Shown here: one piece after another, positions 1 through 64,000 of the stretch
Position numbering within the stretch: the first letter of the stretch is position 1
How the letters are laid out: every line of letters begins with the position of its first letter
NCBI RefSeq assembly: GCF_910596095.1
Contig: NC_056537.1
Coordinates: 637,074-701,073, forward strand
Length of the DNA stretch: 64,000 nt
Origin: Thunnus maccoyii
Lineage: Eukaryota > Chordata > Actinopteri > Scombriformes > Scombridae
Direction of reading: 5' to 3'
Position numbers and translations under genes: made by a program
The notes under the pieces: generated by a model
The model's input: the letters and a program-made list of their open reading frames with translations, nothing else
What the model was told of the DNA's origin: nothing
The model's database searches: none

Positions 1-1446
1 GACAAAGATACCACCTAGATATCTTTTCTTTGTCTGAAAGGTTAACCAGTCCCTTAAATACTGCTCGTACAGAATTTAAGACATCTGTTTACTAACCTTA
101 CAGGTCAGCAACCCTCAGATAGAAACATAAGTCAAAAGTTCAGCTAACCTAGGAACAGTCTTTCTTCACGACCATATATGACAGTACATAAGCACCAAGT
201 AGCATCACAAAATAACATTACTACTATATTAAATCAAGGACAAACCACACTATCCTCTAAAGCTTATCAGTTTTACACATAAACATCTACATAACTACAG
301 GTTATCTTATCACTGGCTCAGGTAAAGGTATAACAGAATAAACTTAACTGTTAGACACACAACTGCCTCATCTTACACAGCAAAGAACTAAGTTTAGAAT
401 AGACACAGCACACACACTAACACTAAACTGAACTTAAACACTGTCTGAAACATGTATGATATATTGAGGAAATACATCAAATGATAACCTGTTATTCGGT
501 TTTCTTTTACACTACTCATAATGTGATGATTTTAGCAAAAACTTAAATGAATTAATCATTTTCAATCAATTAATCCATCCATCAGTTTCCTGGTTGGATC
601 AATTAGATTATGTCATCAGGAATTATTGATATATTCATGTAAAGCACTAAAAAATGTGATACAATGATAAATAATGAAGCCGTATCGTCCCGGCTGGTTT
701 CCATCATCCTTTCAAACTTCAGTCAACGTTTTTTATGCAAATTTAAAATTAGCATAAAAACAAGTGGATAGAAAAGCAGCGACTGTTCCAGAGACGCTTC
801 TTTTATTCCTCATATGTTTCTATAATAATGTCTGATGTGTCAGTGTGTAACGTGTTGGTGATGAACCTACAGTGAATCATCAGTGACTCTGCAGCTCCTC
901 TCGGCTTTACGGAGCTTTGTAGTGAGTTTCAGCTCATTGTTTATCTGTTCTGCTGTAACTTTACTGTTCTGGTTCACTCTCAGCGTCTCATAGCGTCGTT
1001 TTCAGAGTAAAAGCTGTAAAAAGCTGCTGAACACTACCTGCTAACAGTTAGCTGTAGACTAGCTGGTGAACATAGTGGAGCATTTAGCAGCTAAAGAGCC
1101 AGATATTTCCCTCAGGAGCTGGTGGAGACCAAAAACAGAGCTAAAAGAGAAACACGACTCCACATGAATGATAATGTTGCTCCGTAACTGCTGGATGTGG
1201 AAATAAGCAACTGTTTGCTAACATGTTAGCCACAAGTACTTTATAAGCTGATAATATGACAGAAGTAGTTTTTACAGACTATTCTGCTGAAAACAAGTTC
1301 AGGCAGCTTTAACCAGATTGAAACTATGAAGGACCAAGACTAGAACCCTGAGGAACCCCACATGTGATTATTGACATTATCAATGGGAGGATCATGTTGC
1401 TCCGTAACTGCTGGATGTGGAAATAAACAACTGTTTGCTAACATGT
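1..1446. other. Intergenic, no gene seen
   Basis: AT-rich sequence with no open frame that looks coding. About 880-1140 resembles a GCTAA/GTTAGC-rich interspersed repeat of the kind common in fish. A roughly 50-bp direct duplicate lies at about 1173-1225 and 1394-1447; the copies differ at only one or two bases. I cannot assign a class to these repeats. Confidence 0.5.
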
Positions 1447-1451
1447 TCAAC

Positions 1452-1640
1452 ATATCAGGAGGTCGAGCAGGTCGTCCACTAATCGGAACCTGTTGAAGTG
1501 TCCTCGGGCAAAATACTGAACCTCAAACTGCTGTGAATGTGTGAACAAGCACCTTGCACGGCAGCCTGCTGTCAGTGTGTGTGTGTGAATGTGGCCTGTA
1601 GTGTAAAAGTGCTTTGAGTAGTGCAGCCCAGTTACCAGTT
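1452..1640 (+). mobile_element. Degenerate tRNA-derived SINE
   Basis: The segment shares ordered blocks with the two better copies at 36.9-37.2 kb and 38.4-38.6 kb: GTCGTCCACTAATC, then a block ending ATACTGAACC, then GTGAATG, then GTGCTTTGAGT. The tRNA-like head is damaged and the B box is largely gone. This is an old copy of the same family. Confidence 0.55.
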
Positions 1641-2204
1641 TACCATCAACTTCAAGCTGATGAAAACTAAACATCAGTTCATGCAGGTTGAACCGTCTGA
1701 CGATACAAACGTTGGAGTAAAGTCACTAATCTGTCAGTTGATAGAAGATTAAAGCTGTTATCTAGAATTGTAAATGTCCAGCTCAGCGGTCACTGTGGCA
1801 GAATATAATGAAAGTCTGTTTTCTCAACCTTCAGCAGAGCACAGAAACTTCAATTTGACACCAAAACAAGTAAAAGTTGTAGTTGTGAGTTTTTAACCCG
1901 AGACCGCCGTCTCCTCTGTGGGAGAGACTGGCGTTGGTTTGGCATTTCCAGGCGCCTCGGAGGCATGCACTGACGCAAGAGGCCTGATGGCAATCACCAT
2001 GATCTTAACCTTTACATTTGCTTCAGTTGTTCTTGTGTTTAGTTGTTCTATACAGTTACAGACACGATGGAAAAACACATCACTATAATGTGAGTATAAG
2101 GCCCGTCGCTGTTGACCTTTAAATAGATAGAAAGCAGCACACATAAACAGTATAGTGCAGCTATAATACAGCCCTCAGAGAGTCCGGGTGATTGTTGGAG
2201 AAGA

Positions 2205-2250
2205 CGAGGAGGAGGAGGAGGAGGAGGAGGAGGAGGAGGAGGAGGAGGAT
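2205..2250. repeat. (GAG)n microsatellite upstream of cd59-like gene
   Basis: A near-perfect GAG/GGA triplet run about 190 bp upstream of the cd59-like start codon. It gives spurious poly-Glu and poly-Pro reading frames on the two strands, which are not treated as genes. Confidence 0.85.
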
Positions 2251-2440
2251 GAGTTTGGCCAGACAGCGAGTCTCTGTGACCAGCTGGACAAAGACTCGCT
2301 GTCAGTCGACTGCCGTCTGACTCGCGTCCCAGCGACCGGACACACAAACGGAGAGCCGGACGCCGCGCTGCTCTGACCCGACCTGACGACCCTCCTGCCT
2401 GCCTGCCGTCACCTTCACTCTTCATCCTCCAGGAGACGAC

Positions 2441-4670
2441 ATGACGCGCTGCCGACGGCTGTTCCTGCTGGTTTGCTTTGGGATGCTTCATTTGGGTGAG
2501 TGGACCAGGATTAATTTATACTCAGTAGAGTTATTAAACGAGCAGACGGGTGTCAGTAAAACTACCTTTATCTCAAATCCTCTCGTTCCTCAGTTTAAAT
2601 AGCTTTTCCTAATGAGCAGAACAGGTGAGTGAGTGTCTTTAATTGTCAAATTAAGGATCATATATGGTATCTGTTTACAGATGATACTAAATATTACTTA
2701 ATTAAATCACATTTTGAGCATTTAATTGAAGGTTTATAGGATGAGTTTTGTACACTAGAGAGATCAATAAATAGATCATTTACTCACTACAGTGACTGTA
2801 TAGTGAATATGGAGTGATTTCAGACTGATGATGTATTCATATTATTGTGAAAATAAGCTTTTGTGAGCGTTTCATCATTAATGTGTGCGTCTGCAGTGCA
2901 ACGAAAGTTCAAATGTGTTGACCTTTGACCCCAGCAGCGCTGACCTCACTGCTGACCGCTGCTGACGTCATATCGAGATAAAAAAGATATTGATTAGAGA
3001 TGCAGCTGGTAGTGTTTAGTACAGCAACACAGAGCAGAATATTACTGCGACCAACAACATGCGAGACCGTCGTTGTTCTGCTGTGATGTACGTCTACCTG
3101 CAGCCATGCTAGCAGCGTTAAGCTAAATGCTAAAATGACGATGCTAAGCAGGTGTAATGTATACCATTTTCACCATCTTAGTTTAGCACGTTAGCACGCT
3201 AACATACGCTAATTAGCACGAAACACAATGAGTGTCTGAAGGACGTTTCACAGGAATCCATCTGATAATTGTTGAGATATTTCAGTCTGACGACGGAGTT
3301 CAGCTGTTTTTAACCGTCAGATTAAAACCAGCTGACAGAACTGTGACGTCTACGTTCATCATGTGATGCCTTTAATTCAGCCATATTTCAGTATTTGATA
3401 CTTAAAACTGTTCATTTGTTTGAGAGTACAGTATGAAATAATGCAGCAATAAGAGGCTTTATTATTGTCACATGACCTGTAGATTATTCAGGTGAACATC
3501 TGTCTTCATACGTGACTTCCTGTTCATTAATAAAGAAGAGTTTGAATCGGTTTGTCTGACAGTAGAAGAAAAGGATAAACATGAGACGTCATGACTCATA
3601 ATCACAGTAAACTAACGAGAGTAACTTCAAACACAATCACTAATGAGACAGTAACTTTACCACCAGAGAAACAAAGCAAACTGACACATCATCATCATCT
3701 TCTTCTCCTTCTTCTTCTTCTTCTCCTTCTTCTTCTTCTTCTCCTTCTCCTTCTTCTTCTCCTTCTTCTTCTTCTTCTTCTTCTTCTTCTTCTTCTTCAG
3801 GCTCTGGACTTCGCTGCTACAAGTGTTCAGATTACACCGGACGCTGTGAGAACGTCCAGGAGTGCACGTACGAGGACTCGTGTATTTCTCTGAGTGAAAG
3901 AGGTCAGTTATCACTCAGCTGTGTGTTTATACGTTTATCCAGAGATAACTAATATAATAATAACTACAATAGATAATTAACATTAATTAATTCTATATTA
4001 TGAAATAACTATGAAATAAAAAAATGTTTATTCTTACTGTCTCTTAGTCATTCCATACCTTTAAATTTTACCAGCCGCCACTGGTCACTATGTGTGTTTC
4101 TCATCTTATTATATCATCTAAAGTTAATCAGATGATGTTTTCTTTGTAAAGAGTCCTGGTGAACACTGAACACTCATAGTTCACTAAAGAACCACAGAGA
4201 GGCTTTGTGCAGTTATAGTACACGCAGTATGTATTTACATAGTTTTCCTATGAAAAGAAGCACAGAACTGATATGTAACTGTCATTTGCTCAATCAAAAC
4301 TCGACCAGGTAGGAAACAGATCGATAACGAGCACCGGTGGCCTGAAAGATTAAAACACATAATATAACCTGTACTTTAATCAAGATGTGAAAATAATGGC
4401 TGTTAACTGCTGTGAATGAGATAAAGTTAATATTGTCCCCTACAGGCAGATATAACAGTATAAACCTGCAGTCGAGCCAAAGTTGGTATTTACAGTAAAA
4501 CTATATCAGGTGTAATCAATACAGACACGTTGTCATTTCATCATTCGAACATAGATCATAGTGAAAAAACATCTATGCCAATCATATCTATGCCAGTAGG
4601 AAACCTAACCCTAACCCGATGATAGCAACCAGTTACTCATTCAAAGTATTTATGGTGAATAATAAATTAT

Positions 4671-4701
<31 letters not shown>

Positions 4702-5083
4702 TGATTCCTTATTTTTTCTTCTGAAAGCACAACGTCTGTCTCATATTCATAATGAGAACATACTTAATATAAAACAGTTTTATTGCTGTTACTTGATGTA
4801 CTTTAACTTCCTGAAGATAAATATTGATTGCAGTTTACCTGTAGTGTTTTGCAGTAATAGTTGGTGCATATGTGTGTCTGCAGGTGGTAAAACCATCCGT
4901 CAGTGTATCCGCTACACCGACTGCGATAACTCTCGCCTCACTCAGATGTTTCCCGCCATCTCCGGCTTCACGTATCGCTGCTGCAGCAGCAACCTGTGCA
5001 ACTCCAGCAACGCCGTCTCCACGGCGACGCCCGTCCTGGCTCTGATGGGGTCGCTGCTGAGCGTCTGGTGGTGTTGGATCTGA
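2441..5083 (+). CDS. cd59: CD59-like Ly6/uPAR GPI-anchored protein
   Basis: Exons 2441-2495, 3801-3902 and 4884-5083 join in frame (phase 1 at both introns) to 118 residues. Exon 1 is a signal peptide starting MTRCRRLFLLVCFG. The mature part begins LRCYKC and has ten cysteines in three-finger order, with a CC pair and the closing LCN motif typical of Ly6 domains. The last ~20 residues are hydrophobic after a small-residue stretch, as expected for a GPI-attachment signal. Exon layout (signal, half-domain, half-domain plus tail) is that of the CD59/Ly6 family. Known role of CD59: surface inhibitor of complement membrane-attack assembly. The function of this copy is inferred; another Ly6 member is possible. 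Exon 2 is preceded by a CTT-rich tract that serves as its polypyrimidine tract. AATAAA occurs at 5180 and 5245. Confidence 0.85.
3695..3800 (+). repeat. (CTT)n tract forming the exon 2 acceptor of cd59-like gene
   Basis: About 100 bp of CTT/TCC triplets end directly in the AG acceptor of the second exon at 3800. The microsatellite supplies the polypyrimidine tract, so its length variation could affect splicing. It gives spurious poly-Leu and poly-Lys frames. Confidence 0.8.
4677..4700. repeat. (TA)n microsatellite
   Basis: Perfect TA dinucleotide run in intron 2 of the cd59-like gene. Confidence 0.8.
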
Positions 5084-5099
5084 TCTCATGTTTCAGGAT

Positions 5100-5800
5100 C
5101 ATTACTGATGTTTTTGTTAAGTTAACATGAATTAAACTGAGTGTCGTCGCTGTTCGTTGTAGCTTCTCAGGTCACGTTAAATAAACAACGACACTTTTTT
5201 TACCTTTTTTGCTAATTATGAATTTCATACTGTACAAGTTTAACAATAAATATAAGAAAAAATTAAACATGTTTTTGTTGTGTCTTTGTATCAGTTTTGT
5301 CTCCCTCATTGATTTCTGATTGGTTTATACTTTTGATTGATCGCTCCCAGCCCCAACATCACACTGACTCATGAAACATGCTCTCAAAGCAAAGTAAAAG
5401 CTATAATCATTTAGATTCTCATAAAATTTAAGTTTATGCAACTTTCCAAAACAATGAGACAACCTCGCTCTGTCAGGTGTGTGCAGGTGTGAAAGTAGCC
5501 GGAGTTTGAACTTCTCTCTTAGCTCTGCGCTCATCGAGGCCACAAAGACTCAGAGTTTATGGAGAGAGATGAAGGAGGTGATGAAGGAAAAACTCCTCAC
5601 AGTGTGAGTTTGTTTGTCTGGTGTGTAAACAGAAACATCAGCTGCTCTTCTGTTGTATTTCTGACAAAGTAGCTGCTTAAACAGAGTTTACTGTGGTTTT
5701 AAAGTGCTGCTACAGTGGAAAACAATAAAAATGATCTTATTATGGTGACAGTGGGGCTTCCTGTACTGTAAAAATTACTCAATTCTATCTCCTCTGTCTT
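5100..5800. other. 3' UTR and intergenic
   Basis: Holds the polyadenylation signals of the cd59-like gene (AATAAA at 5180 and 5245), then sequence with no convincing gene. A short ATG segment at 5561 ending in a possible donor looks like a stray first exon but has no partner exon downstream. Confidence 0.5.
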
Positions 5801-5859
5801 TTTAAGACTCGCTCAACAGCGAGCGGTGTTCTGGATCTAAGACCTCATTCTAGAGATAT

Positions 5860-6450
5860 TTCTAACATGAGACTCCAGAGTGAGGTTATGATCTACAATA
5901 ACATGCTGAGCTAGAGAGCCAAGAGGAGGCAGAACTTGGTCATCAGTGTGCTCAGGACCTATAATAAGGATTTCCATTTTGGAGGAATTAAGCTGAAGAA
6001 AGAGTCAGACGGTTTGCAGGATAAATACAGCGGAGTATCATCTGCGTAGAAATGACATGAACTATCATGCAGTTTGATAATGTGGCCCAAAGGCGGTAAA
6101 TAAAGATAAAATACAGTTGGTCCTAGAATGGAGCCCTGCGGCACCTCGAACATAGACGATGCTTGAGAGGAGATAAAGACTTTTCTGTTAGAAAGGTATG
6201 AACCACTATCGAGCATTCACCTGCATCAACATATCACTGACCGCTCTTACCAGGGTCTAGTCTCTGTGCTGTCAGAGTGTCAGAGGGATCAGAACCAGGT
6301 TTTTTGAGAAGTGGCTGGACACTAGTGGTCTTAAAATAATCAGGAACACATCCAGAAAATAAAGAACAGACAAGGGGCTACAGCGTCTAGAACCTCTAAT
6401 AACAATTTGGTAGGTATTATGTCCAGTGGGCTTGATGATGGTGTCATATG
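5860..6450 (-). mobile_element. LINE fragment (L2-like reverse transcriptase) and adjoining repeat
   Basis: On the minus strand, 5959-6216 reads VPQGSILGPTVF, then FYADDTPLYLS. These are the RT motifs VPQGSxLGP and YADDT of L2-type LINEs. The frame is broken on both sides, so this is a dead 5'- and 3'-truncated copy. The segment 6220-6450 is also repeat-like but I cannot place it in the element. Confidence 0.75.
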
Positions 6451-6454
6451 AGAA

Positions 6455-7262
6455 ATTATTTTATGTGACGTATATAACATATAATATACCACCAGCCTTT
6501 ATGTGACGTATATAACATATAATGTACCACCAGCCTTTATGTGACGTATATAACATATAATATACCACCAGCCTTTATGTGACGTATATAACATATAATG
6601 TACCACCAGCCTTTATGTGACGTATATAACATATAATATACCACCAGCCTTTATGTGACGTATATAACATATAATATACCACCAGCCTTTATGACGTATA
6701 TAACATATAATGTACCACCAGCCTTTATGTGACGTATATAACATATAATGTACCACCAGCCTTTATGTGACGTATATAACATATAATATACCACCAGCCT
6801 TTATGTGACGTATATAACATATAATGTACCACCAGCCTTTATGTGACGTATATAACATATAATGTACCACCAGCCTTTATGTGACGTATATAACATATAA
6901 TGTACCACCAGCCTTTATGTGACGTATATAACATATAATGTACCACCAGCCTTTATGTGACGTATATAACATATAACATACCACCAGCCTTTATGTGACG
7001 TATATAACATATAATGTACCACCAGCCTTTATGTGACGTATATAACATATAATATACCACCAGCCTTTATGTGACGTATATAACATATAATATACCACCA
7101 GCCTTTATGTGACGTATATAACATATAATGTACCACCAGCCTTTATGTGACGTATATAACATATAATGTACCACCAGCCTTTATGTGACGTATATAACAT
7201 ATAACATACCACCAGCCTTTATGTGACGTATATAACATATAATGTACCACCAGCCTTTATGT
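6455..7262. repeat. 38-bp minisatellite, ~21 copies
   Basis: Tandem unit of 38 bp containing TATGTGACGTATATAACAT and ACCACCAGCC. Copies differ mainly at one position (AATGTACC, AATATACC or AACATACC). One unit has lost GT, reading TTTATGACG. Divergent units continue at about 7545-7590 and 8365-8385, so later insertions split the array. Confidence 0.95.
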
Positions 7263-7273
7263 GTTGTATATAA

Positions 7274-7545
7274 CTGTCACAACCTGGCTCGTGAGTCCAT
7301 GACAAAGTGGGAAACACACCGTTTTCAAAAGTCAAACAAACTAATTTATTAAATAAACTGCGATTAATTAAATACATAACAAAAATACAAAAGCACATGT
7401 AGAGTGTGGAGATCAGTGGAATCAGGATTGTGTGCATGAGAGTGGAGACAGTGTGAGTGTTGTGAGGAACTAAAGCTGCAACATAACCACACGGACGGAG
7501 GCCCGGGTGTTCCTCTGCCCCACCCACCAGGTATCTGAAAAACAG
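7274..7545. mobile_element. Unclassified insertion within the 38-bp array
   Basis: About 270 bp with no similarity to the 38-bp unit lies between the last regular unit and a degraded unit (about 7546-7575). It begins CTGTCACAACCTGGCTCG and ends near CCACCCACCAGG. No coding capacity or clear terminal repeats were seen; class unknown. Confidence 0.35.
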
Positions 7546-7616
7546 GTATAACATATTATATAACACCAGGCTTATGAGTTACGTACAATATGATAATCTA
7601 TATAAACACAGGGTTC

Positions 7617-8325
7617 TTGTCTAATTCATGTGTGAATAGAATTTAAAATCCTTCTCCTAACTTACAAAGCCCTTAATGGTCAGACACCATACCGTATTAT
7701 CCCCCTAGAACACTGCGCTCCCAGTATGCAGCTTACTGGTGGTTCCTACAGTCTTTAAAAGTAGAATGGGAGGCAGAGCCTTCAGCTATCAGGCTCCTCT
7801 CCTGTGGAACCATTAAGAGTAGGCTTAAAACTTTCCTTTTTGATAAAGCTTATAGTTAGGGCCGACCAGGCTCGCCTTGGATCAGCCCTTAGTGATGCTG
7901 CTATAGGCCTAGACTGCTGGGGGACTTCCCATGATGCACTGAGCTCCTCTCTCCTCCTCCTCCTCTCCATCTGTATGCATTCATGTAACATCAATGCATG
8001 TCACTAACTTGACTTTTTTGTGCTTTCTCGTCTTGCAGGAATCTTCGGTATCTGGCCTTGGGGTCTTTTCCGGCTGTTGCTGCTGCTATTTATTGTTGTT
8101 GTTGTTGTTGTTGTTATTGTGCTTCTCTGAGTCTTTCTCCCTCCCTCCTTCTTTCTATCTCTCAACCCAACCGGTCCAGGCAGACGGCGCCACCTAGAGT
8201 CCGGTTCTGCTTGAGGTTTCTTCCCGCTGCTGCTCATGGAGGAACATCAGGTCTAGACCTGCTCTATATGGAAAGTGCCCTGAGATGACTGTTGTTGTGA
8301 TTTGGCGCTATATAAGAATGTGATA
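7617..8325 (+). mobile_element. 3' end of an L2-type LINE
   Basis: Plus-strand sequence resembles the 3' end of fish L2 LINEs: CTTACAAAGCCCTTAATGG, then TTTGATAAAGCTTATAGTTA, the GATGCACTGAGCTCCT block and a final TTTGGCGCTATATAAG. It is 5'-truncated and has no intact frame. It sits between degenerate units of the 38-bp array. A (TTG)n run lies at about 8094-8117. Confidence 0.75.
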
Positions 8326-8491
8326 TATATACAATATAATAATCTATATATACACTGGGTTTATGTGACGTATATACAATATAATAATTTATATAAACAC
8401 TGAGTTTATGTTGCTGTGATATTGTGTATGATGTGACCAGACAAAGGAACGTAACATCAGGGGACGTTGATACTGAAATATTTCCAGGTAT

Positions 8492-11400
8492 TCAGTCACT
8501 CATGTCTCCGAGTCCGTCGTCCTCGATCTGTCGTCCAATCACTTCCAGCTGCACGTTCTTCTTCTGCCCTTTCTGCTCTGCCTCTTTGTCCGGCTTCTCT
8601 GATTGGGCGTACCAGGGCTGAGAAGTGGCGCCGTCGCAGGTCCGTCCTCCTCTACGGAAGCCTCCTCTGCCGGCTCGGACCAACCCCCAGCCCTGCAGGT
8701 GGGCGTCGGACCCGCCCTCCTGGACGCCGCGGGTCTGGTCCAGCTCCTTGGCGCTGAGAGACGGCATCCGGACCGGAACCGTGTTGCCAAACTTTGAGTA
8801 GTCGACGCAGTAGCGGCCGTCCTCCTCTGTGATGATGGAGACGAAGCGCCGCCCCCACAGGATCTCCTCGGGAGTGTAGGAGGTCCGAGCCTGCATGCTG
8901 ATCCCCGTCGTTTCCACCACGCCTGAAGAACAGAGAGCAACGAGTCAGAACTCTGAATCCAGGAAGCATATTGTCATACAGTGAACTCAGAGGAAGTTTA
9001 AAGGCTCAGGAGCAGATCGAGGGTTGAAGACAAGAAGAGAAACAGCTGGACATCGACTGTGACGTCACAAATTAGAGTCCTGCACAAAACCGAGACCTGA
9101 ACCCGGCCGTCCCCGCACCTTTCAGACCCGACTAAACCCGCCTGGTGCTGCAGAACCAGACCTGTACAAGACTGAACCTGAGACCGACACAGAATATATC
9201 CCACCAGCACTGAACACATATCATTTCTATTAGCCAGTTAGCTGCCAGTTTAGTGGCGATGCACATTTAGAGCTGCAATGATTAGTCCATTAATCAATTA
9301 GTCAATCAACTATCTGGATAATTGATTTATCTTTTTGATAAAACACTGTTCAGCTTGTTTCAGCTCCTGAAATTGTGATGATTTGATGCTTTTTCTTGTC
9401 GTACATGACAGTAAACTGAACATCTTGTGTTTCATTTTTCACAACGCGGCTGCTGGTGGAACTGGAAGATGACTTGTTGACTGGTTTAGAACCAGATTCC
9501 TTCTTTTTGTTTCCTCCTCAAGCTGCGGCAGAGGAGTAGTTGCATGTGGGTTTGTTGTCGTTACTGGACTTCACTGTTCAACCTGTTTCCAAGACTTTAC
9601 ATTCCTTATTTGGAATCTTTGCTCCAATGAAACCAACACTGGATTTATCTCAGACAGCTTTAGACTCATATTAAACTTCGGAGTGGGGACTTTACATCTT
9701 TAACATCAGTATTTCCATGACTGAACCAGTATGAGTTATATGATGCAGATCCAGGAGCACGTGTGGTTCTGACCTTCCAGGATGACGATGATCTCCAGGT
9801 CCTCGGAGGCCAGCGAATGGGCGGACAGCTCGTACAGAGGACTCCCCCTCTCCATGGTGTGGCTGACGATCAGAGGAGAAACCAGGAAGATGCCGTTACT
9901 CCTCAGAGGGTTTTCCACCTGGATGTCCAGCTGACACACCGGGATCACCTCGCCCTCCACCGTCACCGTCCGCCGGATCACCTGCAGACACGGAGACCGG
10001 ACGCGGTTTCAGCCTCGCTGCTGAGAGTACAACAAAATGCTTTACAGAGAAATTAATTCAAACTAAATAATCAGATAAGTAACTGTAACAGACAACAATT
10101 AAAATTATTTTATCATTACGTTAATAATTGAGGGGAAACTGTTACGTTACATGGAGTGAAGACAACGGTTAAACGTCAGCGTTTGATGCTGGAGGGACGG
10201 AGGATGAAACCACTGACTGAGGACAAGATTTGGAAGTTGGACTTGGAAGAAGTAATAAAGGAGAATGATGGTCTTAAAGAACGAGACCGGAAGACATTTC
10301 TATTTCTGTCGTTCTGCTTTGGAGACTTTCTGATCAAAGTTAGTTTTAAGTTCTGACAGCGTTGAGAGTTTAGAAGTTAAATGACGACGAGTGTCAGAGA
10401 GGAAAGGTTTGATGACTTTTACTGCATTAAATAAAGGAAATGAAAAGAGTTTGTAGCTGAATGACTAATAGTTATTAGCTAATGTTATCTAAACAGCTGA
10501 AACTGAACTGAAATTCAGCTTTGAATGATGTCAGATACAGAAAAACTACACTTTTTATTTTTATAAATTAGTTAGAAAGTTATGAAAATGGTTGCTGGTT
10601 AGTTTTCTGTTGATGAGCAATTTATTTAATCATCTTGTCAGCACCTCAGTTAATGCAGTCAAGCATCCAAAGTAAAAGTAAAAGTACTTGTAGTTTATTT
10701 TCAGTTTATTTTCTGGTCTCAGAACATTGAAAAGAAGGAAAGTAGGAAAGAAATAAAGACAGAAAGTCTTGTGCAGGTTGAGATAATCTTTAAATCACTG
10801 GTGTTTGCTTCATCTTGTTCAGCCTGAGCGAGTCTGTTTTCTTTCCACCACTGGTGTCAGATCACATGTATAAATAATATCATAAATCAAGACATGTGTT
10901 CCCGACAATGTGAAGCCGGCGGTGGAACCAGTCAGGACCCAGACTTTAACTGACAGTATTTACTAAAGCGATAAACTGACGTCAGACAGATGTAGAAAAT
11001 ATCAGCGTCTCCAGAGTTTGAGTAGAGTTGAATAAATGAGACATGAGCCGGACGTCACCTGCAGCTGGACGGTAGCAGAGATGATCATACTCTTCCTCAG
11101 GTCTCCCACCCTGAACATGAAGGTTGGCCGGCCGTTTCGAGGCGCGATGACGGCGTTTCTGGAGAAGATGAGCGTCTCTGCTCGCCGGTTGGCCTGCGCC
11201 GTCTTCATGAAGACGCAGCCGAGCATCACGGCGTTGATGATCAGGCCCAGAATGTTCTGGATGATCAACACGGTGATGGCCAGAGGACACTCCTCCGTCA
11301 CCATCCGGCCGCCAAAACCGATGGTCACCTGAAGAGGACGAGAGTTAACACACGACCAACAGCTGCACCTGCGTCAGCCGGGTGAGGTCAGACTGACAGC

Positions 11401-11761
11401 GGCTCTCACCTGGACCTCGATGGAGAAGAGGAAGGCGGAGGTGAAGGAGTGGATGGCGGTGACGCAGGGGACGGGGCCCGGCTCTTCATCGGGGTTCCGA
11501 GATTCCAGGTCTCCGTGAGCGAAGGCCAGGAGCCACCAGATCATAGCGAACAGCATCCAGGAGCAGAGGAAGGCCGAGGTGAAGATGAGGAGGGAGTGCT
11601 GCCACTTCAGGTCCACCATGGTGGTGAAGACATCCTGCAGGAAGCGACCCTGAAACACACGAAGAAGAATGAAGCTGCTGCCCATAAATAAACCTGAACA
11701 GTGTATATATATTATAATATACTGTATATATAATATAATACATACACATGCACACACACAC

Positions 11762-11808
<47 letters not shown>

Positions 11809-14358
11809 AGGGACTGACAGGAAACGATGCAGCGTGTAATGCTTTGTTACTGATTGTTATTTGATCTGATATCAGCTTCACTGTTTACTCTTCTCTCTCC
11901 TGCAGCTGTAGCACAGCGGTGTTAGCTCACTGCTAATGCTAACACAACACATCCTGCGGCTGGACCACAGCGGTGTTAGCTCACTGCTAATGCTAACACA
12001 ACACATCCTGCGGCTGGACCACAGCGGTGTTAGCTCACTGCTAATGCTAACACAACACATCCTGCGGCTGGACCACAGCGGTGTTAGCTCACTGCTAATG
12101 CTAACACTACACATCCTGCGGCTGTACCACAGCGGTGTTAGCTCACTGCTAATGCTAACACAACACATCCTGCGGCTGTACCACAGCGGTGTTAGCTCAC
12201 TGCTAATGCTAACACAACACATCCTGCGGCTGGACCACAGCGGTGTTAGCTCACTGCTAATGCTAACACAACACATCCTGCGGCTGGACCACAGCGGTGT
12301 TAGCTCACTGCTAATGCTAACACTACACATCCTGCGGCTGTACCACAGCGGTGTTAGCTCACTGCTAATGCTAACACAACACATCCTGCGGCTGTACCAC
12401 AGCAGTGTTAGCTCACTGCTAATGCTAACACAACACATCCTGCGGCTGGACCACAGCAGTGTTAGCTCACTGCTAATGCTAACACAACACATCCTGCGGC
12501 TGTACCACAGCGGTGTTAGCTCACTGCTAATGCTAACACAACACATCCTGCGGCTGTACCACAGCGGTGTTAGCTCACTGCTAATGCTAACACTACACAT
12601 CCTGCGGCTGTACCACAGCGGTGTTAGCTCACTGCTAATGCTAACACAACACATCCTGCGGCTGGACCACAGCGGTGTTAGCTCATTGCTAATGCTAACA
12701 CAACACATCCTGCGGCTGTACCACAGCGGTGTTAGCTCACTGCTAATGCTAACACTACACATCCTGCGGCTGTACCACAGCGGTGTTAGCTCACTGCTAA
12801 TGCTAACACAACACATCCTGCGGCTGGACCACAGCAGTGTTAGCTCACTGCTAATGCTAACACAACACATCCTGCGGCTGGACCACAGCAGTGTTAGCTC
12901 ACCGCTAATGCTAACACAACACATCCTGCGGCTGTACCACAGCGGTGTTAGCTCACCGCTAATGCTAACACAACACATCCTGCGGCTGGACCACAGCGGT
13001 GTTAGCTCACCGCTAATGCTAACACTACACATCCTGCGGCTGTACCACAGCGGTGTTAGCTCACCGCTAATGCTAACACTACACATCCTGCGGCTGTACC
13101 ACAGCGGTGTTAGCTCACCGCTAATGCTAACACAACACATCCTGCGGCTGGACCACAGCGGTGTTAGCTCACCGCTAATGCTAACACAACACATCCTGCG
13201 GCTGGACCACAGCGGTGTTAGCTCACCGCTAATGCTAACACAACACATCCTGCGGCTGGACCACAGCGGTGTTAGCTCACCGCTAATGCTAACACTACAC
13301 ATCCTGCGGCTGTACCACAGCGGTGTTAGCTCACCGCTAATGCTAACACTACACATCCTGCGGCTGTACCACAGCGGTGTTAGCTCACTGCTAATGCTAA
13401 CACAACACATCCTGCGGCTGTACCACAGCGGTGTTAGCTCACTGCTAATGCTAACACAACACATCCTGCGGCTGGACCACAGCAGTGTTAGCTCACTGCT
13501 AATGCTAACACAACACATCCTGCGGCTGGACCACAGCAGTGTTAGCTCACTGCTAATGCTAACACAACACATCCTGCGGCTGGACCACAGCAGTGTTAGC
13601 TCACTGCTAATGCTAACACAACACATCCTGCGGCTGGACCACAGCAGTGTTAGCTCACCGCTAATGCTAACACAACACATCCTGCGGCTGGACCACAGCA
13701 GTGTTAGCTCACTGCTAATGCTAACACTACACATCCTGCGGCTGTACCACAGCAGTGTTAGGTCACTGCTAATGCTAACACAACACATCCTGCGGCTGTA
13801 CCACAGCAGTGTTAGCTCACTGCTAATGCTAACACAACACCTCCTACAGCTGCTACTTCACATTAAACAATGTAAACGGGCTTGTATTGTGAAGTGGTCA
13901 CAGGAAACACAGCATTTATCTTTTTTTCCCCTCATTCTTTATTCAACTTTCCATGTAAAATGAGAAGATTTAAAACAAAAACATGACTTCTGTCCGTATC
14001 CTTTTTTTCATAGAAAAGAACGTCTCTTTTCTGCAAATTAAATCCCACATAACGCATCAAATACATATTCAACATCAATCCAGAAGAATTTAACATAAAA
14101 GGATTCATAAAATAAATGTACCATAGTTTCTGTGCCAGTGTTACAGAACACACAGGAATCACAAAGATCATTTGGAGACTGAGGGGCTCCAGTTTCTACC
14201 TGCTCCCTGATGTTCTTGTGAGCCACGTTGCAGGATCCGCTCTTGGTGATGAAGCGGGCTCTCTGGGATCTGGATCGGCTGCGGTTCGGCTGGTTCTGGT
14301 CCTCCGCCAGGCGGGTCAGCAGGAAGCCGTCCGGCAGGAGACCCTTCCTGGCCAACAT
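8492..14358 (-). CDS. kcnj11l: Kir6-type ATP-sensitive inward-rectifier K+ channel subunit (Kir6.3-like)
   Basis: Minus-strand exons, in order: 14200-14358, 11410-11649, 11059-11328, 9774-9981, 8492-8922. They join in frame to 435 residues. The N terminus [20 protein letters not shown] and [10 protein letters not shown] match Kir6 subunits. [10 protein letters not shown] is the slide helix, TM1 lies at about 72-96, the filter TIGFG at 135-139, and TM2 carries Asn165 at the place of Kir6.2 Asn160. Glu184 and Arg190 correspond to Kir6.2 Glu179 and Lys185 (Arg as in Kir6.1). Cytoplasmic motifs [16 protein letters not shown] and [10 protein letters not shown] are clear. The C-terminal tail is long and lacks the Kir6.2 RKR ER-retention signal. 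Kir6 tetramers join SUR subunits to couple metabolism to membrane potential. Kir6.3 is my preferred assignment over Kir6.1 or Kir6.2; the symbol is tentative. The start at 14358 is chosen by homology over an in-frame ATG at 14385. Confidence 0.9.
11742..11806. repeat. (CA)n microsatellite
   Basis: CA repeat in intron 1 of the Kir6-like gene, between exon 2 and the 54-bp minisatellite. Confidence 0.85.
11914..13853. repeat. 54-bp minisatellite, ~36 copies, in intron 1 of the Kir6-like gene
   Basis: Unit of 54 bp containing CATCCTGCGGCTGGACCACA and GTTAGCTCACTGCTAATG. Copies vary at a few fixed sites: CAACAC/CTACAC, GGACC/GTACC, GCGGTG/GCAGTG and TCACTG/TCACCG. Because 54 is a multiple of three and the unit has no stop in one frame on each strand, the array gives open frames of over 600 codons on both strands (18-residue period). 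These are not treated as genes. Each unit carries GTTAGC and GCTAAC as a short inverted pair. Confidence 0.97.
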
Positions 14359-14419
14359 GCTGCACACCTGCACACCTGCACACACACAGGCCTGTTTCCA
14401 TCACTTCTGAGGACGTCAC

Positions 14420-17180
14420 ATTGACTTACATTCTGTTCCTGGAGACTCAACAAGATGAAGTTGGGCAGCGAGTCCCCATATGTGTCAAACAGATACATGT
14501 CCCCACAACATCAGCAATACAAGAACACACACACACAAACACACACTTTCTGATGCAGCTTTGTTCTTTGTTTGTCTAGAAACGCAGCCGTTTATGTTCA
14601 ATATATTTTGTTTGTTTATTTATTTTAATTATTTTAAGAATAAAACTGATTAATAATGATGATAAATTATTTTCCTCATGACTTAAACAAGCAAATGTTT
14701 GTTCTGTGTTGACTCACAAGAAAATATCACATCATCATTTCCGTCCTCAAAATGCTGTTTCTCATTAATTATGTTTAATTAATTTATATGTTTTGATTTG
14801 CTAATAAAGCAGGAGGAGATTAGACAGAACTTTATAGATCAAACTGTTATTCATTGTTTATACTTTATTCTTTTAGAGCCACTATTAAGCTTCATTAAAG
14901 GATTGATCACCTGTTTATTGATGACTGATTGATTGTGGTTCAGTCGTTTGGTGATGAGAGTAAAGATGAAGGTCAGAATATAACAAACATGTAAGAGTTA
15001 AATGTTTAGTGACGCCTGTGATCGATTACTTATTGATCATTCATCAATTAGTTGATCAACAGAAAATTGCATTGTTAATATTATTAATATGTATAATAAG
15101 GTAATAATATAATAAGGTTATTATTGATGAGGTTTGGACTGTTGATTGATGACCAAACGATTAATAAAGAAAATGATTAATCAGATTAATTGATAATGAA
15201 AATAATCATTAGTTGCAGCTCTGATCTCAATGACATCACCTGATTAAATAATGTTATATATTTTTTATTTGGATATGTATAAATATTAAAGTATACTGAC
15301 GCCATTGGAGTTTAAAATGTTTGATATTAATATTATATAACAATCACAGACATCCCGCAGAAACAGCGACATTCAATCAGCTGCAGGTTGTTTTTATTCA
15401 CAGCGTCACCGTAACGTCACATTTTGTTTGTATTTACTGTGTTTACTGCACACAGCGGGATGTAAACATGCAGAGATGTTACCTGAAGCAGCAGCTGAAT
15501 GTTTCTCTTGTTCAGATGATTTTAAATCGACGACAAACACAACGAAGCCTTCATCATCTTCACCCGCAGCTCAGGTCAGAGTCAAGCTGCAGAAAGCACA
15601 GCGCACTGCTTCCTGTCTGCCCCTTCACAATAAGACTGATAAATACAGAGGTCAGCAGACATTTTTAACTTCATCACGAACAGAAACACTGAAGTCAATA
15701 TGTATAACTCTACATGAAGGACTGATGATGATGATGATGATGATGATGTCAAAACTGTGTCCAAACTTCCAAAAAAGCTGCAATGTTTCACATTTTTACT
15801 TGTAAAATGACTCAAACGATTCATATTATTAAAATATTTGATAATTATAAATCTATAGTTTTCTCAGCTTGAATTCAACCCACATAAAAAGGAGAATATA
15901 TTTACAGACTGTTTCAGACAATATTAACCTGTTTTACTGTCTGGTTTCTACTGAGCTTTAACTTTGAAGGCAGCTTTCAGTCACTTCCGGGTTCTTCCTC
16001 TCTGCGTGTTCACATGTTGAACTTGACGAGCTGCTTCCTGCTGCAGCATCACAGATGCATTAAAAGATGTGTCTCTCATTATTTATTATCTCTTAAAGGT
16101 CTCATTAGCTGAGCAGCTTCTCTACAGACGCTTCCTGAAAAACTGAAATATATAAAACTATCAGAAAATTAAGGTTTAATTTTAAATAGAAAAAAGGAGA
16201 AACTAAGACTTAGTATCATATTTATGAGGTGATTCATGGAGGCTCAAGTAATTAGAATATCTGATGATTTTTGTGCCCTTTTTTTTTTACATGTTAATTA
16301 TTGACAAAGACCTATTAAATGCATCTAAAGTCTGTTAAAATGACCTCCTGATATGGCAACGACAGCCTCCAGAGGTTATTGACATTTTGAGTTTAAGGTC
16401 TGTTAAATGGCAACTTCCTTATTATCAGTCAATCAATCACTTTATTGGTCCGATTGGTTGTGCAGCAGTGAAACAGATAAAAAGCACATAAACACAAAAA
16501 AGAAAATAAACATTGAGTACACAAGTTAGAATAAATTAAAGTATTAGGAAAAATCATTTTAACAATGTAAATATTAAATTATATATAATAATATAATTTC
16601 CCATATATTCACATCTAAAAATATTTTTTTTTCTTATAAATATAATGATGTAGTCGGCAAAATATAATAAATATAAATGCAAGTTTTATGGTACCAAACT
16701 TTCATTTTCTTTGTTTAATTATAAATAAAGACATTTAAATGAATAAACGTGCAGTACATGAATAGATAATAATATCTTTTTTTTCTGTATTTCATGATTT
16801 ATTTATACATTTACTCATTTCAATTTTAAAAATTTATTTATTTACATTTATTTTTATCCACATTTATTTATTTATTTAAGTCACTTTTGGGCTTCCATAA
16901 CGGACCGTTTACTCTTATTTATTTATTTATTTATTTATTTATTCATTCTGCGCATTTCCGTGTTCAGTGAGACTTTAGAATAAATAACACATATACATAT
17001 ATAATATAAATATGCAGTATATTATAAATATAAACGGCCTGTAGGTGGCAGCAGAGCGCTGTCGGCGGGTCTCAACTGAAGAAGAAGAAGAAGAAGCAGC
17101 AGCAGCAGCAGCAGAAGAAGAAGAAGAAGAGGTAGTAGTAGTAGTAGTAGAAGAAGAACGTCTCTTCCGCTCTCGGGCGG
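14420..17180. other. Region between divergent genes, no gene seen
   Basis: AT-rich sequence upstream of both the Kir6-like gene (minus) and the next gene (plus), so it should hold both promoters. It contains GAT repeats at 15721-15748, TTTA-type repeats at about 16855-16945, and a degenerate fragment near 15150-15220 ending GTTGCAGCTC that resembles a MITE end seen elsewhere in the window. No open frame here is convincing. Confidence 0.5.
17078..17157. repeat. AAG/CAG/TAG triplet cluster
   Basis: Successive GAA, GCA, GAA, GTA and GAA triplet runs just 5' of the first exon of the single-module Myb/SANT-like gene, probably in its promoter or 5' UTR. Confidence 0.85.
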
Positions 17181-17204
17181 ATGTTTGGACCTGACAGCGG
17201 GAAA

Positions 17205-20200
17205 ATGGCGAACGCGTACAGAAGTAACGTGATTTAAATAAAACTTCACATGTTAATGATGTTATCTTTTAATGAGACGTGACGTCAGACTGAGATTAAG
17301 CGGGAATCCTCACAGAAAGCGACACATGCGCAGTAGCGACCTGCGTTCAGAGAGCTGAGAGGACAAACTGCTTCACCAGCTGACTGACAGCAGACATTCA
17401 CTCAACATAAACAGTTTGCCTGTCGGCTCCACAGTGTCACAGTGTCCGTAGTCATTGATTCATTGTTTTTTTTTTCCCGCCCACCGCAGCAAGCGGTCAG
17501 GCAGACTGAGAGCTGATCAATCAATGCAGACACCATGAATGAGCTGAAAACATGTACTGCGCAGACTGGTGTGATTTAAACAGCTGTTTGTGCAGATTAA
17601 GCTCCTCTAAATGTGCCAAAGAAGAAAGAAAAAAATAGATTCAGAGCGTAAAAACAACGCGCGTCAGAGCGGATCGATACATTTAATAAAATGGTAGAGA
17701 TCAATAATGTTTCTGTTTCTGGCGGAGATCACAGATGAAGCTGCTTCTGTCTCACAGATCGATAAGCTTTGAAGTGTCTGCATGAGCAGGGCTCACACAG
17801 TTTAATTAGGTGTTTATGTTGATGACGATGTTACAGGTGAAGCTGTTTGCGCAGTGACAGATGAAGGCGTTGCTATAGTTACAGATTAATTTGACGGAAA
17901 TGAGTAATAACTCAGTAAATACCAGATGAATCTAAAGAGGGACAACCTCATTATGTTTCTGTAACATTTGATATTGACATTTATTACAATAAAAGTGAAG
18001 TTTAAACTTTCTTAATTATTATTTGTTAATGAACTGAGATCATAAGGACTGTGTGAGTGTTTCAACCCACATCTGTCAGTCATCATATTTGATTGAAATA
18101 TTGCTAAATCCTGATTGGTGCATGAAAGTATGTGACATCACCGTTTCCCAAGTATAATAACTGAAGCTGAATGTTGATGTCAGAGACATGACAGCAAGAA
18201 ACTACAGCAGAAAATGTCTTTTCAAGACCTTAAAACAGTGACACACAGGTTCAAGTGTTTCCATGGTAACAGATATGAGACTGATGATGTAACTGTTACC
18301 ATAGTGACAGATGTGAGACTGATGATGTAACTGTTACCATAGTGACAGATGTCAGACCGATGATGTAACTGTTTCCATAGTGACAGAGGTGAGACTGCTG
18401 ATTTAATTGTTTCCATGGTGACAGATGTCAGACTGATGGTGAAACTGTTTCCATGGTGACAGATGTGAGATTGATGATGTAACTGTTGCCATGGTGACAG
18501 ATGGGAGATTGATGATGTAACTGTTGCCATGGTGACAGATGTGAGACTGATGGTGCAACTGTTTCCATAGTGACAGATGTGAGACTGATGGTGTAACTGT
18601 TTCTATAGTGACAGATGTGAGACTGATGGTGTAACTGTTTCCATAGTGACAGATGTGAGACTGATGGTGTAACTGTTTCTATAGTGACAGATGTGAGACT
18701 GATGGTGTAACTGTTTCTATAGTGACAGATGTGAGACTGATGGTGTAACTGTTTCTATAGTGACAGATGTGAGATTGATGGTGTAACTGTTTCCATAGTG
18801 ACAGATGTGAGACTGATGGTGTAACTGTTTCCATGGTGACAGATGTGAGACTGATGGTGTAACTGTTTCCATAGTGACAGATGTGAGACTGATGGTGTAA
18901 CTGTTTCCATGGTGACAGATGTGAGACTGATGGTGTAACTGTTTCCATGGTGACAGATGTGAGACTGATGATGTAACTGTTTCCATGGTGACAGATGTGA
19001 GACTGATGGTGTAACTGTTTCCATGGTGACAGATGTGAGACTGATGGTGTAACTGTTTCCATAGTGACAGACAGAGACATCAGACTGATGATTCAGCTTC
19101 GTGCCACCAACGCAGCCATCTTCACTGGTCGGAGGAACTCTGCTCTGAGAGGCTGGAGGTCAGTTTGTTTCCTGTCTGAACCTTTAAACTACGTTCAGAC
19201 AGTCGCTCTAATCATGTTTCACTCACAGGAGAATCTGAACGCAGAAGATCCTGTCAGTAGGAATTCCTCTAAAAATTTCACCATATCAGATTTTTTTTAA
19301 AATACCATCGTCAGCACAAATATTCTCTAGTTTCACCATTTATCTGTTTAAAAAAGGTTTATTGTACAATATACATGTTCAAAGTGTGTACGTGTGTAAC
19401 TGTTTCCATAGTGACAGATGTGAGACTGATGGTGTAATCAGTAAAGCCCCCTCTTCACTGCACCGACAGTGATACAACGTTAACTCGCCCACATTAAAAC
19501 CGCCGGAGACCCCTGCTAATGATAGCTTAGCATTAGCAATATCATTAGATTACATATCATAGCTCCACGATCAAATTAACGTTACCATGGCTCAGAACGC
19601 TTGTGATAAAAACTTAAGAGTAACGTTAGTTGGTGTCACTGATGTTTAGAAGCAGGTTGTATTAAGAACATGCCAACGTTAAACCAAACCAGGGATTTTC
19701 CCATAGTTATGTATAATATTCAACACAAGACAGTTATGTGTTCAGCAGATATTGATAACGTATGGTTAGCAGTTGGGACAGATAGCTTAGCATGTGGGAG
19801 GAGTAGAGTTAGATATCATTGAATAACAGATGAACAGTGATATGTAAACAACGTTCATGATAAAATGTTCATAACATTGACCCTCGTTATATGTCCTTAT
19901 TTTCTGAATATATTGTATGAGACTAATAACAAGTGTTCCAGTGTTGGTCATCTTAGCTAGCCAGCAACAAACCCAGGCTAGGAGAAGTGACGTCCTTGCC
20001 ATCTCGCCTGCCGTCTTTCTCATTTTTGGTTGTGATTGTTTTGCCCGTGTTGAACTGGATACAACGGACGCCGTCAGAACTCAGTTCTAGAAGCAGCCTT
20101 TCCAGGTTTTAGACGGCTGAATAAACAGAGCTCTGCTGACTTGCTGCCTACTTCTTCGCCATTCGGCAAACCGGAAGTCTCAGATTTATATGTTGAGCTG

Positions 20201-21674
20201 TCCTTGTCACCAGATGATTCTGTTTAATGAAAATTGTTCTTATTTGAACTGACAGCAGGAGAATAAACACGTCTGATAATTGACTCTTTCATATTTGTCG
20301 GGGGACTATTTCCAGCAGCAGATTAATCCGCGTTTGATGCTCTGTAGTGAGTATTTGCAGTTTAATTAATTTTCCACTAGAGGGCAGAAGAAGTGAACAT
20401 CCACAGACACAGAGCTCCACTGACAGGCGGTAATTAGTTGTGGGGTTCCTCAGGGTTCTGTTCTCGGCCCTTTATATGTTCAGTTTTCATATTTGTCCAT
20501 AAACCATCAGACTCTCCTCTGTTAGATGGTTAGATACATATGAGGCCTCTGATCATCACTTCTCTGCTCCTGCAGGGCGATAAGGAAGGAGATGGGGCTG
20601 CAGGGGATGTTGTCGGCTCGCCAGCTGAAGAAGAAATGGGACAACCTGAAGGAGAAGTACAAGGTCAGTCCAGCGCATCAGCGTTCACCCACGTGATCAA
20701 CGTACGAGTTACTGAAGAACTGATGGAGAGACACATTAATCTACAACCTCATGATTTAAACTGTGACGTCCTCTCCTGTGCAGGTGCTGAAGACCCCTCC
20801 AGAGGGGATGGAGAACTTGACTAGACCCAGCTCGTGGCGCTGGTTCTCCCTGATGGACGAGGCGATGAACGGCCGCCTGGTCGGCACCGCCGGCATCGTC
20901 CAGCCCTCCCTGCGGGACGAGGACGAGGACCGTCCCGCGGCTCTACCTCCGCTCGCTCTCCCCAACGCAGGACCGAGAGTTGTTGAAACGGGGCCTGACA
21001 TTGGGGACGTCCTGGAGCCGAGCGGGGTCGAAGCAGTGAGAAGAAGAACCTCTGAGCTGAGGAGTCGACCTCATGCTGCCGTGCTGTACGCCACCTTACT
21101 GCCCGACTGCACCGCCGCCGCCGCAGCCTCCACCTCCTCCTCCGTCGCCGGCAGGAACATCGTCAGGGAGGCGGCCGAGGTGGACGGGAAGCTGGCGGAG
21201 CTGCAGAGAGAGAGACGGGCTCTGGAGAGAGAGCAAGCCGAGTTCGACAGAGAGCTGATCGCTTTGGAAAGGGACCGAGAGCTGCTGAACAGAGACGCGG
21301 CCGCTCTCGAGAGAGACAGAGCGAGTATAGAGAGAGACAGGACGACTATGGAGAGAGACAGAGCTGCTCTAGACAGAGACCGGGCCTTTCTAGACAGAGA
21401 CCGGGCGTTTCTGGAGAGAGATCGGGTACTTGTGGAGAGAGATCGGGCGCTTGTGGAGAGAGCCAGAGAGGATGTGGAGAGAGACCGAGCTCAGCTGAGG
21501 ACGGAGGAGGAGGAGGGGGCGGCGGCGGCTGTGGATGGGGATCAGGCTGAGAAGGAGGTGGTGCTGCAGACCAGGTTCTACCAGAGCTGGATGGCTGCAG
21601 ATGTGGATCCAGACCAGCTGGAGACCAGGCAGAGACTGGTGTCTTTGTTCCAGAAGCTGGTTGAGAAACTGTGA
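17205..21674 (+). CDS. Single-module Myb/SANT-like protein with C-terminal coiled coil
   Basis: Exons 17205-17223, 19065-19158, 20576-20663 and 20784-21674 join in frame to 363 residues. Exon 1 is only MANAYR plus one base, with a good Kozak context; an in-frame ATG at 17181 is a weaker start. Exons 2-3 (about residues 7-67) form a trihelix/Myb-like domain: RLMIQLRATNAAIFTGRRNS, then WRAIRKEMG, then KKKWDNLKEKYK, resembling the Myb_DNA-bind_4 pattern. Exon 4 adds SSWRWFSLMDEAMNGRL, an acidic linker, and at about 198-306 a heptad coiled coil built of ERDRA-type repeats. The likely role is a dimerising DNA-binding nuclear protein (inference). I do not recognise a named family. Exon lengths 94 and 88 nt and all splice phases equal those of the four modules of the next gene, so the two are paralogues. 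The exon 2 acceptor lies at the edge of a minisatellite. ATTAAA at 21745. Confidence 0.8.
18257..19064 (+). repeat. 38-bp minisatellite ending in a splice acceptor, ~21 copies
   Basis: Unit of 38 bp containing AACTGTTTCCATAGTGACAG and ATGTGAGACTGATGG. The array runs directly into exon 2 of the single-module gene: the last TTTCCATAG is that exon's acceptor, and the exon's first bases (TGACAGA, then CAGACTGATG) resemble the unit. About half of the units keep ATAG (a possible AG acceptor); the others read ATGG. One isolated unit lies at about 19397-19437. Confidence 0.95.
20290..20395 (+). repeat. Dispersed repeat copy with CTCF-like site
   Basis: Shares ordered blocks with 38968-39060: GGGACTATTT, TAGTGAGTATTT, CACTAGAGGGCAGAAG. 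At 20374-20385 it carries CCACTAGAGGGC, which fits the CTCF core CCASYAGRKGGC. The class of the repeat is unknown and binding is unproven. Confidence 0.5.
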
Positions 21675-21679
21675 TGGAG

Positions 21680-22566
21680 GACGTGTCGTACAGACCGGTT
21701 TCTCAGATCCAAACACTGAACTTGTTTGTGTGCATAAAGAAACTATTAAAACACATCAGTGATCTTCATCTCTCACTCGTCTTCAGATCAGATGAAACTT
21801 TATTGATCCTCGTAGGACAGACGGACGGTCGAGACTCTTGGTACCTTCTGCTGCACGTCATTTATTTGGTGACATAAGTTACTTCAGATCAATATCAGAG
21901 GTTATTACAGACGTTATTGATCCTCAGCAGTATCTAAAGTAATGATTCCACCTTCGCCAGCTGCAGACATTAATACATCAATCATTATTTAATAATACAA
22001 TAATCATTATGTCATTTGCATACTGAGTGAGTACTGGATGTATGATGGAGTATTTCTACACTGTGATACTAACACTTGATGAAGATGTCAGAGCTTCTTC
22101 ATCCGTTAAGGTCGGTGGTAAAAGTCATAATGAAGAAGTAAAGTGTGGCATAAAAATAAAAATAAAAAGCCTTTAATAAAAATGAGCTAGTTCCTCTTTA
22201 AAATGTGTCACTGAATGATTTCATTATGTTATTGTTAAAAGTAATATTGTTATTGTTGTTATTAATATATATATTTACTGATCTGTTTATTTCCCGTAGT
22301 TCTTACTGTGTGGGAGCCACAGACAAAACTGAAAAGTGAAGATAAACTGTGTAAAGTGTAACATATGTAAATGCAACCTGTTTCCTACATGAATGAAATT
22401 ATAAAAAAATAAATTCACTAAATACTTAATACTCAGTTATAAACCCTCCATAAGAACAACTTTGGGTTTCCAGGTTGTTAAATGTTCCTTTAATGAATGT
22501 TTATCCTGTAACGTACATCATGTGTGTATATATATATATATATATATACACATATATATACACACA

Positions 22567-22650
<84 letters not shown>

Positions 22651-22720
22651 TTAATGGTATTATAAGTATTTCTGTTACGTTAAATGTTGTGATGTGAAAT
22701 ATTTCCTGGACTGTTTATGT
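21680..22720. other. 3' flank and intergenic with CA/TA satellites
   Basis: ATTAAA at 21745 is a candidate polyadenylation signal. CA and TA dinucleotide runs fill about 22528-22648. No gene seen. Confidence 0.6.
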
Positions 22721-22727
22721 TTACATC

Positions 22728-23110
22728 TAACCCCGCCCCCCCCGGCTGTGTTGTCACGTGACAGGAGGCAGGTCAGGGCGGGGTTATCGCTGCTCGCTCC
22801 GGTAACGGTAACTGCTTTATTTACCGTTTTACTCTATTCGGCGGGGATGGCGTCAATAACGGCAGGCAGCAGATGTCACTGATGATCTGTCCGCGGTAAC
22901 GGAACCCGGTGTGTCGGTGTGGCGGGAAGCCCGGCCCGGTGTCGGTGTGTTGTTTAGGTTAGCCAGGTAGCTAGCTGCTAGCAGCTGCTTCGTTTAACGG
23001 TTTGCTGGGAGTCCGCCGCCGGCGGAGACAGCTGCCCGCCGCCAGGTGAGCATCACGGGACACCTGTACCGGGGCGGCCGCGGAAGATGGACGGAGGAAA
23101 CACCGCCGGT
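22728..23110 (+). promoter_or_regulatory. GC-rich, CpG-rich putative promoter of the four-module gene
   Basis: A sharp rise in G+C and CpG in an AT-rich setting, with CCCGCCCCC (Sp1-like), CACGTGAC (E-box) and many CGG runs, lies just upstream of the start at 23228. Two short ATG frames at 22848 and 23086 lie inside it and could be upstream ORFs or an alternative first exon; the one at 23086 reaches a possible donor after MDGGNTAG. Confidence 0.6.
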
Positions 23111-23227
23111 AAACCTGCAGCAGGAGGCGCTAGCGGATGTAGCTAGTTAGCATCAGGCCTGAATACCAGCACACTTCCTCCCCGCCCCCCCGGGCTGCCC
23201 CCCACCCCCCCCTCCACCAGTACTGCA

Positions 23228-26200
23228 ATGGAGTCGGTCCTGAACCCGCCGCCGCAGTTCGTAGAAAACTCCTATAAAAGTAAGTAAACACGGTGCAGAA
23301 GGTGTAAACATGAAGCTCGCGCACAGGTGAGCCTTAACGTGCTGACCTATGACCCCCTTCACCTGCAGTGACTGAGGAGGACGTGAAGAGGCTGATTGAG
23401 TTCAGAGCATCTAACGAGGCTCTGTTCACCGGGAAGAGGAACTCTGCCAAGATAGCCTGGAGGTATGAAGAGTTAACCTGAGGGACAGGTGTGTCCATAG
23501 TAACAGCAGTCAGGTTTCCATAGTAACAGCAATGTAATCATCCCTCCTGTTCATACTGCTGCAGGTGGAAGTATAGTAACAAAAAGAGGAACTTTGGCAC
23601 TAAAAAAGACTGTAACGTTGAAAGATATCTACTTGATTTGACTCATTTGGACGCTGAAGCTTCATATTAGCTTCAGATAAACTGTTGTACAGCTGCTCTG
23701 TGTCGGACCAGGTCACAGAGTCGATGTTTGATGCTTCCTTCACCTGTAAACCAGCTGCTGCGTCCTCAGATGTGTTGTATCTGATCTTTGTTGGTAATTT
23801 GCCGTCTACAGTGTGGAACCCAGAACGCTAGTTTGCTGAAACACGGGTTCAGTCTGACTCTCTGTGGCGTTGATAGACTGTATGTTCTGAATGTGAACTG
23901 GTCACCAGTTCTAACGTGCATTATGAAGGGATCTTCTAATGGTCAGTATGAACAGGAGGAATAATTACAGCTTTAATGTTCATTTGGACTCCTGACTGAC
24001 TGTTGTTTGAAGACACAGACGCTTGTGAACTCGTCCTTTTTTTAAACTTGTGTTGGTGAGTTTTCCTCTCAGCTGACCTGCCGTCACCCTCCTCCTGTGT
24101 GTCGCTCAGCACCATCTTAAAAGGCCTCGGCCTGGAGGGGAAGCTGACTGCAGACCAGATCGCCAAAAAGTGGGACAACCTGCGGACAAAATACAAGGTA
24201 ATCTGACTATCAGTGATCTGACGTCGGTAACACAGACTCTTACTTTTAGAAACATTTTTGTTTTCTTCAGAAACTCTTTCTGTGAAGTTTGATCCACTTT
24301 GGATTCTCTGGTTTCATCCTGATGAAGGTCACCTGTTCACGAGCCGCTGAATGTGTTGAGAGGCGTCATGTGACCCTCACAGAGCTGTTAGAGAGAACAT
24401 TACAGCCTCCAGGAGCTGCTGTTTCAGCTCCTCTCATACTGACTGACGTTGATGAAGCTGATGATGATGATGATGATGTCAGCAACGTTCAGCTGCTCGT
24501 GATCAGGTGACGTTCATCCAGAGATTCAACCGGCCAACAGAACGAAGCTCGAAACGTTGTTTTGAGTTTGTTCGCTGTCTCTGCAGGACCTGAAGCAGCC
24601 CTATCAGGGTCAGGACAACCTGGGCGGCGTGGTGGAGTCGTGGCCCTGGTTCCACATCATGGATGAAGCCATGCAGGGTCGTCTCTACAACAGCAACCTG
24701 GTGCTGAGCCCCGACAGCGTCGTCTGCGGCGGCGGCGGCAGCCACCGCGGCAACAGCCAACCCAACCAGAACCAGGAGAACACCGACATCCTGGAGTTCC
24801 TCATCAAAACGGAGATGGAGGACACGGTAGCGGCGGAGGAGGCGGCGGCGGAGGACGACGGGACGGTTCACGCCGAGGCGCCGCCTGCAGAGGGCGTGCC
24901 GATGGGCTGGAGGAGGATGAGCGAGTGTTCCTATAAGAGTACGTAGTAGTATACGACTCGCCGCACTGAGCCTCAACCAGACGCCGCTGTAAGACACTGG
25001 TGGGAAAGTAGCGGCCCGTGGGCCAAATCCGGCCCCCTCGTCGAAAATAGAATGACAAAATAAACCCTGTAAATCACAGTGAACGTCTGGACCGCATCAC
25101 GCTGGTCCAACAGTGTTTGATGCTGACAGGAAGTCTAATAAACCAGTCAGAGGTTTAAGTTTTATTGTCCAATGGTTGGCAGGAAGTCGTCCCTCGCTAC
25201 GAAGTTTAAGGACGTCTGTTCACGGCAGCAGTTTCTTTAATCTGGGATGCGACGTGTTGACCGCCAAGCTCCGCCCAGCTCATTTACATATTATAATCTG
25301 ATCATGGCAGTAGAAGCAGCTGAGAAGGCGTTTTAACAGACACCCACTGATCACATGTTAATAGCAGGTCAGCAGACTCACACGCCACCGCCCGTTTCCC
25401 TCCCGACACGTCAACCAGGAACTCGTCTGTGATGTGTCGTCTCAGTGTGGAGAGTCGAGACTCGTCGTCCTTTAACGCAGAGATTCTCTGATCTGAACAA
25501 ACTAACGTTGATGTTTTTGTTTGTTAGTGTTGAGAAACGTGTCGTCTGTTCTTTTTAATCTGCGTCAACGTGTGAAACTATGAATCACAGTGCAGTGCAG
25601 ACACTTTACTGACACCACGTTCACACGTTTCCTTCTAATGAATCAGAATAGATCCACAAAATAAAACTGTCATCAATTTCATAAGTCAAAAGAAAAATGT
25701 TTATAAATGTTCAATAATTCAGCAAATCTTTGTTTCTCGTCGTCAGTGACGGAACCAGAAACCGAGCGGATGATCAAACTTCGAGCGGCGAATGAGGCGC
25801 TTTTCACCGGCAGGAAACATTCAGCCAAACCGGCCTGGAGGTGAGTTCACATGATCCAGACGGACCAGACCGAGATGAATAACTGACCTGACGGAGGTTT
25901 CTGCTCCCTGCTGAGACGCCACTGAGCATGTGCAGAAACACACGTCTGTTTACAGCTTCCTGTCAGGAACTAAAGGTGTCACAAATATTATCAGGCTGTC
26001 AGTCTCTCCAGAGTTTTTACCACATACATGGAAACCTGCTGTTGTGGCGGCCATTTTTAAAGCAGGCGGCCTCCAGCTTATCAGTAACTGTTAGCCTGTT
26101 GTTGCCTGTTAGCCTGTTGTTGCCTGTTTGCCTGTTGTTGCCTGTTTGCCTGTTGTTGCCTGTTAGCCTGTTAGCCTGTTGTTGCCTGTTAGCCTGTTGT

Positions 26201-29200
26201 TGCCTGTTTGCCTGTTAGCCTGTTGTTGCCTGTTTGCCTGTTGTTGCCTGTTAGCCTGTTAGCCTGTTGTTGCCTGTTAGCCTGTTGTTGCCTGTTAGCC
26301 TGTTGTTGCCTGGTAGCCTGTTAGCCTGTTGTTGCCTGTTAGCATGTTGTTGCCTGTTAGCCTGTTGTTGCCTATTAGCCTGTTGTTGCCTGTTAGCCTG
26401 TTGTTGCCTGTTGTTGCCTGTTAGCCTGTTGTTGCCTGTTAGCTTGTTGTTGCCTGTTGTTGCCTGTTAGCCTGTTGTTGCCTGTTGTTGCCTGTTAGCC
26501 TGTTGTTGCCTGTGTTTGCCTGTTAGCCTGTTGTTGCCTGTGTTTGCCAGTTAGCCTGTTGTTGCCTGTTGTTGCCTGTTAGCCTGTTGTTGCCTGTTAG
26601 CCTGTTAGCCTGTTGTTGCCTATTAGCCTGTTGTTGCCTGTTGTTGCCTGTTAGCCTGTTGTTGCCTATTAGCCTGTTGTTGCCTGTTGTTGCCTGTTAG
26701 CTTGTTGTTGCCTGTTAGCCTGTTGTTGCCTGTTAGCTTGTTGTTGCCTGTTAGCCTGTTGTTGCCTGTTAGCCTGTTGTTGCCTGTTAGCCTGTTGTTG
26801 CCTGTTAGCCTGTTAGCCTGTTGTTGCCTGTTAGCCTGTTAGCCTGTTGTTGCCTGTTAGCCTGTTAGCCTGTTGTTGCCTGTTAGCCTGTTAGCCTGTT
26901 GTATCTGTGGTGTCAGAGCTTATTTCAGTAGTGGTTCTTTTGTCTTGTGTCAGTCGTCATTCGTGCTTTCGATTTAACAGAATCATAAAATCGTTCAGAG
27001 TTGCAGCAAACTGAAGTAAATCGTCGTCTTTGTCACTTTCAACAGACAAATTGTGCACACAAATGATTAATTTGACTATTAATTATTAGTTTTGTTCTCC
27101 TCGTTCCTCCTTTGCTCCATAAAAAATGATCTCAGTGTTTTCATCACCCTGTTTATTCTCTCTGTGACGTCATAACGTCCGTTTCTTCTTTCCTGTTGAC
27201 ACATTTCAAACCTGAACATCCTCACTCATTCCTCCTGCACTCAGCCAGCCAGTCAATCAATCAGCCAGCCAATCAATCAGCCAGCCAGCCAATCAATCAG
27301 CCAGCCAGCCAATCAATCAGCCAGTCAATCAATCAGCCACCCAGTCAATCAGTCAGTCAATCAATCAGCCTACTGGGATGAGTCTCTGATTGAACTGGTT
27401 TGTGTTTTCAGAGCCATCCTGTATGAACTGGGTCTGCAGGGGAAACTGACCACAGACCAGCTGGCCAAGAAGTGGGACAACCTGAAGAGGAGATACAAGG
27501 TGAGTAACCGCCCGCCATCACCTGTAGTGACATCACCGCGTACCAGGTGACCCAACAGAAACACAGTCATTACTCAGATCCAGTTCAGTCACATGATATT
27601 AAAGACAAAAAGGAAAAACGGAAGCTTCAGAGAAACAATCAGCTGTTTTATAGATGATTTGACTATATTGTCATTCGATGTCTGTTAATACAGCAGAAAC
27701 AGCTGTGAACTAATAAACATTCATATCTGCTGACGGCTGCATTATATTCAGTTATTAACAGGTTATTAACTCTTTATATACAAATCTAAAGAACATCTTT
27801 TCCGTCTCCTGCAGGAGCTGAAGTTTCCCGCTCGAGGCGTGGAGACCAACCCCAGCTCCTGGCCCTGGTTCTACCGAATGAACGACGCCATGGAGGGCCG
27901 CTTCGCCGGCGCCGCGCCCATCCTCACGCCCATCGTGGAGGACGAAGACGAAGACTGCGAGCCGCTGTCGCCGACGCCCAAGAAGAGAGCCCGGCGGAGC
28001 CGAGGGGGGATGGCGGAGTTCCTGACGGAGTCGGAGATGGACCTGCTGGTGGACAACGAAGAGAAAAACGGGTCGTCTGCTCTGGGAGAGCTGCACCGCA
28101 TGGCCGAGCTCACGTACAAACGTAAGACACGTCAGACGCTAATGAATGTGGACGCTTTATTTATGAGACATCAGATTCTGTTTGGGATTCATCCTCCATG
28201 AAGCAGATGTGACATTTTAGACTGGATTATTGATCATCTAATGAACCGAGAGGAAGGAAACATCTGTTTAATGTTTTAACTAAATAACTGAAGAAACGTC
28301 TCAGTGACAGTAACGACGCACTCTAGAAAACACAGAGGATGTTCTGATGTTTAAACCTACATCTGACATCACCAGTACGTCCACACTGCACCAGTACGTC
28401 CACACCAGTATGTCCACACCAGTACGTCCACACTGCACCAGTACGTCCACACCATTACATACCAGTACGTCCACATTACACCAGTACGTCCACATTACAC
28501 CAGTACGTCCACACTGCACCAGTACGTCCACACCAGTACGTACCAGTATGTCCACACCAGTACGTACCAGTATGTCCACACTGCACCAGTTAAACTCATG
28601 TTTGCTTCAGTGATCCATCAGGTTAAAAGTCAGTTCAGCCAATCAGAGCAGAGCTTATTAAACTGCAGCAGATTATTGATCTAATCAAAGTAAAACAATC
28701 TGTAGAACATTAAACTGGTTCAGATGAAGATTTGAGACAATTACGACTGAAACTAACGTTTATTTTCATTATCTATGATTCACAGTCTATCAAACGTCAG
28801 ATAATAATAACGTTATAATAACTATTGTATCTTTACTGGTTTCTAACCGTCGTCACAGTGACTGAAGATGACACCAGGAGACTAATTGAGCTGCGAGCTG
28901 CTAACGAGTCTCTGTTCACCGGGAGGAGGAACACCGCCAAGCCGGCCTGGAGGTAAAGAAGCACAAGATAGAACATCTGCACTGATGTTCACATGTTCAG
29001 TCTGTGATCATTAAACCTCTGGAGCTTCATAATCAGTTTAATAAGGTTCCTCTTCATGTGTTTAATGAGATGTTTGACACCACAACAGAGCAGCTGCGTG
29101 GTTATTGTACGTGTGTGTTTATATGATGTTGGTGTTGTTTGGTCTGCAGGGGAATAGTGAAGGAGATGGGTCTGACAGGGAAGATAACACCTGACCAGGT

Positions 29201-32200
29201 CGCCAAGAAGTGGGACAACCTGAAGACCAAATTCAAGGTGACAAACCTTCAGTTTCCAGCCGTCAGGGTCGTGTTACGCTGAGAAGAAGTCGATCATATG
29301 ATGTGTTTAGATGTGTTTACAGCTTGTTAGCAGCTGCAGTGGAAGGAGTTCAAAGTCTGTCGTTACGGATGCACGACGTTATCGACACACATCATCGGTG
29401 TCGGCCTGACTGTGCTTCCCTCCTCGGACGGTTTCACCCCGACGGTCCCGGTGTTTCCTCCGCAGGCTGCACTTCACTCAGCTGCCCGACAGATCAGCTG
29501 CTTCTTCCCGCTTTAACTTGATTAACAAACCGAGGCTAACGTTAGCCGGGAGGCTAGCAGAGGGTTAGCTGGCTGCGCTTCCTTCCGGCCATGCTGCGGC
29601 TAACCCTCCGCTAGCCTCTCAGCTAACGTTAGCCCCGGCTCTCCGTGTGGATCCAACCGGAGCACCGAGCCCCGGTTTGTTATTCAGGTTGGAAGAAGCA
29701 GTGAAGTGCAGCCTGCGGAGGAAACACCAGGACCATCAGGGTGAAACAGTCCGTTGAGGAGCCGCTCTGTTCGGCTGCACAGATAGGAAACCCCTCGGCT
29801 GACAGGATGTACCACTCTGTTTGGGAAAAAAAATCTTTTTGGTTTATAACGGCGGTTGGCAACCAGCGTATCAGGTGCATTACCGCCACCTTCTGGTCCG
29901 GAGTGTGGACCAGAGATTAAATCCTACACATTAATCCTGTCTGTCTAATAAACTCAATGAAAACTCTGCTGCTGCTCCCACTTGACAGGTTCATTAAAGT
30001 TTTAATGCTGAACTCCAGTTTTCCTCAGTTCTTCCTTCATATATTGTCTTTCTTGATCATAATTAGTACAATCTATGCTTGCATGCATAATAAATAGTCT
30101 CCTCAGCCAGCTGGAAAGAACATGTTCATATATCGGCATCGGCCACAATGAGTTGGAAATATCGGCATATCAGATATCGATCCAATATCGTGCATCCGTA
30201 AGATCAGTGAAGTGTTTTCCTTGGTCGGTATTCTCAGTTTTCTTTAAATGATCTCCTGAATGTGACTGAACACTGAAACGCTGCTGGATCATGTGACCTT
30301 CATATATGTTTAAAGTCCCTCCTCTCAGGAACATGTTTGTTCTTCCCTCCGCTGGATGTTTGTCTGCTGAAGGAGGAAAGTTTCTCTGAGCTCAATGGAA
30401 AATCTGATTTTTAAGGGGCGGAGCTACGAGCAGGATGTGACATCACAGCTAGTTTGGAGCCAATCGTTGGTTCAATATTCAGGAAGCTGCAAAAAAAAAA
30501 AAAAAAAAAAAAATACAAAAACTGTAACAAAACATAAAAATTTGACTTGTAGGAACAAAACATCAGCTGATGGGACCAGTGACGAGTCTTAAAGGTTCCT
30601 GGTGTCTGAACGTGGTGGAGAAAACAAAAACTAAACTTCCTCTGCTCCCAGTTTTTAACGTCAGTGTAAACTGATGGTCCAGTTCAGATTATGATTGAAA
30701 CTCGCAGCCAATCAGAGCTCTCCGTCTGTCTCCGTCCCTGCAGGACCTGAAGTTCCCTCCTCGGGGGATGGAGGGCCAGACTAACCCCGCCTCCTGGCCC
30801 TGGTTCCAGCTGATGAGTGACGCTCTGGAGGGGCGTCTGGCGGGGAAAGCTCCCAGAGTGACGCCCATCTGGACCAACGAGGAGGACGCCGTGTTCGGCT
30901 CGTCTCCGCCCGCCGACAGAGACTGTCTGATGGCGGAGAGGAGCAGCGTGTCGGAGCTGGAGAGCATGGTGGGGGGAGACAACACGGAGGCCGATGGCAA
31001 CGTCACCTACATCGACGCCAGCGGGGAGGAGTGTTCGACGCCCTCTGACCTCTCTTATAAGAGTAAGACTGACTCCTCCGAGTGTTCAGTGCATCTGCTG
31101 TCAGTTTGCTGCCCTGCAGGACTTCTAGATTAAATATGTGTTATAATAAAAATAATAATAATACATTGAAAGCAAAAAATGACCTAGTAAAACTATACAC
31201 TACAGTCTCAGTAACTTTATTGCTTCTTTAACTTCATATAAACTCAGCAGCCAACGTCTCTATATGGTTATTAATAGGGATGCACAATATTATCGGTACG
31301 TCATCGGTATCGGCCGATAGAAGCTCTACAATGATAAATTGGTACCGGCGAATTCTGCCGATTATGAGCAGCCGATATGTCTCCTCCTCCTGACTGTGCT
31401 TCCCTCCACGGACGGTTTCACCCCGACGGTCCCGGTGTTTCCTCCGCAGGCTGCACTGATACTTTAACCTGAATAACAAACCGAGGCTAACGTTAGCTGG
31501 GAGGCTAGCAGAGGGTTAGCTGGTTGCGCTTCCTTACGGCCATGCTGCGGCTAACCCTCCGCTAGCCTCTCAGCTAACGTTAGCCCCGGTTTGTTGTTCA
31601 GGTTGGAAGAAGCAGCGGGACCGTCGGGGTGAAACAGTCCGTCGAGGAGCCGCTGTGTTCGGCTGCACAGATAGGAAACCCCTCGGCTGACAGGATGTAC
31701 CATGGTTGGCGACCAAAAACATACGTATGTATATCGGTGTCGACAATTAGCCAGAATGAGTTGGAAATATCGACATATCGGATATCGGTAAAAATATCGT
31801 GCATCCCTGGTTATTAATAATTAAAATGAAAAAGACACGTTAGACTCTTCCATTTAGCAGCTGTGTATTGTCTCTCAGTGACGGACCAGGACACCCGCAG
31901 GATGATTAAACTGCGAGCTGCTAACGAGGTCTTGTTTACCGGAAGGAGAAACGCTGCCAAAGCTGCCTGGAAGTAAGAGCCTGTTGTTGTTGTTTTATGG
32001 ATTCATACTGTAGCTGTAGTTCTATCAGCTGTGTTACAGATGCTGAGTCTCACATCTGTCTGTCTGTCTGTGACTCTCAGAGCCATCCTGAAGGAGCTCG
32101 GCCTGCAGGGGAAAGTCTCCACCTACCAGATGGCCAAGAAATGGGACAATCTGAAGAGGAGATACAAGGTTCAGCAGTCTGATCCAAACATCCGTCTGCA

Positions 32201-32915
32201 GCTGATTAATGATCATCTAATAATTATAATTAATCTGTTTAATGTTTCTGATTGTCAGAGAATCATCTGTTCAACATGTTTCTCCTCCTCTTCTTCCTCC
32301 TCCTCCTCTTCCTCCTCCTCTCAGGATCTGAAGTATCCTCCCGTGGGGATGGAGAGCGTTGCAGACGGCGCCTCCTCCTGGCCGTGGTTTCACCTGATGA
32401 ACGAGGCCATGGAGGGCCGGCTGGCGAGCAGCGCCCCCCTCCTCACCCCCGTCACCCAGGACGACGAGCAGCACCCTGACCCCGCCCCCAGACAGCGGCC
32501 CCGCCCCGCTCCTCCCCCTCCTCCTCCTCCTCCTCCCCCCTCCTCCTCCTCGGACTACGGACAGGAGGCGTTCGGCGACGGCGGCGGCGCGGAGCAGAAC
32601 CAGCGGAGCTCGGAGGCGTGCGACGGGCCGCTGGGAGGCCTGGAGAGGGAGTGGGAGGTGGTGGAGAGGGAGCGGGCGGCGCTGGAGCGAGAGAGGGAGG
32701 TGGTGGAGAGGGAGCGGGCGGCGGTGGAGAGGGAGCGGGCGGCGGTGCAGGCGGAGAGGCTGTGGTTGGACAGAGAGCGGGCGGCGGTGGAGCGGGACAG
32801 AGCCATGGTGGAGCAGGAGAGGGCGGCGCTGGGGAGGGAGAGGGAGGTGCTGGACCAGAGAGCCCTGATGCTGAACTCTGTGGGACACTCCGGACACCTC
32901 AACGCCCTGATGTAG
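23228..32915 (+). CDS. Four tandem Myb/SANT-like modules with C-terminal coiled coil
   Basis: Exons 23228-23279; module 1: 23369-23462, 24110-24197, 24587-24938; module 2: 25747-25840, 27412-27499, 27815-28121; module 3: 28859-28952, 29150-29237, 30744-31062; module 4: 31879-31972, 32081-32168, 32325-32915. All junctions are GT-AG and in frame, giving 782 residues; modules start at 18, 196, 359 and 526. Each module has a 94-nt and an 88-nt exon making a trihelix-like fold (RLIELRAANESLFTGRRN, PAWR, KKWDNLKRRYK), then a variable third exon opening with DLK or ELK and the signature SWPWF..M..AM.GR, an acidic tail, and an SYK or TYK end. Module 4 instead ends in an ERERAAVE-type coiled coil (about 689-770). 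A multi-domain DNA-binding nuclear protein is inferred. No named family is recognised. Gene prediction could split this into several genes, but phase continuity and the lack of stops argue for one. Confidence 0.8.
26090..26900. repeat. Minisatellite of two alternating words
   Basis: About 800 bp in the intron between the first two exons of module 2, built almost wholly from TTGCCTGTTG- and TTAGCCTG-type words (9-bp half units and 18-bp units). The order of words varies along the array. Occasional variants are TTTGCCTG, AGCTTG and CCTATTAG. Confidence 0.93.
27242..27370. repeat. CAGCCAGCCAATCAAT tandem repeat
   Basis: Short array of CAGCCAGC and CAATCAAT words in the same intron, about 40 bp upstream of the second exon of module 2. 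Confidence 0.85.
28368..28590. repeat. CCAGTACGTCCACA-type minisatellite
   Basis: Tandem copies of CCAGTACGTCCACACTGCA and shorter forms in the intron between modules 2 and 3. Short open frames here arise from the repeat. Confidence 0.85.
29365..30199. mobile_element. hAT-like foldback MITE, older copy
   Basis: Lies in the intron between the second and third exons of module 3. The left end ACGGATGCACGA and right end TCGTGCATCCGT are inverted repeats. The interior shares long blocks with the element at 31276-31810, including GACGGTTTCACCCCGACGG and an inverted pair of AGGCTAACGTTAGC-rich arms around 29530-29660. No target-site duplication is evident, so this is an older or rearranged copy. 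No transposase frame. Confidence 0.65.
30490..30512. repeat. Poly(A) tract
   Basis: Run of more than 20 A in an intron of the four-module gene; it may mark the end of a retrotransposed fragment, but nothing recognisable precedes it. Confidence 0.6.
31276..31810. mobile_element. hAT-like foldback MITE with target duplication
   Basis: A 535-bp element in the intron between modules 3 and 4. Termini AGGGATGCACAATATT and AATATCGTGCATCCCT are inverted repeats, and GGTTATTAAT flanks it on both sides (31266-31275 and 31811-31820). hAT elements duplicate 8 bp, so part of this 10-bp match may be chance. The interior is largely palindromic, with about 50-bp arms near 31474-31523 and 31547-31596. It has no coding capacity. 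Confidence 0.8.
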
Positions 32916-33060
32916 ACCGCCAGGCTCCGGGATGTAGACCAGCCACGGTCTGGGATGTAGACCAGCCACGGTCTGGGATGTAGACCGCCAGGCTCCGGGA
33001 TGTAGACCAGCCACGTTATGGGGTGTAGACCGTCGCGCTCCAGGATGTAGACCGTCCCGG
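32905..33060. repeat. ~23-bp minisatellite starting at the stop codon of the four-module gene
   Basis: Five to six units with the core GGGATGTAGACC and GCCACGGTCT. The first GATGTAGACC holds the TAG stop of the four-module gene, and the array continues into the 3' UTR. Confidence 0.85.
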
Positions 33061-33722
33061 CAGGCGAGCTGAGAGCCAAGTGTGGCCGTCGGTCTCCCCA
33101 CAGAGAGCGGAGCTCGCCGGGGACTGACTGGTCCTGCAGGTGGACCCACCTGAGCTGTAGAGCTGCACAATTAATCCGCATTTCACTCGTGATGCTTGTT
33201 TCCATGGTTACCTGAGGTCAGGTGGTGAGAGTTACTCACAGGCAGGTGTCCAGGTGTGGAAACGGTCGACTAGACGAGAATTACTCAAAGTATTTTTATC
33301 AGTTTAGTCTTCGTTTCTCTGAAGTGACGATTTGCTGCTTTTCTGTTTGATATTTTTGTTAATTGAACGTATTTTGATTTTAGACAAAACAAGAAATTCG
33401 AAGACGTCACAGACGTCCATCTTTCAATATTTTTCTGACATTTTATTGATCAAACAATTAATCAATTGAGAAATAATTTATGAATTAATAATGAATTGAT
33501 ACTGAAAATAACAGTTAGTTGCAGCCCTACTCACCAACACAACCACTTCCTGTTCCGCCTCCTTCCAAAACACACATCAGACAACCAACGTATCGATAGA
33601 AGAACGCTGTCACGTCACTTTCAGTTTCCTTCCTTCCTCCTCCTCCTCCTTCTTCTTCTTCTTCTTCTTCTTCTACTTCCTCTTCTTCTTCTTCTACTAC
33701 TACTTCTTCTTCTTCTACTACT

Positions 33723-33755
<33 letters not shown>

Positions 33756-36700
33756 ACTACTTCTTCTTCTTCTTCTTCTTCTCCTTCCTCTTCCTCTTCC
33801 TCCTCCTTCCTGTGTGCTGCTGGAGGTTCGTCCACAGCGTTCACCTCAGTGTCAGAGAGCAATGACGACTGCAGCACAGATGAGGGCGCCACATGCACGA
33901 GTGTGAACATAATAACTGTTATGGACAGAGCAGCAGCAGCAGCAGCAGCAGGACCTGCTGAGAGCTGAAGACTTTAAGGTGTCAACAAGCTCCAATAATC
34001 AGCCTGGCAGGTAAAACCCAACCAAGAGAAGTTAACACAAACAGTTAATGAACATGTTCATAACAGCTCAGTCAGGAAGGACGACACCAAACAGTTTATC
34101 ACCAGTCGTGCAGTTAATGTCTGATATGAAGGCAGCAGATGTTCACAAGCTGCTCTTCATCATCAGTTACAGACTGTAGGTGATGATGTCACCAACAGAT
34201 CAGCTGGAGACAAACTGACAGGTGATCACAGGTAACACCAACACATCCACATAGAACTGCCAGTGAGTAACTCCGACCAATAAGAATCAGTCTGTGTATG
34301 TTTGTGCAGGTGAGCTGTTGACTGTTGCTCAGCTTTCTGTTCGCAGGTAAACCGACAGCTGCGGGTGAAAGTCTGGAGACGGAAGCAGTCGTATTCACAA
34401 ACATCCTGAAAGCAGCTGCTGCCTGTCAGTCCTGACTGACTGATTCACAAAACATCCTAATAATAATAATAAAACTTTATTGATAAAGCAGATTTCACAC
34501 AGAGAGATGCAACACGTTCACAGGACATAGAAACATGCAGGAAACAGGAACATGAAGGTCACTGAGCTGATCTCACTGGTTCACCTGCTGCAGGTAACCA
34601 GGCTGTCAGTGAAAACAGATAAAATATTTAAAAGAAACTTTTAAAGCATATTTTCATGACAGTTAAGATAATATGGGTTCAATCATTTCATCAATAAAAC
34701 AATCTATTAACACCGGAGGCGACAGTTTGCTCTTCACACTGTATTCAACAGTTAATTAAGAGTTATTACATCCAATAATCAATCAATACATGAAACTGAT
34801 TTCATGATCGTAGCTGGATCATCCTGTAAAATAATCCATTAAAGGAAAAACATCCCATAATGTCTGAAATCAGATTAATAAAAAGTTTCCGCAGTTCTTT
34901 AAATTAAAATATGTAAAACGTTTATAATGATGCTACGTTATTGAATTAGTTCCTCGTCGTGCTGCTGCGTGATGATCAATATTTGATTTGACTCACTGAC
35001 ACGTCAGTTTATTACAGTTAACACTGAGTCTTAGTGAAAGTTAACCAGTGACTTTATTTAATCAGAACACAAAACAAGTGAAACATAAACAGTGTTGACA
35101 GTCGCAGTGTTCTGGTGTCTGGACCAGCAGATCAGATCGATCCACCGTCTCACTGCAGGAGCACGAACACATGACGAGCTGTCCTGATGTAAAACAATCT
35201 GACGAAGAGGCAGGAGTCTTCCTCTCCAGAATGTATGGTTCTGTATCAGGGCTCGTCATCGCCGTGGCAACGTGGACGTACTACAGGAACACAGAGGAGC
35301 TTGTGTTTACGTTGTAAAGCTGATGGAAATTCTCAGGACTCACAAAGGTTCACGTCTGAATCACTAAATCTGAGCTCAACATGACTCCAGTTTCACTTTC
35401 TGTCCTTTTTATTTAAACTTTAAACTCTGTGGCCAGTTTAGACTCTGTAAACTTTAAAAAAGTCGACTTGATGTGAAGAAAAACTTGTTCTGACGTAAAG
35501 ATTTGAACATTTAAAGGAGCTTATTTAAATAGACGGTGAAGCTGAAGGCAGTTTAGTGTCATAATTGTGCAGCTCTACCTGGTGACTGTTACCTGCAGAT
35601 ATCTGCTGTATGAGACCGCCGAGGAGGGAAAGACTGCTTCGGACTGATGATGTGGTCTCGTCTCATCGGAGAGAAAAGTCCGGACGTGAATCCAGATGAA
35701 TAAAACATGACGAGCATTCAAGTGTTTCCCATGAGAGGAATTTATTTGGGCATCTGAGCCGAACTGAATTTTTCCCATTTTTGTATTTATTTGTATTTAA
35801 AAGTCGTCTGGCAGCAGTTTGTACCTCTCATGTGTTTCCATTACAGCACAAAACATCCAATTAAAATCTGAAGATGTTCAGGAGATATTTCCAGAACCTT
35901 CAGAGACTCTTTGAACCGTCTGGATGAACAAATATTCTGTCTGTTGCTCCATGAAAAAGACTGAAACCTGCTTCTGGATCCAAACAAAGATGGCGGCTGT
36001 AAAAAAGATGTGAAACAATATTAAAAAGTTTGACCAGTCATGTTGGTATTATGTTTCTTTTCATTACGTTTTCATATAAAACAACATGTTCATATTTTTC
36101 TTGTGTCGTACAGAAAGTGCAGTGTCAGGTTATTTTCAGCTACCTGGACATGAGACCTTGAAAAGTATGAACATGTTTTGTATGAAAATATAAAATAATT
36201 ATTAATAATAGTGACGCAATATATGTAAATATAACTGACAAAAACCTTTCAGTCGTGTTTCACGTCGTACAAATTGAGCAGGAAGAGTCGACAGTTTTCA
36301 GCTTCCATATTTGTTTGGATCAGAAAACAAAGAAAATGTTTTTCATGAAGCAACAGACGGAATATTTTTTCATCCAGAAGATTCTGAAACAGCTTCAGAA
36401 CAGCAGGACGTGTTGGTTAAACGTCTTCTGGGTTTTTAAAGATCAACATGTAATTATATTTCAGGAAATACAGAATGAATATTTGTGTTATTGTGTCATG
36501 AATATAACTGCCTACCAATCAGAGCAGAGTGCTGCGTTTACATTTACAAACCAGAATAGAAACTTAAACTTTGACATCAGATCTTCAGACCTTCACCGTC
36601 TACAACAAACTTCATAAATCACAGACAGAAACATAAACTGAACACTGCCGCAGAAGCCAGAGGAAACACCAGAACATTTTAGGTTTTTGTTGAGTCATTT

Positions 36701-36890
36701 TATGGTAAATTAACTCTTTTAAATATAATATTATAACATGAGACAGATGTCGCGTGTTTTATCTTTACCACGTAGAGTGACGTTTGAAGCTGTTTGCTGC
36801 TGTATTTGTAGTATTTTCTCTGGATAAATGAACCAGAACTTGTAGGACTGAAGCTGCTGATGAAGGAGATAAAAACTCACTCAAATGGTA
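33060..36890. other. Intergenic, no gene recognised
   Basis: About 3.8 kb without a convincing gene. It contains a CTT/TAC triplet satellite (about 33640-33810), a CAG run near 33930-33950, and a degenerate MITE end at about 33440-33530 finishing GTTGCAGCCCTA. An open stretch at 36255-36617 (120 codons, plus) shows no recognisable domain. Confidence 0.5.
33640..33812. repeat. CTT/TAC/TCC triplet satellite
   Basis: Mostly TTC triplets with interspersed TAC and TCC. It gives long spurious poly-Leu and poly-Glu frames on the two strands. Confidence 0.9.
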
Positions 36891-36892
36891 AA

Positions 36893-37195
36893 CAGGCTGT
36901 ACTTGTAAAGCGCTTTTCTAGTCTTCTGACCACTCAAAGCGCTTTTACACTTTGAATCACATTCGCATCCATTCATATGCTGAATGGATACAGGGGCCAA
37001 CATGCAAGGTCCCAACCTGCCCATCAGAGGAAACTAACCATTCACACACTGATGCTGCAGCAATCAGGAGCAATTTGGGGTTCAGTATCTTTCCCAAGGA
37101 CACATTGACATGCAGACTGGAGGAGCCGGGAATCGAACCGCCGATCTTCTGATTAGTGGACGACCCGCTCTACCTGAGCCACAGCCGCCCCCTCA
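36893..37195 (-). mobile_element. tRNA-derived SINE
   Basis: Read on the minus strand, the head has a tRNA-like A box (GTGGCTCAGGTAGAGCGGGT) and B box (GGCGGTTCGATTCC). A body follows with GATACTGAACCCCAAATTGC and GTGTGTGAATGG, and an end with AAGCGCTTTGAGTGGTC. Same family as 38401-38600. The head is too diverged and lacks a proper acceptor stem, so I do not call a tRNA gene. Confidence 0.8.
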
Positions 37196-37721
37196 CACTC
37201 AAGTGTCCCTTACTACAGAAGACTTTTTGTTTTTAAGTGCTTTAAACACAAACTGTGATTGTTCTCCAGTTCAGACATTTTATAAATGCATTTTGTTTAC
37301 ACATCCTGGTTTCATTTGTTTTTAAGCAGAAATCATTCAGTCAAATGTTAAAGTTCATTCTTGGAAATAGTTTGATGAAATAATCTTAACACAAAGTCCA
37401 CTTACTAGCTTTTTTCCAGAGCTTTCAGTGGATGAAGTTGTCACCTGTTGTCATGTGACTGAAGTTAAGACTCTAGTAAGTAGATCTTGTGTTAAAATCA
37501 TTTTGTCAGACAAGTAAATCAGTTTTAATGAGTTCAGGTTGTTTCTGACCTCTGAGCTCCACAGATAAGTTCTCTTCCTGTGGGAAACACTGACTTTGTC
37601 GTCGGTCCTGAACACAGACTCACGTCTTCTTTCTCTCTCAGACATCACTGAGCTGTTTGGAAGCACAGAAGCTCCTTTTTAAAGCCTTCAGACCTGAGAG
37701 CTGCTCGGAGGCTCAGCTGTA

Positions 37722-37975
37722 CGTTTCTTCTTCCTGTGAATGCAATAAACTGTGTTGTGTGGAGTCAATGTGTCCGAAACATCACGTCTGTCGGTTTGCT
37801 ACATGCGTGTGAAATGTGTAGTTGATTTACATCACAGATGATTGTCTGCGGTCGGCTCTTTAACCAAATCTCATCTGTTAGTTTGAAACGTCACATTTTA
37901 CAGGAAGGACTGACGAGAATGACGTGTTCCTGCTGAAGCCTTCAATAAACGGAGCAGAACCAATACTTACTAGAC
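37722..37975. repeat. Block shared with 55379-55616
   Basis: About 250 bp nearly identical to 55379-55616 (for example GTTGTGTGGAGTCAATGTGT and GAATGACGTGTTCCTGCTGA). Both copies are followed by 21-bp minisatellites. This is the left edge of the duplication that also covers the NLR genes. Confidence 0.85.
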
Positions 37976-38014
37976 TAATAATGTCTCACAAAGCAGACGA
38001 GAAGAGTCCATGTG

Positions 38015-38400
38015 AATGACACCCCCACTTTAATACAAGACACACCCACTTTACTACAAGACACACCCACTTTACTACATGACACCCCCCCTTAATACAA
38101 GACACACCCACTTTACTGCATGACACCCCCCCTTTAATACAAGACACACCCACTTTACTGCATGACACCCCCACTTTACTACAAGACAAACCTACTTTAC
38201 TAAAGACATGCCCACTTTACTAAAAGACACGCCCACTTTACTACACAACATGCCCGCTTTACTGCAAGATATGTCCACTTCACTCCACCACACGCCCACT
38301 TTACTACACACACACCCACTTTCTTACTCAAAACACCCACTTCCATACGCCCACTTTTCTACACCACATCCCTACTTTACTACATGACACACCCACTTTA
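38015..38400. repeat. 21-bp minisatellite (array 1)
   Basis: About 18 units of ACCCACTTTACTACAAGACAC type, more diverged than the related array at 55624-56400. Units in inverted orientation (AAGTGGGTGTGTCGTGTAG) reappear at about 38645-38690 beyond a SINE. Confidence 0.88.
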
Positions 38401-38600
38401 CCGGGTGTGGCTCAGGAGGTAGAGCAGGTCATCTACTAATCAGAAGATCGGTGGTTCAATCCCCCAATCCTCCAGTCCACAGACGGAGGTGCCAGTGGAC
38501 AAGATACTGAACCCCAAATTGCTCCTGATGGCTGCACCATCAGTGTGTGAATGTTGACATGTAGTGTGAAGTGCTTTGAGTGGTCGGAAGACTAGCCACA
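38401..38600 (+). mobile_element. tRNA-derived SINE inside array 1
   Basis: Plus-strand copy of the SINE at 36893-37195: A box TGTGGCTCAGGAGGTAGAGC, B box GGTGGTTCAATCCC, body GATACTGAACCCCAAATTGC and GTGCTTTGAGTGGTC. It is 3'-truncated relative to the other copy and absent at the equivalent place near 56.4 kb. Confidence 0.8.
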
Positions 38601-38689
38601 CCCCCTGACCCCTAACCATCTCACTGCTCATGCCTACACTTAATCAAGTGGGTGTGTCGTGTAGTGAAGTGGGTGTGTTGTGTAGTTAC

Positions 38690-40100
38690 TCTGAGTCTGC
38701 AGATAGACCTACTTGAAGCAGACAGTTACCATTGAAACCTGCTGCTTAGAAAACGTCAATGAGCTTAATGTTATAAGCGTAAAAGAAAACGTGGGTGTTA
38801 TTCTACTTTTTTTATTGTCATAAAATCATGTGCAGATCCAAACCAACGTTTTAGATGTTTAGATCTTTTAAAACATCTCACAAATATATCGTTTAATTTT
38901 TAAAAAGTCTCAGAAACAGCTGGTCTCTGTAGTTTTTAACAAACAAACAGGAGGAAGTTCCTCATTTGTTTGGGACTATTTTCAGTGGCGGATAAATCCA
39001 CATTTGGTGCTGTAGTGAGTATTTATGGCAGTTCAATTAATTTGCCACTAGAGGGCAGAAGAACTAAATCTGTTTCCTTCACACTTTGTCACATTTTGCT
39101 TTTGCTCAACATGCCACCTCATCCAAGCATAAAAACTTCTATTTTAATACTTTGACTTTTTATGAATGTCCAGTGTTTCCAGTCCTGTTTTTTTTAATGT
39201 ACAAATTGAAAAAGCATTTAAAAATGCTGGATGGAAACACACCGGTTAACTTGCTGGTGGCACATGAGGAAAGTCTTGATCCAATGTACAGTTTAATTCT
39301 GCACCTTAATTGCTTCAGGCAGTATATTATAGTATATTACTATCATAGTATTGTGGTGTGGTAGTGTATATATTCATCACATAGTATCATGTAGTTATTG
39401 TTATTTCTTTATTCTTTATATTGTTTATTTTATATTTTTAGTATATTTAGTTATTATATATAATGAATCCTTTAATTGTTTCATTTGTTTTTTACCTGCT
39501 TCATTGTTTTATGATATTAATCCTGAAGGGAACATGAACGTGTCAAACTAATTTCACAGCAATCCATCCAATAGTTGCTGAGATATTTCAGTTTGAACCA
39601 AAGTGTCGGACAGACGGAGTCGTGCTGCTGGCAGCTAAACATGCAGGAGGGTGTGTTGGTGTGTCAGTAATTTATGATAGTTTGATCTTTGATAGTATGA
39701 TGATTTGATCTTTGATAACTTATCAGACACCACACACAGCTTTATAAAACTGAACAGGATTTTATAACTCAGTATCAATCATTTTATCATTTTATCTACG
39801 ATACCTTTTAATACCTGTGAGATTACAAAAGATTGACGGCATCTTGTTAGAAAGTTATCTACCCGGAACATTCACCGGTACATATTTGATTATGACATTG
39901 TGTGAAATTATCAGACAGTTGAGTCAGATTTAAAGTTACCTGCCAACCGAAAGCTGCTGTGAGCTGCTCTGCTACTGTGGTTAACAGTCAACTAACATAA
40001 ATCTTATCAGAAACATCTTCAATAAAATTCTAAGCTCACACTTTGAGCTGTGAGTTAATTAAAGTTCAGAGTAATTTTATATCTTTGTTATTGACTGCTG
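38690..40100. other. Upstream flank of the NLR gene, no gene seen
   Basis: About 39530-40100 is similar to 57900-58440 (for example TTTCACAGCAATCCATCCAA and CTAAACATGCAGGAGGGTGT), so it belongs to the duplicated NLR block. Repeat copy 38968-39060 matches 20290-20395. Open frames here are short and AT-rich. Confidence 0.5.
38968..39060 (+). repeat. Dispersed repeat copy with CTCF-like site
   Basis: Second copy of the repeat at 20290-20395, same orientation. CCACTAGAGGGC at 39045-39056 fits the CTCF core consensus. Binding is unproven. Confidence 0.5.
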
Positions 40101-40164
40101 ACCTGCAGTTCAATTCAACACATCACTTCTCTCTCACCACACACACACACACTTCTCTGATAAA

Positions 40165-40267
40165 GAAGAAAGGAGGAGTAAACAGGTAGGGAGTAAAGGT
40201 GAAAGTATTCAGTCAGACTCCATTTTAAAGTCAACAGAGCAGAAGGAGGAAAACAGTCTGAGGCAGG
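40165..40267 (+). promoter_or_regulatory. NLR gene 1 first (5' UTR) exon and promoter-proximal region
   Basis: Conserved in four copies in the window (ending 40267, 57107, 58706 and 61108). The shared block ends GTCTGAGGCAGG followed by a good donor GTGAGTGTT. No ATG frame opens into it, so I read it as a 5' UTR exon. Upstream is an IRF/PRDM1-like GAAA repeat, AAAGGTGAAAGT at 40195-40206. The transcription start is not known. Confidence 0.55.
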
Positions 40268-40284
40268 GTGAGTGTTAATATCAG

Positions 40285-40400
40285 GGCTGCTAATAATGAT
40301 TACTGTCATTATTGATCAATCTGATGATTATTTTACTGATTAATTGTTTAGTTGATTAAACTGTGTCAGAAAAATATGAAATCACAGTGTTGACGTCTTC
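40285..40400. mobile_element. MITE-like fragment in NLR intron 1
   Basis: Begins GGGCTGCTAATAATGATTA and has the AT-rich TTAATTGTTTAGTTGATTAA interior typical of a common fish MITE. A second copy lies at 58720-58850. In the copies at 57.1 and 61.1 kb the same start is interrupted by a LINE-like insert. Confidence 0.5.
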
Positions 40401-40711
40401 AAACGTTGTTTCCTTTGTTCTTTTCCTGGTTTCTGCGTCCTCACAGTGATGTAACGTGACACACTGCTGCAGTTAAAATAGAGAGAAGTCACAGTTAAGA
40501 ACCACACAGATGTTTATCTGAAGTCTGTTTGTTGGATTGAAAGCAGAGTCAAAGTTTATCTTTGTGATGGCTGGAAAACACACATGGTTGTAGTTAAAGT
40601 CATGTAAACTAATAAGAAGCTACTAAGTTGAGAGGAAGGACTGGGTTTATTCTACTGTGTATGTGTGTGTGTGTCTCCAGTGTTACTGGTTTACCTCTCA
40701 GACTCCAGAAG

Positions 40712-43700
40712 ATGAAGGATTTGGAGGAAGAGGAGGACGGAGCAGAGTCTCTGATATCCAGCTGTCTGTCTATGAAGAGTGACCGATCTAAAGACGATCC
40801 TCTAAACTTCAGTAATGAACCTGGACCCTCAGACACAAAGTAAGAGACTGTTTCTACTGTAAACTGAGCTGAAGATGATTCAGTGAGACGGTTTCATTAA
40901 GGTTGTAGTGTAGATATGAAGGAAACACAGTGGAAAGAAATAATGAACTACCTTCCATTCAGCTGTAATCTAGAACAGATCTTCATGTACATGTTAACCA
41001 GAGACAGAGACAGGGCTGCTATTGCTATTTGATTTTCCAGTCTAACAATCTAAAGTAGTAGCAGGTAACCCAGGGTGATATTTACTAAGGATTTAGTAAC
41101 AAGTCACATTGTGTCTCCTTATTTACTAAAGGACTGCACCGGGGTTTTGTGCAGGTAAAATGGAAGAAAATGGAGTGTTTGGTCTCCTGCAATACAGAAT
41201 GTGTCTTAACGTGTTCCTGTTCAAAGACACAAAATATGGGAGGCAGTAATGGAAATGTATACAAACAGCCTGCTGCAGCTGATTGATCACTGCAGACTGA
41301 CCACTGCAGCAGAGGAAACTGAGTCTGACATTTAACGTTTGGGAAAAGTCAAATGTGTAAAACTGTTGTATCACACTGACACAGAGGGAGAGAGATTATA
41401 GCAGAAACAGTGAGAGAGAGAAACACAAATGAAAAGATGCATTGTGAAGATATTTAGTAGAGCTCTCTGTTCAGCACCACAACACAAGACAAAAGAGCAG
41501 CAGTCTGTTATTTTTCACAAGTGGACTTTTCTGTTTTGCTCAGTTGCCTCCTGCTTATTTTTCCTGACTTTTAAAGTCTCATAGTAGCTTAAAGGAGCCC
41601 TGTGGAGTTTTCTTGTTAACAGACAAAAGTCGTGTTTACATTGACTTACTGACCAAAACACATTGTGTGAATCCTTGTGGTCTAACAAATGTGTTGAATC
41701 CATTTCCCTCCTCATGAAACATTTGCAAAGTCGATTTTTGAAGCTAGCATTTTAAATCCTGCATTGTTTACATCCATGTTTACTAGTTTGCACTCTTCTT
41801 CTTCTTCTCTGCCTTTGCTGGCACATTGTTGTGTCTGTCTAATTACTTCTGAACCCTTGTAATTATAGTATATACTATTTTATTTAAATTGAATTTGCTG
41901 AAGCTCAGAGCCTGAAGAACAAAAAACTGTGTAACTGTCCAAATACTGACAGTCTGGACTGTTTATGGAGGGAAAGAGCTGCATCAACTTGTGAGCTGTC
42001 GGTTGGCCGCCACTAATGTCATGTGTCATAAAGAATGTGTTCATGTCCACAGAGAGAGGAAGAGGAGAGGTGTTTCTGTGGAGGAGCAGCTGTCCTGCTG
42101 TTCTTTGTGTCAGGGCGTCCTGAAGGATCCAGTCTCTACCAGCTGTGGACACTGGTTCTGCAGACAGTGCATCATCTCATACTGGGACCAGTCTGCTTCA
42201 TCAGGAGACTCCTCTTGTCCGCAGTGTGCAGAAAGATCCAGAACAAGACCTGGACTGCAGACAGACAGTCAGACCAGCACTGTACAAAGTAAGACTGAAG
42301 ATCTGTCTGCTGATGTCATCATCTCTGAAAACAGGACAGGAGTCTACCTCCTCTATCCTACTGAAAATTAACACAGTCAGACATATTTCTTTCTAATTAT
42401 ACCTTTTATTCTTCTCTTTCAGCAGAAAGTGGTCTGCAGGAGGTTTTAGATGAACATAAGATCAATCTGAGGAGGAGATGTGAATGTGTGACTGAAGGAA
42501 CTGATGAAGCAGGAAGTGAAACCCTCCTCAACAGGATCTACACTGAGCTCTACATCACAGAGGGACAGAGTGAAGACGTTAATACCCAACATGAGGTGAG
42601 GCAGCTTGAAGCAGCTTCCAAGATGGAGACCCTCCATGACACTCCAATCAGGTGTCACGACATCTTTAAAGTCTCACCTGACCAACAGAAACACATCAGA
42701 GTCGTTCTGACCAACGGCGTCGCTGGCGTTGGAAAAACCTTCTCAGTGCAGAAGTTCACTCTGGACTGGGCAGAGGGCTCGGAAAACCAAGATGTCAGTC
42801 TGGTGATTCTGCTTTCGTTCAGGGAGCTGAACTTGATCAAAGATGAGCAGTACAGTCTCCTCATGCTGATCCATGTTTTCCATCCAACATTACAGAAGGT
42901 CACAGCAGAGAAGCTCGCTGTCTGGAAAGTTTTGTTCATCTTTGACGGCCTGGATGAAAGCAGACTTTCACTGGATTTCAACAACAGGAAGGTCGTGTCT
43001 GATGTCACACAGAAGTCATCAGTCAACGTGCTGTTGACAAACCTCATCGAGGGGAAGCTGCTTTCCTCAGCTCTCGTCTGGATAACTTCCCGACCTGCAG
43101 CAGCCAATCAGATCCCTCCTACATGTGTTGACAGGGTAACAGAAGTACGAGGCTTCACTGACGCCCAGAAGGAGGAGTACTTCAGGAGGAGATTCAGTAA
43201 TAAAAAGCTGTCCAGCAGAATCATCTCACACATCAAGACATCCAGGAGCCTCCACATCATGTGTCTCATCCCAGTCTTCTGCTGGATCACTGCTACAGTT
43301 CTGGAGCACATGTTGACTACAGGCCAGAGAGGAGAGCTGCCCAAGACCCTGACTGACATGTACTCACACTTCCTGCTGGTTCAGACAAAGAGGAAGAAGC
43401 ACAAGTATGATGAAGGACATGAGACGAGTCCACAGGAGCTGACGGAGGCTGACAGGGAACTTCTTCTGAAGCTGGGGAGGCTGGCGTTTGAACAACTGGA
43501 GAAAGGAAACATCATGTTCTACCAAGAAGACCTGAAGAAGTGTGGTCTTGATGTCACAGAAGCCTCAGTGTTATCAGGAGTTTGTACAGAGATCTTCAAA
43601 AGAAAGAGTGTGATCTTCCAGAAAACAGTCTACTGCTTTGTTCATCTGAGTGCTCAGGAGTTTCTGGCTGCAATCTACATGTACCACTGTTACACCAGCA

Positions 43701-46700
43701 GGAAAACAGAGGTACTGGAGGACTTCATGGGAAAAAAATACAGGTACTCATTTCTGGATGACTTCCTGAGGAGAGTCATGGAGAAATCTCTAAACAGTAA
43801 AAATGGCCACCTGGATCTGTTTGTGGGCTTCCTTCATGGCCTCTCCCTGGAGTCCAACCAGAGTCTCTTAGGAGGCCTGCTGGGTCAGACAGAGAACAGT
43901 CCAGAAATCATCCAGAGAGCCATCAACAACCTGAAGGAGATGAACAGTGAGGATATCTCTCCTGACAGAAGCATCAACATCTTCCACTGTCTGATGGAGA
44001 TGAACGACCGCTCAGTACATCAGGAGATCCAAGAGTTCCTGAAGTCAGATAACAGATCAGAGAAGAAACTCTCTGTGATCCACTGCTCAGCTCTGGCCTA
44101 CATGCTGCAGATGTCAGAGGAGGTTCTGGATGAGTTGGACCTGGACAAGTATAAAACATCAAAGGAGGGAAAACAGAGACTGATCCCAGCTGTGAGGAAC
44201 TGCAGAAAGGCTCGGTAAGTCCAGATGTTATTAGTAGGTTTGTTCTTCAAATATAAATAATATTACATTCTTATTATTGTTAAATTAGTGCTGTGTTTGT
44301 TTATAGCTGAAATAATATGTCAGTTATATTTAGTCTCAGATGTTCTTGAGCTGTTTCAAATGTTATGATTGCAAATGATGTTGATTTTTCAGTGGGTTGT
44401 GTTTATAGCTATTAAGTTAATGAACACAGTTATTCTATTTATTTCTAGTTATTATTGGATTTGACATTTTTTTCTATTTATCTTCCTTTGGGTGACAGAG
44501 GCATCATTCAAACCTGGTAAAACAAATAAAGGTCTTTAGAGGTTGTGGTTGAGGTTTTACTACAGCAGCATTTTATCACAACATATATCAGTATTTTACA
44601 GTTATCACTGAATGCAGTAAAGTTTTTATTACATGACTAGATTCTGCAAATAATATATAATCAGATATACAGATAATACCTGATTTTACACATGCTTTAG
44701 AGTTTAAAATAAGATTTGTATCTTTTCTTTTTCATTTTCTGTATTTATTCTATTTTGTAACAACCCTGTAAACAGTTTTACAGCACTTAAAAACTTGTTT
44801 TTGAAACCTGTTGTTTAGATGAAGGATTAGAATAATATTAATTAAGAGTAATTGTTAAATATTATTTAAATTGAGTATGTTGCTGTGACATAGTGTTGAC
44901 ATAGTTAGTAGCACAAGTAGCGAATAGTCATCGGCAAACTGATTCAGTAATGTCAGTTATACAACAATAGCTAAACATTAGCCTCTGTAAACTACTGGTC
45001 ATATGAGACAATACCCCTGAGTGTGTTGGACCGAGCAATGGTGCCTTTTATTTCTCATGAATTCAACTTTTTATTTTAAAGAGGGAAATTTGTGTTATCA
45101 GTGTATATCAGGTTTTACAGCTGTTTTGCTAAGGCTCCTGTAATAGTTAGAATTTTATCATTAAAGAAGCTCATGAAGTCGTTACTACTGAGAACTATAG
45201 GAATACATGGATCAATAGAGTTATGACTCTTTGTCAGCCTGGCCAAAGTGCTGGAAAGGAACCTAGGGCTGTTTTTGTTGTCCTCAATTAATGATGATCA
45301 ATAGACGGCTAGACTAAGTGACATTCTTCTAGTTTGGTGGGGCACCATATCCTTCAAGTTTTCACGATGTTTGCTTTAATTTGCAGGTTTGGGAGTTATA
45401 CCATGGAGCTAACCTCTTATGTTTTATTATCTTCCTTTTTAAAGGGGTGATGGAGTCGAGTGTTATTCGCAATGAGCCTGCTGCACTATCAACAAGATTA
45501 TCAATTTGGGAGGGACTAAAATTAGCATAAGAGTCCTCTGTAGTATTGAGACATGGCATTGAATTCAAAACTGATGGAATTGCGTCCTTAAATTTAGCTA
45601 CAGCACTATCAGATAGACATTTTTGTCTAATGGCGTGTAGTCCAGTAATAGGAATTCAAAAGTTATTGCATAACAGTCTGATAAAATAGGATTTTGTGGA
45701 AAAACTATTAAATGTTCAATTTCAATTTCCTGTTGCTCTCTCTCCTCTTGTTTTCTGTTATCTCTCAACTGTTGCTTTGCATTAAAGGAATGAAATGCCA
45801 AAGAAAATAAAGAATTTAAAAAGATGAGCTGAACCACTGATGTGAAGAGCAAATATTAATTAAAATAGGGAATGTCAAACTGTTCCATCATCAAATGCAT
45901 GAAGTAAATATAAAGTGTCCTCTTTCATGATAACATATGTTGTAATTTATGTGTCATTACAGACTTTCTGACTGTGGACTCTCAGAGACTCTCTGTGAAG
46001 TTGTGGCCTCGGCTCTGAAGTCCAACCCCTCCCATTTGAGAGAGCTGGATCTGAATACAAACAATTCAGGAATTAAGCTTCTGTCTGCTGGACTGGAGAG
46101 TCCAAACTGTAGACTGAAGTCTCTGAGGTCAGTTCACTGACTGTAGCTTTGATAGTTTTTTTTCTATAAATTCAATTAAAATCCTTCACTGAAGTTTCAA
46201 ATGTTTGGTTCATACATTTTTAGGATTTGTCTGAGCACAAATTTGTAGACTTTAAATGTTTTCAGGAATTCAAAGTCAGATGACCCTGATGTCCAGATGA
46301 CCTGAGGCCACGAGCGGAAACGTGGTCTAACACTAACGCCAAGGCTACACAGCCTACCTCTACCTGAGCAGTGTGTGTGTGTGTCACTGAACTACTGCAT
46401 CTCGCAGGTCTGCAGTGACCACACAGAGAGTTTGGCTTTGATAATGGCCATCAATAATAGCATGTTTCATTTCATTTCATTAAAAATTTCATTTATGTTT
46501 AGTTTAATCAGAAAAAGATTAAGAAACATGTGCACAATGGTTAAAAATATACAAATAATATGTGAGGTGAAAGCAGCTTTATTTCTGACAGGGGTGGTGG
46601 GGTGTGGTTGGGGATACTTCTGTGTCAGCCACATACACTCCTCACATAGGATGGGTTTTAAAAAAAAAAAGATCATAATAATAATTCCGTCAGTTAAACC

Positions 46701-49189
46701 CCACTGTCACCACTCCAAGTGAAGAAAGTTCCCCAGACGAGCCAAACACACTCTGACAAACAAACCTCCAAACTGTCAGGAAGGAAACTGACAATAAATA
46801 AGTAAAGTAACAACACCAAACCGAAGCCCCGGTTAGAACTAATATCACAGAACGCGACAGGAGTCGAGTCCATGAGGATGTGGTTAAGACAGTGAGTGGG
46901 TTTATTTACATTCTGAGAGAAGCCAGTTGAGTCTAATAATGAGATAAACACAGTGCTAAGACTATCATTATCGATGTGCACATGAATATTAAAATCACTT
47001 ACTACATTTACTTTATCTGTACTAAGGACTAAGTTTGATAAAAACTGAGAATTCAGATGAGAATTCAGAGTATGGGCCAGGAGGATGGTACAGTATAACA
47101 AATAGAATTGGCTGTGAAGTTTTCCAGGTTGGCTGAGAGAGACTAAGAACAAGGCTTTCGAATGAGTAATTAAACATAGGTCTAGGGTTGATAATTAGGC
47201 TTAAGTTGAAGATGGCTGCAACGCCACCTCCTCGGCCTGTGTCTCAAGGAATGTGAGTATTAATATGATCGGGAGAAGTGGATTCATTAAGGCTGACATA
47301 TCCTTCATGACAGAGCCAGGTTTCAGTAAGACAAAATAGGTCAATAGAATAATCTGTGATTAGATCATTTACTAATACAACTTTAGACGACAGAGATCTA
47401 ATGAGTCCACATTTAATTCTCCTATTTTATTGTACTTGTGCAGTGTTGGTGTTAATTCTTATTAGATTTTTATTAATGAATCCTCTTCTGTTACTTTTGA
47501 TTTAATTGATTTAAGTGGCCGGGGGACAGACACAGTTTCTGTGTGATTTTGGGTGGGTAACTGCTCTAATGGAAGTGCAGAGAAGCATGTAGGACTGCAG
47601 CTCTGCCTCCTGGTCTCACGTCATGTTGTGGTGACATTTGGATGATGTCTGTAGAAGGCTGATATTATGATGATCCACAATAACGCAATGACAAAGTCAC
47701 TCTGCTCATTTTAGAGAAAAGTTCATTGATGAGGACATGAGTAATGTTGAACTACACATTTAAAATCTGAACATATATGAATGGATTATAAATGAATTTT
47801 AATCTACATCATTTATTCTTTATTCAGATTGATGCACTGCAGTTTGTCAGAGATCAGCTGTGCTTCTCTGGTCTCAGCTCTGAAGTCCAACTCCTCCCAT
47901 CTGAGAGAGCTGGATTTGAGGGGAAATGAGTTTCAGGATTCAGGATTGAAACTGCTGTGTGATTTTCTGGAGAGTCCACACTGTAGACTGGAGACTTTGA
48001 GGTCAGTTCACTGACAGTCTGTTACTATTGTTGATTTTAATTTACGTACATACATAACTTACATCCATGAAGTTAATTTCTTTCCATTTTTTCATTTTTT
48101 TACTGTACAGATTTTAGTCTGTAGTTCTAAAAGATGACTGATTGTTAAAGAAACTGTAGAAAATGTCCACTGTTAGTTGTTAAAGTCAATCAATGTTTAT
48201 AATTTTTGGTACAGAGTCACATCTGTATACAGAAGATCCTCTCAACTAATATCTGTTTTAAATTGATCAAGTTTACTTGATGAAGGAGAAATATTTCTTT
48301 ATTCTTTAATGTGTTTTAATGAATAATTTCTAATCATTGATATTGATCCTTCAGAACACACACACACGCAAACACACAAACACAGAGGGACACCTATATC
48401 AATGCAGGTGTTTGAATTATTTTTTTATTAATCAATGTTGACAGGAATATGTGTCTGAATGATGTGGTGACATTTGGAAGGTGGCTGTAGAAGGCTGAAA
48501 TTATGATGATCTGCAATAACACAGTACAAAGTCATTCGGTTCATTTTAGAGGAAAGCTCAATGATGAGGACATAGTAATGTTGGACTACACATTTAAAAT
48601 CTGAACACATCTGATTGGATGATAAATGTATTTTAATCTATATCATTTATTCTTTATTCAGATTGGAAGACTGCAGGTTGTCAAAGATCAGCTGTGCTTC
48701 TCTGGCCTCAGCTCTGAAGTCTAACCCCTCTCATCTGAGAGAGCTGAATCTGGGGGGAAATGAGTTGCAGGATTCAGGATTGAAACTGCTATGTGATTTT
48801 CTGGAGAGTCCAAACTGTAGCCTGGAGACTCTGAGGTCAGTTCACTGACAGTCTGTTACTATTGTTGATTTTAATTTACGTACATACATAACTTACATCC
48901 ATGAAGTTCATTTCTTTCCATATTTTCAGTTTTTTACTGTACAGATTTTAGTCTGTAGTTCTAAAAGGTGACTGATTCTTAAAGAAACTGTAGAAAATGT
49001 CCACTGTTAGTTGTTAAAGTAAATTAATGTTTATAATTCTTGGTAAAGACTCACATCTGTATACAGAAGATCCTCTCAACTAATGTATGTTTTAAATTGA
49101 TCAAGTTTACTTGGTGAAGGAGAAATATTTCTTTATTCTTTAATGTGTTTTAATTAATAATTTCTAATCATTGATATTGATCATTCAGA

Positions 49190-49233
<44 letters not shown>

Positions 49234-50049
49234 ACAAACAGAGGGACACAGAGATCAATGCAGGTGTTTAAAGTACATTTTACGAATCAGTGTTGACATG
49301 AATATGTGTCTGAATGTTGTGGTGATGTTTGGATGATGTCTGTAGAAGGCTGACATGATGATGAACCACAATAACACAATGACAAAGTCATTCTGTTCGT
49401 TTTAGAGGAAAGCTCAATGATGAGGACATAGTAATGTTGAACTACACATTTAAAACCTGAACACATCTAATTGGATGATAAATGTATTTTAATCTACATA
49501 ATTTATTCTTTATTCAGATTGGAAGACTGCAGGTTGTCAGAGATCAGCTGTGCTTCTCTGGCCTCAGCTCTGAAGTCCAACCCCTCCCGTATGAGAGAGC
49601 TGAATCTGGGGGGAAACGAGTTGCAAGATTCAGGATTGAAACTGCTATGTGATTTTCTGGAGAGTCCACACTGTAGACTGGAGACTCTGAGGTCAGTTCA
49701 CTGACAGTCTGTTACTATTGTTGATTTTAATTTACGTACATACATAACTTACATCCATGAAGTTCATTTCTTTCCATATTTTCATTTTTTTACTGTACAG
49801 ATTTTAGTCTGTAGTTCTAAAAGATGACTGATTGTTAAAGAAACTGTAGAAAATGTCCACTGTTAGTAGTTAAAATCAATTAATGTTTATAATTCTTGGT
49901 AAAGAGTCACATCTGTATACAGAAGATCCTCTCAACTAATGTATGTTTTAAATTGATCAAGTTTACTTGGTGAAGGAGAAATATTTCTTTATTATATTCT
50001 TTAATGTGTTTTAATGAATGATGTATGAACATTGATATTGATACTTCTG

Positions 50050-50098
<49 letters not shown>

Positions 50099-50909
50099 CC
50101 GGAAGGACGCAGAGATCAATGCAGGTGTTTAAAGTCTTTTTTATGAATCACTGTTGACATGAATATGTGTCTGAATGTTGTGGTGATGTTTGGATGATGT
50201 CTGTAGAAGGCCGACATGATGATGATCCACAATAACACAATGACAAAGTCATTCTGTTTGTTTTAGAGGAAAGCTCAATGATGAGGACATAGTAATGTTG
50301 AACTACACATTTAAAACCTGAACACATCTGATTGGATTATAATGTATTTTAATCTACATAATTTATTCTTTATTCAGATTGGAAGACTGCAGGTTGTCAG
50401 AGATCAGCTGTGCTTCTCTGGCCTCAGCTCTGAAGTCCAACCCCTCCCATATGAGAGAGCTGAATCTGGGGGGAAACGAGTTGCAGGATTCAGGATTGAA
50501 ACTGCTATGTGATTTTCTGGAGAGTCCAAACTGTAGCCTGGAGACTCTGAGGTCAGTTCACTGACAGTCTGTTACTATTGTTGATTTTAATTTACGTACA
50601 TACATAACTTACATCCATGAAGTTCATTTCTTTCCATATTTTCATTTTTTTACTGTACAGATTTTAGTCTGTAGTTCTAAAAGGTGACTGATTCTTAAAG
50701 AAACTGTAGAAAATGTCCACTGTTAGTTGTTAAAGTAAATTAATGTTTATAATTCTTGGTAAAGAGTCACATCTGTATACAGAAGATCCTCTCAACTAAT
50801 GTATGTTTTAAATTGATCAAGTTTACTTGGTGAAGGAGCAATATTTCTTTATTATATTTTTTAATGTGTTTTAATGAATAATGTATGAACATTGATATTG
50901 ATACTTCTG

Positions 50910-50952
<43 letters not shown>

Positions 50953-53951
50953 AGAAGGACGCAGAGATCAATGCAGGTGTCTTTTTTATGAATCACTGTT
51001 GACATGAATATGTGTCTGAATGTTGTGGTGACATTTGGATGATGTCTGTAGAAGGCTGACATTATGATGTTCTAAAATAAAACAATGACAAAGTCACTCT
51101 GTTCATTTTAGAGAAAAGCTCAATGATCAGGACATAGTAATACTGAACTACACATTTAAAACCTGAACACATCTGATTGGATTATAAATGTATTTTAATC
51201 TTCATTATTTATTCTTTATTCAGATTGACTGGCTGCAGTTTGTCAGGGAACAGCTGCGCTTCTCTGGTCTCAGCTCTGAAGTCCAACCCCTCCCATCTGA
51301 GACGGCTGCATCTGGACTTCAACGAGCTTCAGAAATCAGGATTGCTGCTGTGTGGTTTTCTGGAGAGTCCACACTGTAAACTGGAGACTTTGGGGTGAGA
51401 CACCAATTTTTTTATTCTGTGCTGAGATTAATATGATGTGACATTTGTGGTGACACTAAACTGCAGACATAAAGCTGATATTATGCTGATCCACACCGAG
51501 GATCTTAATGGTCTATTTTCTTCTTCAGGTGTTTAGTCCATTGACTGTGTTAGAGCAATGTTGAGCTGCACATTTAAAACCTTGATATACCAAGAAAAAT
51601 CTACACTGGATAAATCACTCTGAACCTCTGAAACCCTTGATTTCAACATTTAATTTCAAATTCACTTTGAATTTGGTTCTTTAAATTTAAACCAAAAAAC
51701 GGAATCAGGCAGCAACAAATATAATATCCAGTATTTACTTGTTCCAACACTTTTATGAAGCTGTGCAGTGTTTATACTGACTGAAGTACTTAAACACAAG
51801 ATGCTGTGATTTTTTTGGTGACACTATTCCATTAAATGTAAATATTGTAGATATGTTGAACGTCCTTTTCCTCCTATTTTCCCAAAATCCATCCTGACAT
51901 ATTTGGTATCTTCTTTAAATGTTGGGATCTTGAGTGGAATCTGAAATAAATTGATGTGGGTTTTTGTTAGTATGATTTTTATCTGACCCTATGTACGTTA
52001 TTGATTTTGGGTGTTGGACATGTGATATGAACATTCCATAGTCTGCATGTCACCGTAGGTAATATGGTATAGCCCTTCTGGGGGGCCTTTTAGATACAAA
52101 CAATGGGTCCATGGTCAAGCTTGGAGCCGTTCCCGATGTGGTGTGTTGTGACACATAATATGTTGTGACGTAGCTGTCAATCACTTGATGGATGGCTCCC
52201 AACTGAATTAGTGCCCATGGAGAACCTATGTTGTTCATGTGATAAGATACAGATGTGTAACCCTATATAAGCTATACATCGACAGTGGTACGGCGCCCAG
52301 ACCATCTTTATACATGGAATGGACCTGATGGCCATCGTCTAATAAACGTCTCCAAAATAAGAACTTCGTCAACACTTCCTTTGAACGATATCATCACACA
52401 TCCTTCCTTTCAGTTTGTTACTTGTGTTTGGCTGCAAAACATGAGTTTGTATAGATGGAGTCACTGGTGGAGCTGCAGACTTTAAGAGGTGAAGTCACTA
52501 CGTCTTTACTGAAGTAGCAGCATGTTGTCATTAATATTAATTAGAGCTCTTTTTCACTGTTTGTATTTGACAGTTTTTAACCAGCATCCTGTTGGGTTCT
52601 GCTGTTTGGAGTTTCCATTTTATAAACTTTTACATTATAAACCTTCTTCAGCTCTGAGCAGATTATGAAACATCGAATGATTTCAAACAGGAAGACTTTG
52701 TCTCCTAAAGTGACATTATTTATTCTTTATTCAGATTGAGTTGCTGCAGTTTGTCAGGGATCAGCTGTGCTTCTCTGGCCTCAGCTCTGAAATCCAAACC
52801 CTCCCATCTGAGAGAGCTGGATCTGTGGGGAAATGACCTTCAGGACTCACACATGAAGCAGCTGTCTGATCTTCAGGAGAGTCCAGACTGTAAACTGGAG
52901 ACTCTGAGGTCAGTAGAGAGTTGGAGTCAGTCCGTGCTGGTTTCAGCAGTATTTTATTAAACACAGTTAGTATCGAAGCAAAGATCCAGTATTTCCTGGT
53001 GAACCTTCAACATTCTCAGTGGCTGCTTTCCTCAGTGAAGCTGTGAGAGGAGAATGGTGACAGGCTTCAGGATTGGACAGAAATACAGAGAGAGAACAGT
53101 CAGCCAATCAGATCAGCCAGAAGCGTGTTGTGATCATGTGCTTGAGTCGATGTGAAGACTATTGTTGTTGTTGTGTTCATGTCTGCAGGAAATAAAGCTG
53201 GATTACAGCTGACAGACTTACAAGATATATAGAGACAGTGGTCCTCATCATCAAACTGTCCTACCATCAAATCTGAAAGTGTTTGTTCTCTCATTTCAAC
53301 ACTAAAAAATTGATCAGTTCATCTTTGTCAGAGCTCTAAGATCAGTCTGACTGCAGCCTGCAAATCACTGGCTCTGATTTCACAGAACCATCATTACCTT
53401 TTAATAACCATGTGGTCTTTATAAGTCTATATAAGTCCAGGAATTACAGCAGCTGTTTAGCTGAGAGCTCTGACTGATTGTCATGTGATGATTTAACAGC
53501 AGGAAAGATCCTCAAATCCCACAGAGACTCTGTAACTTTCAACTTTTCTAACAGTTCACATGTATCAACAGTAAATGCATCAGTAAACTGATGAGTGAAT
53601 GTCTCTGTTTCTGCAGTAATGATGTGTTCATGACTCTCAGCACTTTATTTCCTCTGTGTACTTGAGTGAAATCTGCAGAGTAAACAGACTTGATAGCAAA
53701 AGTCTGTGCAGGTGTGTGAGCTTGGAGCTCAGTGTGTTCACTCCAACACGTTAACACGAGAGCTGAAAGGAAGCAGGCTACGCTGCACAGCTGTTCCACT
53801 TCTGGTCTGAACAGGACTGAAGTCCCTGCTGCTCTTTATACTGGATGTGCTGCATCACTGACTGACAGCTGATGAAGTGAGTCTCACTAAACACTGATTT
53901 ATGACCTCTGTTGTTTCTTCTTCTCTCATCAGATGGGAGGGGATGTTGTGA
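40712..53951 (+). CDS. Fish-type NLR: N-terminal peptide, RING, FISNA-NACHT, LRRs
   Basis: Coding exons 40712-40839, 42053-42288, 42423-44214, 45963-46127, 47828-48001, 48662-48835, 49518-49691, 50378-50551, 51224-51394, 52735-52908 and 53933-53951 join in frame to 1126 residues. Exon 1 encodes the [16 protein letters not shown] peptide seen before NACHT in many fish NLRs. Exon 2 is a C3HC4 RING with all eight ligands ([18 protein letters not shown]). The large exon has a FISNA segment, Walker A GVAGVGKT (about 220) and Walker [11 protein letters not shown] (about 293). Seven LRR exons of 55-58 codons (about two LRRs each) follow, then a last exon of RWEGML and stop. No B30.2/SPRY domain is found. 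The family detects pathogens or cell stress in the cytosol; the RING suggests ubiquitin-ligase activity (inference). The start is the first ATG in exon 1 frame. The large exon has a CAGCAG acceptor, so one residue may be optional. Confidence 0.88.
44900..45850 (-). mobile_element. L2-like LINE fragment in the NACHT-LRR intron
   Basis: Minus-strand peptides [33 protein letters not shown] and [17 protein letters not shown] match the end of the endonuclease and the linker of L2-type LINEs. Frames are broken. A further endonuclease piece lies at 46850-47440. Confidence 0.7.
46850..47440 (-). mobile_element. L2-like LINE endonuclease fragment
   Basis: Minus-strand peptides [35 protein letters not shown] and, further 5', a [16 protein letters not shown]-like stretch match the endonuclease of L2 elements. 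The frame is damaged. It ends where the piece at 44900-45850 would take up, with LRR exon 1 lying between them. 46690-46850 looks like another repeat. Confidence 0.7.
47600..51180 (+). repeat. Tandem ~850-bp LRR exon-intron units
   Basis: LRR exons 2 to 6 start at 47828, 48662, 49518, 50378 and 51224, spacing 834 to 860 bp. The introns are nearly identical too, sharing ACAGTCTGTTACTATTGTTG, a CA run and GAGGACATAGTAATGTTGAA. The copies therefore arose by recent tandem duplication of whole exon-intron units. CA runs lie at 49197-49230, 50050-50093 and 50912-50950. Confidence 0.92.
52021..52398 (+). mobile_element. Candidate solo LTR
   Basis: A 378-bp segment starting TGTGAT and ending ATCACA, with TATA-like CTATATAAGC near 52263 and AATAAA at 52341 in LTR-like order. 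No internal retroelement sequence follows and no clear target duplication was found, so both ends and class are tentative. It lies in the intron between LRR exons 6 and 7. Confidence 0.4.
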
Positions 53952-55375
53952 TCTCTGTCAGAGTGTGAGTGAACATCCAGGAGTGTGTGTTGAGAGAGGA
54001 TCAGTTGGACCCTGATGATCCATCTGGACCGGAGTCTGGATCTGGATTTTGTCATCTTCACTTAAGTCTCTTAACTGACTACAAACTGAACAGTTATCTC
54101 TGGATTTTGTTGAATCAGCACTTTACATATTTGTGATACATGAGCTGTTTGATGCAGAAGAGATTAAAAAACAGACTCTGACCCTGGGCCTATATTTATC
54201 AAGCGTCTCAGAATCACATTGAGAGTTAACAGTGTGTTAACTCTGTCAGATGACATTTCAGAGTTGCTCTGTGTGTAAATATTAAAGGTATCTAGCTTTT
54301 ATATGCAAACATATGATGTCACAATGAATAGTTTATATCTCATAACAATATTTAACAAGTCATTTGCATCAGGCTGTAAGTAAACACTGGTCAGCCAATC
54401 AGGTGGCTTTAACAATAACTATATAATTTAAACTTGTAGGTGAGATCATGTGATCCAGCTGTGTGATCCAGCTCTATCCAATCACATCCTTTACATCTTG
54501 TTTTCTACATTAGTGCAGCATCTTGCATGTATTGTACAACACTGCACACAGTAATAATGATGCAAACAGACTGTGGACACAACTTCATTAAAAACATGAA
54601 ATGTATCTTCTCCACTGTCCAACTCATCTCCAGCTAAACCTCCTGTTGACTTATGTGTCCTTACAGCTCTTTGAAATATATCTCTGCCATCAGCAGTTTA
54701 ACACTAATGAATCATTCAATCAATAAAGCCAGGATTTGCATGAATGCAGCTTGTTTTTCTATAAGTTGACACTGAGTGGTGGGAAATGAATTAGTGCTGA
54801 TTATCAGCACAGATAAATATGGGTCCTGGTCTTTGCTGTCAGGGCTCTGGATCAACCTGTTTGAGGAGCTCAGTCTGATAAGTCATTATCTTCCTTTAAA
54901 TCACTTCTTCAAACTCATTTTATCCACTGATCTACTGATTATTTTTGTTTTATATGCTGTACATCTTCACTTTTATAGACTTGTGAAGGGAGGGTGGTGG
55001 GATGATGATGGTGGGAAACAAAGACCAAATTCTAATAAACATCTGTGGAAATAAATGAACTTGCAGTGTTTTTATCTTGTGTCAAGCTTCAGTTTCATGT
55101 ATGACATCTATGTATGTTGAATTGTATGTTTTTTTTGTATATGAGACATGTTTGCAACAAGGAAACAACGCCACCAAGTGACGATACAAGAAAACAGCAA
55201 TCCATACAGACTTAAACCTGCAGTGTGGAACTTCTGTCTCCCCTATCTGGCAGTGAGAGTAAATAGTAGTTACCTGAATGTAACTCCAGTTAAGTACTGT
55301 TACAGCTGTAAAATGGTGGATACATTTTTCTGAGCATCACAACCCACAAAATGACTTGTTTCACTATCAGAATTT
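53952..55375. other. 3' flank of NLR gene 1
   Basis: Probable 3' UTR followed by intergenic sequence; AATAAA at 54722 is a candidate polyadenylation signal. A stretch near 54870-54990 (LSSFKSLLQTHF on plus) hints at the 3' end of a LINE, but too weakly to call. Confidence 0.45.
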
Positions 55376-55378
55376 CAT

Positions 55379-55616
55379 ACGTTTCTTCTTCCTGTGAACG
55401 CAATAAACTGTGTTGTGTGGAGTCAATGTGTCCGAAACATCACGTCTGTCGGTTTGCTACATGCATGTGAAATGTGTAGTTGATTTACATCACAGATGAT
55501 TGTCTGCGGTCGGCTCTTTAACCAACGCTCATCTGTTTGTTTGTAACGTCACATTTTACAGGAAGGACTGATGAGAATGACGTGTTCCTGCTGAAGCCTT
55601 CAATAAACGGACCAGA
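55379..55616. repeat. Block shared with 37722-37975
   Basis: Nearly identical to 37722-37975 and likewise followed by a 21-bp minisatellite. It marks the left edge of the second NLR block. Confidence 0.85.
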
Positions 55617-55623
55617 AAAAAAA

Positions 55624-56400
55624 AAGACATGCCCACTTTACTAAAAGATACCCCACTTTACTAAAAGATACCCCCACTTTACTAAAAGATACCCCCACTT
55701 TACTAAAAGACATGCCCACTTTACTAAAAGATACCCCCTCTTCACTACAAGACATGCCCACTTTACTAAAAGACATGCCCACGTTACTAAAAGACATGCC
55801 CACTTTACTAACAGATACCCCCACCTTACTAAAAGACACTCCCACTTTAATAAAAGATACCCCCGTTTTACTAAAAGACATGCCCACTTTACTAAAAGAT
55901 ACCCCCACTTTATTAAAAGATACCCCCACTTTACTAAAAGATACCCCCACTTTACTAAAAGACATGCCCACTTTACTAAAAGATACCCCCACTTTACTAA
56001 AAGATACCCCCACTTTACTAAAAGACATGCCCACTTTACTAAAAGATACCCCCTCTTCACTACAAGACATGCCCACTTTACTAAAAGATACCCCCACTTT
56101 ACTAAAAGACATGCCCACTTTACTAAAAGACATGCCCACTTTACTAAAAGATACCCCACTTTACTAAAAGATACCCCCACTTTACTAAAAGATACCCCCG
56201 CTTTACTAAAAGATACCCCCACTTTACTAAAAGATACCCCCACTTCACTGAAAGATACCCCCACTTTACTAAAAGACATGCCCACTTTACTAAAAGACAT
56301 GCCCACTTTACTAAAAGATACCCCCACTTTACTAAAAGATACCCCCACTTTACTAAAAGACATGCCCACTTTACTAAAAGACCTGCCCACTTTACTAGAT
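55624..56400. repeat. 21-bp minisatellite (array 2), ~37 copies
   Basis: Unit ACTTTACTAAAAGA followed by TACCCCC or CATGCCC (21 bp). It is longer and more uniform than array 1 at 38015-38400. It has open frames on both strands with a seven-residue period; these are not genes. Confidence 0.95.
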
Positions 56401-56409
56401 GATGCCCCC

Positions 56410-56830
56410 GAGATGGTGAACAGCAGCACTGGAGGAAGACTTCTGGTTTAACAGGATAATATTAAAAAACTTTTTAGCCCAAGTAAAGAACTAAAGAACA
56501 TGCAGCAGAGGGCTTTACAGACTGCAGTGAGTGTGGTTGGAGGTCGATAAGGCTCACAGGATGAACTGAGGCCAGATAACAAACAAATGGAAGACAGGGC
56601 TGTTTTCAGCAGGAGAGAACTACTGGCAGATGACTTTCAGCAGACAGAGAGGGAGGTATTGTTCGTATTTTCTTAAAGAAATGCTCAAGATGAGAGGAGA
56701 GAGGACGCTTCACAGTGCTTCTGGAGAACCAGACACATGTCGAGGAATTGGAGGAAGACTCCTGGTTTCCAGTGTGGGAGTTTTTTAATCAATCTTTGAA
56801 TACAGAAAAGGGATTTATTAAAAAGTTGTG
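56410..56830. repeat. Block shared with 60070-60460
   Basis: Both segments contain CAGCAGCACTGGAGGAAGAC and TACTGGCAGATGAC followed by a GAGGAATTGGAGG-like block. Together with 57000-57740 versus 61010-61745 they show a further local duplication of about 1.3-1.7 kb upstream of NLR gene 2. Confidence 0.8.
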
Positions 56831-56925
56831 TTTTTTTTTTAAGGGGGGGGGGGGGGGGGGGGATTAAGAAATATATGTATTTGTGAATCGGTTAACAGTA
56901 ATTGACTGTTGTTCATTCAACACAT

Positions 56926-56975
<50 letters not shown>
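56830..56975. repeat. Poly(G) run and (CT)n microsatellite
   Basis: A G run at 56843-56862 and a CT run at about 56931-56973, just upstream of an NLR-type 5' exon copy. Confidence 0.85.
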
Positions 56976-56977
<2 letters not shown>

Positions 56978-56999
56978 CACAAACATGTAACTTAAAGTA

Positions 57000-57107
57000 A
57001 AGAAGAAGAAGGGAGGAGCAAACAGGCAGGAAGTAAAAGTGAAAGTATTCAGTCAGACTCAATTTTAAAGTCAACAGAGCAGAAGGAGGAAAACAGTCTG
57101 AGGCAGG
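57000..57107 (+). promoter_or_regulatory. NLR-type 5' UTR exon, copy a
   Basis: Same block as 40165-40267 with donor at 57108. An IRF/PRDM1-like AAAAGTGAAAGT lies at 57035-57046. No N-terminal peptide exon follows before the next 5' exon copy, so it is either an alternative first exon or a remnant. Confidence 0.5.
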
Positions 57108-57139
57108 GTGAGTGTTCATATCAGGGCTGCTAATAATGA

Positions 57140-57565
57140 TTCAAGGTTCAAGGTTAATTTATTGTCATTTGCATGCTTACACATGTAAACGAAATTTGTA
57201 CTCAGGTTCAGCGGCGTACAATGCAATAAGTCTAAAAATAATCTATAATAATTAGTCCTATACTAAGAATAAATAACACAAATAAGCATATCTAATAAAT
57301 ACTGCAGTGCAATAGATAAAAAAAGCTGCGCAGCATGATAAAAACAGCAGCGTTAGAAAAAGAGCAGCATGTTAAGTTAAGATAACATGGCAGCATGACA
57401 GATAGCAGAGCAGAGGCTGAACGGTGAAAGTGTGTCCAATGAGGCGTGGAGTTCACGAGTCTAACAGCCTCTGGGTAGAAGCTGCGTTTGAGCCTCGTTG
57501 TTCTGGTCTTGATGCTCCGCTGCCTGTTGACCAGACAAAACAGGACACTTGAAGACGTCACCATG
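57140..57565 (-). mobile_element. LINE 3'-end fragment nested in a MITE
   Basis: On the minus strand it reads RTTRLKRSFYPEAVRLVNS, a pattern of LINE ORF C termini. TTCAAGGTTCAAGG at the other end resembles a 3' end repeat. It interrupts a GGGCTGCTAATAATGATT...TTGTTAGTTGCAGC MITE. A copy more than 99 percent identical is at 61144-61569. Confidence 0.6.
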
Positions 57566-58494
57566 AACTCTAAGAAACTATAACGGACATTTTTAACTGT
57601 TTTATGACATTTTATAGACAAAACAATTAACTGATTAATGTAGAAAATAACTGGTAGATTAATCAATAATGAGTATAATTGTTAGTTGCAGCAGGAATTC
57701 AATGTAATTTAATCCAGAACCTTCATGTACAGCTGATTATAGGACATTACTATCAGTGTACATTCAGCACAAAGTGTCATCTAGTTATTGTTCTATCTTT
57801 AGTCTGTTTATTTTTATATTTTATCCTATTTAGTAAATATATAATTAATCTTTTAGTTGTTTATTTTTTTACCTACCTACCTTGTTTTTATGATACACAT
57901 CCTGAGGGGATCATGGATGTGTGAAACTAAATTTCACAGCAATCCATCCAATAGTTGTTGAGATATTTCAATAAAGAAGTAAAAAGTCGACCTCATGGTG
58001 GCGCTAGAGGAGAAGTCAGAGCATCACCAAAGTCAGTAGGATTCATCCTCTGAGGAACATGAATGTCTGAACAACATTTAATAACAATACATCAAATACT
58101 TGTTGAGAAATTTCAGTCTGAACCAAAGCATCGGACTAAGCTGCTGCTGGCAGCTAAACATGCAGGAGGGTGTGCTTTATAACACTGAACAGGATGTTAT
58201 CCACAATATGTTTGGTAAAAGACTGATGCCATCCTGTTAGAAAGTTATCTACCAGGAACATTTACCTGTACATATTTGATTGTGACATTGTGTTAAATTA
58301 GCAGATAGTTGAGTCAGATTCAACTTTACCTGCTAACTGAAAGCTGCTGTGAGCTGCTCTGCTAACAGTGAACATAAATGTTATCAGAAACGTCTTCAAT
58401 AAAATTCTCTGCTCACACTTTGAGCTGTGAGTTAATTTGTAAAGTTCAGAGTAATTTCAGATGCAATTGTTCATTCAACACATTACCGCTCTCT

Positions 58495-58558
<64 letters not shown>

Positions 58559-58580
58559 ACACAAACACACACACACACAT
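58495..58580. repeat. (CA)n microsatellite
   Basis: CA run just upstream of 5' exon copy b; the equivalent place at 40140 has only a short run. Confidence 0.85.
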
Positions 58581-58592
58581 ACGTGACTTCCA

Positions 58593-58706
58593 GTAAAGAA
58601 GAAGAAGTGAGGAGCAAACAGGTAGGGAGTAAATGTGAAAGTTCAGTCTATTCAGACTCCATTTTAAAGTCAACAGAGCAGAAGGAGGAAAAAAGTCTGA
58701 GGCAGG
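58593..58706 (+). promoter_or_regulatory. NLR-type 5' UTR exon, copy b
   Basis: Closest match of the exon at 40165-40267, in a block (about 58460-59280) colinear with 40110-40860. Donor at 58707. GAAA-repeat motif reads AAATGTGAAAGT at 58631-58642. This copy is the best candidate first exon for NLR gene 2. Confidence 0.55.
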
Positions 58707-59148
58707 GTGAGTGTTAATATCAGGGCTGCTAATAATGATTACTGTCATTATTGATCAATCTGCTGATTATTTTACTGATTAATTGTTTAGTTGATTAAAC
58801 TGTGTCAGAAAAATATGAGATCACAGTGTTGATGTCTTCAAACGTTGTTTCCTTTGTTCTTTTCCTGGTTTCTGCGTCCTCACAGTGATGTAACGTGACA
58901 CACTGCTGCAGTTAAAATAGAGAGAAGTCACAGTTAAGAACCACACAGATGTTTATCTGAAGTCTGTTTGTTGGATTTAAAGTAGAGTCAAAGTTTATCT
59001 TTGTGATGGCTGGAAAACACACATGGTTGTAGTTAAAGTCATGTAAACTAATGAGAAGCTACTAAGTTGAGAGGAAGGACTGGGTTTATTATACTGTGTA
59101 TGTGTGTGTGTCTCCAGTGTTACTGGTTTACCTCTCAGACTCCAGAAG

Positions 59149-62100
59149 ATGAAGGATTTGGAGGAAGAGGAGGACGGAGCAGAGTCTCTGATATCCAGCT
59201 GTCTGTCTATGAAGAGTGACCGGTCTAAAGATCCTCCTCTGTTCTTCAGTAATGAACCTGGACCCTCAGACACAAAGTAAGAGACTGTTTCTACTGTAAA
59301 CTGACCTGAAGATGATTCAGTTTAATGTCATCTGATAACCTACATTACAACACTATTCTATTATAATTCTGTGTTTTTTAATTCAGTCACTAATCTTTTT
59401 GTTGTTTGAGTTTTGACTGCATTATTTCTTCATTTACAGCTTTCATTTTGTTTATAGATGCTTGATTTCTGTTCTGAAATGTTTATTAGTTGCTTCAACC
59501 AATATTTAATGCAGGTTAAATTACAGAGGACAGATTGTTGTGTTTGTTTTCTAGACATGAACAAGTTAATCTGACAGCCCAGCATCAGGCAGCAGTGCCT
59601 TTAGTTTAAAACTATAATATGTAACTATTCTGCATTAAAATGTCTAAAAACAACTAGACCTACGTTCCAACTGTATCTTTAACCAGATGAAGGATTTTGA
59701 AGGATCTTAAATTATCAGAGAAAAAAGCTGAGCAAATGTTAGCAGCAGCTCGGCTCACAGCTTTTCCCTGACGTCCTGTGTCCTCTGAATAGCATCAGAG
59801 AAACACTGATTTTCTATGTGAAACAGCTTCATTCAGTTTTTACCTGTTTTTTCTGGAGAGGGGGAGACCTCTGCAGATACTTCGGCTGTCCTGTTGTGAC
59901 ACTGAATAGAAGACAGGTCTCAGCAGACAGCAGCAGCTTCTGTGGATCTTGAAGTTAATGTTTTAACAATGGGCATTTGCAGACCAGTTGGACTGCAGCT
60001 TTGTTGGTTGGATTGAAGGTGGGCTATGTTGAAAGAGGCAGGTGCTGTTTGGAGCACCGAGCTGGTGGACAGCAGCACTGGAGGAAGACTTCTGGTTTAA
60101 CAGGATAATATTACAGGACTTTTTAGCCCAAGGAACATGAAAACTAAAGAACATGGAGCAGAAGGCTTTAGAGACTGCAGTGTCTGTGGTTGGAGGTCGA
60201 TAAAGCTCACAGGACGAACTGAGAGGCCAGATAACTAACAAATAGGAGTCAGGGCTTTGAACTGGCTGTTTTCAGCAGGAGAGAACTACTGGCAGATGAC
60301 CTTCAGCAGACAGGGAGGGATGTATTGTTGGTATTTTCTTAAAGAAATGCTAAAGTAGAGAGGAGAGATGACGCTTCACAGTGCTTCTAGAGAACCAGAC
60401 TCATGTTGAGGAATGGGAGGAAGACTCCTGGTATCCAGTGGGGGAGTTTTTAATTCATAGTCATAAATTTGATCAGAACCGTCTTCAATTATATTCTCTG
60501 CTCACACTTTGAGCTGTGAGTTACTTTGTAAAGTTCAGAGTAATTTTAGATCTTTGTTATTGACAGATGACCTGCAATTGCTCACCACACACACAAACAC
60601 ACACAGACACACACACACACACGTGACTTCTAGTAAAGAAGTGGAAGGGAGGAGTGTGACGGGTCGTGTCTTTCTGTGGATTTATGGTGGATGTATCCCT
60701 GATGTCTATGGTGCAGGAAGAACGGCACAGCCACACAGGACTTGTTCTCATTCTGGCTCTCTTGACTCTGGTGCTGGTACAAAAATCAGCAACACACAGT
60801 CACCGTCAATAGTGTGTCATGTAACTGCAAGCGTTCAGGTCTCTCCAGCATGAAAGTACCTTTCTTTGCTGAGGCGCGTACGGTGCGCAGAGAGGAACAC
60901 TATTTGTGCAGTTACGCTATTATTCCACCAGGTGGCTCTAAAACTATGTACATACAAGACAGGCACATCTATTTTGAAGAAATTCATAATAGGGGTTATT
61001 TCTAACCCTGTTACAGGAGTAAACAGGCAGGAAGTAAAAGTGAAAGTATTCAGTCAGACTCCATTTTAAAGTCAACAGAGCAGAAGGAGGAAAACAGTCT
61101 GAGGCAGGGTGAGTGTTCATATCAGGGCTGCTAATAATGATTCAAGGTTCAAGGTTAATTTATTGTCATTTGCATGCTTACACATGTAAACGAAATTTGT
61201 ACTCAGGTTCAGCGGCGTACAATGCAATAAGTCTAAAAATAATCTATAATAATTAGTCCTATACTAAGAATAAATAACACAAATAAGCATATCTAATAAA
61301 TACTGCAGTGCAATAGATAAAAAAAGCTGCGCAGCATGATAAAAAGAGCAGCGTTAGAAAAAGAGCAGCATGTTAAGTTAAGATAACATGGCAGCATGAC
61401 AGATAGCAGAGCAGAGGCTGAACGGTGAAAGTGTGTCCAATGAGGCGTGGAGTTCACGAGTCTAACAGCCTCTGGGTAGAAGCTGCGTTTGAGCCTCGTT
61501 GTTCTGGTCTTGATGCTCCGCTGCCTGTTGACCAGACAAAACAGGACACTTGAAGACGTCACCATGAACTCTAAGAAACTATAACGGACATTTTTAACTG
61601 TTTTATGACATTTTATAGACAAAACAATTAACTGATTAATATAGAAAATAACTGGTAGATTAATCAATAATGAGTATAATTGTTAGTTGCAGCAGGAATT
61701 CAATGTAATTTAATCCTGAACCTTCATGTACAGCTGATTATAGGACATTACTATTACTAAAAACAAACCCACACTCTACTACAACCATTTCCATCAGTTA
61801 TTAGTGAGAGTCTGAAGATCTTCTGCAGCAGGTTTATCCATCTAAATATAAAGTGGCAGCTGATGTGTTTAACAAAGCCGCAGCTCATGAAAATGTCTGT
61901 AAATGATACAAACTACATGCAGGCATCAGACTCTACAAACAAACTGAGTTTACAGGAGATAAATTCAGTGTTTACACAGTTACAGTTAAAATGTTTTACT
62001 CTCACATCTGTTTTCAGCTGTAGATACAAATAAAAAAAACTAAATAGTGATAATATGACATGTTACATGTGTTTATATCTGCTCTTTACCAGAAGTAATG

Positions 62101-64000
62101 ATGTATGTAAAACATTTGTTGTTTCCAGAGGTCAGCAGCACAGACAGAGAGCAGAGTCTCTGATATCCAGCCGTCTGTCTATGAAGAGTGACCGGTCTAA
62201 AGAACATCCTCCACACTTCAGTAATGAACCTGGACCCTCAGACACAAAGTAAGAGACTGTTTCTACTGTAAACTGACCTGAAGATGATTCAGTGAGACGG
62301 TTTCATTAAGGTTGTAGTGTAGATATGAAGGAAACACAGTGGAAAGAAATAATGAACTACCTTCCATTCAGCTGTAATCTAGAACAGATCTTCATGTACA
62401 TGTTAACCAGAGACAGAGACAGGGCTGCTATTGCTATTTGATTTTCCAGTCTAACAATCTAAAGTAGTAGCAGGTAACCCAGGGTGATATTTACTAAGGA
62501 TTTAGTAACAAGTCACATTGTATCTCTTTATTTACTAAAGGACTGCACCGGGGTTTTGTGCAGGTAAAATGGAAGAAAATGGAGTGTTTGGTCTCCTGCA
62601 ATACAGAATGTGTTTTAACATGTTCCTGTTCAAAGACACAAAATATGGGAGGAAGTAATGGAAATGTATACAAACAGCCTGCTGCAGCTGATTTATCACT
62701 GCAGACTGACCACTGCAGCAGAGGAAACTGAGTCTGACATTTAACATTTGGGAAAAGTCAAATGTGTAAAACTGTTGTATCACACTGACACAGAGGGAGA
62801 GAGATTATAGCAGAAACAGTGAGAGAGAGAAACACAAATGAAAATATGCATTATGAAGATATTTAGCAGAGCTCTCTGTTCAGCACCACAACACAAGACA
62901 AAAGAGCAGCAGTCTGTTATTTTTCTGTTTTGCTCAGTTGCCTCCTGCTTATTTTTCCTGACTTTTAAAGTCTCATAGTAGCTTAAAGGAGCCCTGTGGA
63001 GTTTTCTTGTTAACAGACAAAAGTCATGTTTACATTGACTTACTGACCAAAACACACTGTGTGAATCCTTGTGGTCTAACAAATGTGTTGAATCCATTTC
63101 CCTCCTCATGAAACATTTGCAAAGTCGATTTTTGAAGCTAGTATTTTAAATCCTGCATTGTTTACATCCATGTTTACTAGTTTGCACTCTTCTTCTTCTT
63201 CTCTGCCTTTGCTGGCACATTGTTGTGTCTGTCTAATTACTTCTGAACCCTTGTAATTATACTATATATTATTTTATTTAAATTGAATGTGCTGAAGCTC
63301 AGAGCCTGAAGATCAAAAAACTGTGTAACTGTCCAAATACTGACAGTCTGGACTGTTTATGGAGGGATAGAGCTGCATCAACTTGTGAGCTGTCGGTTGG
63401 CCACCACTAATGTCATATGTCATAAAGAATGTATTCATGTCCACAGAGAGAGGAAGAGGAGGGGTGTTTCTGTGGAGGAGCAGCTGTCCTGCTGTTCTTT
63501 GTGTCAGGACGTCCTGAAGGATCCAGTCTCTACCAGCTTTATACACAGGCTCTGGAGACGGTTCATCACCTCATACTGGGACCAGTCTGCTCCATCAGGA
63601 GACTCCTCCTGTCCCCAGTGTGGAAAAAGATCCAGAACGAGATCTGGACTGCAGACAGACAGTCAGACCAGCACTGTACAAAGTAAGACTGAAGATCTGT
63701 CTGCTGGTGTCATCATCTCTGAAAACAGGACAGGAATCTACCTCCTCTATCCTGCTGAAAATTAACACAGTCAGACATATTTCTTTTTAATTATACCTTT
63801 TTTTCTTCTCTTTCAGCAGAAAGTGGTCTGCAGGAGGTTTTAGATGAACATAAGATCAGTCTGAGGAGGAGATGTGAATGTGTGACTGAAGGAACTGATG
63901 AAGCAGGAAGTGAAACCCCCCTCAACAGGATCTACACTGAGCTCTACATCACAGAGGGACAGAGTGAAGACGTTAATACCCAACATGAGGTGAGGCAGCT
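59149..64000 (+). CDS. NLR gene 2 (partial), degenerate RING
   Basis: Exons 59149-59276 and 62129-62248 encode two copies of the [14 protein letters not shown] peptide; both end in the same phase 2 donor, so they can be used together. Exon 63447-63682 equals the RING exon of NLR gene 1 in length and phase, but [10 protein letters not shown] has become SFIHRLWRRF. Three zinc ligands are thus lost, while CSLC and CPQC remain. The FISNA-NACHT exon starts at 63817 and runs off the window at 64000. Sequence from 62.25 kb on is almost identical to 40.84-42.59 kb. A recent tandem paralogue is clear; whether it is functional cannot be judged here. Use of the exon at 59149 together with the one at 62129 is inferred from phase only. 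Confidence 0.75.
60070..60640. other. Duplicate block upstream of NLR gene 2 exon copy c
   Basis: 60070-60460 matches 56410-56830. 60470-60560 resembles 58380-58460 (CTCTGCTCACACTTTGAGCTGTGA), so two duplicated blocks are joined here. Confidence 0.6.
60985..61108 (+). promoter_or_regulatory. NLR-type 5' UTR exon, copy c
   Basis: Fourth copy of the 5' exon block, donor at 61109, with AAAAGTGAAAGT at 61036-61047. It precedes the peptide exon at 62129. An insertion of unrelated sequence (about 60655-61010) separates it from its usual upstream flank. Confidence 0.5.
61144..61569 (-). mobile_element. LINE 3'-end fragment, duplicate of 57140-57565
   Basis: Same nested insertion as at 57140-57565 with only a few differences over about 600 bp including the flanks, so it was copied by segmental duplication rather than by new insertion. 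Confidence 0.6.

Follow-up and report, generated by a model that had tools for sequence, protein, structure and literature searches.

The window analysed here is a stretch of 64,000 nucleotides from Thunnus maccoyii. A gene with four tandem modules (M1 to M4) lies on its forward strand at positions 23228-32915, and a paralogue with one module lies upstream at 17205-21674. The locus neighbours an inward-rectifier channel gene. The features below come from exon rebuilding; further evidence is given in parentheses.

17205..17223, + strand: upstream one-module paralogue, exon 1 (MANAYR)
19065..19158, + strand: upstream paralogue, 94-nt exon
20576..20663, + strand: upstream paralogue, 88-nt exon
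20784..21674, + strand: upstream paralogue, SWRWF stretch, ERDR heptad tail and stop (PF13837)
23228..23279, + strand: exon 1 of the four-module gene, start codon, N-terminus ending SYK, phase 1 out
23369..23462, + strand: module 1, 94-nt exon, helix 1 region (PF13837)
24110..24197, + strand: module 1, 88-nt exon (KKWDNLR)
24587..24938, + strand: module 1, SWPWF stretch and acidic linker, ends SYK
25747..25840, + strand: module 2, 94-nt exon
27412..27499, + strand: module 2, 88-nt exon
27815..28121, + strand: module 2, SWPWF stretch and linker with NLS-like PKKRARR (residue 311), ends TYK
28859..28952, + strand: module 3, 94-nt exon
29150..29237, + strand: module 3, 88-nt exon
30744..31062, + strand: module 3, SWPWF stretch and acidic linker, ends SYK
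31879..31972, + strand: module 4, 94-nt exon
32081..32168, + strand: module 4, 88-nt exon
32325..32915, + strand: SWPWF stretch of module 4, with a proline-rich stretch, an ERER heptad tail predicted as a helix of 94 residues, and the stop (structure prediction)

The exon rebuild reproduced the gene model of the preliminary description. Thirteen exons of 52, 94, 88, 352, 94, 88, 307, 94, 88, 319, 94, 88, and 591 nt join in frame to 782 amino acids, ending at the TAG codon at 32915, and a 94-nt exon, an 88-nt exon, and an exon of variable length are repeated four times. All 12 introns are GT-AG. Since the intron phases 1, 2, 0 recur exactly, the three-exon cassette is symmetric (1-1). The pattern is far beyond chance, because the 94/88 exon pair is also found in the upstream gene and at C23:16.467 Mb. 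The coding frame is stop-free until its end, each of the 13 exons is stopped in one or more of the other frames, and the exons have a GC3 of 0.60-0.88. In all six module pairs, codon positions 1 and 2 are better kept than position 3. The dS between modules is 0.73-1.88 (NG86) and partly saturated. The frame is intact and, judging from dN/dS of 0.15-0.42 (ratios from NG86 values for modules of one genome), under purifying selection. The four-module gene model is confirmed at the sequence level, with the single 13-exon transcript as a prediction.

PF13837, a profile that has been used for finding wheat trihelix genes (PMC6460849), was matched by Pfam in four stretches of the protein. A profile search with single modules had been proposed in the preliminary description; each module with its linker separately matches PF13837 at 38.4-42.1 bits (cut-off 27), and the MADF profile (PF10545) scores 20.9-23.8 bits, around its cut-off of 22 and below PF13837 in every module. 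In the PDB, significant similarity is limited to plant GT-1 (2ebi, E 9.9e-5; 2jmw, E 2.3e-4), the next match being at 0.2. The trihelix family has a conserved tryptophan in each of its three helices; here W31 and W53 are invariant in 5/5 modules, and by eye the domain starts with M or L in the four-module gene where other trihelix modules of the genome show W. Module 2 had no match in NCBIfam, and no relatives were found in the bacterial/archaeal and viral collections searched. The earlier reading as a Myb/SANT-like multi-domain DNA-binding protein stands as far as four trihelix modules are concerned, and DNA binding is probable; long or repetitive DNA, as proposed there, is a possible target.

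The preliminary description had not placed the SWPWF signature in a named family. An unknown motif is ruled out: the signature lies inside PF13837, the profile reaching position 87-88 of 89. A fourth amphipathic helix has been described for trihelix proteins (PMC4195496). Against its pattern, (F/Y)(F/Y)xx(L/I/M)xx(L/I/M), all five modules have WFxxMxxA(M/L), in which place 1 is W, place 8 is A, and place 9 is M or L. Being inside PF13837 and resembling this helix, the signature is not new. In module 4, the SWPWF stretch is predicted to be helical with moderate confidence (block-mean pLDDT 72).

The net charge per module is +2 to +8, and the linkers are acidic and 73-85 residues long. The linker segments are similar between modules (EFLTESEMDLLV, EFLIKTEMEDTV). 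In the last exon, residues 102-195 form the predicted tail helix, with pLDDT of 97-99 over residues 111-180 in a single-sequence prediction of that one exon (pTM 0.41). With its basic modules, acidic linkers, and long C-terminal helix, the product is likely a nuclear, multi-site DNA-binding protein.

The upstream paralogue encodes 363 amino acids in total, scores 40.8 bits against PF13837, and has exon phases identical to those of the four-module gene. On another chromosome, at C23:16.467 Mb, a further one-module paralogue shows exons of 94 and 88 nt together with an ERER tail. Both share the exon split and the type of charged tail with the four-module gene. Neither the one-module neighbour nor the PIF/Harbinger link described below was part of the earlier reading.

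In the phylogenetic tree, the clade of 94/88-type modules is supported at 100/99, and inside it the four modules, the upstream gene, and the C23:16.467 gene group at 84/90. The separation of M1-M4 from the two one-module genes has a support of 32/84 and appears in 30% of bootstrap trees. Since the tree leaves M1-M4 without a supported exclusive grouping, expansion inside one gene is unproven, and my confidence in the explanation preferred below was lowered slightly for this reason. DNA and codon models favour the duplication order ((M1,M3),(M2,M4)), though not significantly, and the protein data rank another tree first. Left out of the phylogenetic tree were L001, L002, L006, and L008 (X for stop), as well as the first module at C7 and the relatives at C24 and C5:4.83 Mb. 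The preliminary description had also held that the module number can change. Counts do differ (1, 1, and 4 in the relatives; 7, 4, and 3 elsewhere), but rapid present-day change is not indicated, because the repeats within the gene are old by their dS. A gene-conversion tract in module 3 was considered and ruled out. The far copies of module 3 start at about 28820, with no real homology before that point, and lack the inserted element (29366-30200) that is present in the four-module gene.

Are these modules linked to mobile elements? Among the 150 genome matches listed for DDE_Tnp_4 (PIF/Harbinger transposase), at least 8 of 37 related loci lie within 5 kb of one, where 0.07 would be expected. 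In all eight, the module is opposite to and convergent with the transposase, at 1.0-2.4 kb. These loci are not all independent, because six are on C8, three of them within 62 kb. Transposases were added by tblastn at C9:6.547, C8:1.718, C24:16.26, and C17:23.96 Mb, which brings the number to at least 12 of 37; the four tblastn queries derive from three of the six loci matched. None was found at the other 25 loci, ten by tblastn and 15 only among the DDE_Tnp_4 matches listed. In the seven distant loci checked (L028-L034), the donor position is shared in the first exon in five and in the second exon in six. A basic stretch follows the module at C24 and C8:1.718, and the C24 locus has an ER-rich tail. 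As the 100/99 clade includes transposase-linked loci, the four-module gene is, on this sequence comparison, related by descent to transposon copies, with the direction moderately supported. The best reading of this lineage is a Harbinger Myb-like protein that the host has kept.

Trihelix clusters were also found at C23:12.99 Mb (7 modules), C23:12.71 Mb (4), and C7:9.10 Mb (3). In each array the PF13837 modules are tandem on one strand, with one module per array confirmed by Pfam, and splice sites at the two C23 arrays fit phase 1-1 cassettes. The gene models there are partial, and single genes are an assumption. These arrays differ from the four-module gene in intron positions and are split from the 94/88-type clade by a 100/99 branch.

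Plant GT-1 and GT-2 share the trihelix domain with the four-module gene, whose downstream SWPWF stretch resembles their fourth helix, but have one and two domains, respectively, instead of four. The four-module gene also differs in the M/L seen by eye at the domain start and in the W, A, and M/L places of the putative fourth helix. It shares the trihelix subfamily and mostly the same exon edges with the Myb-like (second ORF) proteins of PIF/Harbinger elements, from which it differs in having four modules rather than one and no transposase found nearby. ZSCAN20 differs in having a SCAN domain and zinc fingers. By description, ZSCAN20 and ZSCAN20-like are similar to the four-module gene in being vertebrate proteins with at least two SANT-type domains (PMC3706607). 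Retained Harbinger Myb-like proteins have been described: NAIF1 (with HARBI1), ALP2 and HDP2 of Arabidopsis, MADF proteins of insects, and miiuy croaker ADF-1L (PMC9710019, PMC11893794). By these descriptions alone, they have the same proposed origin as the four-module gene. The descriptions cited mention no multi-module forms of these proteins, and no transposase retained together with the four-module gene was found in the window. Searches of the accessible open-licence literature turned up no animal protein described with four trihelix domains in tandem; an earlier annotation under a locus name is possible.

I consider it probable that the locus is a single host gene, encoding a nuclear protein that binds DNA at several sites and descends from a PIF/Harbinger Myb-like (trihelix) accessory protein. 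A row of separate one-module genes, or internal promoters, with the linker exons as terminal or alternative first exons, is unlikely. The upstream gene has precisely this one-module form, linkers 1 and 2 have by eye an in-frame ATG five residues ahead of the Y of YK (MSECSYK, MAELTYK; compare the upstream MANAYR), linker 1 reaches a stop two codons beyond its donor, and the tree does not unite M1-M4. However, all three linkers end in a phase 1 GT donor followed by an AG acceptor of matching phase, none of the three linker exons has an in-frame stop, the charged tail is in the last exon only, and the linker similarity across modules also argues for one gene. It is somewhat easier to imagine, though still rather doubtful, that the modules serve mainly for protein contact (docking of a histone, transposase, or co-factor, as SANT and certain MADF domains do), which would make the array a scaffold and not a DNA reader. 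The charge of just +2 in module 1 and the borderline MADF scores are in line with this, as is the KAT2B binding that needs the MADF domain of ADF-1L in miiuy croaker (PMC11893794). On the other hand, the best profile is PF13837, the DNA-binding GT-1 domain alone is significantly similar in the PDB, and the helix-3 region (KKWDNL, then basic residues) is kept in all four modules.

The relation to Harbinger elements may also be read in two other ways. It is most improbable that the modules still belong to a mobile Harbinger element. The sister loci of the gene are Harbinger-linked, but no transposase piece was found by tblastn in the 64-kb window (E<=1e-3), and no DDE_Tnp_4 match within 5 kb of the gene is among the 150 listed. 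A second full four-module copy is absent among the matches listed for module 4, with only fragments of module 3 seen, and the frame is conserved with dN/dS below 0.5. Capture of a Myb-like gene from this host family by a Harbinger lineage is decidedly unlikely. The tree is unrooted as to direction, and the position of the host genes within the transposon copies has moderate support only (86/80, 84/90), the order resting on 86/80. Against capture, the host genes sit within a set in which four of the five other members are transposase-linked, and a second PF13837 set is Harbinger-linked too (at least 7 of 65 loci, among the DDE_Tnp_4 matches listed). Trees of fish Harbinger Myb-like proteins and transposases are reported to be congruent (PMC9179366).

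For descent from a Harbinger accessory protein, the following course may be proposed. In known elements, the Myb-like subunit is described as binding the element ends and helping the transposase into the nucleus (PMC9179366, PMC9710019). An ancestral one-module copy would have lost its transposase and been retained by the host, and tandem duplication of the phase 1-1 cassette would have raised one module to four. The third helix of each module may contact DNA, with the SWPWF fourth helix assisting. With acidic linkers between them, the four modules could each bind a short site independently of the others, so that the protein would show avidity where sites are clustered, and two molecules may pair through the long C-terminal helix. 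Clusters of GT-like sites, or the ends of old Harbinger elements, are possible targets.

The four trihelix modules are real, and the trihelix family and its fourth helix, which the SWPWF signature resembles, were already known. What is new is the one-module paralogues with the same exon phases, the Harbinger transposase linkage, and the other trihelix arrays. Zinc-finger arrays recognise retroelements in mammals. By analogy, and only as a tentative idea, fish might hold a poly-trihelix protein class, built repeatedly from Harbinger-type modules via duplication of phase 1-1 cassettes, that reads long composite sites and maybe binds or restrains Harbinger elements. In vertebrates, DNA readers that are long and have many domains are mostly zinc-finger arrays. 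Here, a gene of a fish seems to have adopted a transposon's DNA-binding protein and multiplied the binding unit to four. Together with the other arrays of this genome, this suggests that fish may assemble long DNA readers out of pieces of transposons. The natural series of 1, 3, 4, and 7 modules offers a test of how a single DNA-binding domain becomes a long-site reader, and trihelix arrays of transposon descent offer a test of whether transposon binding proteins get re-used against transposons.

A rebuild of the four-module gene from the sequence (23228-32915, + strand) joined thirteen exons in frame into 782 residues, as in the preliminary description, and all 12 introns are GT-AG. The pair of a 94-nt exon and an 88-nt exon occurs four times (modules M1 to M4), with identical lengths and phases each time. 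The coding frame is open over the full length (GC3, 0.60-0.88), and residue identity among the modules is 58-71%. In all six module pairs, conservation is highest at the second codon position and lowest at the third; dN/dS between the modules is 0.15-0.42 and dS is 0.73-1.88. The recurrence of exons and phases, the open frame, the codon-position pattern, and the dN/dS and dS values mean that the repeats are real, coding, and old.

What are these modules? Pfam matched PF13837 (Myb_DNA-bind_4, trihelix) at four places along the protein, and each module with its linker scored 38.4-42.1 bits against a cut-off of 27. This supports the four Myb/SANT-like modules of the preliminary description. MADF ranked second, with a score close to its own cut-off. 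When a profile built from the four window modules and the upstream module was used as a query, plant GT-1 was the sole significant PDB match (2ebi, E 9.9e-5; 2jmw, E 2.3e-4; next, 0.2). The SWPWF stretch had not been matched to a named family; it falls within PF13837 and appears to resemble the fourth amphipathic helix of trihelix proteins, closely if not exactly. Compared with the fourth-helix pattern, 5/5 modules have W instead of the first F/Y, A at the eighth place, and M or L at the ninth. A passage in PMC4195496 describes this helix as assisting the third helix in DNA binding. In a single-sequence structure model, the SWPWF stretch of the last exon was predicted to be helical at residues 20-29 with moderate confidence (block mean pLDDT 72), while the ERER tail was predicted to be one helix (last-exon residues 102-195; pLDDT 97-99 over 111-180).

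The nearest upstream neighbour, in the same orientation, is a gene with a single module.

17205-21674, + strand: one-module gene; exons of 19, 94, 88, and 891 nt, phases as in the four-module gene, 363 aa

It scores 40.8 bits for PF13837 and has a charged heptad tail of its own. An (S/T)YK at the exon edge is common to exon 1 and the three inter-module linkers of the four-module gene, and the first exon of the upstream gene ends in AYR. Linkers 1 and 2 resemble each other (EFLIKTEMEDTV, EFLTESEMDLLV), and linker 3 is less similar. These shared ends and the likeness of linkers 1 and 2 fit a phase 1-1 cassette that was duplicated in tandem and whose third exon may be a part of an old last exon fused to the end of an exon 1.

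Several other features were seen around the two genes. A 38-bp minisatellite (18256-19071, 21.5 copies) occupies the last part of the upstream gene's first intron and extends 7 bases into the 94-nt exon, so that the splice acceptor itself is formed by the final repeat unit of this minisatellite. Acceptor-like sites are repeated within it, 17 by a loose pattern and 8 of the exact CATAGTGACAG form. A 54-bp minisatellite (11898-13852, 36 copies, 97% matches), open on both strands for more than 650 codons, adjoins an inward-rectifier potassium channel gene (- strand). The open frame at 4565-5080 has a CD59-like match of 31.9 bits, slightly below the Pfam cut-off of 33.9. The region 41916-64000 contains fish-type NLR genes (RING, FISNA, and NACHT domains by Pfam) in which exons that look leucine-rich are repeated; a second copy begins near 63310. 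Module 3 fragments (window 28820-29365; at L025 just 28820-29097) were found copied on the - strand at C5:1.11, 1.14, and 1.19 Mb (L023, L024, and L025) with 97.6-99.3% identity. The sequence in which these copies are embedded also matches the NLR side of the window, and no SWPWF exon was found beside them; for these reasons they have the look of broken modules that were amplified together with the NLR-side region. Two related inserted elements (29366-30200 and 31277-31809) with inverted ends (GGATGCAC...GTGCATCC) lie in introns 9 and 10 of the four-module gene. Inspection by eye shows a 12-bp direct repeat on either side of the second element; the first is absent from the copies at L023 and L024.

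In the fish's own assembly (782 Mb, 54 contigs), where the window is C5:637074-701073, scanning for PF13837 without regard to exons yielded 77 matches, and module 4 as a query yielded 61 at E<=1. The latter include another one-module gene, at C23:16.467 Mb, which has the 94-nt and 88-nt exons and an ERER tail; the 5.5 kb fetched contained one module, and the first exon was not found in it. In the distant loci L028-L034, a GT donor is at the matching place after the first exon in 5/7 and after the second exon in 6/7. Three other trihelix arrays were found.

C23:12994804-13002314 (~12.9948-13.0023 Mb), one strand: seven-module array (L009), helix 1-3 exons alternating with helix-4 exons, seven of each
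C23:12712408-12716928 (~12.712-12.717 Mb): four-module array (L010), four single-exon trihelices
C7:9103606-9105252 (~9.1036-9.1053 Mb): three-module array (L011), three trihelix modules

In the seven-module array, the third trihelix is split in two and the fifth match to helix 4 is weak; donors and pyrimidine-rich acceptors, picked by eye from candidate splice-site lists, fit phase 1-2-1. In the four-module array on C23, the top-ranked donors are in phase 1 in 4/4, and modules 2-4 have top-ranked acceptors in phase 1 too. The splice phases of the C7 array are inconsistent. The seven L009 modules group with one further locus in the tree (branch supports, 97/98) and two C7 modules group together (99/96), while the four L010 modules form no single group. 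Since a 100/99 branch separates the window clade from the remaining sequences, trihelix arrays appear to have arisen more than once, the gene models of the other arrays being partial and predicted.

PIF/Harbinger transposase pieces were found near several distant module-4-related loci. Pfam detected DDE_Tnp_4 in 3/10 reading frames tested, one each from C24, C10, and C8. By tblastn with four queries, drawn from three of the six loci matched, transposase pieces were found in 6/11 distant loci (L028-L038); in 6/6 they and the trihelix exons are on opposite strands. Counting the window as one locus, at least 8/37 module-4-related loci lie within 5 kb of a listed DDE_Tnp_4 match, against 0.07 expected if matches were evenly spread; this is a lower bound, as 150 of the 558 candidates were scored. 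All eight are convergent, 1.0-2.4 kb apart. They are not all independent because C8 carries six, including three in a 62-kb span. The tblastn search adds four loci, raising the linkage to at least 12/37; the remaining 25 comprise 10 covered by tblastn and 15 compared with the 150 listed matches alone. Likewise, when the PF13837 matches were merged into 65 loci, at least seven were within 5 kb of a listed DDE_Tnp_4 match, all convergent (expected, 0.13). No transposase was found by tblastn in the window, L009-L014, or L023-L027, and none of the listed DDE_Tnp_4 matches lies within 5 kb of the four-module gene, the C23:16.467 gene, or the other arrays.

The window gene model, the family assignment, the paralogue, and the transposase linkage rest on tool results. 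The 94/88-type sequences form a single clade (100/99), inside which the window modules group with the upstream gene and the C23:16.467 gene (84/90). The clade has five further members: four with a transposase link (one on C9, two on C8, and one on C10) and one without, on C20. A group of M1-M4 excluding the two one-module genes is without support (32/84), which counts against the simplest story. Passages of PMC9179366 and PMC9710019 describe a Harbinger Myb-like protein that binds the element ends and has a part in bringing the transposase into the nucleus; they name NAIF1, ALP2, HDP2, and insect MADF proteins as retained relatives. The tree and the linkage pattern are as expected if the host kept such a Myb-like protein; I infer this direction of descent, and likewise the expansion inside the window gene.

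The modules are basic (net charges +2, +7, +5, and +8 from M1 to M4) and the linkers acidic (-10, -7, and -10), and linker 2 contains a nuclear-signal-like stretch, PKKRARR. In the simplest reading of the sequence, the four modules, joined by flexible linkers, may each contact DNA independently, and pairing through the tail would strengthen these contacts.
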